Shown here: piece after piece, positions 1-64,000 of the stretch
Layout of the letters: each line of letters opens with the position of its first letter
Position numbering within the stretch: the first letter of the stretch is position 1
Assembly (NCBI RefSeq): GCF_027257155.1
Contig: NZ_JAPWDU010000003.1
Location: 620,001 to 684,000, forward strand
Reading direction: 5' to 3'
DNA: 64,000 bases
DNA from: Cerasicoccus sp. TK19100
GTDB lineage: Bacteria; Verrucomicrobiota; Verrucomicrobiia; Opitutales; Cerasicoccaceae
Notes under the pieces: model-generated
Seen by the model: only the letters and a program-made list of their open reading frames with translations
The model's database searches: none
Told to the model about the DNA's origin: nothing
Made by a program: the position numbers and the translations under genes

Positions 1-172
1 CGAGCATCGCCACATCGACGCCGGTCTTGCCCAAGGGCCTTAGCGGCACGCCGCCATCGTTGGTGGGTGAATTCTCGGCGGCGGTTACCCACTGCGGTGC
101 CATGGCACTGGCGGCGAGGGCGAGGGTCGATTGTTGGATGAAACGGCGGCGGGTCGTATGCTGGGAGCTCAT
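1..172 (-). CDS. Tat-exported aldo/keto reductase, N-terminal fragment (cut by window edge)
   Basis: Only the first 57 codons are in the window; the gene runs off the left edge. The start is the ATG at 170-172. The N-terminus begins MSSQHTTRRRFIQQSTLALA, a twin-arginine signal (RRRF followed by a hydrophobic alanine-rich stretch), so the product is probably exported folded by the Tat system. After the likely cleavage region comes PLRPLGKTGVDVAML, which matches the first strand of aldo/keto reductases (typically xPLGxTGxxVSxLG). Verrucomicrobia carry many Tat-exported oxidoreductases of this kind. Substrate cannot be inferred from the fragment; family assignment rests on this one motif. Confidence 0.7.
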   Translation of the reverse strand, partial: MSSQHTTRRRFIQQSTLALAASAMAPQWVTAAENSPTNDGGVPLRPLGKTGVDVAML

Positions 173-291
173 GGCAAGGAACGGTTAAATGGAGTTGCGT
201 CGCTGCCACCTTACCTACGTTGGTGACGACCTGCAAGTTAACTCGCCCGATTCCCACCGCTGCTCAGCAGGAGAATGATTGGTTTGCCCCG

Positions 292-1077
292 CTAAGCACG
301 CTCGGCAAAAGGCGACCGGGTAAAGCCGAACGGTGCGCGGGTGGAGCTTTCCTTCTCCCACTCATAGATGCCAACGACGATCTCCATCGGTAGGCCGACG
401 GCATCGGTTTGTGGCTCGCCGGGTAGGGAGCGCAGGCGGCGGGCCGAGCGCGCCATGATCGCCAGCGCCATGGCGTCGAGGATGTCGTCGCGGGCCACGT
501 CTTTGCGCTGCGTGGAGTCCACCGCATAGTTGTAAAGATCGCGGGCGTGCGGATAGTGGCGTTCCAGAACCTTGAGCCGCCCTTGGAGCCCGGCCTTTTG
601 CTTTTTGGAAATTTGCAGGGCTTTGCGGTTGTTCATCGCGGCAAAGGCCAGCTCGGGGTGCGCCTCGCGGACTCGGCCCACATAGTCGCGGTGGCGGCGC
701 AGGATGTCGTCGAGCTGTTTGATCTTGGGCGCAATATTGAAGCTTTGGCGGCTGATTTTCTTGCCGATAATCGTCTCGCTCAGCGTGCAGGCATCTTCGT
801 AAAAGCTGACATCGAGCACGCGCCGGGGCGGGGGCGGAAACACGCGGGAGCCGAGGCCTTTGCCCAGGAGTTTGCGCGCGATGACGTCGCATTCGCGGGT
901 GGGCGTCATCGAGTCGGGCAGTCCGATGGGCATGTCGATCAGGATGGTATCGGCCGTCGGGTGCATGATCAGCGCGCGGTAAACGGTGTCGAACACGCCG
1001 ACGGAGCCGTTGCCGCGGTTGTCGATTTCGACCGCGATCCATCCGGCTTTACAGCCATCTATACCCACCGTGTGCAT
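292..1077 (-). CDS. DUF429 family protein (predicted RNase H-like nuclease)
   Basis: A 261-residue protein starting MHTVGIDGCKAGWIAVEI, the characteristic opening of DUF429 proteins: a first beta strand with a conserved Asp (D7), followed by GCKAGW. A second acidic strand is ILIDMPIGLPDS near residue 47, and DDILDAMALA near residue 197 gives the late acidic helix expected of an RNase H-like fold. The family is predicted to be a nuclease but its function is not established. It is divergent from purE, with 64 bp between the two start codons. There is no signal peptide, so the protein is cytoplasmic. Confidence 0.75.
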   Translation of the reverse strand: MHTVGIDGCKAGWIAVEIDNRGNGSVGVFDTVYRALIMHPTADTILIDMPIGLPDSMTPTRECDVIARKLLGKGLGSRVFPPPPRRVLDVSFYEDACTLSETIIGKKISRQSFNIAPKIKQLDDILRRHRDYVGRVREAHPELAFAAMNNRKALQISKKQKAGLQGRLKVLERHYPHARDLYNYAVDSTQRKDVARDDILDAMALAIMARSARRLRSLPGEPQTDAVGLPMEIVVGIYEWEKESSTRAPFGFTRSPFAERA

Positions 1078-1141
1078 CCTGAATTGACGTATGGTGTTCC
1101 TGCCCGTTGGATTAGCTGGAGGTAAAGTAACTTTTCACCAC

Positions 1142-1648
1142 ATGGCAACAACAAGTAATTCCACCCCGACAGTCGGCGTTATCATGGGCAGCGCGTCCGA
1201 CTGGGACACCATGCAACACGCGGCAGACACCCTCATCGAGCTGGGTGTGCCGTTTGAGAAAATGATCGTCAGCGCGCACCGCACGCCGGATCGCATGGTC
1301 GACTATGCCCGCAGCGCCGAAGGGCGCGGCATCCAGGTGATCATCGCCGGTGCCGGTGGAGCCGCCCACCTGCCGGGGATGACTGCTGCGCTCACGCACC
1401 TGCCGGTGCTCGGCGTGCCCGTCCAGAGCAAGGCGCTCAGTGGCGTGGACTCGTTGCTTTCGATCGTGCAAATGCCGGCCGGCATCCCGACGCCCACCTT
1501 GGCCATCGGCCGCGCAGGCGCGGTCAACGCCGCGCTATCGGCCGCCGCGATCCTGTCTTTGGCGGACAAGGAACTTCGCGACCGCCTTGTCGCTTACCGT
1601 GAGGGCCTCAAGGCCAAGGTTGAGGCCATGGAGCTGCCGGAGGAGTAA
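1142..1648 (+). CDS. purE: N5-carboxyaminoimidazole ribonucleotide mutase PurE
   Basis: PurE converts N5-CAIR to CAIR in de novo purine synthesis, working after PurK. The 168-residue product has the class I signature [14 protein letters not shown] at residues 10-23, then SAHRTPDRM and [11 protein letters not shown], and ends with the usual C-terminal helix. The open frame extends back to 1091, but the ATG at 1142 gives the normal family length; GGAGG at 1118-1122 is rather distant (about 19 bases) and is the only candidate ribosome-binding site. purK is 36 kb away at 37468-38607, so purE and purK are not in one operon here, although purSQL lies just downstream on the other strand. Confidence 0.95.
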
Positions 1649-1676
1649 GGCAGAGTCTGAACATACACTTTCGTTG

Positions 1677-2294
1677 CTAAAAGGGCAACGTGATGGCAAT
1701 CAGGCTGCCGTGTTCATGGATCAGCTCAATCGCATCGATCATCACGATGGCGGCAAAAAACCAGAATACTTCTCGCAGACCGCGTTCTAAGGCCGGCGTT
1801 GAAATGCGGATGTTTGGCTGGCCTTGGCGATAACCGCTAAATGCTGGCATCAGCCTTGGGGTGGATCGGCGGTAGTCCAGATACTCCTGACCAAAGAGAA
1901 GTGACAACCTAGCCTCTTCACTGCGAATGACGTAGGTGTAATATGCATTGAAAATGCAAGCCATGATCACCGTTAGCAACAGACTTTGTAGGGCAAGACA
2001 GATACCCAACACTCCAATGAACGAAAAGAGGTATAGCGGATTGCGGCATAGCGAATACGGCCCCTCTTGGCAAAGCTCGTGGTCTTTGCGGCCAGCAATA
2101 TAGATCAGGCACCAGACCCGACCAAGTCCGGCTATAATTAGGAAACTAAAGCCGAGGTATTCCAGCAGCTCGCTAAAATTGCTCTGAAAGCCCGCAGGTA
2201 CGGTGAATAGCGCCGCCGCGATTAATGACGCTGCGACTAGTGCTGATATCGGTTTACGCAGGCGCTCAACTGGTGACTTATATTGCTTTATCAT
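1677..2294 (-). CDS. Isoprenylcysteine methyltransferase-like (ICMT/PEMT) membrane protein
   Basis: About 205 residues from the ATG at 2292-2294; the frame could also be opened by a TTG at 2381, which is less likely. Several hydrophobic segments are visible (residues about 17-35, 45-65, 85-120, 180-195). The central GPYSLCRNPLYLFSFIG followed by a conserved EEARLSLLFGQEYLDYR is the SAM-binding pattern of ICMT/phospholipid methyltransferase-like membrane proteins (R-[HN]-P-x-Y, then EE and F-G-x-E-Y). Bacterial members are rarely characterised and the substrate is unknown. It ends convergently with purE. A 6-bp hairpin CGTTGC/GCAACG at 1672-1690 overlaps its stop codon and may serve as terminator. 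Confidence 0.7.
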   Translation of the reverse strand: MIKQYKSPVERLRKPISALVAASLIAAALFTVPAGFQSNFSELLEYLGFSFLIIAGLGRVWCLIYIAGRKDHELCQEGPYSLCRNPLYLFSFIGVLGICLALQSLLLTVIMACIFNAYYTYVIRSEEARLSLLFGQEYLDYRRSTPRLMPAFSGYRQGQPNIRISTPALERGLREVFWFFAAIVMIDAIELIHEHGSLIAITLPF

Positions 2295-2364
2295 TGAGGG
2301 ATTAGACCCCCGAACACCCCGATCGTTCAGGTATTTTACCAGTCTTTTCACTTCCAGTTGGCCT

Positions 2365-2383
2365 ATTTGCCCAATGGGCAAAT
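2365..2383. repeat. Perfect palindrome ATTTGCCC-AAT-GGGCAAAT
   Basis: Eight-base arms ATTTGCCC and GGGCAAAT flank a three-base centre. It lies between the purL stop codon and the start of the membrane methyltransferase gene. The arm-3 nt-arm design is the same as that of the other short palindromes in this window (for example 27680-27696), although the arm sequence differs. It could be an operator, a terminator remnant, or a dispersed repeat; position alone does not decide. Confidence 0.55.
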
Positions 2384-2392
2384 CTATCGATG

Positions 2393-2414
2393 CAAGGCTT
2401 CGACAAGCTCAGCC
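2393..2414 (+). repeat. Short dispersed-repeat-like unit containing CTTCGACAAGCTCAG
   Basis: The stretch AAGGCTTCGACAAGCTCAG, directly downstream of the purL stop codon, contains GCTT-CGAC-AAGC as a small hairpin. The core CTTCGACAAGCTCAG is a repeat I recall from intergenic regions of many unrelated bacteria. Only one copy is seen in this window, so calling it a repeat relies on that general knowledge. Confidence 0.35.
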
Positions 2415-2429
2415 CTGGCCGTACGCTGC

Positions 2430-4745
2430 CTAGATCTTCATGGCGTCGGGGATGGAATTCTCCCAGACCTTGCGGAGTTCGTTGGTGTCCCACTCGATTG
2501 GGTTGTCCAGATTCGGCGCTTCGATGTGGAGCACGCCATCGTCGTTGGCTTCGCCCAGAATGTCGGCATGGATGTCGTAGCGCTCGGCGTCGTGGACGAC
2601 GTGATCGGCGCGGTTGGCATCGACGGCGAGCAGGATACGGCCTTGGCTTTCGCCGAAGAAAAGGGCGTCCCAGCGATCGATGGGCAGGTCTTCCAGATTG
2701 AGGTCGGCACCGAAGGTCTTGCCCTTGGTGAAGAGCATTTCGCAGAGTGCGACGAGCAGACCACCTTCGGAGATATCGTGCGCGGCGTGGATGCGGCTCT
2801 TTTGGATCTGAATTTGAAGGAAGTCCATCAGCGCGGCCTGCTTTTCGAGGTCCATCGCGGGCGGTTTGCCGGTTTTCAGGTCGTGGAGGACGCGCAGGTA
2901 GGCGCTGCAGCCGAGCTCGTTTGGCACGTCGCCGAGCAGGATGAAGGCTTCGGTGCCTTTCTTGATCTGGCTCGAGGTGATGTATTGGCGGCTGTCGATG
3001 ATGCCAACGACGGAGACGACCGGTGTCGGGTCGATCTTGGCGTCGAGGTTTTCATTGTAGAGGCTGACGTTGCCGCCAACCACGGGCACATCGAAAAAGT
3101 CGCACGTTTCAGCGAGGCCGCGAACGCACTCCTTGAGCATGTAGAAAGACTCGGGCTTGTTCGGGTTGCCGAAATTGAGGTTGTTCGTCATCGCGAGCGG
3201 ACGGGCCCCGGAGCAGGCGAGGTTACGAATGGCCTCGGCGACGGCGATCTTGCCGCCCTCGTAAGGATCGGCCCAGCAGTAGCGGTTGTTGCAGTCGTTG
3301 CTGATGGCGATGTATTTGTCCTTATCCGGACCACCGCAGCGCAGACGCACGACGGCGGCGTCGGACTCGCCGGCATGCTCGATGGTGCTGGTCATGACCA
3401 TCTGGTCGTATTGGCGGTAAATCCACTGCTTGCTGGCGATGCTTGGGTCGGCCAGGAGCTTGGGTAGCGCCTCGAAAACACCGTCTTCGGTCAGGTCGGT
3501 CAGGCTTTCCAGATTCCAGGCCTGCACTTCGTCAAGGTAGGCGGGGCGCTTGGCCTCGGGATTGTTCAGCGGGGCTTGCTCGGTGAGGTCTTGCGCGGGG
3601 ATGCGGGCGACGACTTGGCCGTGCTGCTTGACGACCATGTCCTTGCCGTCAACGACGGAGCCGACCTTGGCGGCGTGGAGGTCCCACTTATCAAAGATTT
3701 TTTCAACTTCCTCTTCGCGGCCAGCCTGCACGATGACGAGCATGCGCTCCTGTGATTCGGAGAGCAGGATTTCGTAAGAATTCATGCCGGTTTCGCGCTG
3801 TGGGACGAGGTCCAGCTCGATCTCGACGCCGGTGTCGCCACGGGCGGCGGTTTCGCAGGTGGAGCAGGTGAGGCCGGCAGCACCCATGTCCTGAATGCCC
3901 ACGACGAGGCCATCGACGGCCATCATTTCGAGGCAGGCTTCCATGAGCAGCTTGCCCATGAAGGGGTCGCCCTTTTGGACTGCCGGGCGGTCGTGGCCAG
4001 ACTCCGAGGAAAGCTCCTTGGAGGCGAAGCTGGCGCCGCCGAGGCCGTCGCGACCGGTCGCCGCGCCGACGTAGTAAACGGGGTTGCCGATGCCGGAGGC
4101 CGCGCCGCGCTTGATCTGGTCATGCTTGAGCACGCCGAGGCAGAGCGCGTTGACGAGCGGGTTGCCCTCGTAGCAATCGTCGAAATAGGTGTCACCGCCG
4201 ATGTTCGGGATGCCCACGCAGTTGCCATAATGGCTGATGCCGTGGACGACGCCGCGCATGATGCGGCGTGAGTCGGCCGAGTCCAGCTTGCCGAAGCGCA
4301 GGGAGTTGGTGAAGAGCACCGGGCGTGCGCCCATGGTGAAAATGTCGCGCAAGATGCCGCCTACGCCGGTCGCTGCGCCCTGGAAGGGCTCGACTGCGCT
4401 GGGGTGGTTGTGGGACTCGATCTTGAAGCAGATTGCGAAATCGTCGCCAATGTCGACCACGCCGGCGTTTTCCTCACCTGCCTTGACGAGGACTTTGTTA
4501 CGGGAGTCTTCGTCGAACTTCTGGGTGGGGAACTGCTTGAGCAGGCGGCGCGAGTTCTTGTAGGAGCAGTGCTCCGACCACATGACGCTGAAGATGCCGA
4601 GCTCGGTCAGGTTGGGCTCGCGGCCGAGGATGGATTTGATGCGCTCGTATTCTTCCGGCGTCAAGCCGTGTTTGTCCACCAGTTCAGGCGTGATGGGCGC
4701 GTTGAGCGTTTCGTCGGGATTTGGCGCGGGTGCTTCGGTGGCCAT
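2430..4745 (-). CDS. purL: Phosphoribosylformylglycinamidine synthase subunit PurL
   Basis: The synthetase subunit of the three-part FGAM synthase converts FGAR to FGAM with ATP and ammonia delivered by PurQ. At 771 residues it matches the small-type PurL (about 720-770) that needs separate PurS and PurQ, both encoded immediately upstream. Recognisable motifs include [14 protein letters not shown] (about 54-67), [13 protein letters not shown] (about 107-119), [10 protein letters not shown] and GGVLVAL-like C-terminal glycine-rich segments (EGGLLVAL). The start ATG at 4743-4745 leaves 105 bp to the purQ stop. Order purS-purQ-purL with the same orientation indicates one operon. Confidence 0.97.
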
Positions 4746-4850
4746 GGAAATTTAGGAATGTTCGATTTTCAGTTGTCGAATATCAATCGTCAGTTAGGCG
4801 TTTCGCTGAAGTAATTTTGCGTGCTGACGGTTGATTACAGGTAATTTTGA

Positions 4851-5525
4851 CTACGCCTTCTGGCGGGCCATTTGGGACTTGAGAAACGCCTTGAAGACGC
4901 CGATGCCGTCGCGACTCGGGTGGAGGTCTTCCACGGCGCGCTCAGGGTGGGGCATCATGCCGAAGACGTTGCCTTCCTTATTGCGGATGCCAGCAATGTC
5001 GGCCTTGGAGCCGTTCGGGTTGTTGGCGTAGCGGAAGAGAATTTGATTGTTCGCTTCGAGTTCGGCCAGGCCGTCGTCATCGATGCGGTAGTTGCCCTCA
5101 CCGTGGGCGATCGGGATGTCGATGGTTTCGCCGAGGCTGCTCTGGTTGAAGTAGTCCATGCTATCCTCGACCTTGAGCTTCGACGTCTCGCAGATGAACT
5201 CCATGCCTTCGTTGCGCACGAGGGCACCGGGGAGCAGGCCAGCTTCGCAAAGAATCTGGAAGCCATTACAAATGCCGATGACGGGACCGCCGTTTTGGGC
5301 GAACTCCACGACGGCTTTCATGACCGGCGAGAACCGGGCAATCGCACCGCAGCGCAAATAGTCGCCGTAGGAAAAACCGCCGGGCAGGACGACGCATTCG
5401 GCCCCGGCCAGGCTGGGGCGCTTATGCCAAAACAGGCGCGTCGGCTGGTTGAAAACGCCCGCCAGCGCATAATAAGCGTCGCGGTCGCAATTGGATCCGG
5501 GGAATTGGATGATGGCGATCTTCAT
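4851..5525 (-). CDS. purQ: Phosphoribosylformylglycinamidine synthase glutaminase subunit PurQ
   Basis: The class I glutamine amidotransferase subunit supplies ammonia to PurL. The 224-residue product starts MKIAIIQFPGSNCDRD, the PurQ N-terminus. The nucleophile elbow GPVIGICNGFQIL carries the catalytic Cys, and the C-terminal MMPHPERAVEDLHP carries the His and Glu of the triad. A good ribosome-binding site (AAGGAAGG) precedes the ATG at 5523-5525. It is 18 bp downstream of purS, consistent with tight co-expression. Confidence 0.97.
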   Translation of the reverse strand: MKIAIIQFPGSNCDRDAYYALAGVFNQPTRLFWHKRPSLAGAECVVLPGGFSYGDYLRCGAIARFSPVMKAVVEFAQNGGPVIGICNGFQILCEAGLLPGALVRNEGMEFICETSKLKVEDSMDYFNQSSLGETIDIPIAHGEGNYRIDDDGLAELEANNQILFRYANNPNGSKADIAGIRNKEGNVFGMMPHPERAVEDLHPSRDGIGVFKAFLKSQMARQKA

Positions 5526-5543
5526 GTGGGCGGGACCTTCCTT

Positions 5544-5783
5544 TTAGGCGAGCTCGTAGCGGTAGTCTTCGATGACGGGATTGCTCAGCAAACCGTCGCA
5601 AATCTTATCGATCTGCTCGCGTAATTCCGGGGTGTCGGTGCCGTCGACATCGAACTCAATCGTCTTGCCTACGCGGACATCGCTGCTGGGATTTAGGCCC
5701 AAGTGCTCCATTGCGTGACCAACAGCCGCGCCCTGGGGATCCAGCACCGTTTTCTTTGGAGTGACAAATACCGTGACCTTCAT
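5544..5783 (-). CDS. purS: Phosphoribosylformylglycinamidine synthase subunit PurS
   Basis: A 79-residue protein, MKVTVFVTPKKTVLDPQGAA..., ending VIEDYRYELA, typical in length and sequence for PurS, the small structural subunit that bridges PurL and PurQ. It is the first gene of purSQL; its promoter must lie in the 180 bp up to 5965, which also carries two strong hairpins. Confidence 0.95.
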   Translation of the reverse strand: MKVTVFVTPKKTVLDPQGAAVGHAMEHLGLNPSSDVRVGKTIEFDVDGTDTPELREQIDKICDGLLSNPVIEDYRYELA

Positions 5784-5857
5784 GGCACTAGTTGTGCGGG
5801 TCTGCGCTTCGCTGACAAGTGTTATTCGCCGTCTGGCCGTGAATTCGCGTGCTTAGG

Positions 5858-5872
5858 CCCCCCGCTGGGGGG
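5858..5872. terminator. G/C hairpin CCCCCC-GCT-GGGGGG upstream of purS
   Basis: Six C, a three-base loop and six G form a very stable small hairpin 75 bp upstream of the purS start. It has no T-run on either strand. It could be part of the purS leader or a second hairpin behind the upstream membrane-protein gene; the type given is a guess. Confidence 0.3.
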
Positions 5873-5904
5873 ATTTGCCGTAACTTTGGTCCCTGCTGGT
5901 ATAC

Positions 5905-5934
5905 TGAAAAGGCATGGCCGTGAAGCCATGCCTT
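5905..5934 (-). terminator. Rho-independent terminator of the TetR-controlled operon
   Basis: Ten-base perfect arms AAGGCATGGC and GCCATGCCTT (5909-5918 and 5925-5934) with a six-base loop. Read on the minus strand the stem is followed by TTTTC, so it can end transcription of the minus-strand genes that stop at 5966, just before the purS promoter region. Confidence 0.7.
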
Positions 5935-5965
5935 GAAAGGAGTCGTCCGACTTGCGCGTTTTGCG

Positions 5966-6418
5966 TTAACCGCAAGGGACGGCGTCGGTTTCCATTTCCG
6001 ACTGGGCGGTCTCGCCGGACTTAACCGGGAAATAATAAGCCAGGGGCACCGCGTAGAGCCAGTGGCGTGTCATCGAGAGCACCGGAAAGAGCAGGCCGCC
6101 CTCCAGCCCCGCAATGCCCAGTCCGAGCAGCGGAAACAGCAGGAACCAGACGAGCATCACCGTTTCCAGTGTGGTGAAGACGAGGGCGCGGAACCAGCCC
6201 GGGCCAAACAGAGAGGGGGCCAGCGCAGCGTAGATTGCCGCCAGGGCCACCCCGTTGCCGTAGTGCATCAGCAATGCGACGGGGAAGGGAACGCCGACGG
6301 CGTCCGCGAGCACGTGGGGGATGTCCCACCAAGTGCTGGTGAAAAGGAAGCCGGTGACATCGAACAGTAGCGTTCCAATAACACCGGCGAGGAGTGCTTT
6401 GATCCAGTTGATTTTCAT
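5966..6418 (-). CDS. Small integral membrane protein of unknown function
   Basis: 150 residues with about four transmembrane segments (roughly residues 7-27, 45-67, 78-100 and 103-130). The N-terminus MKINWIKALLAGVIGTLLFD has the basic-then-hydrophobic start of an inner-membrane protein. I do not recognise a family with certainty. It is the last gene of the minus-strand set that begins with the AhpD-like gene at 8183, but a 205-bp gap holding an inverted repeat separates it from the DUF5069 gene, so co-transcription is uncertain. Confidence 0.7.
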   Translation of the reverse strand: MKINWIKALLAGVIGTLLFDVTGFLFTSTWWDIPHVLADAVGVPFPVALLMHYGNGVALAAIYAALAPSLFGPGWFRALVFTTLETVMLVWFLLFPLLGLGIAGLEGGLLFPVLSMTRHWLYAVPLAYYFPVKSGETAQSEMETDAVPCG

Positions 6419-6511
6419 GGTCGTGGTATGGTTGGTTGTTGGTGTGGATGTTGGTTGGTGTGGGTTTCGGAAAGTGGTGAAGATCTCTTTGAAGCAGAGG
6501 TGCCGTCATGA

Positions 6512-6592
6512 TGTAGGGCTCGCGCTTGCGCGACGCCGCAATAGGTGGCGCGTCTTGAGCGGGTGCGGCATCGCGCAAGCGCGAGCCCTACA
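6512..6592. repeat. REPIN-like inverted pair, GTAG-headed (copy 1)
   Basis: Two 29-base arms (6512-6540 and 6564-6592) are inverted copies with one mismatch and enclose 23 bases. Each arm opens with TGTAGGGC and contains its own hairpin TCGCGC-TT-GCGCGA. A GTAG foot next to an imperfect palindrome is the hallmark of bacterial REP units; two in inverted orientation form a REPIN/BIME. Compare the elements at 36021, 48608 and 51851. Confidence 0.8.
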
Positions 6593-6623
6593 TTCCGACG
6601 AGGGAGAATCGAATCTCTAGTCG

Positions 6624-7076
6624 CTAGGCCTGCCCGCCGAAGCGGACGTAGTCATCGACGTCCAGGTATTCGAACAGGGTGCTGACGTCGGGCCGCGGCG
6701 GTTCCAGGCTGGCGGAGAACTCCGCAAACCAGGCGCGGGCCTCCGTGCTCAGGCCGGGCACGTTTTCGATCCAATGGCTCCAGGCCGCAATCTCGTGCGG
6801 GAGCAGTGAGCGGGTGGCGTTGGTGAGAACCCATTGCAGGATGCTTAGGTCGCCGCCGCCGCGGGAAACCTCCGCCAGTAGCGCATCGGCGGTGATGCCG
6901 ATGAAGCGGAAGAATTCGCGGTCGAGCAGGCTGGCGTCGCCGTATTCATAAACGCCGAGCGTTTGCGAGGTCTGCGCGCGGGCCTTGTCGATCAGGCGCG
7001 GCAGGTGGGCGAAGCCGCCGAGGCGAACGCGGGGGCTGCGTGGTGGGCGCGTGGTGAGGTCGGTATTGGTAGTCAT
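6624..7076 (-). CDS. DUF5069 domain protein
   Basis: The frame is open from 7232, but the ATG at 7074-7076 gives MTTNTDLTTRPPRSPRVRLG and a 150-residue protein that fits DUF5069: 'RSPRVRLGGFAHLPRLIDKARA' pattern near residues 13-34 (seen here in two parts), then GVYEYGDASLLDREFFRFIG and a final WxxxxR-type acidic C-terminus. The function of the family is unknown. It lies 20 bp downstream of the DUF1348 gene and belongs to the TetR-controlled set. Cytoplasmic; no membrane segment. Confidence 0.75.
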   Translation of the reverse strand: MTTNTDLTTRPPRSPRVRLGGFAHLPRLIDKARAQTSQTLGVYEYGDASLLDREFFRFIGITADALLAEVSRGGGDLSILQWVLTNATRSLLPHEIAAWSHWIENVPGLSTEARAWFAEFSASLEPPRPDVSTLFEYLDVDDYVRFGGQA

Positions 7077-7096
7077 GGTGGTGTGGTTGGTTTGGG

Positions 7097-7555
7097 TTAA
7101 AGGCGGCGCTCGGAGGCGTCGATGCGTTGGTCGTTGATGGAGGCGAAGCGCTTGGCCATGAAGCCGTCGGCGTTGAACTCCCAGTTTTCGTTGCCATGGG
7201 CGCGATACCATTGGCCGGAGTCGTCGCGCCACTCATACTCGAAGCGCACGGCGATGCGGTTGTCGGAAAAGGCCCACAGGGTCTTCTTGAGTTTGTAGTC
7301 GAGCTCGCGTTGCCATTTGCGGGTCAGGAATTCGACGATCTCCTCGCGGCCGTTGAGAAACTCCGCGCGGTTGCGCCACTCGGAGTCCTCCGTGTAGGCG
7401 AGGGACACGCGGACGGGGTCCTGGGAGTTCCAGGCGTCTTCGGCGAGTTGGACTTTTTCGCGGGCGGTCTCCTCGGTGAAGGGAGGCAGCGGCAGGCGTT
7501 GGGCCTTCGGGACGGCGCAACCGCAGTCGCAGGCGTGTTGGAATGGGTCGTTCAT
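7097..7555 (-). CDS. DUF1348 / NTF2-like (SnoaL-fold) protein
   Basis: 152 residues; [20 protein letters not shown], then [50 protein letters not shown] and [11 protein letters not shown] are the conserved blocks of DUF1348, a family with the NTF2-like cone fold often encoded beside small redox and detoxification genes. An extra N-terminal segment, [18 protein letters not shown], holds three cysteines in CDCGC-like spacing that the core family lacks and that might bind metal. Located 85 bp downstream of the AhpD-like gene. The enzymatic role, if any, is not known. Confidence 0.8.
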
Positions 7556-7640
7556 GATGAAAGTGGGTGGGAGGCCGGCAGCGGGTGGACGCCGCCGGCC
7601 CCGGGTGGTGTTGGATTGGATGATTGGAAGTTACGGGCGC

Positions 7641-8183
7641 TTAGGCGGCACCCACCTCGACGCGGGGGAAGTCGATCTCCGGCTGCGCGAAGTTGTTGAC
7701 GTAGTTCGTGAGGATGTTCACGGCGACGTTGGCCACGACTTCGAGCGCCTCTTCGTCCGTGACGCCCTGATCGACGGCGGCGGCGTAGTCCTCGGAGGAG
7801 ACGACGCCCTTGTTGGCGACGATGGCCTCGGCCAAAGTCAGGATGGCCTGCTCCTTGCGGATGGGAGACTTGCCACGGCGGGCGGCCTCGACGTCCTGCG
7901 CGGGAATCTTCAGCAAGCTGCTGATCGCGGTGTGGGCACTCAGGCAGTAGTCGCAGCCGTTGCGTTCGGCCACGAGCAGGGCGATCTTCTCGCGGGTGGA
8001 CGGGCTGAGGCGACCGCTGGAAACCGCGCCGCTCAAGCTAAGGTAGCCCTGGAGAGCCGCGTTGCTGTTGCCGAGGACTTTGACCATGTTGGGGACGAGC
8101 CCCAGCTTCTTCTTCACTGCGTCATACAGTGCGGCGATATTCTGCGGCGCATTGGCCGGTTCGATGGTGTTTATTCTGCTCAT
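7641..8183 (-). CDS. Carboxymuconolactone decarboxylase / AhpD-like protein
   Basis: 180 residues. The AhpD redox motif is intact: GCDYCLSAHT with C77, C80 and H84, preceded by LSPSTREKIALLVAE and followed by a C-terminal LTNYVNNFAQPEIDFP, a pattern of the peroxidase-related subgroup. Such proteins act as thiol peroxidases or reductant partners of peroxiredoxins. It is the first gene downstream of a TetR-type operator at 8215-8232, whose centre is about 40 bp upstream of the ATG (8181-8183), so it is probably repressed by the TetR protein at 8256-8828 and induced by an electrophile or oxidant. Confidence 0.85.
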   Translation of the reverse strand: MSRINTIEPANAPQNIAALYDAVKKKLGLVPNMVKVLGNSNAALQGYLSLSGAVSSGRLSPSTREKIALLVAERNGCDYCLSAHTAISSLLKIPAQDVEAARRGKSPIRKEQAILTLAEAIVANKGVVSSEDYAAAVDQGVTDEEALEVVANVAVNILTNYVNNFAQPEIDFPRVEVGAA

Positions 8184-8214
8184 CTTGTTTATTGGTGTTG
8201 GTTTTTAGTTAATG

Positions 8215-8232
8215 ACAGACCGGTCGGTCTGT
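8215..8232. promoter_or_regulatory. TetR operator in front of the AhpD-like operon
   Basis: ACAGACCG-GT-CGGTCTGT, a palindrome with eight-base arms, lies between the tetR stop and the AhpD-like start. The same core (GACCG/CGGTC) recurs upstream of tetR at 8847-8862. Shared operator sequence in both upstream regions is the standard arrangement for an autoregulated TetR repressor. Confidence 0.75.
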
Positions 8233-8255
8233 GCGGGTGTAAAAAAAGGAACGTT

Positions 8256-8828
8256 TTAAAGAAGTTGCTCAACGTGCTGCTTGGCGGCGTCGAGTGGCCA
8301 ATGCTCACAGAAGTTCTGCATTTCCACGAGGGCACCCTCGAAGAGGATATAGATCACGGCGCCAGTCTGGGCGTTGGCGGCAGGGTTGTTATTGGGAAAA
8401 TGCTGGCCGACGAGCCGCTCGAAGAGATCGCGCAGCTCTTGCTTGTGGGCGGCGATTTCGGCACGGAGTGGGCTGTCGCAGTTGGGCGTTTCGCAGAGGG
8501 TATTAAGGAAGGCGCAGCCGCGGTAATGGCAGTCCGCCATCCACTGGCCGAGGAAATCGAATGCGGCGAGGATCTTGTCTCTGGGCGAATCCGCGGCATC
8601 GACTGCGTTGTGCAGCCAGGTGTTCCAGGTGACGTGCCGGCCGCGGAGCCAGGCGACACCGAGCTCCTCCTTTGACTTGAAATGGGTGTAGAAGGTGCCC
8701 TTGGCGGTTCCAGCCTCTTTGATGATTTGCTGGATGCCGGCCTGATTATACCCCTGCTCGTAAAAGAGCTTCGAGGCGACCGCCAGGATTTCGTCCCGCT
8801 TGGTCTTGGCTGGTGTGGCTTGCTTCAT
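8256..8828 (-). CDS. TetR/AcrR family transcriptional repressor
   Basis: 190 residues from the ATG at 8826-8828 (MKQATPAKTKRDEILAVASK). The helix-turn-helix spans residues about 12-58 with FYEQGYNQAGIQQIIKEAGT and KGTFYTHFKSKEELG. The ligand-binding half contains DCHYRGCAFLNTLCE, as in the LmrA/YxaF-like subgroup. The frame also allows a start at 8864, but that would place the operator 8847-8862 inside the coding region, so the inner ATG is preferred. It likely represses both itself and the AhpD-like set, through two matching operators. Confidence 0.9.
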   Translation of the reverse strand: MKQATPAKTKRDEILAVASKLFYEQGYNQAGIQQIIKEAGTAKGTFYTHFKSKEELGVAWLRGRHVTWNTWLHNAVDAADSPRDKILAAFDFLGQWMADCHYRGCAFLNTLCETPNCDSPLRAEIAAHKQELRDLFERLVGQHFPNNNPAANAQTGAVIYILFEGALVEMQNFCEHWPLDAAKQHVEQLL

Positions 8829-8846
8829 GGTCGTAATAAAAGCACA

Positions 8847-8862
8847 GACCGACTGGTCGGTC
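8847..8862. promoter_or_regulatory. TetR operator in front of tetR itself
   Basis: GACCGAC-TG-GTCGGTC, seven-base arms, ends 19 bp upstream of the preferred tetR start at 8828. It shares GACCG/CGGTC with the operator at 8215-8232. Confidence 0.7.
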
Positions 8863-8907
8863 AAGTGTGTTTTTGAAAAAAAATTTTGCTGTGCTTAAAT
8901 GTTCGAA

Positions 8908-9050
8908 GGTGGCGGTCGATGTCCCATCGGCCAGAGATTAGTGAAATAGATGGAATCGGTCCACGTTACGCGATGTTGGCGAATTAATACTTGGAGCAAA
9001 TGATTCTCCATCTGCCTACATTGTGGCCGATGAGGACATCGGCCGCCACC
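8908..9050. repeat. Inverted REP-like pair, GGTGGC-headed (copy 1)
   Basis: Left unit GGTGGCGGTCGATGTCCCATC... at 8908-8933 and right unit (inverted) at 9024-9050, 90 bases apart. The right unit reads, on the minus strand, GGTGGCGGCCGATGTCCTCA and continues CGGCCA; each holds a hairpin GGCCGATG/CATCGGCC. The left unit has one base deleted and one substitution. A second, perfect pair is at 34273-34410. Lies between tetR and cheB. Confidence 0.8.
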
Positions 9051-9070
9051 TCAGAGTCCTTGAGTCGCGC

Positions 9071-10111
9071 TTACCCGCCAGTCATCTGCGAGAGGCGGTT
9101 GAGCGCGGCGGGGCCAATCATGTCGATCGACAGGCTTTCGTGGGCGGCCCCGATTTCGACTGCCGCCTTGGGCATGCCGTAGACGACCGAGCTTTCCTGG
9201 TCCTGCGCAATGGTGCGCCAGCCGCGTTCGCGGAGCAGCTTGAGGCCTTCGGCACCGTCTCGGCCCATGCCGGTGAGGATCATGGCTACGCCTGGCTTGG
9301 GCCAGTGCGAGGCCAGGCTTTTAAAGAAGACATCCACCGAGGGACGGTTGACGAGGTGCGTCGGCTCGACGGTAAACTCAAAGATGCCGCCAGTTCTGAT
9401 GCGCATGTGCGCGTCTTGCCCGGCCATATAAACATTGCCCGGTTGCGGCCGCATGCCGTGCTCGGCGAGCTGCACGGGGAGCTTGCAGCGGGCGTTCAGC
9501 CAATCAGCCATGCCGGGGGCGAACTGCGGGTCGACGTGCTGGACGATCCCTACGATGCCGGGGAAATCCTCATCTAGATTACTCAAAACCGTGGCCAAAG
9601 CCTGTGGCCCGCCGGTGGACGAACCAATCGCGATAAAGGGCGGTTTCTCCAGGCTGTGGGCGGAGGGCATTGGAAAGCCGGGGCGCGTGATGCCGGTGCT
9701 GTGGCTAACCGTTGACTTGCCGGCAATCAGGCCGATGCGTTGAATTTTCTCCAACAACGGTTGCGCGCCATCCATGTTGCCGCCGGGCCCCAAGGTGGGG
9801 GTCACCGTGGCGTCGAGCGCTCCGTGGCCCATGGCTTCGTAAACCAGGTCGCCATTGGTCGTCATGGAGGCTGTCACCACGAGGATGGGCACGGGCGATT
9901 TTTCCATGATCTCACGCGTGGCTTCGGCACCGTTCATGACGGGCATCACGAGGTCCATCAAGACCAGGTCCGGCAAATCGGCAGAGCAATAATCGACAGC
10001 CTGTTGGCCATTTTCCGCCGACCAGGCCACAACGTGTTCACCGCTGGACTCCACCACCCGGCGCAAGCACTCGAGGGCGAGATTCATGTCGTTGACCAAG
10101 CCTATTCGCAT
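9071..10111 (-). CDS. cheB: CheB/WspF-type protein-glutamate methylesterase
   Basis: 346 residues. An N-terminal receiver domain (about 1-120) has phosphoacceptor D53 in LVLMDLVMPVMNG; the catalytic domain (about 158-345) has the triad Ser165 (IAIGSSTGGPQAL), His192 (IVQHVDPQF) and Asp285 (TGMGRDGAEG). It removes methyl groups from MCP glutamates, opposing CheR. The opening MRIGLVNDMNLALECLRRVV matches WspF-type regulators, where N-D replaces the usual D-D acidic pair. It is the last gene of a Wsp-ordered array but is cut off from cheA by the oppositely oriented gene 10361-14740, so it must have its own promoter. Confidence 0.93.
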   Translation of the reverse strand: MRIGLVNDMNLALECLRRVVESSGEHVVAWSAENGQQAVDYCSADLPDLVLMDLVMPVMNGAEATREIMEKSPVPILVVTASMTTNGDLVYEAMGHGALDATVTPTLGPGGNMDGAQPLLEKIQRIGLIAGKSTVSHSTGITRPGFPMPSAHSLEKPPFIAIGSSTGGPQALATVLSNLDEDFPGIVGIVQHVDPQFAPGMADWLNARCKLPVQLAEHGMRPQPGNVYMAGQDAHMRIRTGGIFEFTVEPTHLVNRPSVDVFFKSLASHWPKPGVAMILTGMGRDGAEGLKLLRERGWRTIAQDQESSVVYGMPKAAVEIGAAHESLSIDMIGPAALNRLSQMTGG

Positions 10112-10360
10112 GAGCAGGAAATTTCTACGGTCTTTTTTACCAAGGAGTTAACCCCGCGCGAACTTTTAATGCAGTAAAGTTGGGGATACTGGAACGTCTT
10201 CGTTGCTCTGGGGCGGCACGACGGCGTTTTTAACACGAAGTGGCTGGTGGCGAACTAGTGAAGACTTATTTAGAGGCAAATGGGGCACATGTCTCTATCG
10301 CACTAAGCATCTCTGTCATGACTTTAGTCCCCTAAATTAACTTGTCTATTGAGTGAATTC

Positions 10361-13300
10361 ATGTATTACCTTTATTCTATGTTTTCCTACGCAACTGCGA
10401 GACTCTGCTCTCTATTACTAGCTCTATTACTATCAACACTATCACTCTCTGCGGCGAGTCCCTATGCCGGTGATTATTTGGGGACGCTCTCCATTAATGG
10501 CACTGCAAGCGGACGTCTTTTCCTCGCGATTGATAGCGATGGTAACTTCTCGGATTATTCGGAGTTACTTACGGGAACCACGAGCGATGCGGGCGTTATC
10601 ACCTTTGACGCCAACGACTTCGGGTTCACCACTGCCACGATTGACGGGAATTTCTCCTTTGTGGCCACGGGTTCGGCTAACACCCTGAGCTATCGTCTTG
10701 AGGGTGAGAAGTCGGCAGCAGTGTTTTCCAGCCCCTCGCTGGACGATGTGCTGACGCAGACTAACCCACTTAATTACTTTGCCGGTGCTACAGACTTAAT
10801 CTGGGACGGTTCGCAATTCGTTGCCCTGACGAGCCAATCTATCGCAGTATCTAACGACGGTATCAACTGGGAGGTCAGCTCGATTGGCCTGACCGGTGAC
10901 TTTACCCGCATTGCTTATGGTAACGGCGTGTATGTGATCATTGGTGACGGTAATGTAGTCGCCACTTCCACCGATTTGGACACTTGGACGCTTCGCAGCT
11001 CAGGCATCCCTGGTTTAGCGCAGCAGAACATTGAGGAAGTGGTATTCTTCAATGGCCGGTTCTGGGCGGTGAACATTCAATACGCTTACATCAGCTCGGC
11101 GGATGGCGTTAGCTGGACGCAGGAAACACCTTTTCAGGGTGGCTTCGGTGGCTATTCCCGCATGGAAGTCATCAACGGCCAGTTGGTCGTCGCGACTACA
11201 CAGAATGGCAACAGCGCCAACACCGTTTTTTATACATCTGCCAATGGCCGTGATTTTACTGGACCGACTGCCGGGGTAAACATTGGCGGCACACCAGTTT
11301 CGATTGTGGCAGGCAATGGCGTAATCCTCGCGGCCTCCACGGGCGGGCTGGCGATTTCAACGGATGGCGTCACGTTTTCGCGCATAACATCGTCGCTCCC
11401 CGCATCCTATCCGCGGGCGATGGTGTTTGACGGCACGAAGTTTATCGCTGCCTGGTATAACAGCTTTCACACGTCAACAGATGGCGTCAGCTGGACGGCC
11501 AGCACCGGCCCCGGCGGAGACATGGAGGCCATGGCAGTCAACGGTTCGACGGTAGTCGCTGTGGGGGAGGAGCCCTTTCACTCCACTGACGGCGGTGCCT
11601 CCTGGAATGCCACCTCGACTAATGCACTAGGCAGCACGCAAGCTTATGAAGTGGTCGCGGGTAACGGCGTCTTCCTGTTCCAAGCCGACGGCTTGAATAC
11701 CTTTCGCTCGACCGATGGTGAAACGTTTACCGACATCGGGCTGCAACTGGACGGCATCGGCTACGGCAACGGAATCTTTGCGGCCTATGACCGGGTCAAC
11801 GACAAGCTGGTGTATTCCGTGGACGGTCTGGAGTGGTTTGACGCCATCGTGGCCGTGGATCCGCTTTACGTTTCCTATGGTAATGTTGTCTTCAACGGCG
11901 AAGTCTTTTACAAGAATGGCCTCGTCTCTACCGACGGCATTAACTGGGACTGGGCAGAGGACGTATCGAGCTTTGGCAGTGATGTCCGCCGCGGCGGTAA
12001 CGGTGAGTTGATCAACTACGGCAGCGGCCCGACCTACCAAATATCTCTGGATAACGGCAAAACCTTCCAAGGGCGTAACCTCAGCAACCAGCAGGCCCAC
12101 GCCGCTGCTTATGGCAACGGACTCTGGGTCATGGGCTTCAGCAGTGGTTACTACGCATACGGGCCAAGCTTGGATTCGTTGGCCTCCGGTCGCTACAGCG
12201 AAGGCGTCGAGACTCCCAGCATTCGCTCCATGAATTTCCTGGGCGACGTCTTTTATGGTTCTTTGGAAGACAATCGCGTGATCCTCTCAACCGACGGCAA
12301 AAACTGGGTCCCGAAAACCTTAGGTGCCAATGTGCGCTTGGTGAGCTCCGCGCAGTCCGGCCCATTGGGTATCTTCACGGGGGACGACGCAACGGTCTTC
12401 ACCGTCGACCTGGGCGGCTCTTTCCTGCGGCCCTTCATCGTCGAGCAACCGGTTGGTGTTGCTGCGGATGAGTTGGATGTCGTCACGTTGACGGCCTCAG
12501 TGGGCAATAGTGCTGGTGCCACTTATATTTGGACCAAGGACGGCGTGCCGGTCGCAAACCTCCTCAACGTCTCTGGTGCTGATACCGCCAGCATTACCTT
12601 CGACGGCATTCGCGCTGACCAGGCTGGCGACTATCGCCTGATCGTAGTCGGTCCTGATGGTGGTGCGATTACCGAGGTGGCTACCGTGACGGTTGAGCCG
12701 CTGGCAGTCTTCACGACTCAACCGCAATCCGCCACGGCAACCGACGGCGGCAGCGTCACTTTTACTTCAGAAGTCGACGACGAAACCGCGACCTTCCAGT
12801 GGTATAAAAACGGCGTCGAGCTGCCCGGCGAAACCGATAGCTCGCTTTCGCTCAGCGGCCTGACCACCGCCAGTGCTGGCATCTACACCGTAGTGGCGAC
12901 GAATGTGATTGGTCCGCAGGAGAGCTTGCCCGCCGCCTTGAGCATCAGCGCCGCCTCGGGACCGACTTTGAATACCAGCTTCATGGCCAACGTGCCGGAT
13001 GATGCGCCGTTTAATAACACGCGCGACACCATGTATTCCTTTGCTGAGCAAGGGGACAAACTCATCGTTGGCGGCTATTTCCAAGTCACGAGCAGTCCGC
13101 GCACCTCCAGCCTGATGCGACTCAATGCAGATGGAACGCGGGACACCAGCTATGTTGGGGCTCAGATTGAATACAGCGGCCTAGGGATCGTTGAGGAGAT
13201 GTGTTTTGACGATCAAGGCCGCCTTTATATCGGCGGCAGCTATCAGTTTCCCGGTCAGGGCGTGGGCGTCTATGACACGAATGGAAATCTCCTTAAGACA

Positions 13301-14740
13301 TTCAACACGTATTACCGGGTGGTGGATTATAAACTGCTTTCTTACGGCACGCGCATGGTAGTCGTAGCCAATATGTATCAGTTTAACAGCTACTTCGCTC
13401 GGGGGGGTATCGCGGAAATTAACACCGAAACACTCACGCACAACACCAGCTTCACTAGCAAGGTGAATACTGCGTTGGGTAATTTCTATCCGCTGGGCGC
13501 TGCGATTCAGTCTAACGGTAAACTCGTTTTCTTTGGTTACCATGGCACCAGCAGTAGCAGCCCGATGAAGCTCATGCGCCTCAATACGGACGGCACCAAG
13601 GACACCTCGTTTACCGAGTCCACCTTCACCGGTTCAGGAACCCTGGGCGGCTATGAACTGGTGCTCGATGACGACGAGAACATCTTCGTGCTCACCAATA
13701 ACGTAACGCACGTGGGCGGCGTTGAGGTGGCTTACTCCCGCGTGCAGAAGTTTAGCCCCAATGGCGTGCTCGACCCAACCTTCGGTGCCGCACAAAATGG
13801 CGACACGACTTTCTATCGTCAAATGGCTTATGTCGGCGACCGCACCCTCGTATTGGGCTATGATGAGATCACCGCGATCAGCACTGAAGACGGCAGCACG
13901 CTTCCGATCAACTTCGGAACCGGCGTGCCATCCGCGCAATACCTCGGCGCGATTCAGGGCATTCAGCGCGTTTCGGACGGCTTCATGGTCGGGGGTAAGT
14001 TCTCCAGCTTCGATGGCCAGCCGACCAACGGCATCGCCTACTACCAGATCCCGACCTCGACGGGTCCATCGCTGCCGCTGACCATCGTTCAGCAGCCGGA
14101 GAGCGTGGTCGATCGCCTTGGTCAACCTGGCCGCCTGGTGGTTGCTGCGACCGGCTCTGGTCTGCGCTATGAGTGGTATCACGACGGCGTGCTCGTCGAC
14201 GGTGAGTTCTCCAACCAGCTCCAAACCGATGCGCTGACTGCCGGTGATTCGGGCCTCTACAAGGTCATTGTTTACGACAAGGACGACAACTTTGTGGAGA
14301 GTAATGAAGTTAGTGTCAGCATTCCCGACGCGCCGGTTGCCTCAAGCAGCTTTGCCGATTGGGCATTATACAACCTGCCTCCTGGCAGCGATTTCACCCT
14401 CGACGGCGACTTGAATAACAACGGTCAACCTGACGGCCTGGACTTCATTTTCGGCTCCGGCGTTCGCCCAACAACGGGCACGCAAACGGGCGCGCAGCTG
14501 GGCATCGGTGGCGATGAAGAATACCTGACCTTCAGCGTGCGTCGCCGCCGTGGAGCGACTGGCTTGAACATTTCGCCCAAGGCGGCCCCGACACTAGCGG
14601 GATTAGCCAATGGTGGCTCCAATGTGCAGCAGGTGTCCTCCGCGATCGATGGCGAGTTCGAAGTCATTACCTATCGCGCCACGTTCTCCATCGACGCTAC
14701 GGGTGCGGCCTTCTACATGGTGACCGTCGCCGAAGACTAA
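10361..14740 (+). CDS. Giant secreted protein with BNR-like, Ig-like and delta-60 repeat domains
   Basis: About 1459 residues from the ATG at 10361 (ATG 10379 and TTG 10349 are alternatives). A signal peptide (LCSLLLALLLSTLSLSAASP) comes first. Residues about 140-690 carry repeated strand-turn motifs of the form STDGxxW / SNDGINWEV / TDGVSWTAS, as in BNR/Ycf48-like beta-propellers. Two Ig-like domains follow (about 695-780 and 790-865, with YKNGVELPG), then delta-60/DUF5122-type repeats (LNADGTRDTSY, LNTDGTKDTSF, FSPNGVLDPTF), a third Ig-like domain (YEWYHDGVLVDG) and a C-terminal block with a calcium-binding-like DLNNNGQPDGLDF. No sorting signal of the PEP-CTERM kind is seen. It splits the chemosensory cluster. 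A surface or adhesin role is inferred only. Confidence 0.85.
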   Translation: MYYLYSMFSYATARLCSLLLALLLSTLSLSAASPYAGDYLGTLSINGTASGRLFLAIDSDGNFSDYSELLTGTTSDAGVITFDANDFGFTTATIDGNFSFVATGSANTLSYRLEGEKSAAVFSSPSLDDVLTQTNPLNYFAGATDLIWDGSQFVALTSQSIAVSNDGINWEVSSIGLTGDFTRIAYGNGVYVIIGDGNVVATSTDLDTWTLRSSGIPGLAQQNIEEVVFFNGRFWAVNIQYAYISSADGVSWTQETPFQGGFGGYSRMEVINGQLVVATTQNGNSANTVFYTSANGRDFTGPTAGVNIGGTPVSIVAGNGVILAASTGGLAISTDGVTFSRITSSLPASYPRAMVFDGTKFIAAWYNSFHTSTDGVSWTASTGPGGDMEAMAVNGSTVVAVGEEPFHSTDGGASWNATSTNALGSTQAYEVVAGNGVFLFQADGLNTFRSTDGETFTDIGLQLDGIGYGNGIFAAYDRVNDKLVYSVDGLEWFDAIVAVDPLYVSYGNVVFNGEVFYKNGLVSTDGINWDWAEDVSSFGSDVRRGGNGELINYGSGPTYQISLDNGKTFQGRNLSNQQAHAAAYGNGLWVMGFSSGYYAYGPSLDSLASGRYSEGVETPSIRSMNFLGDVFYGSLEDNRVILSTDGKNWVPKTLGANVRLVSSAQSGPLGIFTGDDATVFTVDLGGSFLRPFIVEQPVGVAADELDVVTLTASVGNSAGATYIWTKDGVPVANLLNVSGADTASITFDGIRADQAGDYRLIVVGPDGGAITEVATVTVEPLAVFTTQPQSATATDGGSVTFTSEVDDETATFQWYKNGVELPGETDSSLSLSGLTTASAGIYTVVATNVIGPQESLPAALSISAASGPTLNTSFMANVPDDAPFNNTRDTMYSFAEQGDKLIVGGYFQVTSSPRTSSLMRLNADGTRDTSYVGAQIEYSGLGIVEEMCFDDQGRLYIGGSYQFPGQGVGVYDTNGNLLKTFNTYYRVVDYKLLSYGTRMVVVANMYQFNSYFARGGIAEINTETLTHNTSFTSKVNTALGNFYPLGAAIQSNGKLVFFGYHGTSSSSPMKLMRLNTDGTKDTSFTESTFTGSGTLGGYELVLDDDENIFVLTNNVTHVGGVEVAYSRVQKFSPNGVLDPTFGAAQNGDTTFYRQMAYVGDRTLVLGYDEITAISTEDGSTLPINFGTGVPSAQYLGAIQGIQRVSDGFMVGGKFSSFDGQPTNGIAYYQIPTSTGPSLPLTIVQQPESVVDRLGQPGRLVVAATGSGLRYEWYHDGVLVDGEFSNQLQTDALTAGDSGLYKVIVYDKDDNFVESNEVSVSIPDAPVASSSFADWALYNLPPGSDFTLDGDLNNNGQPDGLDFIFGSGVRPTTGTQTGAQLGIGGDEEYLTFSVRRRRGATGLNISPKAAPTLAGLANGGSNVQQVSSAIDGEFEVITYRATFSIDATGAAFYMVTVAED

Positions 14741-14741
14741 A

Positions 14742-14756
14742 CTTTGCGATACAAAG
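14742..14756. repeat. CTTTG-CGATA-CAAAG palindrome at the stop codon
   Basis: A degenerate member of the ACTTTGC...GCAAAGT family; five-base perfect arms begin two bases after the TAA of the giant secreted protein. Other copies are at 27680, 31765, 32067, 33726, 44603, 48589, 48706 and 56383. Confidence 0.6.
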
Positions 14757-14765
14757 CTTCTCAAC

Positions 14766-14802
14766 GCGCGCCGATAGCCAACTGGTTGTCGGCGCGCTTT
14801 TT
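14766..14802 (+). terminator. Terminator of the giant secreted protein gene
   Basis: Nine-base perfect stem GCGCGCCGA / TCGGCGCGC (14766-14774 and 14789-14797) followed by five T. It reaches the stop codon of the convergent cheA gene, so it may protect both transcripts from read-through. Confidence 0.85.
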
Positions 14803-17629
14803 AGTCGATCAAGTCCCGGACGGCTTGGATAAAGGTGTCGTCCTGGAAGGAGCTCTTGGTCAGGTAGTAGTCGGCTCCGGCTTCGAGGCCTTTGATGCGG
14901 TCTTCCTCGCGGTCTTTGTAGGAGACGACGATCACGGGGAGATTTTCCAGGCGGTTGTCGCTGCGGATCTTGGAAACGAACTCATAGCCGTTCATGCGGG
15001 GCATGTCGATGTCGCTCACGACGAGGTCGAACTCGCCCAGGCGCACGGCGTTCCAGCCATCGGCACCGTCCACGGCAACCTCGACGGCGTAGCCCGCATT
15101 TTCGAGGAGCTGGCGCTCGGTCTCGCGCACGGTGATGGAGTCGTCGACCACCAGAATGCGCTTGCGGTTGGATGCCGCCGCGATTGCTTCGCCACGCTTG
15201 GTCTCGAGGCGCGCGCCGCCGGAGAGCAGCTTATCAATCGAGGCAATGAGGTCCTCGACATCGAGGATCAGAATTGGCTCACCGTTCTCCATGAGCGAGG
15301 CGGAGCTAACGCCCGGCACCTTGCCCAAACGCCGGTCCAGCGGGCGGACGACCAGGTCGGCTTCGCCAATTAAATTATCCACTTCGATGCCGTAAAGTTG
15401 GTTGCGATCATTGACGACCACGATGTCCAGATGCGGCGTGGTGGTGTTGACCGCACCGGCAAAGCCGAGCGCCGAACGCGCGGGTGCCAGGCCGACGTTT
15501 TGCCCCTCCAGCTCGAAATATTGGCGGTTTTCGACCATTTTCAGGTCTTTGTAATCCATGCGCAAAGTGCGGGCGATGCGGCTCAGCGGGAAGGCATAGG
15601 GCTCGCCGTCGATGTCGGCCAGCAGTGCGCGTATGACGGATCGCGTGATCGGCACCTGCAAATGGAAGGTCGTGCCCGCGCCAACGGCAGTCTTGATCCG
15701 CGCCTGCCCGCCGATCTGCTGCATGAGCGTCTGCACGACGTCCAGGCCGACGCCGCGGCCGGAAATTTCCGTAACCTTACCTGCGGTGGAAAAGCCCGGC
15801 AGAAAAAGAAACTCCAGCACTTCGTCCTCACTCATTTGGGCGACCATCTCGTCGGTCGCAAACTGCTTTTCAACGACCTTCTTGCGGAGCTTATCCACGT
15901 CGATCCCGCGACCGTCGTCCTTGACTTCGACGACGAGCATGCCGGCGCTGTGGCGGGCACTGAGAATGAGTGAGCCGGTGGCATCCTTGCCGGTGGCGGT
16001 GCGGTCTTCCGGCATTTCGAGGCCGTGGTCGCAGGCGTTGCGGAGGATGTGGTTGAGCGGCGCTTCGAGGCGCTCCAGGATGTCGCGGTCGACCGGTGTT
16101 TCCTTGCCCTCGATGTCGAAGCGGACCTGCTTGCCCAGCGTGCGCGCGACATCGCGGACCATACGCGGGAAGCCCTGCACGCCGTCGTTAAACGGGCGCA
16201 TCCGGCTGGCCAGCACCTCGCGGTATAGCCGGTCGGAGAGCAGGGTGTTGCGGCGGGCAAAGGCGTCAAAATGCTCCAACTGCTCACGGACAAGCGTCAG
16301 CGCCCGCTCGGCGGATTGGCGGACTTGCTCGAAGTGAACGCGGGACTCCGGCTCCAGCTCGATGCGGTCCAGGATGCGGTCACTGCTGTTGATTCGGCTG
16401 CTCAGCTCACTCTGCGCTTCCTTGAGGCGGAGCAGGGTGTCGCGGAAATTTTCCAACTGCCCGGTTTCGACGACGGTTTCCGCCGCGAGGCCCATGAGGC
16501 GGTTGAGGCTGTCGGCGGACACGCGGACTACGCTGTCGGCCTTTTTCTCGTTGGTGGTGGCGGCGGGGGCTGGCTTGGCGCGTTCGCGGCGGGCGGGCTT
16601 GGTGGAAGGTGCTTTGGCGGGCTCGGCCGATTTCTCCGGCTCGGGCGTCGGCTCCAGTGCGGCGGGCGCGGGTTCCGGTTCAGGCTCCGGCGCGGCGCTA
16701 AGGAGGGTTTCTCCGGCCAGCGTGCGCTGCAGGTCGTCCATGATCGACGAATAATCCTCAGCATGCTGCTCGGGCCAGTCAGCGAGTTCGGCATCGGGGG
16801 CGGCGGAAAATTGCCGCAGGTAATCGGCGGCCCGGTCGAAGTTGGCCACGTGCTCAGGCGCGAGCTTGATGTCGCCGCGGATCGCAGCGTTAAAGGAATC
16901 TTCGACGAGCTTGGCCATCTCGACGGCGGCCATGAGGCCCACGATGCGGGCGGCACCTTTCATCGAGTGGGCGGCGCGCATCAGCGGCTCCATTGCCTTT
17001 TCGTCGGCGGAAGCGGGGTCGAAATCTTTCAGCGCGTCCTTCAGCGCGCCAACTTGCTGCTCGGCCTCCATGCGGTAGAGGTCGATCATGGAAAGGTCGG
17101 GCGTTTGCTTGGGCGGCTTGATGGTGCGGGCCGGCTTGGCCGGGGCCTTCGCTTGTGCTGGCGGGGTGGCTGTTTTGGCTGGCTCCGGCGTGGGTTCGGC
17201 TTGGGGCGGAGCTTCGGGAATGCCGCCCGCGGCCTGGATTTGGGCGAGGCCCTTGCAAACTTCATCCGCCCAGGCAGCATTATCCTTGAGCCATGGGCCC
17301 ATCTTCTCCTCGGACTGCTTTCCGGATTCGACGAGGATATCGACGGCGTTAAAGAGCCAGTCGAGCTGATCCGAGCCGAGCGTCACCTCGCCCTTGCCCG
17401 CGGCGACCATGAGGTCTTCCAAGTTGTGCGCGACCTTGCCCACCATGTCGAGGCCCACGATTCGCGCGGCCCCCTTGAGCGAGTGCGCGGCGCGCATGAG
17501 GCCGTCGATGTCCGCCGAGGCTGGATCGGATTCCCACGCCACGAGCCCTTCATTGAGCGCAGCGCCCTGCGTTTCGACCTCCTGCTGGTACAGGTCGAGC
17601 ATCGGGAAACTATCGGGGACGTCGCTCAC
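14801..17629 (-). CDS. cheA: WspE-like hybrid CheA histidine kinase with two HPt domains and a receiver
   Basis: 942 residues from a GTG at 17627-17629, which overlaps the upstream cheW stop as GTGA; longer reading upstream is out-of-frame cheW. Order: HPt1 with H49 (MRAAHSLKGAARIVGL), HPt2 with H221 (MRAAHSMKGAARIVGL), a Pro/Ala/Glu-rich linker (about 310-365), dimerisation helix, HATPase (N-box HILRNACDHGLE near 528-538, G boxes DDGRGID and GRGVGLD), CheW-like domain (about 660-800), and a C-terminal receiver with D873 (VVSDIDMPRMNG). CheA fused to a receiver after CheW is the WspE/PilL/ChpA-like layout. The two near-identical HPt motifs suggest an internal duplication. Confidence 0.95.
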   Translation of the reverse strand: MSDVPDSFPMLDLYQQEVETQGAALNEGLVAWESDPASADIDGLMRAAHSLKGAARIVGLDMVGKVAHNLEDLMVAAGKGEVTLGSDQLDWLFNAVDILVESGKQSEEKMGPWLKDNAAWADEVCKGLAQIQAAGGIPEAPPQAEPTPEPAKTATPPAQAKAPAKPARTIKPPKQTPDLSMIDLYRMEAEQQVGALKDALKDFDPASADEKAMEPLMRAAHSMKGAARIVGLMAAVEMAKLVEDSFNAAIRGDIKLAPEHVANFDRAADYLRQFSAAPDAELADWPEQHAEDYSSIMDDLQRTLAGETLLSAAPEPEPEPAPAALEPTPEPEKSAEPAKAPSTKPARRERAKPAPAATTNEKKADSVVRVSADSLNRLMGLAAETVVETGQLENFRDTLLRLKEAQSELSSRINSSDRILDRIELEPESRVHFEQVRQSAERALTLVREQLEHFDAFARRNTLLSDRLYREVLASRMRPFNDGVQGFPRMVRDVARTLGKQVRFDIEGKETPVDRDILERLEAPLNHILRNACDHGLEMPEDRTATGKDATGSLILSARHSAGMLVVEVKDDGRGIDVDKLRKKVVEKQFATDEMVAQMSEDEVLEFLFLPGFSTAGKVTEISGRGVGLDVVQTLMQQIGGQARIKTAVGAGTTFHLQVPITRSVIRALLADIDGEPYAFPLSRIARTLRMDYKDLKMVENRQYFELEGQNVGLAPARSALGFAGAVNTTTPHLDIVVVNDRNQLYGIEVDNLIGEADLVVRPLDRRLGKVPGVSSASLMENGEPILILDVEDLIASIDKLLSGGARLETKRGEAIAAASNRKRILVVDDSITVRETERQLLENAGYAVEVAVDGADGWNAVRLGEFDLVVSDIDMPRMNGYEFVSKIRSDNRLENLPVIVVSYKDREEDRIKGLEAGADYYLTKSSFQDDTFIQAVRDLID

Positions 17630-18219
17630 AGGTATTGCTTTTTGAGGCTGTGGAAAATGAGTTCGTGGTCGAGGAGGCCGACTTTCTGTTCGCGCAAAAT
17701 GAAGAGGCCGCGGGTAAAGGTGGCCATGGCTTTGCTCACCGTCACAGGGGATTCCTGCAGCAGGCATTTCTCCAACGCATGGACGCCATAGGCCTCGTCG
17801 GCGCGGAAGACAAACGGCCCGTCCGGCCCCTGGATCACGATCATGCGCGGGTGCACGCGGCGGGAAAGAATGGTTTCGTCGCCACTTTTTTCCAGCGAAA
17901 GCAAGGCGTGCAGGGAGACGCAAAGCTGCAGCTCGCCACGGACATTGACGAGGCCGCGCAGGACGTCGTTGGTGCGCTGCGGAATGCGGTGGATCGTGGC
18001 ATCGGCGGTGATCTCCTTGACGATGGAGGCCTCCAGCGCGAGCCATTCGTCGAACAGGCGGAAGACCAGCACGCCCTGGGTTTCGCGTTCGTGCTCGTCC
18101 TCTTTTTCGCGCAGGCGGTTCTGCCAATCGGCGAGGTAGCCTTCCGGCGGTTCGCGGTCGAGGAGGCGCAGCATGGCTTCGCGGTCCTGATTCACCATTT
18201 CGAAATCTTCGTCGCTCAT
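17626..18219 (-). CDS. cheW: CheW-like adaptor, WspD position
   Basis: 197 residues: a charged, helical N-terminal extension of about 50 residues (LADWQNRLREKEDEHERE) followed by a CheW domain (VLVFRLFDEWLALEASIVKEI... LRGLVNVRGELQLCVSLHALL). CheW scaffolds couple receptors to CheA. It overlaps the stop of cheR by four bases (ATGA) and the start of cheA by four (GTGA), so translation is coupled. Its place between CheR-TPR and hybrid CheA equals that of WspD. Confidence 0.9.
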   Translation of the reverse strand: MSDEDFEMVNQDREAMLRLLDREPPEGYLADWQNRLREKEDEHERETQGVLVFRLFDEWLALEASIVKEITADATIHRIPQRTNDVLRGLVNVRGELQLCVSLHALLSLEKSGDETILSRRVHPRMIVIQGPDGPFVFRADEAYGVHALEKCLLQESPVTVSKAMATFTRGLFILREQKVGLLDHELIFHSLKKQYL

Positions 18220-19460
18220 GCCTTCACCTCCTTGGCGTTTTCAGCGTTGCGGGCGCGCTTGCGCAGGCGTTCGGCCCCGGCGGAGTCGCCCCGGCGTTCG
18301 GCCAGCAGAGCCAGGTGAAACAGCGACTGAGCGTGGCGCGCATCCAGATAGACCGCGCGGCGCAGCAGGGGCTCGGCTTTTTTATAATCGCGCAAGCCTA
18401 TGTAAATTTCCCCCAGTGTGCAGAAGGCCTCAGCGGAAGGCGGCGTTTGGTTAATCAGCTCACTGGCGATTTTTTCGGCCTCGTTTAGCCGTCCGCCATT
18501 CGCCAACTCCCGTGCCTCGGCCCAGAGTTGTTCCGCGCTGGGCTTGGTCGCCTCGGTCGGTTTGCTGACGACCAGTGCCTGCTTGCGTGGAAGCGGTTTG
18601 GCGATGCGCGTGTTTTTCTTAATGGCGGGCAGGGGGACTTTGGGCGCGGGTTCGTTGGCGGCTTCGCGGCGCTCAAAGCAAAAGGCCCCCGCCGGGCCAA
18701 CGGGTTTCATGGCCTGCGTAATCGTGCCCAGGGCATCGGCGTGGCCGGAGAAAATGAGGCCGTCTGGCTCGAGGCCGCGCATTAGGCCGGCTACGGCGCG
18801 CGCACGGGAATCGCTGCAAAAATAGATCAGCACATTACGGCAGAAAATCGCGTGAAAGGGGCGTTCGCCCATCAGGAAATCAGGCGCGAGCAAATTGCGC
18901 TGGCGGAAGGTGACGTGCTCGCGGACCTCGTCGATCACGCGGCGTTTGCCGTCTTCGGCGTCGCGAAAATAGGCGTGATAGGGCTCCGCCGTGTTGCCCC
19001 GGAAGGCCATGGGGCGAAAGACGCCTTGTTGTGCTTCTTGGAGAAAGCGGTTGCTCAAGTCGCCGGCTTCCACGTGGAAACTATGGGGCGCAAAGCCGGA
19101 GTGGAGCAGCGAAATGGCGATCGAGTAGGGCTCCTGTCCAGTGGCGCAGGGCACGCTGAGGATGCGCAGCTGCTCGCCGGGGTGCTTAGGCCGCCAGACC
19201 TTGCGGGCCCATTCGGTCAGGAAATCGAAGGGTTTGCCGTCACGGAAAAACCACGACTCGGGCACAAGCAGCTCGTCGGCAAAGGCGAGAAATTCTTCCT
19301 GAGAGCGCAGCAGGTGCGAGAAATACTCCTCCAGATCGAAGACACCGCTGGCCTCCATGCGCCGCCGCACGACGCTGTTCAAGCTGCCCCCGCGAAAGAC
19401 GCTTTCGTCGAGGCCAAACTTTTCGCGCAAGTCGCGCGTGATGCGGAGCGGCAGTTTCAC
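18216..19460 (-). CDS. cheR: CheR methyltransferase with C-terminal TPR repeats (WspC-like)
   Basis: 414 residues from a GTG at 19458-19460 that overlaps the preceding cheW stop as GTGA. CheR N-terminal helical domain (about 1-70), then the SAM-binding domain with SVPCATGQEPYSIAISLL and FCRNVLIYF. After a basic linker come TPR motifs (about 310-405: AEQLWAEARELANGGRLNEA, AFCTLGEIYIGLRDYKKAEP, SLFHLALLAERRGDSAGAER). CheR with C-terminal TPRs is typical of WspC and differs from the flagellar CheR. It methylates glutamates on the two receptors encoded upstream. Confidence 0.93.
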   Translation of the reverse strand: MKLPLRITRDLREKFGLDESVFRGGSLNSVVRRRMEASGVFDLEEYFSHLLRSQEEFLAFADELLVPESWFFRDGKPFDFLTEWARKVWRPKHPGEQLRILSVPCATGQEPYSIAISLLHSGFAPHSFHVEAGDLSNRFLQEAQQGVFRPMAFRGNTAEPYHAYFRDAEDGKRRVIDEVREHVTFRQRNLLAPDFLMGERPFHAIFCRNVLIYFCSDSRARAVAGLMRGLEPDGLIFSGHADALGTITQAMKPVGPAGAFCFERREAANEPAPKVPLPAIKKNTRIAKPLPRKQALVVSKPTEATKPSAEQLWAEARELANGGRLNEAEKIASELINQTPPSAEAFCTLGEIYIGLRDYKKAEPLLRRAVYLDARHAQSLFHLALLAERRGDSAGAERLRKRARNAENAKEVKA

Positions 19461-19927
19461 GGAGCGGGCGTTGAGTCGTTGTTAAAGAGCAGGTCGCGGA
19501 CCTCGGCTGAAAGGATGTCGGTGGGCTCGACGCATTGCACGATTTCGCCGTCTTCAGTTGTGAAGATGCGGCCCAGGTATTTGGCATCGGGTGGGTTCAC
19601 GCCGCCGTCGGACAAGAAATTATCCGGCACTTCGAGGGTCTCGGTGACGCGCTCCGCCCAAAGGCCGAGCAGCGCGGTGCCGCCGCTTTTCTTCGGGTAG
19701 GAAATGAGCAAATAGCGTGCGCTGAGGCCAGGCTTGGTCGGCTGCTTCAAGATTAGCTGGCCGAGGTCGATCACGGGCACGATTTGGCCGCGATACTCGA
19801 AGCGACCGCGAATGTAATCCGGCGCGCCTGGCGTCGGCTTGAGTGGCAGGGCGGGGATGACGATTTCGACGCGTTCGGCGTCGATGGCGAAACTCTGGTC
19901 GCCCAAATGGAACATGACGGTGAGCAT
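19457..19927 (-). CDS. cheW: CheW-like adaptor, WspB position
   Basis: 156 residues, almost only a CheW domain: MLTVMFHLGDQSFAIDAERV, PDYIRGRFEYRGQIVPVIDL, then TALLGLWAERVTETLEV. It starts three bases after the stop of the upstream receptor gene and overlaps cheR by four bases. Two CheW-like genes flanking cheR reproduce the Wsp gene order (WspB, WspC, WspD). Confidence 0.9.
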   Translation of the reverse strand: MLTVMFHLGDQSFAIDAERVEIVIPALPLKPTPGAPDYIRGRFEYRGQIVPVIDLGQLILKQPTKPGLSARYLLISYPKKSGGTALLGLWAERVTETLEVPDNFLSDGGVNPPDAKYLGRIFTTEDGEIVQCVEPTDILSAEVRDLLFNNDSTPAP

Positions 19928-19930
19928 TGC

Positions 19931-22249
19931 CTACTTTTTGTCGTCCTTTCTGGGCGGGAATGGTGCGCGGGTGGGGAAGGGCGCATTGGTTGGCAGCTTT
20001 TTCTTGGCGGGGATTTTTATCTCCGGCTGCGGGGCCCTCTTTTCCGGTGCGGGCTGGGGCTGGCCACCGGCGCGCATGGGGAAGGGCATGTTGGTCATGC
20101 CGGTCGAGGCCTTGTCTTTCACCTTGAAGCGGGATACCTCGCGGCGCAGGCCGTTGACCGCGGCGTGCAGGGCGCGGGTGGCTTCGTCAAATTCCTTGAG
20201 GGACTCCGCGGTGCGGGCCGCACCATCGCGCAGGGTCGTCATGGCCTCGCTGATCTGCTGGGCACCCTGAGTCTGCGCTTCCATACCCTCGCTGACGGAG
20301 GCAAAGCGCGGGGTGACGGTCTGCACGCCGGTAATGATCTCATCCAGTCGCTCGCCCAGTTCGCCCACCTCGGTTACGCCGTTGCGGACGGATTCGTTGA
20401 ACTTGTCCATTTCCATGACGCCCGAGCTAACGGCGGCCTGCATCTCGTTGACCATGCTGTCGATGTTGACGGTGGCGTTGGCGGTCTGATGGGCGAGGCG
20501 GCGGATTTCGCGCGCGACGACGGAGAAGCCCTGGCCGTGCTCGCCGGCTTTTTCCGCTTCGATCGCGGCATTGAGCGAGAGCAGGTTGGTCTGCTCGGAG
20601 ACTTTGCCGATGGTCGTGACGACCTTGGTAATGTTATTCGCCTTCTCGCTGATTACGGCGAGCTTGGCCGCGATGGAGCTCGTGGCCGAGGAAAGGTTGT
20701 CCATTGAGGCGGACATGTCCATGAGCTGGCGGCGGCCGTCCTCGGCGATCGAGCCGGTCTCATTGGCTGAGCTGGCCACATCGCGCATGGTGTCGAGCAG
20801 TTCGCGGGAGGTGGCGGAAATCTGGTTTACCGCTGAGGCGATTTGCTGAGTGGAGGCACCGAAATCCTGAATCGCCACTTCCTGGCTTTTCGAGGCACCG
20901 CTGATGCGGGTGGCGGTGGAGACGAGCTGGATGGTGGAATTTTTAACCTGAAGCAGGAGGTTGTTCAGGTTTTCGACCATGAGCTCGATGGCCTTCAGGA
21001 GTTGGCCGGTCTCGTCGTTGGTGACGATTTCCACCTCGTGCGTCAGGTTGCCATCGGCGACGGCTTGGGCGAGGTCATTGGCGTGCTTGATCCGCGCGCT
21101 GAAGCGGTTGGCGAAAATCACAATAATGAGCAGCACGGTCATGATGCCAATGAGGCCTACGATGATTGCGCGCTCAATGTCTCCCCAGGTGGGCCCGGTA
21201 ATGACGCTTTCGGGCACGGTCATGGCGATGCGCCAGCCGCCGGTTGGGATGTAGGCGCTGGCCAGGTAGGACTCCTCGCCGCTTAGCGGGTCTTCGAAAA
21301 GCATGGGGGGGCTGTTCTGGCGCGTTTGTGAAATGCGGTCGAAGAGTGTTCGGTAAACTTGGTCGACACCGTCATCTTGCAGGCGAACGCCGCGCTCGGG
21401 GTTAAACTCCAGCTTGCCATCGGGGCTTTTTTCAAAGAGGTCGAGCATCACACGGCCGGGGCCGCCATCATTGCGCTGCACGTAAAAGCGGTCAATTGGC
21501 ATGGTGCGATACTCATCGCCGAGGGTGGTGGCGATGATGCGGCCGCGGCTGCTGATCAGGTAGAGCTGCGCGCGGGGGTAGGGCTTGAGGCCCTGCAGGG
21601 TGTCGCTCAGCGTGTCGAGGGCGCGGTCGACGCCGGTTACGCCCTGGAAGCGCCCGTTGATGACGATGGGCGACATCTGTTCGACGATCAAATTGAGGTC
21701 GTTGTAAATGTAGGGCTCGGTGACGAGGTAGCGCAGGTCGGAATCCTGGCTGAGCGCCTGCCGCACGCCGCGATAGTAGAGGCTGCTCTCCATGTCCACG
21801 AGCACCTCGGACTTGATGCGGCCGCCGTCGGTGAGGTCGCGGAAAATGTAGGGAATGAACCGGCCGTCTTCGCTGACCCAGTCGGGTGGGCTGTCAAAGC
21901 TGGCGAGAAATTCAGCATCTTGCCCGTCGGCGTTGGGCTCGTAGCCAATGGACACGCCGACGAATTCCGGGTTGGCCTCCAGAATGCGGCGCAGCAGGGA
22001 GACCGACTCCTTGCGCAGGCCGAACATACCGCTTTCCTGGGCATCGGCGATGGTGCGCGAGACGGTGACGGCTTCGAGGTTGTCCTGTTCGATGCGCAGG
22101 GCGATTTTGATGAGGTCGTCGCTCATCAGCTCCTGGTCTTTCTCGAGCATGCGGGTGTGGCCGCGGTAAATGTTATACACCGCCACACTGCCGGCCGTTA
22201 GGATAACCGGCAGCAGCACGTAAACGAGTATCTTCGTGCGTAGGCTCAT
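19931..22249 (-). CDS. Methyl-accepting chemotaxis protein with periplasmic dCache-like domain
   Basis: 772 residues. Transmembrane segment 1 is at about 7-27, a large periplasmic domain follows (about 28-355) with a Cache-like end ([20 protein letters not shown] and [19 protein letters not shown]), transmembrane segment 2 at about 357-378 ([19 protein letters not shown]), HAMP at about 380-435, and the signalling hairpin with [20 protein letters not shown] at its tip. The C-terminus carries a Pro/Lys-rich tail. It overlaps the stop of the second receptor by four bases (ATGA at 22246-22249), so both receptors are expected in the same array. Confidence 0.93.
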
Positions 22250-24504
22250 GATGATGGTTGGTTGGGTGCCGGGACATCGCCCGCGTCTTCATCGGTTTTA
22301 AAACGGGCAATGCCGCCATTGACGGCGGTCACCGCAAGATTGAGTTTCGTCGCCGCGTCCTGGAAGCCTTCCAGTGCATTTTTCGTCTGCAAGGCGGCGG
22401 CGTTGAGTGAGGCGACGGCTTCGGAAATTTGCTCGGCGCCGCTGGTCTGCGCTTCCATGCCTTCCTGCACGGATTCAAAACGCGGCGTGAGCGCCTCGAC
22501 ATCGGTGATGATGTGCTCCATCTGGCCACTGAGGCGGTTGACGGTGTCCACCCCGGCGCGGACGGCTTCGTTAAACTTGTCCATCTCCATGACGCCTGCG
22601 CTGACGCTGGATTGCATCTCTTTGACCATTTGCTCGATGTCCAGCGTGGCGACGGCGGTCTGGTCGGCCAGGCGACGGATTTCGCGCGCGACCACCGCAA
22701 AGCCCAAGCCGAACTCGCCGGCTTTCTCGGCCTCGATTGCGGCGTTGAGCGAGAGCAGATTGGTCTGGTCGGCCACCTTGGCAATCGTGGTGACGACGTT
22801 ATTAATGTTGTTCGCCTTCTCAGCGATGATGGAAAGCTTACCCGAGACGGATTGTGTGGCCAGCGACAGGTCGTCCACGCCTTCGCGCATGGCGTCCAGG
22901 TGGCTGCGGCCTTCGCCGGCGACCTTGGCCGTTTGGCGTGCGCTCTTGGTGGCCTTTTTCATGGTGCCGGTCAGCTCCTGCGAGGTGGTGGAAATCTCCT
23001 TCACCGCCGCCGCGATTTGCGTGCTGGATGAGCCGAAGCCTTGCGCGGCGTCCAGCTGTTGCCCGGCGTTGGTGCCAATGGAAATAGCCGAGTCGCTGAG
23101 CTGGCTGGAGGCACCCTTCATCTCGACGACCAGTTGCTGCAGGTTGCCCAGCATTTGCTGGATGGCGCGGAAGAGGTCGCCGGTTTCGTCCTTGGCCTTG
23201 GAGAGGTCGCGATGATCGACGCCGTGGCAGCGGGCGTCCATTTCGTGCTGTGCCCTGGCGAGCTCACCATCGGCGACATGCTTGGCGATGCTGGTCAGGA
23301 ACGATATCGGCCTGGCAATGATGCCGCCCAGCCACATCGCCAGTAGGGTGATGACGATCAGCAAAATGACGGCACCGACCAGGGTGGCGAAGAAGATCTC
23401 GTCAAAGACTTTTTCGATCTGTTTGTGGGGCTCGGCAAAATCCTCCGCCACTGCGGTAACGCCCAGAATCCAGTCCCACGGTTTGAAGTAAACGTAGGTA
23501 ATTTCCAGCTTGTGCGGCTCGCCCTTGAGGTCGTCCCAAATGACGGTGCGCGAGCCGGTGGCACCGGTGCGTTCGTTGGCTTTGGCGAGGGCGTCCTGTC
23601 GAATTTGCTCGAAGAATTTCTGTCCCTTGGCGTCGATGATTTGGTTGATCTTCTCGCCGTGGGGAAACTCCTTGCCGGTCAAAATGAACTCTCCCGCCCG
23701 CGCGGCATCCTTGCCGTACATGACCCAGCTGTAGCCATTGGGGCCGATCTCGGCATCGTAGATGGCTTGCTTGAGCGAAGACGCCTCATCGCGACGCACG
23801 CCCACATAAAGCATGCCGACGACGTAGCCCGTGTCGTTGAAAATTGGCCGGTAGGCGGTGAGATACCAGCGGTTGACCACGAAGGCCGGGCCTTCGAAAA
23901 CGGCGCGCTCATTGACGACACGTTGGATGACGGGGTTCGGCTCGCCGTCTTCACCCGTGGCGGGGATGAAGGTGCCAACGGCGCGATGCCCTTCGGCGTT
24001 TTCCACATTGGTCGCAACGCGGAGCATGTCGCCCTCGGCGTTGATACGTTGGAAAATCGTGCAGGTGCCGCCCACGAGGTCTTTAACCTGGTCGACCACG
24101 GGCGACCGCGTGCCAAAGCTGTCATTGGGCTCAATTGGCGTCTCCCCAATCAGCATCTGGGGCAGCTCGACAGCGCGGGTTTCCTTAGTGTATTGGTTGG
24201 TCGCCTGCCAGCGGACGGAGTCCTCGCTAAAGCTGACGCCACCCATGTCCTCCAGTACGTAGTCGGCCACGCCGAGCGTCCTCGTTACCTGCTTTTGCGT
24301 GAGGTTGTTGACGACCCGGCAGAGCCCGTAAATATCGAGCACCGCGTGGTGCAAATTGTCACTAATGATTGCGTCGATTTCACCCTCAATCACCCGCGTG
24401 CTCTTGTGATCCTGCGTAGCAATAAGGATCGCCAGGCCGAGCACCGGTAGAAGGGCGGAAAAGATCGCCAGACCCGCAACCTTGTGTCGCAAAAGTAGCT
24501 TCAT
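22246..24504 (-). CDS. Methyl-accepting chemotaxis protein with Cache_3/Cache_2-like sensor
   Basis: 752 residues, first gene of the array. Transmembrane 1 at about 10-29; the periplasmic part (30-365) has the Cache_3-Cache_2 pattern: [50 protein letters not shown] and, near the membrane, [16 protein letters not shown]. Transmembrane 2 lies near 370-392, then HAMP and a signalling domain with [20 protein letters not shown]. The two receptors share their signalling halves but have different sensors, so the system probably integrates two signals. The start is the ATG at 24502-24504. Confidence 0.93.
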
Positions 24505-24587
24505 TAATGAGTGAGATGGATAAGTTCGCCATCCTGTAGGCCGTGCAAACTATTGGCAAGGCGAGAGTTGGGCGCATTGGGCGGCAA

Positions 24588-25127
24588 TTATTCCGGCGGT
24601 GGGGGCACGACGATTTTTACCGGCAGATCCACCACGTAGGCGAGAAACTCCTGCCCATCGTAGCGACGGAAGCCGCGAATTTCGAAGCTGATCAGGACTT
24701 GCTCATCCCGCAGCCACTCCGCGGGTGCCATGAACTCGATGTGCGCGGTCTGTACATTGGTGGGTTCGCCGGGCTCATCGCCGATGCGCTCCGGGCTCTT
24801 CAGCAGGCGAAGCAGGCGGCCGTTGCCGGATTCGTTGCTCCAGTATATGTCTCCGCTTTTACCACGGCCAAAGCTGCTGCGGAAATGGAATGTGCCGTGC
24901 CGGTCGGCCTCGATAAAGACATCGCCCTGGAGAAAATTCTGCACCGTGACGACGAAAGTCGGGTCCTTGGGCGCATCGCGCACGGTAAAGGTCATGACCG
25001 GAGTCTCGGGAATGTGGAGGCTGTAGCCCGGTGTTTCTCCGGGCTTGGTAACCGGAAAAACCATGGGAAAATCCTGCGCGTGCAGGCCGGTAGCGACAAA
25101 CAAGAGGGGTAGCAAAGCGCGGTGCAT
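24588..25127 (-). CDS. Secreted protein of unknown function
   Basis: 179 residues with a clear signal peptide, MHRALLPLLFVATGLHAQDF, cleaved probably after HAQ or HA. The mature part is beta-rich (VMTFTVRDAPKDPTFVVTVQ, VQTAHIEFMAPAEWLRDEQV, YVVDLPVKIVVPPPPE) and has no cysteines. I recognise no family. It lies 83 bp upstream of the first receptor gene on the same strand and could be co-transcribed with the chemosensory array, for instance as a periplasmic partner, but this is only positional. Confidence 0.65.
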   Translation of the reverse strand: MHRALLPLLFVATGLHAQDFPMVFPVTKPGETPGYSLHIPETPVMTFTVRDAPKDPTFVVTVQNFLQGDVFIEADRHGTFHFRSSFGRGKSGDIYWSNESGNGRLLRLLKSPERIGDEPGEPTNVQTAHIEFMAPAEWLRDEQVLISFEIRGFRRYDGQEFLAYVVDLPVKIVVPPPPE

Positions 25128-25230
25128 GGTAACGATCTACCGGCGAAATGACCCGCCGACAAGGGGAAAGGCAAGGCCCGCATTGCGCTTGCCAGCGCTG
25201 GGAAAATGATCACCGTATCGCAGTTCCCCG

Positions 25231-26364
25231 ATGCAATACACAGACCTAGTCCGACCCGACGTCCTCAAGCAACCGATCTACGAGCCCGGCAAACCTATCG
25301 AATACGTGGCGCGTGAGTATGGGCTGGAGGCGGCGTCGATCCTCAAGCTCGCCTCCAATGAAAACCCGCTGGGCCCCTCGCCAATGGGGATTGAAGCCGC
25401 GACAAAAGCCCTGCGCGAGGCCCACCTTTACCCCGACGGCGGGTGCTGGAAACTGCGCGAGGCGCTGTCCACGAAGTTCGATCTGGCGACGGACCAATTT
25501 ATCATCACGAACGGCTCCAACGAATTCATGACGCTGCTTTGCCAGGCCTTTTGTGGGCCCGGCGATGAGGCCGTGATGGGCGCGCAGAGCTTTATCGCGT
25601 TCAAGATCGGGGTGCTCCTGGCTGGGGCGAAACCGGTCGAAGTCGCCATGCCCGATATGCGGCACGACCTGGAGGCCATGCTCGCGGCGATCACCGACAA
25701 GACCAAGCTCGTCTACCTGCCGTGCCCCAACAACCCTACCGGCGATTGCCATACTCAGGCCGTGCTGGAGGACTTTATCGACCGCCTGCCGGACCACGTC
25801 ATTTTCTGCTTTGACGAAGCCTATGCCGAATATTCTGACGACGCGCCGGACCTGCGTCCGCTCATCGCGCGGGGTAAAAAAGTAGTCTGCTGCCGGACGT
25901 TTTCCAAGATTTACGGCCTCGCCGCCTTCCGCGTGGGCTATGCCTACGGCCATGCCGAGCTGATGTCTTTGCTCAACCGCGTGCGCGCGCCGTTTAACGT
26001 CAACTCGATTGCCCAGGCGGCCGCGACGGCGGCTCTGCGCGACCATGATCACGTGGCTCGCGCCAAGCAGGTCAACGACGCCGGCCTGAAGCAGCTGGCC
26101 GAGGGATTCCGCGAACTGGGCTTGGAATACCGGACCGAGGGCGGGAATTTCGCACTGATAAAGGTTGAAAACGCGGGTCAAATGTTTGAGACCTTACAGC
26201 AGGAAGGAATTATTGTTCGTCCGTTGAAACCATATCTGCTAACTAAACACATCCGGGTTACCGTCGGCACGGAGACGCAAAATGCGCGTCTGTTGTCATG
26301 CCTGCGCGGTATTCTCAAGGGGGATAAGTCGGACGCCTCCTCGGATGAGCGTCCACCACGGTGA
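25231..26364 (+). CDS. hisC: Histidinol-phosphate aminotransferase
   Basis: PLP-dependent class I/II aminotransferase of histidine synthesis. 377 residues. The N-terminal ILKLASNENPLGPS, the LYLPCPNNPTG-like VYLPCPNNPTGD, CFDEAYAEY and the PLP lysine K226 in CCRTFSKIYGLAAFRVGY are all present, as is the late IRVTVGTETQN. HisC is difficult to separate from aromatic aminotransferases by motif alone, but the length and motifs fit HisC best. No other his genes are in the window. Its stop overlaps the GTG of the next gene by four bases. Confidence 0.88.
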   Translation: MQYTDLVRPDVLKQPIYEPGKPIEYVAREYGLEAASILKLASNENPLGPSPMGIEAATKALREAHLYPDGGCWKLREALSTKFDLATDQFIITNGSNEFMTLLCQAFCGPGDEAVMGAQSFIAFKIGVLLAGAKPVEVAMPDMRHDLEAMLAAITDKTKLVYLPCPNNPTGDCHTQAVLEDFIDRLPDHVIFCFDEAYAEYSDDAPDLRPLIARGKKVVCCRTFSKIYGLAAFRVGYAYGHAELMSLLNRVRAPFNVNSIAQAAATAALRDHDHVARAKQVNDAGLKQLAEGFRELGLEYRTEGGNFALIKVENAGQMFETLQQEGIIVRPLKPYLLTKHIRVTVGTETQNARLLSCLRGILKGDKSDASSDERPPR

Positions 26365-27674
26365 AGACGACTTTAACGGAATTTCTAATTCTAGGCGGCG
26401 CTTTAGTCTGCCTGCTTTTGGTTAACGCACTGCTGGTTGCCTGCGAGATCAGCCTGATCAAGCTCCGTTATGCGGACCCGGATGAGTTCGATCTCGGTAA
26501 ACTACGCTCACGCAAACGCGTCAGTTACCTGCTGAACCAGACGGACTGGGCGGCACCGGTCATGCGCTTTGGCATCATGGCCGTCACGATTGCACTCGGG
26601 CTGGTGCTGTTCCCGATGCTGGGCTTCGCCATGCAGGAGGTGGCATTTTTCCACGAGCAGCCGGGTGCGACGATCAAGGCGCTCATTGCCTTTCTGGTGG
26701 CGGCGTCGGTCGTGAGCATTTGTGGCTTTTTGATACCGCGCGCCTTTGCGCTGTCCGATCCGATTCGCGCGTTGCGGCTCTCTTCGTGGTTTATCATCGG
26801 CATCGTGGCGATTGTCTTGCCGTGGTTTAAGCTGCTGCGGACAGTGGCCAAGCGGATCGTTACGCTGATGGGGCTGAAGTTTGAACACGACTTCAACGTG
26901 CTGGACTTCGAGGTGCAAATCCGCGCCTTGGCCGAAGACGACGAACCGCCCTCGCCCTACCAGCGCAAGCTACTTCGCAACAGCCTGCGTCTGCGTGACC
27001 TGGAGGTGTCGGACGTGATTTTGCCGCGCAATCAGGTGCAGCTTTTCGACTTGGAAAACTCGGTGGAGGAAAACCTCGCGCTTGCCCGTGAGGCCGGCCA
27101 CACCCGTTTCCCGCTCTGCGATGGCGACCTCGACCGCTGCGTCGGACTCATCCACATTAAGGACCTCTTCCGCTACCCGGGCGACCTCAAGGCGGTCAAC
27201 CTCCGCAAGATCGCGCGCAAAATCGAGCGCTTCAATGCGAATACCAAGCTCGAAGAAGCCCTGCAGCGCATGCTCGCGCAAAAAATACACATGGCGCTTG
27301 TGAGCGATGAGTTCGGGGGCGCGCTGGGGGTCGTGACCCTGGAAACCATTCTGGAAGAACTCGTCGGCGAAATCGATGACGAGTTCGACATCCCCGAAAG
27401 CGAAGACTTCACCCAGACCGGCCCCGACGAATATTTGGTCGACGGCTTGATGGCGATTCACGACCTGGAGGAAGAACTCGACGTGCAGATTGAGACCGAT
27501 GATGTCTCCACCGTCGGCGGCTTAATCACGAACGAACTCGGTCGCATTCCCGAGGCGGACGAGACCCTTACGCTTAATGAATACGGCCTTGAGATCACGG
27601 TGAAGGAAGTCGACGAGCGCCGCGTGCTCTCGGCCGCCGTGAAAAAAATCCCCGTCGTGGCCGACGAGGATTGA
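26361..27674 (+). CDS. CNNM/CorC-type hemolysin-family membrane protein (DUF21-CBS-CorC_HlyC)
   Basis: 437 residues from a GTG overlapping hisC (GTGA). DUF21/CNNM membrane domain with four hydrophobic segments (about 8-30, 65-88, 98-122, 130-155), then paired CBS domains (about 200-325, including HTRFPLCDGDLDRCVGLIHI and GALGVVTLETILEELVGEID) and a C-terminal CorC_HlyC domain (ETDDVSTVGGLITNELGRIP, GLEITVKEVDERRVL). Members are linked to magnesium or cobalt export and ion homeostasis. The coupling to hisC is positional and may reflect only operon compaction. Confidence 0.9.
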   Translation: MKTTLTEFLILGGALVCLLLVNALLVACEISLIKLRYADPDEFDLGKLRSRKRVSYLLNQTDWAAPVMRFGIMAVTIALGLVLFPMLGFAMQEVAFFHEQPGATIKALIAFLVAASVVSICGFLIPRAFALSDPIRALRLSSWFIIGIVAIVLPWFKLLRTVAKRIVTLMGLKFEHDFNVLDFEVQIRALAEDDEPPSPYQRKLLRNSLRLRDLEVSDVILPRNQVQLFDLENSVEENLALAREAGHTRFPLCDGDLDRCVGLIHIKDLFRYPGDLKAVNLRKIARKIERFNANTKLEEALQRMLAQKIHMALVSDEFGGALGVVTLETILEELVGEIDDEFDIPESEDFTQTGPDEYLVDGLMAIHDLEEELDVQIETDDVSTVGGLITNELGRIPEADETLTLNEYGLEITVKEVDERRVLSAAVKKIPVVADED

Positions 27675-27679
27675 TTGAA

Positions 27680-27696
27680 ACTTTGCAACGCAAAGT
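27680..27696. repeat. Perfect ACTTTGC-AAC-GCAAAGT palindrome
   Basis: Seven-base perfect arms around a three-base centre, five bases after the TGA of the CNNM protein gene and 17 bases before the end of the convergent SPFH gene. One of the best copies of the family described at 48589-48730. Confidence 0.8.
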
Positions 27697-27712
27697 GTCT
27701 GCCGCCCGTCGT

Positions 27713-28837
27713 TTAATTTTCGGCAGAAGCAGCACCCATTTGGTTAACCATTTGGTCCACATCGAGCAACGGCACGGCGAGCGTTGAGATGGTCATGTCG
27801 CCGAGATTCAAGTTGTTAATCGCCTCCAGCGCGACGAGGTTTTTCCCGCCACTGCCCTTGACCGCAGCCGCGCGCAGACGCTCGCCTTCGGCCTTGGCTT
27901 CGCGTTCCAGGAGCATGCCTTTGGCCAGCAGCTCTTGGGCGTAGAGGTCGGCGTCGGCCTGTGTCCTGGCAACGGTTACTTCGGCCTCTGCCTGGATCTC
28001 GGCGACCTGCTTGTCGGTGTCTGCCTTGAGGCGCAGTTGCTCCGCCTTCTTCTCTTCCTCAATGACGCGGACCATCGCTTCGGTTTCGGCAACGATCTTG
28101 TTCGTCTCGCCTTTCTTTTCCTCGGCGATTGCGCGAGACTTATTTAGCTCTACATCCTGGTCGGCCAGTTTCTTATCGAGAATCTTGCGCTCGTAAGATT
28201 TGTCGAAAGTGATGTCGCGCACTAGCAGCGCAATGAGCTCGATGTGGTTGCGGTCGAGTTCGGAATGCAGGTCGCCCTCAGCGCTTTCGGTTTTTGAGCG
28301 GCGCACATCCGGCAGATAAAACTCCTCGGTGCGCATGGTGCCAAATACATTGCGCAGCGTGTTCTGCACCTGGTCGCGGACGATGCCTTTGTAGCGCTCT
28401 TCGGTGTTAAACGCCTTGTAGAGCTGATGCACTTCGCCGGGCTTGGGCCGGTACTTCACGGTGACGTCGAGTTGGATCGTATAGCCGTCCTTCAGCTTCA
28501 GCTCGATGCGCTCCGGGCCATCGGGCGGAAGCGTGGATGAGCTGAGGCGAAACAGTGAATAGCGCACGCGTTGCTCTGCGCGCTCTTCCTGCGTGGTAAA
28601 TTCCGTGGTCTGCACGGTGGAGTCGAATACGTTCCAATTGTCGAGCATGGGCAGGTTGCGGTGCCAGCCGGGCCCGTAGTCCTCGGCCTGCACGCCCTTC
28701 TTGCCTAGGAAGGCGTATTGCTGCGTGCGCACACCCACTTCGCCCGGCTCCAGCCGGATCATAAACAGGGCAAACATAACAAACACCGCCAGCATCGCGG
28801 CGATCACCCCAAGGGCTCCACTTCTGATATATTTCAT
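27713..28837 (-). CDS. SPFH/band-7 (prohibitin-like) membrane protein B
   Basis: 374 residues. A single N-terminal membrane anchor (about 8-28: [18 protein letters not shown]) precedes an SPFH domain ([53 protein letters not shown]) and a long charged coiled coil (about 215-330, [20 protein letters not shown]). SPFH proteins build ring-shaped membrane scaffolds. It is 84 bp downstream of a second SPFH gene; the two proteins are distinct in sequence, reminiscent of paired HflK/HflC, but no ftsH is nearby. The linked upstream winged-helix/membrane gene completes a three-gene set. Confidence 0.88.
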
Positions 28838-28921
28838 GGTAGATAGATGGTTGAAAATTTTTTTGTTTAACTACGGATATCGCGGATGGTGGCTGCGCTA
28901 TTCGTAGTCCAAAAACTCGTA

Positions 28922-30058
28922 TTACTTACTTTGATCTTTCTTCACTTTGTTCGCGGCGGCGGCTTCATCCACGGTGGTGAAGCGCTCGGTTTCCCCGCTG
29001 ATGGTGAACGGCTGGCCGGTGAGATTCATGCCTTTGAGGCGGTCGGCGTAGGCCATCTTGACGAGGTTGCGGCCGCCTTCGCCTTCAAGTGCTTGCGCCA
29101 TGACCTCGGTTGCCTGTGCCTGGGCTTTGCCCTGCGCGAGGATCGCCTTGGCGTTCTGCTCCTGTGTGTAGAATGACGCATCGGCTCCGCGTTCGGTTTG
29201 GATCGCATAGGCTTCGGCACCCTTGATTGCTTTGTTCGCTTCGGCCTCGGCTTGCACGATCAGCTGGCGCATCTGCCCCTCGAATGTGGCGATGATCACG
29301 TCTTTCTTTTTCGTGGCTTCAACGGTGCGGAAGATTTGGTTTTGCTTCGCGGCGTTGGCCTTGGACATCTGTTCCTCGACTTCCTGGTCGGCCAGTTTCT
29401 TAGCGCGAATCTTATCTTCGTATTCCGGGTGAAAGCGGAACTTCTCCGCGATGACACGCGTCACCTCAATGCCAAACGGCTTAAGCAAGCCGTTCATCTC
29501 AACTTCGGTCTTCAGCGCCTTTTCGTTGCGGACAGATGCGTCGTAAAACTGCTCCGTGGTCATTTCGCCAAAGACGGTGCGGCTAACCGATCGCGCATAG
29601 TCGCGCACCCACTTTACCTTGTAAGCGTCGCCAAGACCGCTGGTGTTGACCACCTCCTCGATCTTATCGCGGCGGATTTGGTAATTGATCGTGAGGTCCA
29701 GGAAGACATCGCTGCCGTCGATGGTTTTAATGCGCAGGTCGTCGCGGGTGTCGCGATTGCTACGGGTGGTGTCAGCCGTCATTTCAAGCCGCTGCACCGT
29801 GGTATCGAGCAGGAAGAAGCTGTTGATAAAGCCGTTGTAAATATAGGTGCCGGACTCGGGGATCACGGTGATGCCGCCGCTCAGGTTATTAACTTTGACG
29901 CCGATTTCGGTGCCGCCAACTTTCTGCACGCGCACGGTAAACAGCGCGGCAATGGCGAGCATGAAGATCGCAACGAGCACCAGGATAATGGTGCCGCTGA
30001 AGTGCCGGAGCACGCCGTTGCGGCGGGGCAGGCGGGGTGGAATGGATTGGTATGACAT
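28922..30058 (-). CDS. SPFH/band-7 (prohibitin-like) membrane protein A
   Basis: 378 residues. The anchor is at about 22-44 ([19 protein letters not shown]), followed by an SPFH domain ([59 protein letters not shown]) and an alanine/glutamate-rich coiled coil (about 235-330). It probably forms a hetero-oligomer with the SPFH protein encoded just downstream. The gene starts 21 bp after the stop of the winged-helix/membrane gene, indicating one transcript. Confidence 0.88.
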
Positions 30059-30079
30059 AGCGGTTTTGGGTTGGTTAAA

Positions 30080-30991
30080 TTAAGCGATTGGCTTGGGCTC
30101 GACGATGTCGCGTGCGCTCAGGATTCGCCAACTGGCGATCCCCGCGGCTGCGATGCCGAGCAACAGAAGGAAAAAGAAATGGATGCGCAGGACAAAGGCT
30201 GCCGCCAGGACGCCGCCCACGATGGCAATCCACGACAAAAGCATCTTCATCATCTTGACCTCGAACTCGTCGCGGCGTGAGGACGGGTAGTGGCGGATGG
30301 CCGCATCGTTTGCGCGCCAGGCAGCGCGCGGGTAATCCATTTTGGGGAAGCGGTAGCTGTATTGCCCGTCGATCTCTTCGAGCACGCAATACTTCTGCTT
30401 AGCGAGCTCCTTAAGCTTGGTCTTCACTTGGCCCAGTGTAAGCCGCGAATGCCCGGCCACCTCTGCCAGGCGGACCGGCCCACCAGCTCCGGCGGTTACG
30501 AAAAGCAGCTCGTGCTGCCAAACCGCTTGGGCCGGCCAAGCGTCGTGTTCCGCGCGCTCACGGATTTCCGTTTCGAGGCGGTTGCGGGTTTCGGGCGAGA
30601 AAATGGCGTGAGCGTCATCCAATTCTTCGCCGGAATAAATGTCACGCCCGCCGATCGGTTCGTCGCTTTCGCGGCCGATCAGCTCGAAGAATTCATAGAC
30701 GTTACAGTTGTCGATCCCGCCATGAAAAACGACTTGGCGGTCGACCATGCCGTCCATGACTTCCGTGACCATCTCCAGCGAAACGGGCACATACGCGAGC
30801 ACCTCGTTCGCGGAAACCCAGCCACCGTTTCGGGCGGCCAGGCGCTCGGCCAGATTCTCCACGATGGCGGTGAGCAGTGGCATGGTTTCAGCCACGGAGC
30901 CTACGCGGGCTTCCCCTGCGCGCAAGCGCGGAGTGTCGTTGGTGGCATTTAGCAGTTCCGCTAAACAGGTCTTAATTGGCAGTGTGTTCAT
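30080..30991 (-). CDS. Winged-helix-like cytosolic protein with C-terminal membrane hairpin
   Basis: 303 residues, no family recognised. The first 230 residues are soluble and helical, with two stretches that look like winged-helix motifs: NGGWVSANEVLAYVPVSLEM...VVFHGG (about 55-95) and GGPVRLAEVAGHSRLTLGQV followed by KTKLKELAKQKYCVLEE (about 165-205). The C-terminus has two adjacent membrane segments (about 250-268 and 270-288). It begins the SPFH set, with GGAGA a few bases before the ATG. A membrane-anchored DNA- or protein-binding regulator of the SPFH scaffold is a reasonable but untested reading. Confidence 0.7.
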   Translation of the reverse strand: MNTLPIKTCLAELLNATNDTPRLRAGEARVGSVAETMPLLTAIVENLAERLAARNGGWVSANEVLAYVPVSLEMVTEVMDGMVDRQVVFHGGIDNCNVYEFFELIGRESDEPIGGRDIYSGEELDDAHAIFSPETRNRLETEIRERAEHDAWPAQAVWQHELLFVTAGAGGPVRLAEVAGHSRLTLGQVKTKLKELAKQKYCVLEEIDGQYSYRFPKMDYPRAAWRANDAAIRHYPSSRRDEFEVKMMKMLLSWIAIVGGVLAAAFVLRIHFFFLLLLGIAAAGIASWRILSARDIVEPKPIA

Positions 30992-31036
30992 TGGATTGTC
31001 TCCATGAACAGTCTACGCCTGCGGCGTTCGGTGCGC

Positions 31037-31065
31037 CATTATAAGCGGTGAGCTCGTTTATAATG
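31037..31065. promoter_or_regulatory. Inverted repeat CATTATAA-N13-TTATAATG, candidate operator/promoter of the SPFH set
   Basis: Eight-base perfect arms, about 46-74 bp upstream of the ATG at 30991. On the minus strand one arm reads TATAAT, a consensus -10 box at plausible distance from the start, so the palindrome may be an operator over a promoter. Flanking GCGC/GCGC bases extend the symmetry. No confident -35 box was found. Confidence 0.4.
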
Positions 31066-31104
31066 AACGGCGCGGGGCGATATTCGGTCTAAATATTTTT
31101 ACTG

Positions 31105-32832
31105 CTATGCCGGGCCGAGCAGTTCGCCGCGCTGCTTCATGTCGGCCTTGCGGTCGGTGGTGAGTTCGATGATCTGGATGCCTTGCTTGGGCAACTTGCG
31201 GGCCAGCGCCTTCAGGTCGTCCCAGGTCTTGGGCGCGTGATGCGCAATGCCGTGCGCCGCCGCGAGCTTAGCGAAGTCCACCTTTTGCGGCGTGGCAAAG
31301 AAGCGCTCGAACGGCGGCTCGAAGTCCGAGATTGCCAGCTTTTCAAAAATGCCGCCGCCGTTGTTGTTGACCAAAAATACCGTCAGCGATCCGGTAAACT
31401 CCGGCGCGGTCAGCAAGCCATTTTGGTCGTGCAAGAATGCGAGGTCGCCCGTGATGAGCACGCCGGGCTTGCCGGATGCCTGCGCCATGCCGAGTGCGGT
31501 GGACAGCGTGCCATCGATGCCGTTGGCACCGCGATTGACCGTAAAGGCGTGCTCCTTCTTGTTGATCGGCCAGAAGAATTCGATGTCGCGAATCGGCATG
31601 CTGCTGGCCACGAAGATCGGCGTGCCTTTGGGCAGCGTGTTAGCGAGAACGGGCGTGAGCTTGGCTTCGAACAGGTGCCCGCAGTCGCGGAAGAAATGTT
31701 TGAAATCGCGCTGCTGCGCGTTCTCGGCGGCGAGCCACTTTTCCGCGAGTGGCGTCCGTGATTTTACTTTGTCCGACAAAGTAAGTTGCGACGGGCGCAA
31801 GGGGATCGTCTGGATCGGCGCGTAGCTGGAGTTGAGGTTGAGCTTGCCCGGGCTGAGCCGCCAACTCGGCAGCAAGCTGCATTCGCGAAGGAAGCTGCGT
31901 AGCACTTTGCTCGTCGGTAGCTGGCCAACGAAAAGCACCGCACCAGGACGTAGCTCGTGGCGTTTGACGACGTCGCGCAGGATGGCGTCGTAGCCGGCAA
32001 TGAGTGTCTCGCAATGTTCGCCGAGGCCGCGCAAGCCGGTGCTCGTATCTGCCAGTAGAGGCCAAGACTTTGCATTGCAAAGTTGAGCGAGGTTCCGCCA
32101 ATCATCCTCAGTGTAGCGCGTTTCGGGTGGGCCGGCGACGACGATTAAGTCCTCGCGGTCGGCGAAGGGCAACTCCTCAAGCGGTGTCTTCGCATTGATG
32201 TTGACCACCGGTGGCGCAAGCGGGAGCTTCTTGAAATCAATGGCGGGGAACGGTCCACCAAGCACGCCATCAACCGGAGCCAGCGGCTCGCGGAAGGGGA
32301 TGTTTAAATGCACCGGGCCAGGCTGAAGAGTCGTCGCCACGGTACAGCTATGCGTGATCATGCGCACGAGGTAGGCGTGGCGCTCGTCGAGCTGTCTGGT
32401 TACTGGGGGCAGGCCGAGCTCGTGGTAGTAGTGCGCGTAGTCGCCAAAGATTTTTACCTGGTCGATCGCTTGTCCGGCGGCGCAGTCGCGCAGCTCGGGG
32501 GGGCGGTCGGCAGTCAGCACGATCAGGGGTGCGCCGCTGTAGTGGGCCTCGATGACAGCGGGTAAATAGTTGGCAACGGCAGTGCCGGAAGTGCAGACCA
32601 GCGCCACTGGTTCGCCAGATGTCTTGGCACAGCCGAGCGCGAAAAACGAGGCGCTACGCTCGTCGAGAATCGGTGTGGCCTCGATACGGTCGTCCAGCGC
32701 AAAGGCGATGGTCAATGGAGTGGAGCGCGAGCCTGGGCTGATGACGGCGCGGCGCAGGCCGCAGCGGACCAGGGATTCTACGATGAGTCCGGCCCATACG
32801 GTGTTGCGGTTGGCGCGCAGTAGAGGGTGCAT
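31105..32832 (-). CDS. menD: 2-Succinyl-5-enolpyruvyl-6-hydroxy-3-cyclohexene-1-carboxylate synthase MenD
   Basis: Thiamine-diphosphate enzyme of classical menaquinone synthesis, joining isochorismate and 2-oxoglutarate. 575 residues, normal for MenD. Signatures: VWAGLIVESLVRCGLRRAVI, SPGSRSTPL, CTSGTAVANYLPAVIEAHYS, LTADRPPELRDCAAGQAIDQ, and the ThDP-binding GANGIDGTLSTALGMA with TGDLAFLHDQNGLL. It starts one base inside the menF stop codon (TAATG at 32830-32834), so the two are translationally coupled. Two palindromes of the ACTTTG...CAAAGT family lie in frame inside it (31765-31783 and 32067-32083), coding LTLSDKVK and QLCNAKS. Confidence 0.95.
   Translation of the reverse strand: MHPLLRANRNTVWAGLIVESLVRCGLRRAVISPGSRSTPLTIAFALDDRIEATPILDERSASFFALGCAKTSGEPVALVCTSGTAVANYLPAVIEAHYSGAPLIVLTADRPPELRDCAAGQAIDQVKIFGDYAHYYHELGLPPVTRQLDERHAYLVRMITHSCTVATTLQPGPVHLNIPFREPLAPVDGVLGGPFPAIDFKKLPLAPPVVNINAKTPLEELPFADREDLIVVAGPPETRYTEDDWRNLAQLCNAKSWPLLADTSTGLRGLGEHCETLIAGYDAILRDVVKRHELRPGAVLFVGQLPTSKVLRSFLRECSLLPSWRLSPGKLNLNSSYAPIQTIPLRPSQLTLSDKVKSRTPLAEKWLAAENAQQRDFKHFFRDCGHLFEAKLTPVLANTLPKGTPIFVASSMPIRDIEFFWPINKKEHAFTVNRGANGIDGTLSTALGMAQASGKPGVLITGDLAFLHDQNGLLTAPEFTGSLTVFLVNNNGGGIFEKLAISDFEPPFERFFATPQKVDFAKLAAAHGIAHHAPKTWDDLKALARKLPKQGIQIIELTTDRKADMKQRGELLGPA
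31765..31783. repeat. TACTTTGT-CCG-ACAAAGTA palindrome inside menD
   Basis: Eight-base perfect arms inside the coding region; length 19, no frame disruption. Translated as part of QLTLSDKVKS. Confidence 0.75.
32067..32083. repeat. ACTTTGC-ATT-GCAAAGT palindrome inside menD
   Basis: Seven-base perfect arms, identical in arm sequence to the intergenic copy at 27680-27696. Translated as part of AQLCNAKSW. Confidence 0.8.
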
Positions 32833-34256
32833 TACTGGAGGGAATCAAGTAATGGCTTCAATTTCAAATCCGTTTCTTCGGTTTCGCGGGTCGGGTCGGA
32901 GCCCGCCACGATGCCGCAACCAGCGTATAGGCGCGCGCGTTGGCCATCGATGAGGGCGGAGCGGATTGCGACCACGAACTCGCCGTCGCCATGGTAGTCG
33001 AACCAGCCGATGCAGCCGGCGTAGAGGCCACGGTCAAAATTTTCAATGCGTGCAATGTCGGCGCGGGCGGCTTCCCTCGGTTGGCCGCCGACGGCGGGCG
33101 TCGGGTGCAGCTTAGAGGCGACGGCCAGGATGTCTTGATCCTGCGTGAGCTCGGTTGAAATCGGCGACCACAAATGCTGCACGTTGGGCAGCTTGAGCAG
33201 GCGCGGACCGCGGGGCGGTTTGACGACCAAGTCCACTTCGCCCAGACGCTTGATGATCGCCTCGACGACATACTGATGCTCGCGCAAATCCTTCTCGCTG
33301 GAGAGCAGCGCGGAGCCGTAGCGGGCGTCTTCGCGGACGTTCTCGCCGCGTGGCGCGGATCCCGCCAGGGCCTCGGTAAACAGACGGCCGGACTCGACGC
33401 GGAGCAGTCGCTCGGGCGTCGCCCCGATGAAGCTCTGGCCCTCGCCATTGGCGAAGGAAAACGCATAGCAGGACGGGAAGCGGTCACGCAGTTGGGCCAG
33501 CGTTTCGAGTGGGCGGAATGGTTGGTCGGCCTTGAGCTCCACCGCGCGCGCGAGCACAATTTTGCGGTAAACTTCGATGTCGATGTTTTGCAGGGCATGG
33601 TCCACCGCGGAGGCAAACCAGCCTTCGCCACCAACGTCTTCGCGGTCGACAACTGAGGGCGGCGGGTTGTCATCTTCGGCCAGTTCGTCGTAATCGAAGC
33701 GGCCAAATTTCGCATGCGCCGCCAATACTTTGCGGGACAAAGTAGCGATATCGCTTTCCGGCTCGATGATCAGATTGGCCGTGGCCACGTATTCGCCCTG
33801 ACGCCGTGCGACCTGCCAACGCGGGATGAAAACGGTGGCTGGCGCGAAGTAGGCGTCGTCGCCCTCGGCGTCATCGCAGAAGGTGAACGCCGTGAAGAAA
33901 TGCGGGCCGGAAAACGGCGCATCGAGGTCGCCAATGCACACGGTGTTTTCGAGCACGTGGTCAGCAAACGCGCGGACGATGCTAAAGCGGTCGGGCCCGG
34001 TGATCTCTTCTTCGAGAATGGCCTCAGCTCCGGCAATCGCTTCCTCTGCCTGTGGGCGCTCCAGGTAGAAGTGGCGCTCGGCGGGCTCGTAGATGGACTG
34101 CAAAACCGCGAGCGGGTCCAGGTGTTTCGTCCGCAGCGAAATGCTCGCCAACTGTGGATGCTTTTTCTGGCGCGCGCGTTCCCGCACGTGCAGCAAAAAC
34201 TTCGCGAGCGCCTGCGGATCGCGTTGCGGGAATTTATCCGGCGAGATGAGTTCCAT
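32832..34256 (-). CDS. menF: Isochorismate synthase MenF
   Basis: Chorismate-binding enzyme that makes isochorismate for menaquinone. 474 residues; the N-terminal third is divergent and the C-terminal chorismate-binding domain (about 210-474) has YRKIVLARAVEL, GQSFIGATPERLLRVESG, TEALAGSAPRGEN, LHPTPAVGGQPREAA and CIGWFDYHGDGEFVVAIRSA, all standard. Coupled to menD by a TAATG overlap. The other men genes are not in the window. An ACTTTG palindrome lies in frame at 33726-33744, coding ATLSRKV. Confidence 0.93.
   Translation of the reverse strand: MELISPDKFPQRDPQALAKFLLHVRERARQKKHPQLASISLRTKHLDPLAVLQSIYEPAERHFYLERPQAEEAIAGAEAILEEEITGPDRFSIVRAFADHVLENTVCIGDLDAPFSGPHFFTAFTFCDDAEGDDAYFAPATVFIPRWQVARRQGEYVATANLIIEPESDIATLSRKVLAAHAKFGRFDYDELAEDDNPPPSVVDREDVGGEGWFASAVDHALQNIDIEVYRKIVLARAVELKADQPFRPLETLAQLRDRFPSCYAFSFANGEGQSFIGATPERLLRVESGRLFTEALAGSAPRGENVREDARYGSALLSSEKDLREHQYVVEAIIKRLGEVDLVVKPPRGPRLLKLPNVQHLWSPISTELTQDQDILAVASKLHPTPAVGGQPREAARADIARIENFDRGLYAGCIGWFDYHGDGEFVVAIRSALIDGQRARLYAGCGIVAGSDPTRETEETDLKLKPLLDSLQ
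33726..33744. repeat. TACTTTG-CGGGA-CAAAGTA palindrome inside menF
   Basis: Seven-base arms within coding sequence; the peptide TLSRKV is analogous to TLSDKV encoded by the menD copy at 31765, read in the same phase. Confidence 0.7.
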
Positions 34257-34272
34257 GGAGGCTATGCAAATA

Positions 34273-34410
34273 GGTGGCGGCCGATGTCCTCATCGGCCAG
34301 AGGCGAAACTATTGAAGTCATAAGGTTCGTGCTCCGGTTGTGAAACGCAAATAGACAAGTGCCTATGCATAACCCCTTTGCTTTGGCCGATGAGGACATC
34401 GGCCGCCACC
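34273..34410. repeat. Inverted REP-like pair, GGTGGC-headed (copy 2)
   Basis: Perfect 27-base arms at 34273-34299 and 34384-34410, 84 bases apart, each GGTGGCGGCCGATGTCCTCA plus TCGGCCA and each holding hairpin GGCCGATG/CATCGGCC. It fills the space between metG and menF. The same unit, slightly decayed, is at 8908-9050. Confidence 0.9.
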
Positions 34411-34425
34411 TTATTACCTTGTTCA

Positions 34426-35958
34426 TCAGCCCTCAATACGCGGGAAGAGGATGGTCTTCTCGCCAAGGGGGCGGCCTTCGAGCGTGCCGATTTTAAAGGA
34501 CAGATCACCGTAGGTCTCGACGGCGTCAGCGCCGATCAGCTCCAGGATTTGCGCACTAATCGTGGGCATCACCGGGGTGAGCAGCGTGGCGGCGATGCGC
34601 AGCGACTCGGCCACGTAGGCAAGGCTCGTGAGCACGCGTTGCTGGTCGGTCGGGTCTTCGCTTTTAGCGAGTTTCCACGGTTGGCGCACTTCCAGGTAGC
34701 GGTTGCACGCGCGGATGCAGACCCACGCGGTTTCGAGGCCGCGGTGGAATTGAAAGCCTTCGTATTGCTCGATGACCTTGGCGGTGTTGTCCTCCCAGGC
34801 CTTGCGGAGATCTTGCTCGGGCTCTTCGTCGATGGTGGCCGCAGGGACTTTGCCATCGGCGTAGCGTCCGCCCATGTTCAACTGGCGCGAAACGAGGTTG
34901 CCGAGGTCGTTGCCGAGGTCGGTCTTGTAGCGCGTGAGGAGGAGGTCAGCGGAGAAATCGCTGTCCTGTCCGACATTCATTTCGCGGATAAAGAAGTAGC
35001 GAACGGCGTCCGGGCCCACCTGATCCGCGAGCTGGATCGGGTCGACAACGTTGCCGAGCGTCTTGGACATTTTTTCACCGGAGATATTCCACCAGCCGTG
35101 CACGAGGAGCTGCTTCGGTAGCGGAATATTCGCCGCGTGCAGCATGATGGGCCAGTAAACGGCGTGCGGCGGCACGAGGATGTCTTTGCCGATCACGTGG
35201 AAGTCGGCGGGCCACTTTTCCTCAAAGCCGTCCTGCCCGTAGCCGACGGCGGAGATGTAGTTCGTCAGCGCGTCGAACCACACGTAGCACACGAAGTCTT
35301 CGTCGAATGGTAGCGGGATGCCCCACTCGAGGCGTTCCTTCGGGCGGGAAATGCAGAGATCATTCAGCGGCTCCTTGAGGAATTCCAGCACCTGCTTTTG
35401 ACGGAAGCGCGGAAAGACGAAGTCCTCATTGCTCTTGAGGAAGTCGATGAGCCACTGCTGATACTGGCTGAGCTTGAAGAAGTAGGCGGGCTCGGAGAAC
35501 TCCTCGACTTCGCCGAAAATTTCCGGCCACTCGCCGTCGACCTTGTCCTTTTCCTGGAGAAACTGCTCCTGGCGCTTGCTGTAGAAGCCGGTGTAGTCCG
35601 CACGGTAGATCTCCCCCTTGTCGAAGAGGTCTTGCAGGATTTCGCGGACAACATCCTTGTGGCGCGTCTGCGTGGTGCGGATGAAGTCGTTGTTGGAAAT
35701 GTTGAGCGTCGCGCACAGGCCCTGGAACTTCTCGGCGATCTGGTCGCAGTATTCCTGGGGGGCGACGCCTTCCTTGGCGGCGGTCATTTGCACCTTTTGC
35801 CCATGTTCATCGAGGCCGGTCAGGAAGTACACGGCGTCTCCGCTCAATCGCCGGTGTCGGGCGATCACGTCGGTGAGCACTTTCTCATACGCGTGGCCGA
35901 TGTGTGGCGAGCCATTGGCGTAATCGATTGCGGTGGTGATGTAGAATTGCTTGCTCAT
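34426..35958 (-). CDS. metG: Methionyl-tRNA synthetase, zinc-knuckle-less form
   Basis: Class I aminoacyl-tRNA synthetase charging tRNA-Met. The ATG at 35956-35958 (MSKQFYITTAIDYANGSPHI) gives 510 residues. HIGH-type SPHIGHAYEKV and KMSKTLGNVVDP are intact, as is the anticodon-side RQPWKLAKS-like helix; there is no C-terminal EMAP/Arc1p-like tRNA-binding domain. The connective peptide, GFYSKRQEQFLQEKDKVDGE, lacks the four cysteines that bind zinc in Bacillus-type MetG. A TTG-like upstream start at 35982 is less likely. Confidence 0.95.
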   Translation of the reverse strand: MSKQFYITTAIDYANGSPHIGHAYEKVLTDVIARHRRLSGDAVYFLTGLDEHGQKVQMTAAKEGVAPQEYCDQIAEKFQGLCATLNISNNDFIRTTQTRHKDVVREILQDLFDKGEIYRADYTGFYSKRQEQFLQEKDKVDGEWPEIFGEVEEFSEPAYFFKLSQYQQWLIDFLKSNEDFVFPRFRQKQVLEFLKEPLNDLCISRPKERLEWGIPLPFDEDFVCYVWFDALTNYISAVGYGQDGFEEKWPADFHVIGKDILVPPHAVYWPIMLHAANIPLPKQLLVHGWWNISGEKMSKTLGNVVDPIQLADQVGPDAVRYFFIREMNVGQDSDFSADLLLTRYKTDLGNDLGNLVSRQLNMGGRYADGKVPAATIDEEPEQDLRKAWEDNTAKVIEQYEGFQFHRGLETAWVCIRACNRYLEVRQPWKLAKSEDPTDQQRVLTSLAYVAESLRIAATLLTPVMPTISAQILELIGADAVETYGDLSFKIGTLEGRPLGEKTILFPRIEG

Positions 35959-36020
35959 GAGATTTTGGGCAAAGGGAACCACTCAATCCGCTTGAGCGCG
36001 AAGCTCAACGGTAAAATACG

Positions 36021-36102
36021 GGTAGGGACGCACCTCCGGGGCGTCCGAAAAGTTATTTTAGTAAATTATAGCCGGCGGACGCCCCGGAGGTGCGTCCCTA
36101 CC
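36021..36102. repeat. REPIN-like inverted pair, GTAG-headed (copy 2)
   Basis: Perfect 27-base arms (36021-36047, 36076-36102) around a 28-base AT-rich loop; each arm starts GGTAGGGACGC and contains GGACGC...GCGTCC. It fills the gap between ferredoxin and metG and ends three bases before the ferredoxin stop codon. Confidence 0.9.
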
Positions 36103-36104
36103 TG

Positions 36105-36359
36105 CTACGCGTCGATCACGACGTCGCTCGTGGGCACGGAGCAGCAGAGCAGGATGTGGCCCTCGTCCGGGTCGGCACCGTGGCCGAAGGGGTATTCTAC
36201 CTCGCCGGAAATTTTCTTTTGCTGGCACATGGTGCAGTTGCCTGCGCGGCAACCGAAGTCCAGATCGAGCCCGTTTGCCTCGGCCAGGTCCAGCAGGCTG
36301 TCTTCCTTGGCATCCCAGTCTGCAGTGACGCCGCTCTTTTCAAAAGTAACTTTAGGCAT
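36105..36359 (-). CDS. Small plant-type [2Fe-2S] ferredoxin
   Basis: 84 residues from the ATG at 36357-36359. Cluster ligands C37, C42 and C45 (FGCRAGNCTMCQ) with a fourth Cys at 72 or 73 (ILLCCSVPTSDVVIDA) give the C-x4-C-x2-C...C pattern of plant/vertebrate-type [2Fe-2S] domains. The start MPKVTFEKSGVTADWDAKED lacks a signal, so the protein is cytosolic. No obvious partner oxygenase or reductase gene is adjacent; its electron partner is unknown. Confidence 0.88.
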   Translation of the reverse strand: MPKVTFEKSGVTADWDAKEDSLLDLAEANGLDLDFGCRAGNCTMCQQKKISGEVEYPFGHGADPDEGHILLCCSVPTSDVVIDA

Positions 36360-36458
36360 TATCTTATTAAAACATGTTAATTTTGGAAAAACAAGCCTGT
36401 GTTGCAATTTGCAGTGAGCAATCTTGCACGGGTCGAAATACCCCCTATTATTCCCCTC

Positions 36459-36746
36459 ATGGATGAACCTGAGTTTGACGACCCCATCGAGCTGCCCATC
36501 GACGGTGTGCTCGACCTGCACACCTTTTCCCCGCGTGACGTCAAGGAGCTGCTGCCCGCTTATTTTGAGGAATGCCTGGCGCGGGACATCACGCAGGTGC
36601 GGGTGATCCATGGCAAGGGAACGGGCGCGCTGCGGGAGTTTGTCCACGCCCAGCTTCGGAAAATCCCGATGGTGAAAAGCTTTCAGTTGGCCGGCGAATC
36701 CGGTGGCGGCTGGGGCGCGACGATCGTGGAGCTGAAGCGCGGCTAA
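36459..36746 (+). CDS. Smr-domain protein
   Basis: 95 residues from the ATG at 36459. GVLDLHTFSPRDVKELLPAY, ITQVRVIHGKGTGALREFV and a final GGWGATIVEL match the Smr domain found at the C-terminus of MutS2 and in stand-alone proteins, with the conserved DLH and HGKGTG. Smr domains act as endonucleases or RNA-binding/ribosome-rescue modules. Here it stands alone. The reading frame is open from 36399 but the inner ATG fits the domain boundary. Confidence 0.88.
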   Translation: MDEPEFDDPIELPIDGVLDLHTFSPRDVKELLPAYFEECLARDITQVRVIHGKGTGALREFVHAQLRKIPMVKSFQLAGESGGGWGATIVELKRG

Positions 36747-36757
36747 TTATTTTAAAA

Positions 36758-36798
36758 GGAAGAGCGGAAAGCTTGGTCGTTTAACTTTCCGTTCTTCC
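36758..36798. terminator. Bidirectional terminator-like hairpin
   Basis: Fourteen-base stem GGAAGAGCGGAAAG / CTTTCCGTTCTTCC with one G-T wobble, between two convergent genes (Smr protein ends at 36746, lipoprotein ends at 36835). Short A/T runs flank it. Confidence 0.6.
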
Positions 36799-36834
36799 CG
36801 ATCTTCCTGTTTTAAAACTTCGGACTGCTCTGAA

Positions 36835-37281
36835 TTACTGCTTGGGCCAGACTTGCTCGCCGATGTCGAGCTTGGCTTGGATGTCGGCTTGGCTGTCGAT
36901 GAAGGTCACGCCCTCCATATCCGGGCCGATCTTCTTGCCGATCACATAGTATTCCGGGGAAATGTCGGGCAGGGTGAGCTTTACCTCGTCGCTAATTGGC
37001 GTGATGACCTGGGCGGCCATGCCTTCGGGAACGGTAAGCTTGCTGATGACCCAAATTTCTTCGCCCACGACCCAGACGGAGTCGATCTTGATCGAATAGC
37101 CGGCGGTCGGGGCCTCCAGCTCGATCTTGTAAGTGCGCTCGGTTACCTGGACGCTGCCGGACTGATTGGCAGGCTTGTTGTCGGCGGGCAGCTCGATGAA
37201 CGGCTTCTCGTCCTTGGAGTCGCCACAGGCGGCAAGGAACAGGCTGGAGGCAATGATTGCGGGGATAAAGTATTTACGCAT
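36835..37281 (-). CDS. Putative lipoprotein of unknown function
   Basis: 148 residues from the ATG at 37279-37281. The signal MRKYFIPAIIASSLFLAACG ends in a lipobox (FLAAC), so the Cys is lipidated. The mature part is predicted beta-rich (TYKIELEAPTAGYSIKIDSV, VWVVGEEIWVISKLTV). No family recognised. It is tailed by the hairpin at 36758-36798. Probably periplasm-facing. Confidence 0.7.
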   Translation of the reverse strand: MRKYFIPAIIASSLFLAACGDSKDEKPFIELPADNKPANQSGSVQVTERTYKIELEAPTAGYSIKIDSVWVVGEEIWVISKLTVPEGMAAQVITPISDEVKLTLPDISPEYYVIGKKIGPDMEGVTFIDSQADIQAKLDIGEQVWPKQ

Positions 37282-37324
37282 GTGGGTAAATTGAGCGTCG
37301 CGAGGCCGGGAGGCAACGAAATGT

Positions 37325-37441
37325 TTTCTCACGGAGACACGGAGGCACAAAGGCCAGCGTGGCGAGATGGTTTCACGCGAAGACGCGTGAAATAGAAAAT
37401 ACCTGCTTCCCAGCTTTGTGCCTCCGTGCCTTCGTGAGAAA
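37325..37441. repeat. Inverted repeat with CACGGAGGCAC arms and inner hairpin
   Basis: Outer arms of 28 bases (37325-37352 and 37414-37441; two mismatches) read TTTCTCACGGAGACACGGAG and onward GCACAAAG. Nested inside is TTTCACGCG-AAGA-CGCGTGAAA (37371-37392). The CACGGAGACACGGAGGCAC motif is one I recall from intergenic repeats of Verrucomicrobia and relatives. It occupies the gap between the lipoprotein gene and purK. Confidence 0.8.
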
Positions 37442-37467
37442 CTAAAACACGCCTCGCCGGCTTTCGC

Positions 37468-38607
37468 CTAAACCAGCTTCGCAAACAACGCATCCGCCGC
37501 CGCGACAGCTTCCTCAATGGTGTCTTTTAACACTGTGAAGTGGCCCATCTTGCGGCCGGGGCGGGGTTCGCCTTTGTCGTAGAGGTGGAGCTTTACATCG
37601 GGGTCCGCGAGCAGCGCTGCCCAGTCGGGCTCGCCGTTTTGCCAGACATCGCCGAGTAGGTTGACCATGACTGCCGGTCGCAGGAGCTTGGGGTTGCCCA
37701 GCGGCAGGCCGCAGACGGCGCGGATGTGCTGCTCGAACTGGCTGGTCTGGCAGGCGTCGATGGAGTAATGGCCGCTGTTGTGGGGGCGGGGTGCCATTTC
37801 GTTGACCAGCACTTCGCCGCTTTCGCGGACAAAGAGCTCCACCGCCAACAGGCCGACGGCGTCAATGGCCTCGGCCACGCGGAGCGCAAGCGCGGCGGCG
37901 TCATCGAGCACGCTTTGCGGCAGGCGCGCCGGGACAATGCTCTGGTGCAAAATGTGGTTGCGGTGGATGTTCTCCGCGATGGGAAAGGTGCTCGCCTGGC
38001 CGTCGGGCCCGCGGGCGACAATCACTGAGCACTCGGCCTGAAAGGGCACCCAAGCCTCGACCACGCCCAGCGGCATGTCGAGCCCCGCCCAGATCGCCGC
38101 GAAGTCGGCGTCGGCCTCGGTGATTTTTACCTGGCCCTTGCCGTCGTAGCCGAAGTCGGCCGTCTTAAGCACGCAGGGGGTCCCGAGCTCCTTGACCGCT
38201 TGGGCCAGCTCGTCGGTGCTCGCCACCACGCGGAAGTCCGCGCAGGGGATGCCGTTGCTCTTGAGAAATTCCTTTTCCCGGCGGCGGTTCTGGCAAATGT
38301 GCAGCACGTTTGCGCCGGGGCGGACGGGTGGGCCGGCGTTGGAGACGGTGTCTACCGCCTCACGGGCGACATTTTCAAACTCCAGGGTGACGACATCGCA
38401 GCTTTCGGCAAAGGCCTTGAGCGCGGCCGGGTCGTCGTAGCCGGCGTTGACCTCTGCATCGGCCACCATGGCCGCCGCGCCGCCCTTGCTGGGCTCGAAC
38501 ACGCGGAACCGATAGCCCATCGCGCGGCCGGCCAGGATGCTCATGCGCCCCAGTTGTCCGCCGCCCAACATGCCAATCGTTGCGCCCGGCTGATAAGTGT
38601 CGCTCAT
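37468..38607 (-). CDS. purK: 5-(Carboxyamino)imidazole ribonucleotide synthase PurK
   Basis: ATP-grasp enzyme that makes N5-CAIR, the PurE substrate. The ATG at 38605-38607 gives 379 residues (MSDTYQPGATIGMLGGGQLG). Motifs: GMLGGGQLGRMSILAGRAMG, PCVLKTADFGYDGKGQVKI, LAVELFVRESGEVLVNEMAPRP (PurK-type ATP-grasp end) with HNSGHYSIDACQTSQFEQHI. A longer frame from 38661 is unlikely. Divergent from a cytochrome c gene. Confidence 0.96.
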   Translation of the reverse strand: MSDTYQPGATIGMLGGGQLGRMSILAGRAMGYRFRVFEPSKGGAAAMVADAEVNAGYDDPAALKAFAESCDVVTLEFENVAREAVDTVSNAGPPVRPGANVLHICQNRRREKEFLKSNGIPCADFRVVASTDELAQAVKELGTPCVLKTADFGYDGKGQVKITEADADFAAIWAGLDMPLGVVEAWVPFQAECSVIVARGPDGQASTFPIAENIHRNHILHQSIVPARLPQSVLDDAAALALRVAEAIDAVGLLAVELFVRESGEVLVNEMAPRPHNSGHYSIDACQTSQFEQHIRAVCGLPLGNPKLLRPAVMVNLLGDVWQNGEPDWAALLADPDVKLHLYDKGEPRPGRKMGHFTVLKDTIEEAVAAADALFAKLV

Positions 38608-38709
38608 GCCAACACGGTTTTCCGAAGCGCCCGAAAGGCAACTGAATTTTTTAGGCGGCATTATACGCCTTCTGCTTGTCGTTGTTTATGGACGTGCTTC
38701 AATGGGCGA

Positions 38710-39159
38710 ATGAAATCAGGCGTGGTCACATTTTACATTATTGCCGCCTTGCTCATGTCTGGCTGCGGTGAGCGGTCGTCGGGGGATGTGCCGTCGAAGC
38801 CTGCGCCGCCGCCGAAGCCGATTGCGCTCGATAACAGCGTGAAGACCGGTGAGGAGCTTTATGCGCTGCATTGCCTGTCCTGTCATGGGGAGCAGGGGCA
38901 GGGTGTCGCGGAGGTGTTTCCGCCGCTGGCGGGCAGTCCGCGCCTGCTGTCGGCGAAGAATTTCGCACATGGCCTGATTCACGGCTTTCCGCGGCCCAGT
39001 GATCCCAACGGTTCCCCCTGGATGGGCGAGATGCCGAAGTTTTCCCACCTGAGCGACGAGGACCTCGCCAAGCTGTCTACCTACGCCCGGCAAACCTGGG
39101 GCAACGCCACGGATGTGGTCACGGTAGAGATCGTTGCCGAGCAGCGTGCGCAGCCTTGA
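38710..39159 (+). CDS. Monohaem cytochrome c lipoprotein
   Basis: 149 residues. Lipobox LLMSGC with Cys19; a proline-rich spacer; then the haem motif CLSCH at 55-59 in EELYALHCLSCHGEQGQGVA and a distal Met in WMGEMPKFSHLSDEDLAKLS. This is a small class I cytochrome c attached to a membrane by lipid, acting in the periplasm. Redox partner unknown; no oxidase gene is near. The start ATG at 38710 is the only good one with a signal peptide. Confidence 0.9.
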   Translation: MKSGVVTFYIIAALLMSGCGERSSGDVPSKPAPPPKPIALDNSVKTGEELYALHCLSCHGEQGQGVAEVFPPLAGSPRLLSAKNFAHGLIHGFPRPSDPNGSPWMGEMPKFSHLSDEDLAKLSTYARQTWGNATDVVTVEIVAEQRAQP

Positions 39160-39802
39160 GGTAATTTTGGGCGAAAGGAGCGTTCAGGCCTTGCCAATTG
39201 CGGCGGTTTTTGTCAGGATAATGACCGTGAAAGTCGTCGCCAAAGTAGGAATCTGGATGCTTTAAGCATCGGCGACTGAGCGACCAAGCGTCGCCGACTG
39301 TTCAACGAAGTATCGCCGACTGTTCTGGGAAGCGTCGCCGACACTTCGACAAAAGCCTGGTAGGGGGATGGTCTGAGACGCGGGCGGTTGTTGGCTGAAC
39401 AACAGGTGTGTTGTTGAGACATTGCAGCGGCGGGCTGTTGCTTGGGAGTGAGCCGGGGTAGACCTTCGCTTGGGGGGTTGAGCGAAACGGGCAAGCATTG
39501 TGATTTTCGACAAATCGCTGCGGATGGGGTGCACTAAATGTTATTGGTTCATGAGGGGATCGTGCGCTGTTAAATAAATATTATATCAAGGGGCGCGTTT
39601 TTGCATTTATATAAGTAGGTTTGGGGTGGTTCCTGTCTTGGGTAGGCGATGGCATCTGCTGCGCGTTTAATAAATATTATAAGTTTCTTGACTTCGGGTT
39701 TGGAGTCGGGTTAGGTGGAGGTCCTCTCGAATTTAGCAATTCGTCTGGCCTGAGCTACCCCGCAAAAAGGTCAATCTACCCAACCCCAACTCCCATACCC
39801 TT
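39160..39802. other. 643-bp non-coding region upstream of the PL6 lyase
   Basis: No credible gene: open frames of 60-93 codons here lack start signals and family features. The left part holds four 22-bp tandem repeats (39264-39351). The right part (39540-39800) is AT-rich and contains the exact 13-base direct repeat AATAAATATTATA at 39573-39585 and 39669-39681, each preceded by a GCGC; these are candidate binding sites for a regulator of the lyase. Confidence 0.6.
39264..39351 (+). repeat. Four 22-bp imperfect tandem repeats (AAGCGTCGCCGACTGTTC...)
   Basis: Copies at 39264-39285, 39286-39307, 39308-39329 and 39330-39351 share AAG-(C/T)-(A/G)-TCG-(G/C)-CGACT and differ mainly in the last four bases. 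Period is 22 with no spacer, so it is not CRISPR. The short cycle of about two helical turns would present all copies on one DNA face. Confidence 0.85.
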
Positions 39803-41977
39803 ATGAATGCATCTACTCTGCTGCATGGGCGATGCCATGCGCGATACCCGCTGTTCCAGCGTTCTTCTTCCCCCGGATTCTCACTGCTTGCGCGCAGTTT
39901 GCTAATCAGTGCTTTGCTGGCGTGTCCGTTCTTGTCTAGAGCGGCGACTTATTCGGTTAGCTCGTATGAGGATGTGGAGGATTACTTGACGGGCGATGGT
40001 GTGCCGCAGGCCGTCGCGGGCGACATCTTGGAGTGGGTGGATGGCACCTACCACAATCAGACGGTGGTCCTGGCTGGCGTCGACGAAATTACGCTGAAGG
40101 CAGAAACGCCGGGCGGGGTCATTTTCACGGGCGAGAGCTACATCTGGCTTGGTAGTGATGACAGCACGGTTAGCGGCTTCGAAATACAAGTGCCGGACTA
40201 CTACGAGGCGCAAGATCCGCTGAGCGAGGCCGATCGGTCGACGGTTTTGGCGTTTCGGTCGAGCAGCAGTGATCACGCCTACGGCTCACGCATCAGCAAC
40301 TGCCGGATCGTCGATAACTACGACAAGACGAACAGCGTTCCCGAAGGCGAGGACTCTTACATGAATGCCCAGGTGTGGGTCATGTTTTTCGGTATTGGCA
40401 ATCAGCTCGAACATTGTTCCTTCGAAGGCAAGGCGACCTGGAAGCCTTTGGTCGTCGTGCGTTTCGATAATGCGGGAGACGGCGGGCATATCATTAAAAA
40501 TAACTACTTCGCCGATCGTCCGCTGGCGCACTCGCACGATAGCAACGGCTGGGAGATTATTCGCATCGGCGACAGCAACTCGGTTTGTGAAGACTCTGAA
40601 ATCGTCGTGATGGACAATCTGTTCGAGCGTTGCGACGGCGAGGTCGAGACCATCTCCAATAAGACCAATGCTAACTTCTTCATCTCGAATACCTTTCGCG
40701 ACACGGAAGGCCAGATCAGCATTCGGCAGGGTCTGAATTGTCTGATTGAGGGCAATTACTTCATCGGCACCGAGAACTCCCGGGAAAGCGGCGTGCGGCT
40801 GACGGGCGAGGGCCACGTGGTCGTTAACAACTACTTCGAGGGCATTCACGGCTCGGGTGGCCGGGCAACAATCTCGCTGGTCATGGGCTATAGCGCCTGG
40901 GTTGATGGCTGCTCCGGTGTGTCGGACTACCGGCCGGTGGACAACGTCCTGCTCGCGCACAACACGATGGTCAATTGCAAGCGCCCCTTTGAGTTCGGGG
41001 CCTACAGCAAATCGTATAACCATGAGCCGCCGAGCAACGTGAAGGTTTACAACAACGCGGTTTATAGTGACAGCACGCAGGCCATTCTCACTTACTCCGA
41101 TGCTGGCTCAGGCGTCAGCTATTCGGGCAATGTGTTTTTCCACGATGATGGCGCGGGTATGCTGTTCAGCGGAGTATCGCCTAGCTACACCAGCACGGAG
41201 ATCGATTTTGACGACCCGGATTTTGTTTACGATTCCGGCTATGGCATTTACCGGCCTGACTCCGCGAGCCCGGTGAACGGGGCCGCGCAGGCGGTCGTCG
41301 CTGAAGCCGGGGCAGATATTCTGGGCAATCTGCGCCCCGCCAGCGGGCGTGACGCCGGAGCCGAAGAAAAGTGGGGTGCGACGCAAACTTCGGCCAACTA
41401 CCACCCGCTGGTGGCCAGTGATGTCGGCTGCACTTGGGGGCCCAATGCCGGCCCCGGTCCGAGCAGTCCGCAAACCGTGGTCTTGAATCCAGTGCATGAT
41501 GCATTCGTGCGCGACGGCGTGCATGCGGACACCAACTTTGGCGGCGGCTATTACATGGGCAATCTCTACGTGGAGCTGTCGGGCGTCGACCACAGTAAGC
41601 GCGCCTACCTGATGTATGACCTCAGCTCAATTACCGGCACGGTGACGAGCGCCACGTTCCGCATCAAGATAGAGAGCCTGGATCCCGGGGTTAAGAATTC
41701 CCTCCGCCCGGTCTCGGACGACACTTGGGACGAATACGGGCTCACTTGGAACAATAAGCCTGGCTACGGCAGCTCAATGGGCACGATCACGCTTACTACC
41801 GCCGGCGCATGGGCCGAGTGGGACGTATCCACCTACATCGATACCGAAGCCAGTGGTGATGGCTTGGCGTCATTTTGCGTGCTCCCGCATTCGTTGTCAC
41901 TTTACGAAGACGCGTATTACTACTCTGCCGAGGCCGCCAGTGGCAATCGCCCCGAGCTGGTCGTTACCTTCGAGTAG
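39803..41977 (+). CDS. Polysaccharide lyase family 6 (alginate lyase/chondroitinase B-like) with C-terminal CBM96-like domain
   Basis: 724 residues with a long N-terminal signal region (hydrophobic part LARSLLISALLACPFLSRAA). Residues about 50-510 form a right-handed beta-helix of PL6: repeated N-x-F/N-x-F coils such as NNYFADRPLAHSHDSNGWEI and IEGNYFIGTENSRESGVRLT. The PL6 catalytic pair is visible as K287 (SNKTNANFF) and R308 (ISIRQG). The last about 165 residues (TVVLNPVHDAFVRDGVHADT, AYLMYDLSSITGTV, WDEYGLTWNNKPGYGSS) form a DNRLRE/CBM96-type carbohydrate-binding module. Likely secreted and acting on alginate or chondroitin-like uronate polymers. Confidence 0.88.
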   Translation: MNASTLLHGRCHARYPLFQRSSSPGFSLLARSLLISALLACPFLSRAATYSVSSYEDVEDYLTGDGVPQAVAGDILEWVDGTYHNQTVVLAGVDEITLKAETPGGVIFTGESYIWLGSDDSTVSGFEIQVPDYYEAQDPLSEADRSTVLAFRSSSSDHAYGSRISNCRIVDNYDKTNSVPEGEDSYMNAQVWVMFFGIGNQLEHCSFEGKATWKPLVVVRFDNAGDGGHIIKNNYFADRPLAHSHDSNGWEIIRIGDSNSVCEDSEIVVMDNLFERCDGEVETISNKTNANFFISNTFRDTEGQISIRQGLNCLIEGNYFIGTENSRESGVRLTGEGHVVVNNYFEGIHGSGGRATISLVMGYSAWVDGCSGVSDYRPVDNVLLAHNTMVNCKRPFEFGAYSKSYNHEPPSNVKVYNNAVYSDSTQAILTYSDAGSGVSYSGNVFFHDDGAGMLFSGVSPSYTSTEIDFDDPDFVYDSGYGIYRPDSASPVNGAAQAVVAEAGADILGNLRPASGRDAGAEEKWGATQTSANYHPLVASDVGCTWGPNAGPGPSSPQTVVLNPVHDAFVRDGVHADTNFGGGYYMGNLYVELSGVDHSKRAYLMYDLSSITGTVTSATFRIKIESLDPGVKNSLRPVSDDTWDEYGLTWNNKPGYGSSMGTITLTTAGAWAEWDVSTYIDTEASGDGLASFCVLPHSLSLYEDAYYYSAEAASGNRPELVVTFE

Positions 41978-41996
41978 GCAAAAGTCAGTTCACCCG

Positions 41997-42034
41997 CAGC
42001 CGTAGCGCTCAGGCGCACGGCTGGGTGGGCCTTT
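41997..42034 (+). terminator. Terminator-like hairpin after the PL6 lyase
   Basis: CAGCCGT (41997-42003) pairs with ACGGCTG (42017-42023); the outer CACCC/GGGTG extends the stem around a small bulge, and TTTT follows at 42032-42035. It also lies just beyond the end of the convergent small lipoprotein gene. Confidence 0.55.
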
Positions 42035-42055
42035 TAGTTGCTGCAAAGGACGGGA

Positions 42056-42295
42056 TTAGTTGCCCGTGTTGCCAATGGCACCTTCCATCTGCTGCTCTTC
42101 ATAGCTGTTGAGCAGGCCGCTTTGCTCCATACCTTCGACGTCGTTGGTCTGGCGTTGGTTGAGGTCTTGCGTCACCGCGCCGGTGCTATCACTCATGGGT
42201 TCCTGGGAAAGGACGGCCTTTTCGCCGGCGTCTTCGTAGTTCTTGCAGCCAACCATTGCGGCGGCCAGGGCGAGTAGGCAAACGGTGTATTTCAT
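42056..42295 (-). CDS. Small lipoprotein of unknown function
   Basis: 79 residues from the ATG at 42293-42295. MKYTVCLLALAAAMVGCKNY is a lipoprotein signal with lipobox AMVGC. The remainder is polar and low in hydrophobicity (QEPMSDSTGAVTQDLNQRQT) without recognisable domain. It may be an entericidin-like or structural lipoprotein, but the resemblance is only in size. Confidence 0.6.
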   Translation of the reverse strand: MKYTVCLLALAAAMVGCKNYEDAGEKAVLSQEPMSDSTGAVTQDLNQRQTNDVEGMEQSGLLNSYEEQQMEGAIGNTGN

Positions 42296-42467
42296 GTCGT
42301 TAACATGGCACACCTGAACGCTTGGACAATATAAAAGTCCTGTATTCGGCGAAAAATGCCGCCTTTTGCACGACTATAAGAGTTATGCTTGTCAAGCGGG
42401 CAAATATTTGCTCCTTGGAGCGTTCTTTTGGCTCCAAGTAGCCGCGAAATCCAAACTGTAAACCACC

Positions 42468-44571
<2,104 letters not shown>

Positions 44572-44573
<2 letters not shown>

Positions 44574-44587
44574 CAACGAGCGTTGCT
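44572..44587. repeat. AGCAACG-AG-CGTTGCT palindrome on the fusA stop codon
   Basis: Seven-base perfect arms starting inside the TAG stop (44571-44573). No T-run follows, so it is not an ordinary terminator. Confidence 0.6.
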
Positions 44588-44594
44588 TCCTTTC

Positions 44595-44620
44595 GCAAAG
44601 TTACTTTGCAAAACAAAGCT
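44595..44620. repeat. GCAAAGT/ACTTTGC palindromes after fusA
   Basis: GCAAAGT-T-ACTTTGC (44595-44609) overlaps ACTTTGC-AAA-ACAAAGCT (44603-44620), two inter-leaved members of the ACTTTGC family. The second shares its right arm with the fusA terminator. Confidence 0.7.
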
Positions 44621-44647
44621 CCCGGTTATTTGCCGGGAGCTTTTTTT
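44615..44647 (+). terminator. Rho-independent terminator of fusA
   Basis: Eleven-base stem AAAGCTCCCGG / CCGGGAGCTTT (44615-44625 and 44633-44643), seven-base loop, then a T-run to 44647. Confidence 0.92.
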
Positions 44648-44683
44648 GCTTTTCGACCTGAGCAAATTGGCAATGCTGGTGGC

Positions 44684-45526
44684 ATGTCCCCCACCTTGTT
44701 TGACCCCGATGTCCGCGTCGAATCCGACGTGACTTACCTTGATCCCGCGCGTGCTGAAAAGCTCGATGTCTATCTGCCGCCGGCAGACATGCCCGGGCCT
44801 TATCCGGCGGTGCTGCTGATCCATGGGGGCGGGTGGCGCATCTTGGACAAGGCGCAGGACCGCGAGAAGAACATCGGCTACACCTTTGCCAAGGCGGGCT
44901 ACGCAGTCTTTTCCATCAACTACGCGCTCAACGAGATCACGAAAGACCCCGTCACGGGCAAGATTGTCTCGGAGAAAGTCGTCTGGCCACAGAACCTTTT
45001 CGACTGCAAGACGGCGCTTCGGTGGATTCGTCGCCACGCCAGCCAATACCAGGTGGACGGCTCGCGCATCGCGACGATGGGCGGCTCTGCGGGTGGTCAC
45101 TTGGCCACGCTGGTCGCTGCCACCGCCAAAGACGAAGCGATGAACCGCGGTGGACTTTATCTGGAAGAGTCCAACGCCGTTACCTGCGTGCTGAATTTTT
45201 ACGGAGTCACGGTTCCGCGTGATCGCTGGGTGGCCTGCTTCCGTGGGGCGACCGACGCGGAGACCGAAGCCAACATGAAGGCGTGCTCCCCGCTGACTTA
45301 TCTGGACGACGACTTTCCGCCTATTTTCATCACGCATGGTTCGGGTGACGCCACGGTCGAGGTGGATTACTCCCGCGAATTCGTGGCCGAGCTCGCCCGC
45401 CGCAAGCTGCCTTACTGGTATTTTGAAATCGGCAATGCCCCGCACACCTACAACCTGCAACCCGAGCACATGGACCTCCGCCCGCTGGTTCTCCAATTCC
45501 TCAAAGAGCAACTTGCCGGGAGGTAG
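44684..45526 (+). CDS. Alpha/beta-hydrolase esterase (BD-FAE/lipase family)
   Basis: 280 residues from the ATG at 44684; the longer frame would overlap the fusA terminator. The oxyanion motif HGGGWRIL, nucleophile ATMGGSAGGHLATL (Ser), an Asp in HGSGDATVEVDY and the His in GNAPHTYNL complete the catalytic set of carbohydrate-ester or aryl esterases. No signal peptide is seen. The enzyme could deacetylate sugar polymers given neighbouring lyases, but substrate is inferred. It is followed within six bases by the 322-bp repeat element. Confidence 0.85.
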   Translation: MSPTLFDPDVRVESDVTYLDPARAEKLDVYLPPADMPGPYPAVLLIHGGGWRILDKAQDREKNIGYTFAKAGYAVFSINYALNEITKDPVTGKIVSEKVVWPQNLFDCKTALRWIRRHASQYQVDGSRIATMGGSAGGHLATLVAATAKDEAMNRGGLYLEESNAVTCVLNFYGVTVPRDRWVACFRGATDAETEANMKACSPLTYLDDDFPPIFITHGSGDATVEVDYSREFVAELARRKLPYWYFEIGNAPHTYNLQPEHMDLRPLVLQFLKEQLAGR

Positions 45527-45531
45527 ACGTT

Positions 45532-45853
45532 CCTAGGGCCAACGGACATTCAACTTTCAGAAAATTTGCCCCAACGGGGCTACGCATCAAGAGCCCAGGG
45601 TTGGCTTGAGGCCGCAGAGCGGCTGAACGCCTACCCTGGGAATACGAATACGTAAATTGCCTATCCCAACGGGATTGCGCAAAACGACATCTTGCGCAGC
45701 CCCGTTGGGGCTGGGAGATAACCGAGCATCCAGTTTCCCAGGGTAGCGCTTCCCGCAAGCGGTTCGCTTTAACCCTGGGCTATAGTTGCGTAGCCCCGTT
45801 GGGGCAGTATTTGCAGCAATCAAGATATAAAATGAATGTCCGTTAGCCCTAGG
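45532..45853. repeat. 322-bp nested-palindrome element with 21-bp terminal inverted repeats (MITE-like)
   Basis: Terminal arms CCTAGGGCCAACGGACATTC (45532-45552) and its inverse (45833-45853), one mismatch. Inside are paired motifs in order: CCCCAACGGGG, CCCAGGGTTGG, TACCCTGGGAA, ATCCCAACGGGAT, GCCCCGTTGGGGC, TTCCCAGGGTAG, AACCCTGGGC and GCCCCGTTGGGGC. The right terminal arm contains the stop codon (45849-45851) of the glycerophosphodiesterase gene. No open frame for a protein. The CCCAACGGGG and CCCTGGG modules resemble dispersed repeats of Planctomycetes and Verrucomicrobia that I recall. Confidence 0.85.
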
Positions 45854-46652
45854 GCTGCGTTCCTAAGGCTGCTGCAATGACGCCGGGCACATTGGTGGTG
45901 ATGCTGTCGACGCCGGCAGTCGCCAAATATTGGGCAAGCGGCGGCTGATCCACCGTCCACACATGCACATCGAGCCCCTCATCTTTCAGTAGCTGGATAT
46001 TGTGTGGCGTGAGCGGTCCTTTGGCGGACAGGCTGACCGCATCGGCATTCACTTGCTTGGCCAGTAGCATGACCGAGCGGATGTTGGGGGTTACCGAATT
46101 GTGGGTTACCCGAAAAGAAATGAGTAGGCTGGTCTGAATGTCCGGTTGCTGCCGCTCGATGTCTTTGATGATTGCTGGTTCGAACGAAATTACCAGGAGC
46201 TGGTTGATCGGAAATTTACTCTCCGCAAGCTCGGTTAAAAACGGAGCCACCAGATTTGGATCTTCCTTTAGTTCGATGACTGCTAGTTTGTCCGATGGCA
46301 CCGTCTCTAAAACTTCGGTGAGCGTCGGCATGCGCTCCTCGGCGAATCGCTTGTCTTTCCAGGAGCCCACATCGATCTCCCGGAGTATTGCCCAGTCGGT
46401 TTCATGGACATTACGGATTTGCGTTGAAATTTCGCTCGTCGAGGCATCATGGATGCACACCAATTGCCCATCTCGGGAAAGGCGGAAGTCAGCCTCGATG
46501 GCATCGGCCCCTTGCTCCCAGGCCAGTTTGAAAGCGGCCAAGGTATTCTCTGGCGCATCGGCGGAAGCACCACGATGAGCAACGACCAGAGGCGTGGCAC
46601 TCGCGGTGAGTGTCATTGTGAAACTGGCTAGGAGAAATGCGAATTTACCCAT
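45849..46652 (-). CDS. Secreted glycerophosphodiester phosphodiesterase (GDPD)
   Basis: 267 residues with signal peptide (MGKFAFLLASFTMTLTASAT). The GDPD signature HRGASADAPENTLAAFKLAW with EADFRLSRDGQLVCIHDAS supplies the metal and catalytic residues; later IELKEDPNLVAPFL and DVHWT-like VHVWTVDQPP fit the TIM barrel. It hydrolyses glycerophosphodiesters in the periplasm to scavenge phosphate and glycerol phosphate. Its last codons and stop belong to the repeat element at 45532-45853. Divergent from hxlR. Confidence 0.92.
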   Translation of the reverse strand: MGKFAFLLASFTMTLTASATPLVVAHRGASADAPENTLAAFKLAWEQGADAIEADFRLSRDGQLVCIHDASTSEISTQIRNVHETDWAILREIDVGSWKDKRFAEERMPTLTEVLETVPSDKLAVIELKEDPNLVAPFLTELAESKFPINQLLVISFEPAIIKDIERQQPDIQTSLLISFRVTHNSVTPNIRSVMLLAKQVNADAVSLSAKGPLTPHNIQLLKDEGLDVHVWTVDQPPLAQYLATAGVDSITTNVPGVIAAALGTQP

Positions 46653-46719
46653 TGTGTAAGTTTATCACTTTTGCCGTTCGACACTTGCGCAGGCGCCCCG
46701 GTTCCACACACTTGTCGCT

Positions 46720-47106
46720 ATGGAGCAAGCTGCCAGGAGCGCCCCACCTCCGATAACCATCGACCCATTGCAGGAGCAGTGTGGCGTGCGTGCGGCGTTG
46801 GATGTCGTGCGCGGGCGGTGGAAGCCGTTCATCATGTATGAGCTTCATATGCGGCGTTGTCGCTACTCGGAGCTGCAGGCGGCGATTCCACAAGTGTCGG
46901 CGCAGGCGTTGACCAAGCAACTGCGTGAGCTGGAGCACGATGGCGTCGTCAAGCGGACCGTGATCGACGACTCCCCGGTGCGCGTGGTTTACGAGCTGAC
47001 GGAATTTGGCTGGACCCTGGGCGATATCCTGGACCGCCTCGAAGAGTGGGGTAATGACTTCCTGAAGCGGCGCAATCCCGGGCACCAGTCACAAGTTTGT
47101 GAGTAG
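46720..47106 (+). CDS. HxlR family transcriptional regulator
   Basis: 128 residues with the HxlR winged helix: CGVRAALDVVRGRWKPFIMY, RRCRYSELQAAIPQVSAQAL, TKQLRELEHDGVV and the wing VRVVYELTEFGWTL. An N-terminal Cys (C21, near LQEQCGVRAALD) is at the position used as a redox or electrophile switch in HxlR proteins such as YodB. It is 51 bp upstream of a flavin reductase on the same strand, the usual neighbour for a quinone/diamide-sensing pair. Confidence 0.9.
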   Translation: MEQAARSAPPPITIDPLQEQCGVRAALDVVRGRWKPFIMYELHMRRCRYSELQAAIPQVSAQALTKQLRELEHDGVVKRTVIDDSPVRVVYELTEFGWTLGDILDRLEEWGNDFLKRRNPGHQSQVCE

Positions 47107-47157
47107 CTCACTATCTTGAGACTAAACAGCGCGGCGGCCCTCGTTTATACTGAGGGC

Positions 47158-47805
47158 ATGGAAACATTACTTGTCATCAACTCCAGCGGACGGCGCACGC
47201 GGTCCATCACGCGTCGGCTCACTAGCCGCTTCATTGAACAATGGCGCTCGGCGCACCCGGACGGCGAAGTCATTGAGCGCGACGTGACGGCCACACCGCC
47301 GCCCGTTGTAACGGAAAACTGGGTCGCCGGTGCATTCTCCGATCCCGCCAGCCACACTGCCGAGCATCGTGCGGCCCTCGCGCCCAGCGATGAGATCATT
47401 GCCGAGGTGAAGCGCGCTGACGCCATCGTGATCGGCTCGCCGATTTATAACTTTGGCATGCCGGCGCAGCTCAAGGCGTGGATCGATCAACTCGTCCGCG
47501 CGGGCGTTACCTTCGGCTTCGATCCGAGTCAGGACCCCGCCTATCAGCCTTTGCTGGAATCCAAGCCGGTCACGGTGATCGTCTCTGCGGGCGACGGCGC
47601 GATGCACCCCGGGGGCGCGCTTTGGCCGATGAATCACTTCGAGCCGCACTTGCAGACCGTACTTGGTTTTATCGGATTGCCGGACATTGAGTTTATCCGC
47701 GTTGGCTATGACGAATATCAGGATGAACGACTCAAGAATTCCCTGGCCACCGCGGAGCAACGGGTGGCGGAAAGAGCAACTGCCTCGTCGCCGGCCGTCT
47801 GCTGA
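47158..47805 (+). CDS. azoR: FMN-dependent NADH-azoreductase (quinone reductase)
   Basis: 215 residues from the ATG at 47158 (METLLVINSSGRRTRSITRR); the upstream 14 codons have no support. Flavodoxin-like fold with ADAIVIGSPIYNFGMPAQLK and LKAWIDQLVRAGVTFGFD, and a late SAGDGAMHPG loop; these are AzoR family marks. It reduces quinones and azo dyes by two electrons with FMN and NADH. Likely repressed by the HxlR protein directly upstream. Confidence 0.9.
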   Translation: METLLVINSSGRRTRSITRRLTSRFIEQWRSAHPDGEVIERDVTATPPPVVTENWVAGAFSDPASHTAEHRAALAPSDEIIAEVKRADAIVIGSPIYNFGMPAQLKAWIDQLVRAGVTFGFDPSQDPAYQPLLESKPVTVIVSAGDGAMHPGGALWPMNHFEPHLQTVLGFIGLPDIEFIRVGYDEYQDERLKNSLATAEQRVAERATASSPAVC

Positions 47806-47857
47806 TTGGACGCAATTGAGCTTGCCCGTGAGCATTGCATAATCTATCTGGTCTGGG

Positions 47858-48589
47858 ATGCTTAAGCACCTACTACTGCTTTCCATGACTGGCGCCGCTG
47901 TGTCCGCAAGTGCGTTTACCACCGTTTTCTCGGACGGCGACTTCGACCCAATTTGGAATACCGTCATGCCGACCAATGGCACGACTACGGATCCCGATGC
48001 GGGTGGCGGCGGAAGCCAGACGACCTCGGTGAGCGCCACTGGCGGCAACCCGGGTGCCTTTCTCGATATACTTCTCAATATCGGCAGCAGTAACCGCATC
48101 GTGGGCACGTTTTCCTGGCGTGATGACTTCACCATCGATCCGGCGGCGGTGGGTGGCATCACGAATATCAGCTATAGCTTCGACGCCAAACGCGGCGCTT
48201 CGAACAATCCCGGCAACGCGCAGGCCTTCGGCATGGCGATCGAGCAAAACGGCATCCACTACTACAGTTACAACGCCAATTCTCTTACGGACTGGAACAA
48301 CTATTCGGATAGCGACTTCACCATCGGCGAGCTCGCAGTCTATCCGGGCGAGCAAGACGAAGCCGCTGCCGGCGGATTTGAAACGCCTGACTTTTCCGCC
48401 TCCGGTGCGCCGATCACCTTTGGCTACATGCGCCTCAATTCCACGGTAGGCGCGGCGGCCTTTATTCACGGATTTATGGACAACTACTCGGTGACTGTGG
48501 ACCACGTGCTCGTCCCCGAGCCATCCACGTATGCTTTGGCGCTCGGCGCTGTGATGTTGGTGGGCGTTGTCGTGCGCCGTCGTCGCTAA
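47858..48589 (+). CDS. PEP-CTERM sorting-domain surface protein
   Basis: 243 residues. Signal peptide MLKHLLLLSMTGAAVSASAF; the C-terminus VPEPSTYALALGAVMLVGVV followed by RRRR is the PEP-CTERM anchor: a PEP motif, a transmembrane helix and a basic tail, recognised by an exosortase (EpsH-type) that is not encoded in this window. The middle is Gly/Asn/Ser-rich with a lectin/beta-jelly-roll-like pattern. Function unknown; probable exopolysaccharide-associated surface protein. Confidence 0.9.
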   Translation: MLKHLLLLSMTGAAVSASAFTTVFSDGDFDPIWNTVMPTNGTTTDPDAGGGGSQTTSVSATGGNPGAFLDILLNIGSSNRIVGTFSWRDDFTIDPAAVGGITNISYSFDAKRGASNNPGNAQAFGMAIEQNGIHYYSYNANSLTDWNNYSDSDFTIGELAVYPGEQDEAAAGGFETPDFSASGAPITFGYMRLNSTVGAAAFIHGFMDNYSVTVDHVLVPEPSTYALALGAVMLVGVVVRRRR

Positions 48590-48730
48590 GCTTTGCGTTG
48601 CAAAGCTGGTAGGGCGCAGTCTCTTGACAAGCCGCGGCGTTGGAGTGGTTGGGTAAATCTTTGAGGCAGAGTGGCGGCTTGTCTGGAGACTGCGCCCTAC
48701 CTTCAGCTAACTTTGCAGTGCAAAGTTAGC
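48589..48730. repeat. Composite element: REPIN-like pair flanked by two ACTTTGC-type palindromes (copy 3)
   Basis: Left end: AGCTTTGC-GTT-GCAAAGCT (48589-48607), whose first base is the last base of the PEP-CTERM stop. Right end: 11-base perfect arms GCTAACTTTGC-AGT-GCAAAGTTAGC (48706-48730) which contains the udk stop codon TAA on the minus strand. Between them an inverted pair of 28-base arms (48608-48635 and 48674-48701; two mismatches), each starting GGTAGGGCGCAGTCTC, with the GTAG head. Confidence 0.9.
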
Positions 48731-49316
48731 TTGTGAAAAGCGCATCAATCCGCGCTTTCACGGTTTCCAGCGCGGCTTCCAAATCCTGCCCGTCGACGAC
48801 GATATCCGCCATCGCCTTTTGCGGCGTCACGTAGCGCTCATGCATGGGGCGGACGGAGGTCAAGTATTGCTCAACGACGTTGTCCACATCGCGGCCGCGT
48901 TCCTTGATGTCGCGCACCAATCGGCGCGCCAGCCGAATGTCGTTCGGGCAATCCACAAACACGCTGAAGTCCAGCCGCTCGCGAATAGCGGGCCAATGCA
49001 GCGGGAACAGGCCCTCGATGATCAGCAGCTCAAAGTCGGCAGAAAACATCTCATACCCCGCCCGCGAGTGCGTGTGGTAATCATAGACGGGAACCTCCAC
49101 ATCACGCCCTTCGCAAAGCGACTCCACCACCGGCAAGAGTAGCTCCTCCTCCAGCGCCTCGGGTGCATCCCAACTGGTTACGGGCGGCCCACGGTAAAAG
49201 CGGTCAATCTCCAGCACGGTAACTTTGCGATCCGACAACGCCTCGACCAGCCGCCGCGTGAGCGTCGTCTTGCCACTGGCCGTTCCGCCGCAGATGCCGA
49301 TGATGCGTGCTGTCAT
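48726..49316 (-). CDS. udk: Uridine kinase-like P-loop kinase
   Basis: 196 residues, ATG at 49314-49316. P-loop GICGGTASGKTTLTRRLV (residues about 7-24), then TVLEIDRFYRGPPVTSWDAP with the uridine kinase YRG-type loop, VYDYHTHSRAG and FVDCPNDIRLARRLVRDIKE. Phosphorylates uridine and cytidine with ATP/GTP in pyrimidine salvage. The stop codon lies inside the palindrome at 48706-48730. Members of this group can also be phosphoribulokinase-like, but length and motifs favour uridine kinase. Confidence 0.9.
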   Translation of the reverse strand: MTARIIGICGGTASGKTTLTRRLVEALSDRKVTVLEIDRFYRGPPVTSWDAPEALEEELLLPVVESLCEGRDVEVPVYDYHTHSRAGYEMFSADFELLIIEGLFPLHWPAIRERLDFSVFVDCPNDIRLARRLVRDIKERGRDVDNVVEQYLTSVRPMHERYVTPQKAMADIVVDGQDLEAALETVKARIDALFTS

Positions 49317-49360
49317 TGATCAGCAGTATTTAATGTTTGTAGGTTTGTCGCAAGCTGGAA

Positions 49361-50380
49361 TCAGCCAATCTCTACCCGCTGCTCCAGCGTCTGGAAGGCA
49401 CCTCCGGCGCCGAAGGGGTTGGCAAGGAAGGCGAGGGCGGGGTCGTCTTTGGCGCGGGCTTCCGCGTCGGGGAGCCATTGTTCGAGGAACCCGACTTGTG
49501 GGAGTAGGCCGACCGTTTGCCAGCCGAGCTGCTCGCCCCAGCGCTGGAGGTCGGCAAAGTTGACGTCGCAGGTCAGGTCTTGCTGGCCGGCGTGGGCGTA
49601 GATCGCGTCGCCATTGATGCCCTCCTGATTGCGGTAGGCGCGGACCTCGCCTGCGGGGTAGGCGGCACCGTAATCAATCGTTAGCATGCGGCCGCGGCGC
49701 CAGTCGGCGAGCTCGGCCTCGAGCCAGGCATGGTAGCTCGGGTGGATGAAGATGCGCTGACCGTCGCGGGGGCGGGCGGGGGCGTCGGCGTCGACAGCGT
49801 CCGTGAACGGCAGGAGACCCTCGACGAGCTCGTCGCCTTGGAGGCGCAGGCCGACTTCGCGCCAGTCCTCGCCATCCCAGCAGAGTTGCCGCGCGGGAAA
49901 GGCGTCCACCAGCTCGTTGCTAAAAATGATCGCATGGCCGTCGGCTGCCTCGAGCGCGTCGGGCATACCATCGTGGACGGTAAATCCGAGTTCCCTGGCC
50001 TTGGGTGCCAGCGCCTTGCGCAACCCGGGGGAGGTCTCCACGGCGGAATAGGGGACCGCCGGGCCGCCCAGCGCGCGCCACGCTTTGAGCACGGATTCAG
50101 CCAGTGCGCCCACCCCGGCACCAGCCTCGATTAGGTGAAAGTCACCGTTGGGGAAATCTTCCTCGGCGCGCGCCATGGCCCAGCGTGCAATGGCCTCGCC
50201 AAAGGCCGGGCAGAGGGTGGCAGAGGTGGAGAAATCACCCGTTTTGCCTACTTGCCGCACTTGCGAGCCGTAGTAGCCGTGATCGGGGTCGTAGAGGGCG
50301 AAGCCCATGAATTGCGCAAAGGTGATCGCGCCGCCTTCGCGTTGAATGATGTCGGCCAGCCAGGGTTCGCATTTCGGCAT
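49361..50380 (-). CDS. MidA/NDUFAF7-family SAM-dependent methyltransferase
   Basis: 339 residues, ATG at 50378-50380. Family marks: YDPDHGYYGSQVRQVGKTGD, FSTSATLCPAFGEAIARW, then LIEAGAGVGALAESVL (SAM-binding glycine loop), AIIFSNELVDAFPARQLCWD and LTIDYGAAYP. In mitochondria the homologue methylates a complex I arginine; the bacterial target is not known. Divergent from the helicase gene. Confidence 0.88.
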   Translation of the reverse strand: MPKCEPWLADIIQREGGAITFAQFMGFALYDPDHGYYGSQVRQVGKTGDFSTSATLCPAFGEAIARWAMARAEEDFPNGDFHLIEAGAGVGALAESVLKAWRALGGPAVPYSAVETSPGLRKALAPKARELGFTVHDGMPDALEAADGHAIIFSNELVDAFPARQLCWDGEDWREVGLRLQGDELVEGLLPFTDAVDADAPARPRDGQRIFIHPSYHAWLEAELADWRRGRMLTIDYGAAYPAGEVRAYRNQEGINGDAIYAHAGQQDLTCDVNFADLQRWGEQLGWQTVGLLPQVGFLEQWLPDAEARAKDDPALAFLANPFGAGGAFQTLEQRVEIG

Positions 50381-50516
50381 GGTGGGGAGTGTTGGGCAGG
50401 CTGCTTTTACCCGCCACCTTTTTCCGTTAATCTTTTTTCATTATTCTCCCGCAGAAGCGGCGTGCGGCTATTTTTCTTTCCAAATGGCGTAAACCCTGTA
50501 TTAACAGACGCTTTCC

Positions 50517-51731
50517 ATGACATTTGATGAATTGAATTTGCTGCCGGCCGTGGTGCAGGCAGTCCGCGAAAAGGGTTACGAAAACCCGACCCCGATCCAA
50601 GCCCAGGCAATCCCTGTAGTGATGGAGGGCAAGGACGTGATTGGCTCTGCCCAGACCGGCACCGGTAAGACGGCCGCCTTCACGCTGCCACTGCTTTCCC
50701 GCCTTGAGAAGCACTCCGACAAGTGCCCGCGCGCGCTCATCCTTGAGCCGACGCGCGAGCTGGCTGGCCAGGTGGACGATCAACTCGTTTTTTACGGCAA
50801 GCACCAGGATTTGACCAAGTGCCTGATCTACGGCGGCGTGAAATACGGTGCCCAGCTCAAGGCGCTGGAAGAGGGTGCGGATGTCGTCGTGGCCACGCCC
50901 GGCCGCCTGATTGACCACATTGAGCAGGGCAATATCGACCTGTCGAACCTCGAAATCCTCGTGCTGGACGAAGTCGACCGCATGCTCGACATGGGCTTCA
51001 TCGACCAGGTGACGCAGATTGTCCGCAAGTGCCCGAAGGAGCGCCAGACGCTCTTTTTCTCGGCCACCATGGCGGACAAGATTCTCTCGCTGGCCGATTG
51101 GGTGCTCAACGACCCGGTGCGCGTCAAGATCGAGTCTAACAGCAAGACGGCCGACACCGTCGACCACGCGATTTTCCCCGTAGACGGCATTCAAAAGTAT
51201 GACCTGCTCTTGGCTATGCTGGAGAAGTTCGACTACAACAGCGTGCTCGTCTTCACCCGCACCAAGATGGACGCCGACCGCGTTACCCGCTGGTTGCTGG
51301 ACCACGATCACAAGGTTGCCACGATGCATGCCGACCGCTCCCAGAGCGAACGCCGCGAAGCGCTGCAAGGATTCAAGGAAGGCAAATACGAGATCCTGGT
51401 TGCAACGGACATCGCCTCGCGCGGGTTGGATATATCCGGCGTGACGCATGTGATCAATTACAACGTGCCGCAGAACTGCGAAGACTACGTGCACCGTATC
51501 GGCCGCACGGGCCGCGCCGCGACTGAGGGCGAAGCTTTCACACTTTATTCCACGGACGAGCTGGCCTTCCTCGACGCCATCGAGCGCTTTATCGAAAAGA
51601 AGATTCCCCGCCGCAAGCTGGAGGGCTTCCGCTACCGCACCGAGCCGGATCTCCGCGTTCCCGGCACGGCCATCGCCCGCAAAAAGCGCAACCGCGGCTT
51701 CAACAGCAAGCCCGGCGGCTTCCGCCGCTAA
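50517..51731 (+). CDS. DEAD-box-like RNA helicase (DEVD variant)
   Basis: 404 residues, ATP-dependent RNA helicase. Q motif near residue 2-25 (FDELNLLPAVVQAVREKGYE), motif I AQTGTGKTAAFTLP, Ia EPTRELA, II VLDEVDRMLDMGF (Val replaces Ala of DEAD), III SAT, V ATDIASRGLDISGV, VI YVHRIGRTGRA; a short Arg/Gly-rich tail follows (ARKKRNRGFNSKPGGFRR). Similar to RhlE-type helicases used in ribosome assembly and mRNA decay. Ends in a cluster of three hairpins. Confidence 0.93.
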   Translation: MTFDELNLLPAVVQAVREKGYENPTPIQAQAIPVVMEGKDVIGSAQTGTGKTAAFTLPLLSRLEKHSDKCPRALILEPTRELAGQVDDQLVFYGKHQDLTKCLIYGGVKYGAQLKALEEGADVVVATPGRLIDHIEQGNIDLSNLEILVLDEVDRMLDMGFIDQVTQIVRKCPKERQTLFFSATMADKILSLADWVLNDPVRVKIESNSKTADTVDHAIFPVDGIQKYDLLLAMLEKFDYNSVLVFTRTKMDADRVTRWLLDHDHKVATMHADRSQSERREALQGFKEGKYEILVATDIASRGLDISGVTHVINYNVPQNCEDYVHRIGRTGRAATEGEAFTLYSTDELAFLDAIERFIEKKIPRRKLEGFRYRTEPDLRVPGTAIARKKRNRGFNSKPGGFRR

Positions 51732-51785
51732 GGCTTCGCCTTAGAATCCTCGGTGCTGCGCACCGAGATTGGCGCATTGCGCCAA
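51728..51785. repeat. Three consecutive arm-3 nt-arm palindromes after the helicase gene
   Basis: CTAAGGC-TTC-GCCTTAG (51728-51744, overlapping the TAA stop), CTCGGTGC-TGC-GCACCGAG (51749-51767) and TTGGCGC-ATT-GCGCCAA (51769-51785). All arms are perfect and all have GC-NNN-GC at the hairpin tip, like the ACTTTGC-NNN-GCAAAGT family. No T-run follows. Confidence 0.85.
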
Positions 51786-51850
51786 TGGCTAATCCAACTA
51801 AAAAAGGTGGCGCGGATCGTCTCGACCCGCAGTTTCATCTGCTCGCGAAA

Positions 51851-51877
51851 GGTAGGGACGTCTCTCCGAGGCGTCCG
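51851..51877 (+). repeat. Solitary GTAG-headed REP-like unit (copy 4, half element)
   Basis: GGTAGGGACGTCTCTCCGAG continuing GCGTCCG; 27 bases long with internal pairing GGACG/CGTCC. Unlike copies 1-3 it lacks an inverted partner before the lpxB stop codon at 51898. Confidence 0.7.
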
Positions 51878-51897
51878 CTGCATTACCTATACGCTGC

Positions 51898-53055
51898 CTA
51901 TAAAAACTCGGCCAGCCACGCTGCTGCGGCATTGTCTTGGCCTTCGCCGAGTAGCTGTCTCAACTCGCGAGCATCCTGCCGCGCTGATTCTGCTGCCGCC
52001 GCGCCATCGGTTAGTTTCGCCAGCTCCCGCGCGAGCACCGCAGGCTTGGCGGCACCTTGCAGGTATTCGGGGTAGGCGGGGCGATCCAGGAGAATATTCG
52101 AAATGCCCAGATACGGAATTTTTACGAGCATGCGGCCCATGACGTAAGTGATGGGATTCGCGCGGTAAACGATGCGCCCGGGGATGCCCGCCAACGCGAC
52201 TTTGAGCGACATCGTGCCCGAGCTGGTCAGCGTGGCTGAGGCCGCGATATCCGCCTCGGCGGGACGCAGCTCGATCAGCTGATCTGCTTTATGGCGGGTG
52301 GCAATGAGCTCCTCCAGCAGTTGCTTAACGGCCGGGCTGGGGTAAAGCGCGACGGCGCGTTTGCTGGCGCGCTCGGCATGGTAGTCGATAAAGGCGTCGA
52401 TCAGGACCGGGAAGATGCGGCGCACGGGCGTTAGCCGACTGCCCGGCAAGAGCAGGATTGGCGCCTCGGGCTCGTAGCGGATGCCGAGGTTGAAGTCGCT
52501 CGCCACGAAGGGGTGGCCGACAAATTTAACCGGCAGATCGGTGTCCTGGTAGCAGTCGACCTCGAATGGGAAAATGACCGCCAGTGAATCGAGCAGCTTT
52601 GCCATTTTGAAGCGGCGGTGACCTTTCCACGCCCAAATTTGCGGGCTTATATAATAGAGCAGCGGGATGTCGCCGCCGCCCTTGGCCGCGAGGCCTTCTT
52701 TGACGAGGCGCTCGGCCAGGCGGAGGTTAAAGCCCGGGTAGTCGACAAAGCAGATTGCGCGCGGGCGGTGCTCCTGAATCCAGGCGACGACCTGCTCAAA
52801 CAGCGCCTTGAAAAACCCATAATTTTTCAGCACCTCGGCAATGCCGACTACCGAGTGATCGACGAGGTCAAAGATCACCTGGGCCCCGGCTTCGCGCAAT
52901 GCCTCGCCCCCCAGCGCGCACACATTGACACCGGGCTTCAGCGAGCTAAGCTGCTTGAGCAGCGTAGCCGCATGCTGGTCACCAGAGTGCTCCCCCGCGA
53001 CGATAAGCAAGTCCGCCCGCTGGGTTGGTGCCGGCAACTGGATGGGCTCAGGCAT
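51898..53055 (-). CDS. lpxB: Lipid-A-disaccharide synthase LpxB
   Basis: Glycosyltransferase (GT19) of lipid A synthesis: joins UDP-2,3-diacylglucosamine and lipid X at the inner face of the inner membrane. 385 residues from ATG 53053-53055 (a TTG at 53067 would add four). Motifs: LLIVAGEHSGDQHAATLL, CALGGEALREAGAQ, IDYPGFNLRLA-type VDYPGFNLRLAERLV, SPQIWAWKGHR, LLPGSRLTPVRRIFP and SSGTMSLKVALAGIP. It presumably acts with the Gfo/Idh/MocA oxidoreductase encoded upstream on the same strand. Confidence 0.95.
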   Translation of the reverse strand: MPEPIQLPAPTQRADLLIVAGEHSGDQHAATLLKQLSSLKPGVNVCALGGEALREAGAQVIFDLVDHSVVGIAEVLKNYGFFKALFEQVVAWIQEHRPRAICFVDYPGFNLRLAERLVKEGLAAKGGGDIPLLYYISPQIWAWKGHRRFKMAKLLDSLAVIFPFEVDCYQDTDLPVKFVGHPFVASDFNLGIRYEPEAPILLLPGSRLTPVRRIFPVLIDAFIDYHAERASKRAVALYPSPAVKQLLEELIATRHKADQLIELRPAEADIAASATLTSSGTMSLKVALAGIPGRIVYRANPITYVMGRMLVKIPYLGISNILLDRPAYPEYLQGAAKPAVLARELAKLTDGAAAAESARQDARELRQLLGEGQDNAAAAWLAEFL

Positions 53056-53066
53056 GGCGGAAGGCA

Positions 53067-53131
53067 AAATTCAAAATGAAAAATGCAAAACAGGCGGTGC
53101 GTCCTTTGAATTTTTTTTGCATTTTGAATTT
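53067..53131. repeat. AT-rich inverted repeat between the oxidoreductase gene and lpxB
   Basis: Twelve-base perfect arms AAATTCAAAATG (53067-53078) and CATTTTGAATTT (53120-53131), with ATGCAAAA/TTTTTTGC extending part of the inner symmetry. The right arm enters the stop codon of the oxidoreductase gene (53130-53132). It may act as a terminator/leader hairpin separating the two genes. Confidence 0.55.
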
Positions 53132-54083
53132 ATAATTCCAAATTCCCCTTCGCCGCGCTTTCGCGGATCTTTTCGGTGACCTTGATCGCGACTTCGAGTG
53201 CGGTTTTGCCGAGCTCGCCGCTGACCTTGGGCGCCGCCTGGTTTTGCACGGCTTCGGCGAAGCCGGCCAGCTCGAGTGCGAGGGGTTCGCCCTTTTCGAT
53301 GGGGACGTTTTTCTTGCGCAGGCCGAGCTTGGTTTTGCGGATCAAGTGGCCCTTCTGCTCGGCGAAATTCAGCGACAGGTAGGCGTTGCTCTGGAAGAGG
53401 CGAATCTCGCGCACCGGCTTCAGGCTGACGCGGCTGGTGTTGATGTTGGCCACGCAGCCGTTGGCAAAGGTCAGGCGGGCGTTGGCAATGTCTTCGGTCT
53501 TGGTCAATACGTCGACGCCGACTGCGTCCACACGCTCCAGTGGAGACTTGACCAGTTGCAGGATCACGCCGATGTCGTGGATCATCAGGTCGAGTACGAC
53601 GCTCACCTCCAGCCCGCGCTCTTTAAATGGTGCCAGCCGGTCGCAGGTGATGAAGCGCGGGTTCGTCACGTATTTTTCGAGGAACGACATGACGGGGTTA
53701 AAGTGCTCGATGTGGCCCACTTGCACGATGCGGTCGGCCTCCTTGGCGGCGCTCAGAATGATCTCCGCCTCCTCCAGGCTGGTGCACAGCGGCTTCTCGA
53801 TTAGCAGATGGCAGCCTTGCTTGAGCAGTATTTGGGCGACCGCGCAGTGGTGGTCGGTCGGGACCACGATGCTGATCGCGTCGCACGCGGCACCGAGCTC
53901 TTCCAGGGTTTCGAAGACCTGGCCGCCATGCTCTTTGGCAATCTTTTTGGCGCGCTTGGGGTCGGTATCGTAAATGCCGACCAGCTCGGTCTGCGGCAGG
54001 GCTGCGTAGAGGCGGGCATGGTGTTGGCCAAGGTAGCCAACGCCGGCGACGCCACATTTGAGGGGAGCTGTTTTTTCACTCAC
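53130..54083 (-). CDS. Gfo/Idh/MocA-family oxidoreductase, possible UDP-GlcNAc 3-dehydrogenase (GnnA-like)
   Basis: 317 residues from the GTG at 54081-54083; the frame is open further to a TTG at 54161, so the start is not settled. Rossmann GVAGVGYLGQHHARLYAALP, AISIVVPTDHHCAVAQILLK, LLIEKPLCTSLEEAEII (Lys of EKP) and VQVGHIEHFNPVM are typical. The neighbouring lpxB and the GHIEHFNP region resemble GnnA, which starts synthesis of a diamino-glucosamine for lipid A. A GnnB-type aminotransferase is not in the window, so assignment to GnnA is an inference; a general sugar dehydrogenase remains possible. Confidence 0.75.
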   Translation of the reverse strand: MSEKTAPLKCGVAGVGYLGQHHARLYAALPQTELVGIYDTDPKRAKKIAKEHGGQVFETLEELGAACDAISIVVPTDHHCAVAQILLKQGCHLLIEKPLCTSLEEAEIILSAAKEADRIVQVGHIEHFNPVMSFLEKYVTNPRFITCDRLAPFKERGLEVSVVLDLMIHDIGVILQLVKSPLERVDAVGVDVLTKTEDIANARLTFANGCVANINTSRVSLKPVREIRLFQSNAYLSLNFAEQKGHLIRKTKLGLRKKNVPIEKGEPLALELAGFAEAVQNQAAPKVSGELGKTALEVAIKVTEKIRESAAKGNLEL

Positions 54084-54219
54084 GCCCGCAAGCTTGGGGA
54101 TGATGTGGGGCAATGGCACGCCAGAATTTGGAGAAAGATTCCGACTGCCGTCGCCGACCAATATTCGTATCTAACGCTTTATCTTGCTTTAGGCGTTTGC
54201 GAGGTACAAGCTTTGATTT

Positions 54220-56382
54220 ATGTTCGTCGCCCCTCGAATGTTACTCGCGATCCTGCTGCTGCCCCTGGCGGTGATGGCGGCCCCGGATTGGGTGGATCAG
54301 CCTCTGGCCACTCATCCGCGCCTGTTTCTAAACGAGGAGATCATTAAAACGCTCAAGGCCAACGCCACCGGTCGCGAAGCGGACGTCTATCAGGAGATCA
54401 AGGCGCGTGTCGACCGTGCGATGAAGCAGGGGCAGAGCATCCAGTTTATCTTGCATGAAGGCATTCTGGTGGACGCGGCGATCGTGGCCATCGTCAGCGG
54501 CGAGGAGAAATACCGGCAGCAGGCCATCGAATGGCTTGGTGAGGGCATCGACCACGTGGAAAAACTTTATGCGCAGCGCAAGGCCTTGGGCTGGTTTTCA
54601 TTTCAGCGCATGGGGCTCTTCATGGTCTATGACTGGCTTTACGGCAACCTGACTCCCGAGCAACGACGCGATTTCGGCAAACGACTGATGGCCCACGTGG
54701 AGCAGATTAACTCGGGCGACGTTATCCCCGGCGAGAATCGTTATGGCTTTCCGGCGGGCGGATTTTACGGCACGTGGAACCTCTTCTGGTATGCGGGGCT
54801 GACGCTTCATGGTGAGGGTATCGACGACGCCAAAGCGCTCGAGTGGATACGCCGCGGCTACGATGACTATCAGCAGCTCGCCGAGCATCGGCGCGAGACG
54901 GCAGGGGACGACGGGGGGCTGGCCGCGCCCGTTTACGGCTATGCAATGGGTGCCTATCCGCGGGCGGAATGGAACTTTCTGCACACGGTAAACTCCGCCT
55001 ATGGCCGGAACTTGGCCGCGCAATTCGACTACCTGCCGATGCTGCTCAACTGGGTGACGTGGTCCATCATCGTCGGCGAGGACGGCTTGTATGACTACGG
55101 CTATGGCGACTCCCACCACACGAGCAACCGTTTCACCGACTTGAAGGACGTCCACCTGCAGCAGATGCGGTTTTTCTTCCAAGAGGATTACCCGGAGTAT
55201 GCGCAGCTCGCGCAATACCTGGCCGAGATTAATCCATCTGACCGTAAGGGTGAATACTTCTGGGGCGATCTTTACCCGCTGCTCTTGCCGGAAACGGCGG
55301 CTCCGGTCGAGGCAGTCGGGCCGGATGAAGCCTGGCCGCAGGCACGGCACTTTGAGGAGTTTGGGCAGTTCTTCATGCGCTCTGGATTCGAGCCGAGCGA
55401 CACGTATATTCTCTTCATCGCGGGGGCGAAAAACGCCGGGCACAAGCACTTCGATGAGGGGCATTTTACGATCTTCAAGCAGGGCTTCCAGGCAGTCGAT
55501 ACCGGCACGCGCGACAAGTCCGACGCCGCCTCGCACAAACACATTACCGAATACTACAACCGCACGATTGCCCACAACACGCTTTTGATTAAAATGCCCG
55601 ACGAGCGGTTTCCACACCATTGGGGCAAGGTCCCGCAGGGCAACGACGGCGGGCAAAACAAGACGAGCGGCTCGGAGATACTCAGCTTTCAGACCAACGA
55701 ATACTACACCAATATCGTCGCGGACCTGACCCCGGTTTACTCGCCGAAAAAGGTGACGCAGGTTATCCGGCAGTTCCTGTATTTACCGCCGAACCATGTG
55801 GTCATCCTCGACCGTGTTTCGAGCAAGGAAGCCGACTACCCGAAGACATGGCTGCTCCATACGCAGACCGAACCGGTGGGCAACGGGCGGCAGTGGTCCG
55901 CGCAGACGGACAGTGGCGTAATGCATGTGCAAACGCTGCTCCCCACCGATGCCGAGCGCATGGTGATCGGTGGCCCGGGGCGGGAGTTTGAGGTCGAGGG
56001 CGTGAACTATCCGCTGAGCAACAAATACATTGCCAAGGCGCTCATGGGCGACGATGCGGAGACGTTTCAAGATTTGCCGCTGGGCCATTGGCGGGTGGAG
56101 GTCTCGCCAGGCCAGGCGCGGGAGAGCGATGTGTTTTTGCACGTGATCGAAGTGGGCGATCGGGCGGATGCCGCCACGATGGCACCAGTCGATTTCCGCG
56201 AGACGGCGGAAGCGTGGTTCCTGAAAATCAATCAGGGTCAGCAGGCGGCGATTGTTCGCTTGAGTAAAACGGATCCCAAGGGCGGTGGCGTGCGCATTGA
56301 GCGCGGCGGTGATATTATTTTTGAAGAAGACTTCGATGGCGCGATCCAGCCGCAGCAGGGTATCGCCAAGAGAACCAACTAA
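54220..56382 (+). CDS. Secreted heparinase II/III-like polysaccharide lyase
   Basis: 720 residues; signal peptide MFVAPRMLLAILLLPLAVMA. The N-terminal alpha/alpha toroid (about 25-330, with AKTLKANA-like helices and DGGLAAPVYGYAMGAYPRAE) precedes a beta-sandwich region with FEEFGQFFMRSGFEPSDTYI, NAGHKHFDEGHFTIFKQGFQ (the HxxFDxG core of heparinase II/III-like enzymes) and TIAHNTLLIKMPDERFPHHW. Enzymes of this fold cleave uronate polymers such as heparin or alginate (PL12, PL15, PL17, PL21); the specific family is not determined. Start ATG 54220; ATG 54238 would keep only part of the signal. Confidence 0.82.
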   Translation: MFVAPRMLLAILLLPLAVMAAPDWVDQPLATHPRLFLNEEIIKTLKANATGREADVYQEIKARVDRAMKQGQSIQFILHEGILVDAAIVAIVSGEEKYRQQAIEWLGEGIDHVEKLYAQRKALGWFSFQRMGLFMVYDWLYGNLTPEQRRDFGKRLMAHVEQINSGDVIPGENRYGFPAGGFYGTWNLFWYAGLTLHGEGIDDAKALEWIRRGYDDYQQLAEHRRETAGDDGGLAAPVYGYAMGAYPRAEWNFLHTVNSAYGRNLAAQFDYLPMLLNWVTWSIIVGEDGLYDYGYGDSHHTSNRFTDLKDVHLQQMRFFFQEDYPEYAQLAQYLAEINPSDRKGEYFWGDLYPLLLPETAAPVEAVGPDEAWPQARHFEEFGQFFMRSGFEPSDTYILFIAGAKNAGHKHFDEGHFTIFKQGFQAVDTGTRDKSDAASHKHITEYYNRTIAHNTLLIKMPDERFPHHWGKVPQGNDGGQNKTSGSEILSFQTNEYYTNIVADLTPVYSPKKVTQVIRQFLYLPPNHVVILDRVSSKEADYPKTWLLHTQTEPVGNGRQWSAQTDSGVMHVQTLLPTDAERMVIGGPGREFEVEGVNYPLSNKYIAKALMGDDAETFQDLPLGHWRVEVSPGQARESDVFLHVIEVGDRADAATMAPVDFRETAEAWFLKINQGQQAAIVRLSKTDPKGGGVRIERGGDIIFEEDFDGAIQPQQGIAKRTN

Positions 56383-56397
56383 CTTTGCATTACAAAG
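56383..56397. repeat. CTTTG-CATTA-CAAAG palindrome between the lyase stop and the beta-helix start
   Basis: Five-base arms around five bases. It lies exactly between the TAA at 56380-56382 and the ATG at 56400, so it occupies the position of a ribosome-binding site. Degenerate member of the ACTTTGC family. Confidence 0.55.
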
Positions 56398-56399
56398 CA

Positions 56400-57695
56400 A
56401 TGACTCAAATTACGGTAGGACCCAGCAACGCCGACATCGTTACACGCGAGGGTGCCGGTATTCAACGCGCGATAGATCAAGTGGCCGGGCAGGGCGGGGG
56501 AGTTGTCGTTGTGCAGCCCGGCGAATACAGCTTGTGCAACGCCGTCAGTCTTGCGCCGGGAGTCCATTTAAAAGGAGCATCCGGGGAGACGATATTCCGT
56601 CGCGCGCCGCTGGTTGTCAGTAAGCTGGTGTGCGATGCCGACCGCGGGCAGCGCGTGATATATCCGCACAACCCCGAGCGGTTCCGCGTGGGCATGGGCG
56701 TGGGTTTGTATGATCGCAAGGGGCAGTGGACGAAGACTTCGACGCCTTGGGGTGTGACCGCGGTGCACGATGACCGCATTGAGATTCATCGGATCATGGG
56801 CGAGGAACGTTACGAGGAAAGCGATGCGGCAGTCGTGAACTACTACCCGATGATTCTCGCCAAAAACGCGGACCGTTGTGTCATCGAAGGCATCGTGTGT
56901 GATGGCTCGGTCCGCTTCGAGCACGAGCTATCGCATGGCATTGAGCGCGAGATCGCCGAGGCGTTTGCGGACCCGCCGCCTTACTTCAGCGACCGCGTAC
57001 GGCCGCCGCGCACGTCGTTGATTTTTGGTCAGCAGTCGCGTCATTGCGAGTTGCGGAATCTGCGCGCGCATCACGGCGCGGGGGACGGCATTTGCTGGAG
57101 CTTCGGCAGTGAGCATGCGCTGATCGATAGTTGCGAAACGGACCACAACGGCTGGTATGGCATCCATCCGGGCAGCCATTCGGCTTACGCCAAGATCACG
57201 CGTTGCCACATCCACCACAACGCGAGTGACGGGCTCTACATTTGCTGGGGCATCCATCACAGCGAGTTCACGCATAATGATATTCACGACAATGGCATGG
57301 CACATTGGCGCAGCGGCATCTCTATCGGCCACAAGGATAGCGACAATCTCATCGCGCACAACCGCATCGCCAACAACGCCAAATACGGCATCTGCATCCG
57401 CAGCAAAACGCCGCAGAATGCGCCGCATCGTTGCCGGTATTTAAATAATGTTTTGGAGGATAATGCGACCCCGCCCGATGTACTTAAAGAGCTGAAGGAT
57501 CTATTGCATGCGGAGGAGAATGTCGCCGCACAAATATCCATTGGCGCAAATGTGACCGGCCTGGAGTTTCGTGAAAATAGCTTTATCGAAACGCGGCCCG
57601 GGATGACTGGCGAGGTGCTTGCATTCCACGCGCATCCCGACGCGGGTGCATACGTGGAGGCAGGCAATTCGCTGAGCGGGGTTAAGCTTCGGTAG
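56400..57695 (+). CDS. Right-handed beta-helix protein without signal peptide
   Basis: 431 residues from ATG 56400 (a TTG-initiated form at 56385 is less likely). Pectate-lyase-superfamily start GAGIQRAIDQVAGQGGGVVV-like and VQPGEYSLCNAVSLAPGVHL, then successive coils: CVIEGIVCDGSVRFEH, CELRNLRAHHGAGDGICWSF, ALIDSCETDHNGWYGIHPGS, CHIHHNASDGLYICWG, HNRIANNAKYGICIRSK. Closely follows the heparinase-like gene (17 bp). No signal peptide or anchor, so unlike its neighbour it should remain in the cytosol. Substrate unknown; overlaps the end of the convergent MscS gene by 14 bp. Confidence 0.8.
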   Translation: MTQITVGPSNADIVTREGAGIQRAIDQVAGQGGGVVVVQPGEYSLCNAVSLAPGVHLKGASGETIFRRAPLVVSKLVCDADRGQRVIYPHNPERFRVGMGVGLYDRKGQWTKTSTPWGVTAVHDDRIEIHRIMGEERYEESDAAVVNYYPMILAKNADRCVIEGIVCDGSVRFEHELSHGIEREIAEAFADPPPYFSDRVRPPRTSLIFGQQSRHCELRNLRAHHGAGDGICWSFGSEHALIDSCETDHNGWYGIHPGSHSAYAKITRCHIHHNASDGLYICWGIHHSEFTHNDIHDNGMAHWRSGISIGHKDSDNLIAHNRIANNAKYGICIRSKTPQNAPHRCRYLNNVLEDNATPPDVLKELKDLLHAEENVAAQISIGANVTGLEFRENSFIETRPGMTGEVLAFHAHPDAGAYVEAGNSLSGVKLR

Positions 57696-58290
57696 CGGGC
57701 TTTTCCGACTCGGGCATGATCTCTGGGGCTGCGGCCGTTTTCTCCTGAAACTGCTCGTCGAGCTCGGTCTTGCCGGGGCCTTTTTTCACGCGCAGTGATT
57801 TCTGGAAAAACATGTTGTTGGGCACGCGAAATTCGTCGCCGTCCTCAGAGAGCAAGGTGGTGTAAAAAAGATTCAAGTCGATGACCTCGCCTTTGATTTC
57901 TTCGCCGACAAACCCAATCACGTCGTGCACACGAAAGGGTTTGGTAATCATCAGAATGAAGGTCGCCATGATGTGGCTGAGAATGCTCCACACCGCGATC
58001 ACGCCCACGGCGACCATTGCGAGCACGGTCGTGAGCATGGTCATCACATGGATGTCGAAGCGCTCCAGCACCAGGCTGGTAATGATCAGGACGCCCGCCC
58101 ATTTGATCGCGATTAAAATCGGGCTAATGGGTAAGGAGGATTGCACCTTCTTTTTGATCAGCATCTCCAGCACGCGCATCGTCAGCGAGAGGAGTATGAA
58201 CCCTCCGACAATGATGAGTGCGTTTTCGACCCAGAAGCTGAGCGATGCCTTTTCGAGTTGAGCGAGTATTGGTGTCATGAAGATAACCAT
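57682..58290 (-). CDS. MscS-type small mechanosensitive channel
   Basis: 202 residues from ATG 58288-58290, which is preceded by AAGAAGG. Three membrane segments (about 18-38, 60-82, 85-110) and the MscS pore/linker region VLAMVAVGVIAVWSILSHIMATF, followed by a short beta domain (VHDVIGFVGEEIKGEVIDLN, RVPNNMFFQKSLRV). The pore helix is unusual in lacking the Gly/Ala packing of EcMscS. A Pro/Glu-rich tail ends the protein. It probably releases solutes on hypo-osmotic shock. Confidence 0.85.
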   Translation of the reverse strand: MVIFMTPILAQLEKASLSFWVENALIIVGGFILLSLTMRVLEMLIKKKVQSSLPISPILIAIKWAGVLIITSLVLERFDIHVMTMLTTVLAMVAVGVIAVWSILSHIMATFILMITKPFRVHDVIGFVGEEIKGEVIDLNLFYTTLLSEDGDEFRVPNNMFFQKSLRVKKGPGKTELDEQFQEKTAAAPEIMPESEKPATEA

Positions 58291-58349
58291 AGGGCCTTCT
58301 TTACGGCAATTCAAGTGATGCCGTCAATGACACTGGTGTCGCGCTGCGC

Positions 58350-60038
58350 TTAGCGCATCTTTTTCATCTCGAACTGCTTTCCGGCGAGGGCTTCGACGAG
58401 GAATTTTCCCCAGAAATCGGTTGGCTCGTAGGACCAGTCTTTTATCAGCACGGGTGTGGCCTTCGGGTGCATGGAAAAGCCAGTGAAGTGCAGGTTGTAT
58501 TTCTGGGCCATGCCGAGGGCGTCGGGCACGAAGGTGTAGGGGTCTTCCTGCTGGCTACTTTTAATGAAGCTCATCTTTTTAACGTCGGCCCCGAACTCTC
58601 CAATGAGCACGGGATATTTCTCGGCGACATCGAGGAAGTTCTCCTGCCAGCCGCTGTGCCAGTTGTAAAAATGCGTGGCATACATCAGCCCATAGGTGCC
58701 CTCCTGATCCTCCAGCGCGTAGCCATCGAGGATGCCCTTTAGGTTGTAAGCATAGCCGGTGCCGCCCGCGATCACGATGTTGCGCGCCCCCGTCGAGCGG
58801 ACGGCTTCCAGCAGATCCTGCATGCCGATGAGCTGCACCGTGCCCTTGTCTTTGGTCTTCATCTCTCCGCCATTTCGCCAGAGCTCCCATGAGATGCCAT
58901 GCGGCTCGTTGTAGAGATCGAATAGCACGGCGGGGTTGTTCGCGTAGCGCGCGGCGGCGTCGAGCCAGAACTCGCGGGCCGACTCTTTGATGCCGCCATA
59001 GCGGTGCAAGTCGAGGATCACATAAGCGCCTTCACCGGAGGCCATCGTGACCACGTCGTCCACGATCTTGCGGTAGGCTTCGGCGTCGTTGGATTTTTGC
59101 TTACCCTTGCCGCGACCAAACCAGAAAGAGTCGATGATCGGCAGGCGAATCACGTTGGCGTTCCACTCCTTGAGCGCCACTTTGACCGAGCGGTGGATCT
59201 TCTCGCCCTTTGCCGACCATTCCAAACTTACGATGTTTACACCGCGCAACAGAACGGGCTCATAATCCGAGTTAATGACCTTGTTGCCCATGACGCCGAG
59301 CTGGCGGGTCTTGGGTTCGGCAGCGAGCATTTCGTCGATGATTTTTTGGTCTTCAATTTTCTTTTGGGCCTCGGCAGCCTTCTTTTGCTCAGCGGCCAGG
59401 CGTGTGGCCTCAAGCTCCTGGAAGCGGGCTTCGGTCATGGGGACCAGGCGGACTTCGTCAATGTCGAGCGTGCCGGATGCGGGGCGATTCAGGGTCAGCG
59501 CAATGCGAAAAGTCGTGGCGCCTTCGGGCTTGATGTAGTCGCGCGACGCGACCTGCCAAACTTGCGCATGTGAGTCGAAAATGACGTCACTCAGCTTGGG
59601 GCCGACGCGGTTGCCTTCGGCGTCGAGGTAAGCAAAGCGGGCGCGCGCATCGCACAGCCAGCCTCCCTTGCCGAACTTTACGTTTTCATTGCGGAAGCGG
59701 GCGTGAAATGCGACGCCCTTGATGTCTTCAGTGAGAGAAATGTCTTGTTCGATGCTTACGAGCTGGTCGGGCGCTTCGGAGATGAGCCGCACGAAGGTAT
59801 CGCGGGTATCGTTGTCCTTGAGCGTTTCGATTTTGCCTTCGGAATTTTCCGGTGTGGTCCAGTGCTCAGGGATGCCCGTTTGGCTGGCCGCACCATCGAA
59901 GTCGCCGTTGATGACGAGCGTTGGTTGAAGGTCATTGCCCAATGGTGGCGCGAGATACTTAGCTGCGTTTAGGTTGGCTAAGCCGAGCGTGAAGAAGGCA
60001 AGGCAGGTAATCGAGAAAGTGCGAATTCGGGGGATCAT
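58350..60038 (-). CDS. Secreted glycoside hydrolase family 5 (cellulase-like) with N-terminal carbohydrate-binding-like domain
   Basis: 562 residues from ATG 60036-60038 (MIPRIRTFSITCLAFFTLGL..., signal peptide). Residues about 40-190 form a CBM4/9-like jelly roll (INGDFDGAASQTGIPEHWTT; VAFHARFRNENVKFGKGGWL). A Gln/Lys-rich helical linker (AEQKKAAEAQKKIEDQKIID) leads to a GH5 barrel: NIVSLEWSAKGEKIHRSVKV, VIRLPIIDSFWFG, acid/base E378 in VLFDLYNEPHGISW and nucleophile E481 in YPVLIGEFGADV. Likely acts on beta-glucans outside the cell. A long upstream TTG extension is ignored. Confidence 0.9.
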   Translation of the reverse strand: MIPRIRTFSITCLAFFTLGLANLNAAKYLAPPLGNDLQPTLVINGDFDGAASQTGIPEHWTTPENSEGKIETLKDNDTRDTFVRLISEAPDQLVSIEQDISLTEDIKGVAFHARFRNENVKFGKGGWLCDARARFAYLDAEGNRVGPKLSDVIFDSHAQVWQVASRDYIKPEGATTFRIALTLNRPASGTLDIDEVRLVPMTEARFQELEATRLAAEQKKAAEAQKKIEDQKIIDEMLAAEPKTRQLGVMGNKVINSDYEPVLLRGVNIVSLEWSAKGEKIHRSVKVALKEWNANVIRLPIIDSFWFGRGKGKQKSNDAEAYRKIVDDVVTMASGEGAYVILDLHRYGGIKESAREFWLDAAARYANNPAVLFDLYNEPHGISWELWRNGGEMKTKDKGTVQLIGMQDLLEAVRSTGARNIVIAGGTGYAYNLKGILDGYALEDQEGTYGLMYATHFYNWHSGWQENFLDVAEKYPVLIGEFGADVKKMSFIKSSQQEDPYTFVPDALGMAQKYNLHFTGFSMHPKATPVLIKDWSYEPTDFWGKFLVEALAGKQFEMKKMR

Positions 60039-62655
<2,617 letters not shown>

Positions 62656-62680
62656 GTTGCGGCAACATCGTTTCACTTTC

Positions 62681-62711
62681 AGCGGACGGCCATAGTGGTC
62701 GTCCGCTTTTT
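62681..62711 (+). terminator. Terminator of katG
   Basis: Stem AGCGGACG / CGTCCGCT (62681-62688 and 62700-62707) with an 11-base loop, followed by TTTTT. Convergent with the arsenite transporter gene, whose end is at 62723. Confidence 0.85.
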
Positions 62712-62722
62712 GTTGGCGATTA

Positions 62723-63799
62723 TCAAACGGCGGCCTCGTTAAAATACTTTCGGCGAAACCAGAAGGCCAGGCTCACGAGACCGATCATCACGGGCACTTC
62801 CACCAGTGGCCCAATGACGGCGGCAAACGCCGCGCCGGAGCCGATGCCAAACACCGCCACGGCTACCGCAATGGCGAGCTCGAAGTTGTTGCTGGCCGCG
62901 GTGAAGCTGAGCGTCACGCTTTGGCGGTAATCCGCGCCAACCCATTTGCCCATCAGGAAGCTGACGATGAACATGATCAGGAAATAGATCGTCAGCGGAA
63001 TTGCGATGAGGAGGACGTCCATCGGCAGCTCCAAAATCTTGTCTCCCTTAAAGCTGAACATCAGCACGATCGTGAACAGCAGGGCAATGAGTGTCAGCGG
63101 GCTGATGCGCGGGATAAACTTTTTCTCATACCAATCGCGTCCCTTGAGTTTTACCCCGATGAGGCGCGTTAGCATGCCGCCAAAAAACGGGATGCCCAGA
63201 TAGATCAGCACGCTGATGGCGACCTCGCTCATCGTGATCGAGACTACGCTGCCTTCGAGCCCAAACACGCCGGGCAGCCACGTGATAAATACCCAGGCGT
63301 ATAGGCTGAAAAAGACGACTTGGAAAACACTGTTGAAGGCGACCAGGCCGGCAGCGTATTCGTTGTCACCCTCAGCGAGCTCGTTCCACACGATCACCAT
63401 GGCAATGCAGCGCGCCAAACCGATCAAGATGACGCCGGTCATGTATTCCGGATGACCGCGCAAAAAGATGATCGCGAGGACAAACATCAGTACCGGACCG
63501 ATGATCCAGTTTTGCACGAGCGATAGGGTGAGCACCTTTACATTGCGAAACACGCGGTGCATCTCCTCGTAGCGAACCTTCGCCAGCGGCGGATACATCA
63601 TGAGGATCAGGCCTATGGCAATGGGCACATTCGTCGTGCCCACTTGGAATTGGCTCAGAAATGCGTCCGCGCCATCCCAAAGGGCACCAATCGCCACGCC
63701 CAGCCCCATGGCGAGAAATATCCAAAGCGTTAAAAAGCGATCGAGAAACCCCAGCTCTTTTTTGCAAGGCGGGCAATTTGCGGTTTTTGCTTGGTTCAT
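62723..63799 (-). CDS. acr3: ACR3-type arsenite efflux transporter
   Basis: 358 residues with about ten transmembrane helices. The ACR3 signature [20 protein letters not shown] carries the conserved Cys of the fourth helix, and [20 protein letters not shown] and [20 protein letters not shown] are the conserved later helices. N-terminus [20 protein letters not shown] contains a CPPC motif ahead of the first helix. It exports arsenite driven by proton motive force. arsR or arsC genes are not seen in the 200 bp to the window edge but may follow. Confidence 0.93.
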
Positions 63800-64000
63800 T
63801 TTTTAATTACTTAGATCAGCATATTCAGAGGGATGCATATACTGTCAAATGAGAATTATATTCCTTTCATTGGCGGAGTCATTAAATTAGCTGCTATCAG
63901 TTGCTAAGCCAGTTTTGCTGCTCACGTGCTCGAGTGGGTCTTTCGGGGTAGTGTCTTTCCTTTATGAGGTGTCTACCAAAAGGCATGGGTGTTTGGTTAG
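63800..64000. other. Right-edge region without an assigned gene
   Basis: Contains the promoter of the arsenite transporter on the minus strand. On the plus strand an ATG at 63964 opens a frame (MRCLPKGMGVWL) that runs off the edge; with 12 codons it cannot be judged. Confidence 0.4.

Follow-up and report, generated by a model that had tools for sequence, protein, structure and literature searches.

The question raised by this locus is what a chemosensory array of Wsp gene order controls when no gene for the diguanylate cyclase WspR accompanies it. The window, meaning the whole stretch of 64,000 nucleotides from Cerasicoccus sp. TK19100 (Verrucomicrobiota) that was analysed, holds the following features of interest:

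22246..24504, minus strand: chemoreceptor in the WspA position (752 aa), Cache_3-Cache_2 sensor and MCP signalling domain (Pfam E 4.1e-75 and 1.3e-33)
19931..22249, minus strand: second chemoreceptor (772 aa), dCache-type sensor (MCP-like_PDC_1 3.7e-6), HAMP, MCPsignal 2.3e-33 (Pfam)
19457..19927, minus strand: CheW in the WspB position (156 aa; Pfam CheW 6.6e-21)
18216..19460, minus strand: CheR with C-terminal TPR in the WspC position (414 aa; Pfam CheR 1.1e-38, TPR_8 9e-6)
17626..18219, minus strand: CheW in the WspD position (197 aa; Pfam CheW 7.3e-18)
14801..17629, minus strand: CheA in the WspE position (942 aa), with a pair of Hpt domains, a kinase core, a CheW domain and a receiver at the C-terminus (Pfam)
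14766..14797, plus strand: hairpin resembling a terminator, 14 pairs followed by a T tail, located between cheA and the giant gene (pattern scan)
10361..14740, plus strand: giant secreted-type protein (1459 aa from ATG), Ig-like and delta-60/DUF5122 repeats (Pfam)
9071..10111, minus strand: CheB in the WspF position (346 aa), receiver and methylesterase (Pfam), 49% identity to Azoarcus CheB

The original prediction, made from the letters of the stretch, of an array in the order MCP, MCP, CheW, CheR-TPR, CheW, CheA-receiver and CheB was borne out by Pfam domains on the minus strand, both receptors having Cache-type sensor domains. Spacing from the first MCP to CheA (start codon GTG at 17629) was -4, 3, -4, -4 and -4 bases, followed by 4689 bases before CheB, so that the expected four-base overlaps were present except between the second MCP and CheW, where a 3-base gap was found instead. 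The whole genome contained three CheW domains, and because all of them fall within the array, this seven-gene set is the sole chemosensory system found in the genome; a second Wsp cluster with WspR, which would have spoken against an alternative output, was not found elsewhere. A 179-aa gene preceding the first MCP had no Pfam match and showed 26% identity to one neighbour gene in the congeneric genome G003. Promoter and terminator scans of the region gave results close to chance (21 terminator-like sites observed versus 17.7 expected, which is chance level for the class), the hairpin at 14766..14797 having the longest stem among the sites listed. An Rfam search returned no match, nor did PADLOC on ten other window proteins.

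The cluster agreed in gene order with the annotated wsp cluster of Azoarcus sp. KH32C (35-50% identity across six shared genes, including 50% over 299 aligned aa for the first MCP and 47% over 768 aa for CheA) and with an unannotated cluster of Burkholderia stagnalis (31-48%), an agreement of order and identities far beyond chance. A 2021 survey recognises Wsp systems by wspA-wspF synteny, at least 30% identity and a WspR or WspH output (PMC8552884). Here genes A-E were in place and F was displaced by an inserted gene, the uninterrupted order being found in G003 and in G006-G009; identities exceeded 30% against Azoarcus sp. KH32C and B. stagnalis, references that differ from the query strains of that survey. 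The window system is a Wsp-type array and neither an R- nor an H-system, because its output candidate joins a WspR-type receiver to a PP2C phosphatase. In a tree of 78 CheA proteins, which took in 23 of the 80 named loci, the window CheA grouped with WspE in a Wsp-type clade (100/100) apart from eight other CheAs. Loci with GGDEF (a single row), hybrid-kinase and lone-receiver outputs formed one clade (100/97), the one holding Azoarcus WspE, and the window and all PP2C rows fell outside it. Output labels required 4 changes on this tree, the minimum, versus 15.6 in shuffles. Long branches were flagged for L015, L016, L060 and L062, and L269 was omitted from alignment A2 on account of stop codons within its stretch. 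By domain content only, the system also has the CheR-TPR and the multidomain response regulator (REC-PP2C) of the ACF class.

The output candidate is encoded far from the array genes:

G000:C2:506481-507686, outside the window: REC-PP2C, 402 aa, WspR-type receiver and SpoIIE/PP2C phosphatase

Its receiver matched the WspR structures 3bre (6e-49) and 3i5a (3.5e-47), with PleD next at 2e-15, and was 59% identical to the receiver of Azoarcus WspR, against which the receivers of this genome's CheA, CheB and GGDEF protein reached 28-29%. A structure model (mean pLDDT 93) consisted of the receiver, one 49-residue helix and the PP2C domain. The closest solved structure, and best full-length fold match, was RssB of Pseudomonas aeruginosa (3f7a), which likewise has receiver, linker and PP2C; WspR came second. 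Unlike the WspR match at 6e-49, the sequence match of RssB to the REC-PP2C receiver was weak (3eq2, 4.8e-8), and to our knowledge RssB is not array-linked. Residues D200, D218, D340, D392 and D393 of the PP2C domain and D33, D34, D78 and K130 of the receiver were invariant (25/25); by analogy we take them to be metal-binding aspartates and the residues of a phosphorylatable receiver, respectively. All ten family genomes encoded one full-length REC-PP2C, 58-62% identical to the array-linked protein of G018.

The original prediction had called for a receiver-output gene co-occurring with the array, and REC-PP2C fits that description. Among 177 genomes of the order, the full-length protein was found in at least 22 of 25 with the array versus at least 4 of 152 without it, and in a phylum sample of 387 it was found in at least 23 of 29 array genomes versus at least 3 of 358 others; at most 4 to 10 candidates were scored per genome in these searches, and the comparisons (Fisher) take no account of shared ancestry. 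A family-level table (p 0.002) was set aside, as family f14 was positive via an array-less genome. In the remaining three array genomes of the order, the gene directly after cheB joined a WspR-type receiver to a hybrid kinase, so that a protein with this receiver was present in 25/25 array genomes of the sample. GGDEF showed no association with the array in the same sample (4/25 versus 25/152).

Physical linkage was seen in other genomes. The REC-PP2C gene lay directly after cheB, the WspR position, in 15 of the 23 phylum-sample array genomes holding it, and directly after cheA in G018 from the order sample; in the array genome G362, cheB was followed only by a stand-alone receiver. Related cheA or cheB genes occurred within 10 kb in 57 of 80 named REC-PP2C loci (with other thresholds, 57 among 79 with an open frame, L286 having no REC-PP2C open frame and a match near a contig end), and immediately upstream on the same strand in 29. 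Six of the 57 had cheA/cheB on the other strand, some at only 31-41% identity, and some of these may be other CheA types. The Cerasicoccus genome has the array at one place, REC-PP2C at a second and the STAS gene at a third, so the pairing of array and REC-PP2C rests here on orthology.

Beside REC-PP2C in this genome lies the gene for an RsbW-like kinase (HATPase_c_2 9.6e-24), an adjacency retained in 10/10 family loci and 10/10 f17 loci. Of the 22 array genomes of the order with REC-PP2C, two (G014 and G018) lacked the kinase at that locus, and across phylum loci it was present in 2/17, together with STAS in 1/17; near REC-PP2C in the 80 named loci, RsbW was found in only 11 and STAS in only 6. 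Array, phosphatase, kinase and STAS shared one locus in five of those 80 (L235, L243, L247, L290 and L293), L243 being from Desulfoferrobacter suflitae DRH4. The third component is encoded elsewhere in the genome:

G000:C3:714226-714558: STAS (SpoIIAA-like) protein, Pfam STAS 2.8e-23

Each of the ten family genomes had an ortholog at 80-99% identity, and in four of them its gene immediately precedes that of the first MCP. An SSAGLRV stretch was conserved across 11 aligned STAS proteins, and a serine within it is presumably the phosphosite, by analogy with SpoIIAA. The sequences thus predict the components expected of a partner switch, i.e. an RsbW-type serine kinase, a STAS protein with a conserved serine, and a PP2C with metal-binding aspartates behind a phosphorylatable receiver. 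No sigma factor was present among the annotated neighbours (a subset) of REC-PP2C and STAS loci. A HAMP-HisKA-REC kinase gene adjoins the STAS gene in this genome, and its product could feed the same switch.

We consider it likely that the terminal output of this Wsp-type array is a protein phosphatase feeding a partner switch, free of c-di-GMP. The parts, their conserved catalytic residues, the co-occurrence and the linkage in other genomes are all visible at the level of genes and proteins; from them we infer the phosphotransfer, the direction of control and the STAS substrate. Receptors with Cache sensors would control CheA. Its phosphorylation targets would be CheB, serving adaptation, and in trans the 402-aa REC-PP2C by way of its receiver. 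Phosphorylation of the receiver would alter phosphatase activity toward the STAS protein, which the RsbW-like serine kinase would re-phosphorylate, the partner switch standing in place of c-di-GMP synthesis. More speculatively, the target of the switch may be envelope polysaccharide synthesis or export.

It is conceivable, although improbable in our judgement, that no dedicated output is left, the receiver of CheA and CheB being the sole targets and REC-PP2C being driven by another kinase. The separation of REC-PP2C from the array throughout this family agrees with such a view, as does the hybrid kinase next to the STAS gene. So do the array-less holders of full-length REC-PP2C (four order and three phylum genomes, more distant at 40-47%) and six array-less genomes in which the phosphatase part alone was matched (G024; G235, G401, G457, G475 and G507), which imply that proteins of this kind can serve a different kinase. 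However, CheA was kept in 10/10 family genomes, the WspR-type receiver protein accompanied every array in the order sample, and 7/10 f17 arrays had no CheR or CheB nearby and yet REC-PP2C was kept in those genomes.

A second alternative is that the output is c-di-GMP after all. WspR is indeed missing from the window, as predicted; the genome as a whole has one GGDEF protein, a REC-GGDEF-HD-GYP at G000:C3:349567, which on this view would be the response regulator of the array; besides its receiver it has a GGDEF domain that retains the GGDEF letters, and an HD-GYP-type domain. Its receiver, however, is not WspR-like (28% identity, with the CheA and CheB receivers no lower at 29%), its gene and the array are about 280 kb apart, and neither this protein nor any GGDEF was found in the other 9/10 family genomes, all with the array. 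On receiver type and distribution we rejected it as output, leaving this alternative very little probability.

The giant protein, an oppositely oriented 1459-residue product between the WspE and WspF positions just as described (plus strand, longest open frame beginning at 10349), had been proposed as the controlled output, e.g. an adhesin regulated by the array. In favour of this, its gene lies inside the cluster, its product is of secreted type, and in G002, the only other holder, it is again divergent from cheB, on a different contig from the array. The expected co-occurrence failed: the array was present in 10/10 family genomes and the giant protein in 2/10, with partial weak matches only in G005. 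The gene is moreover opposite to the array in orientation, and cheA and cheB were adjacent in five giant-less genomes (159 bases apart with nothing between in G003, of the same genus, and overlapping by 4 bases in the four g4 genomes G006-G009); cheB of G001, G004 and G005 was not found within 20-40 kb beyond cheA. The giant gene thus adjoins cheB in both holders and the array elsewhere exists without it. On this distribution we rejected the protein as array output, hardly any likelihood remaining for it, and judge the gene to be an insertion between cheA and cheB, outside the signalling circuit. The prediction of an output other than WspR held, and REC-PP2C, encoded elsewhere, explains it better than the giant protein does. 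A CHASE2 adenylate/guanylate cyclase after cheA was rejected as output, occurring among ten family loci only in G001 (L019).

The proposed system resembles the Wsp R-system (wspA-F plus WspR) in gene order, CheR-TPR, two CheW proteins, CheA with a receiver, CheB and the WspR-type receiver of its output protein; it differs in that the output enzyme is PP2C rather than GGDEF and is encoded in trans, in its Cache sensors and in a host outside the beta- and gammaproteobacteria. With the Burkholderia Wsp H-system it shares a WspR-like receiver on a non-GGDEF, c-di-GMP-independent output (PMC8552884). WspH, however, is a REC-hybrid histidine kinase, and here the output is a phosphatase; REC-hybrid kinases do follow cheB in some relatives of this genome (L054, L055 and L058). 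Two further parallels are Shewanella oneidensis Che1, which belongs to class F7, and Vibrio fischeri SypE, which carries its kinase within the same protein. Che1 with CrsR/CrsA likewise couples a chemosensory cluster to a partner switch in which an anti-sigma factor antagonist takes part, although it has CheD and CheY and its output is RpoS availability (PMC9855816). SypE is a response regulator acting on the STAS protein SypA in polysaccharide-dependent biofilm formation, but is fed by sensor kinases rather than an array (PMC4517449, PMC8256260). A 2012 survey of CheR-TPR clusters lists REC-protein phosphatase fusions, including PP2C, among output types (PMC3447774); there they appear as a category only, whereas the proposal here is a Wsp-type circuit that includes a kinase and a STAS protein.

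According to the 2021 survey, Wsp is exclusive to beta- and gammaproteobacteria and has only WspR or WspH outputs (PMC8552884), and no description of a Wsp array with PP2C output was found in the open-licence literature among the matches listed. Our data point to a third Wsp output, beyond WspR and WspH, in several further phyla. A wider reading is only slightly less plausible than its opposite: rather than a proteobacterial c-di-GMP device, Wsp may be a single branch within an array family of wide distribution, in which a PP2C partner switch is the main and possibly the ancestral output. On this view one and the same receiver has been re-fused to phosphatase, hybrid kinase and diguanylate cyclase, with the phosphatase fusion in Verrucomicrobiota, Planctomycetota, Thermodesulfobacteriota, Acidobacteriota, Ignavibacteriota, Chloroflexota, Chlamydiota and others. 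A receiver so similar to that of WspR can earn a protein the name 'WspR' and with it a c-di-GMP or surface-sensing interpretation. A study of Planctomycetes reports WspR and WspE-WspRF (PMC6461901); in our searches the phosphatase form turned up at several Planctomycetota loci, with no correspondence to those proteins implied. One receiver plugged into three enzymes amounts to a natural experiment on the exchange of array outputs.

The chemosensory genes lay on the minus strand in the order MCP, MCP, CheW, CheR-TPR, CheW and CheA (14801-17629), followed by CheB (9071-10111) beyond a 4.7 kb interruption (Pfam). Identity to the counterparts in Azoarcus sp. KH32C, whose wsp cluster is annotated, was 35–49% for CheW, CheR, CheW, CheA and CheB and 50% for the signalling part of the first receptor, bearing out the Wsp-ordered array of the original prediction. 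The first six genes were spaced by -4, 3, -4, -4 and -4 bases and thus look like one operon; the predicted overlaps of four bases or fewer from receptor to CheA held at four of five junctions, the other being a 3-base gap. CheA starts with a GTG at 17629 and has two Hpt domains (Pfam), each with an AAHS(L/M)KGAARIVG stretch containing a histidine, and both receptors carry Cache-type sensors (Pfam). All three CheW family matches in the genome (5.07 Mb, 13 contigs, 97% complete) fell inside the cluster, and this search revealed no second chemosensory system, hence no second Wsp cluster with WspR.

The last gene of the similar Azoarcus cluster encodes its WspR equivalent, a diguanylate cyclase of 347 aa, whereas the proposed output here is a response regulator joining a WspR-type receiver to a SpoIIE/PP2C phosphatase (REC-PP2C). 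A GGDEF output fared poorly: the single copy in this genome belongs to a REC-GGDEF-HD-GYP protein whose receiver is only 28% identical to that of WspR, none was found in the other nine family genomes (0/9), and across the order sample (177 genomes) GGDEF was not associated with the array (4/25 array genomes versus 25/152 others). The first lead came from the neighbourhoods of 24 orthologous arrays, in which the gene after cheA encoded a receiver with a SpoIIE phosphatase in genome G018, the gene after cheB a receiver with a hybrid kinase in G017, G043 and G057, and a STAS gene lay directly upstream of the first MCP in four genomes.

Using the G018 protein as query, one full-length REC-PP2C was recovered from every family genome (10/10, 58–62% identity; next-best matches partial, 26–35%), supplying the co-occurring receiver-output gene that had been sought. 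For its receiver, the best-matching solved structures were those of WspR (6e-49 and 3.5e-47), ahead of PleD (2e-15), and identity to the Azoarcus WspR receiver was 59%, as against 29% for the CheA and CheB receivers of the same genome. An RsbW-like kinase relative of ~140–180 aa adjoined REC-PP2C in 10/10 family loci (HATPase_c_2 9.6e-24 in the window's genome), and each of the ten genomes had one match to a STAS protein at 80–99% identity, all others being at most 34%. In the window's genome these features are:

C2:506481-507686, REC-PP2C, 402 aa (receiver 2e-18, SpoIIE 1e-39)
C3:714226-714558, STAS protein, ~70 kb from the array

Arrays were called in 25/177 genomes of the order sample (CheA core match 2.4e-94 or better; next match 1.7e-72), 22 of which encoded full-length REC-PP2C, the remaining three carrying the receiver on a hybrid kinase. 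Among matches listed for the 152 array-less genomes, four had a more distant full-length REC-PP2C (40–47%) and one matched the phosphatase part only. In the phylum sample (CheA match 7.8e-96 or better; 29/387 genomes), full-length REC-PP2C at 49% identity or more was present in 23/29 array genomes and, among matches listed, in no array-less genome; three of the latter had a full-length protein at 42–43% and five the phosphatase part only. The gene directly followed cheB in 15 of the 23 and was not adjacent in the other eight:

L192-L205 (14 loci), REC-PP2C directly after cheB
L229 (15th locus), REC-PP2C directly after cheB, cheA on another contig

All ten array genomes of a further family (f17) had REC-PP2C with the kinase beside it, including those of seven arrays near which neither CheR nor CheB was seen (7/10), possibly an adaptation-free version:

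L051, L052, L053, L056, L057, L059, L061, f17 arrays with MCP, CheW and CheA

No kinase was seen beside REC-PP2C in G014, G018 or 15/17 phylum loci, and must there be elsewhere or absent. Two ORFs matching ABC ATPases followed REC-PP2C and kinase in nine of ten f17 loci (L217-L226), the first in L217 being an oligopeptide-type ATPase.

The best 80 REC-PP2C loci from named genomes, mostly MAGs, were labelled Planctomycetota, Desulfobacteraceae/Deltaproteobacteria, Acidobacteria, Ignavibacteria, Chloroflexi, Chlamydiales, Elusimicrobia, Lentisphaerae and others. In 57/80, a relative of the window's cheA or cheB lay within 10 kb; these split, under thresholds differing from those of that count, into 29 directly upstream in the same orientation, 22 elsewhere on that strand and six on the opposite one. 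None was within reach in 22 named loci, several of them on short contigs. In bacterium SM23_31 (L235), MCP, CheW, CheR, CheW, CheA (covered by two successive open frames), CheB, REC-PP2C, kinase and STAS were consecutive on one strand, and all parts were also present at L243, L247 (same contig as L193), L290 and L293. Two MAGs labelled Chlamydiales and Parachlamydiaceae (L308, L255) encoded REC-PP2C, in L308 within a cluster with CheW, CheR, CheW, CheA and CheB.

In a tree built from CheA cores (78 rows), the Wsp-type sequences formed a single clade (100/100) that excluded eight other CheAs. Rows with a hybrid kinase (6), GGDEF (1) or lone receiver (1) as output grouped within it as one clade of eight (100/97), and all 62 PP2C rows, window included, fell outside the latter. 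Four changes, as few as five groups allow, accounted for the output labels, against 15.6 after shuffling. Hybrid-kinase and lone-receiver labels were checked, family and f17 rows were labelled PP2C from genome content rather than linkage, and the tree has a single GGDEF row, some long branches and an ambiguous root inside the Wsp-type clade.

A stand-alone receiver after CheB in G362 (L209 7524-7952, 142 aa, 51% to the L055 hybrid kinase receiver) is a possible single-domain output. In G508 (L201 2165-4231), REC-PP2C was followed by a 267-aa protein whose sole Pfam domain is a WspR-like receiver; a single array may thus serve two regulators. Downstream of the array CheA in G001 (L019 15906-19329) lay, on the same strand, a gene resembling WecG and a CHASE2 adenylate/guanylate cyclase.

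The predicted co-occurrence of the array with the giant secreted-type protein (1459 aa, 10361-14740, plus strand) between cheA and cheB failed: the CheA core was present in 10/10 family genomes (G003 and G006 having an additional, distant CheA at 28–35%) and the giant protein in 2/10. In congeneric G003 (L017), 159 bases separate the CheB end from CheA, and in each of G006, G007, G008 and G009 cheA and cheB share 4 bases. The second holder, G002, has the giant gene divergent from cheB on contig C15 and the array on C2. The gene is thus an insertion that adjoins cheB in both holders and is dispensable for the array.

Receiver residues D33, D34, D78 and K130 and phosphatase residues D200, D218, D340, D392 and D393 were invariant in 25/25 aligned REC-PP2C proteins. 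The predicted L235 model (mean pLDDT 93) comprised receiver, one 49-residue helix and PP2C, with P. aeruginosa RssB and WspR as best solved matches. WspR is activated through a helical stalk; by analogy, the REC-PP2C helix may couple receiver to phosphatase comparably.

The 794 wsp clusters reported by Kessler et al. 2021 all carried WspR or WspH and came from beta/gammaproteobacteria (PMC8552884). For CheR-TPR/ACF clusters, REC-phosphatase regulators are an established category (PMC3447774), and some other chemosensory clusters contain a partner switch or an anti-sigma antagonist (PMC9855816, PMC7184735), so the general kind is already known. As far as the literature searched shows, what is new is the association, across phyla, of a Wsp-type array with a phosphatase bearing a WspR receiver and with its kinase and STAS partners.

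In two families, purine biosynthesis genes recurred near the array:

window 2430-4745, PurL
window 1091-1648, PurE
window 37468-38661, PurK
L020 2731-3009, PurS, adjoining CheB in g4 (G006-G009)
L052 7761-8693 and L061 11002-12180, SAICAR synthetase, adjoining MCP in several f17 loci

The window also has genes resembling chondroitinase B and heparinase II/III (39803-41977, 54220-56382), consistent with polysaccharide degradation.

The STAS neighbour in the window's genome is a hybrid kinase rather than a sugar transferase or exporter. A WbaP-like sugar transferase and Wzm/Wzt-type exporter adjoin STAS in G005 (L216) and STAS together with the array in G006-G009, and homologs of these genes adjoin the array itself in G018. 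These neighbourhoods suggest, with some uncertainty, polysaccharide export as the target.
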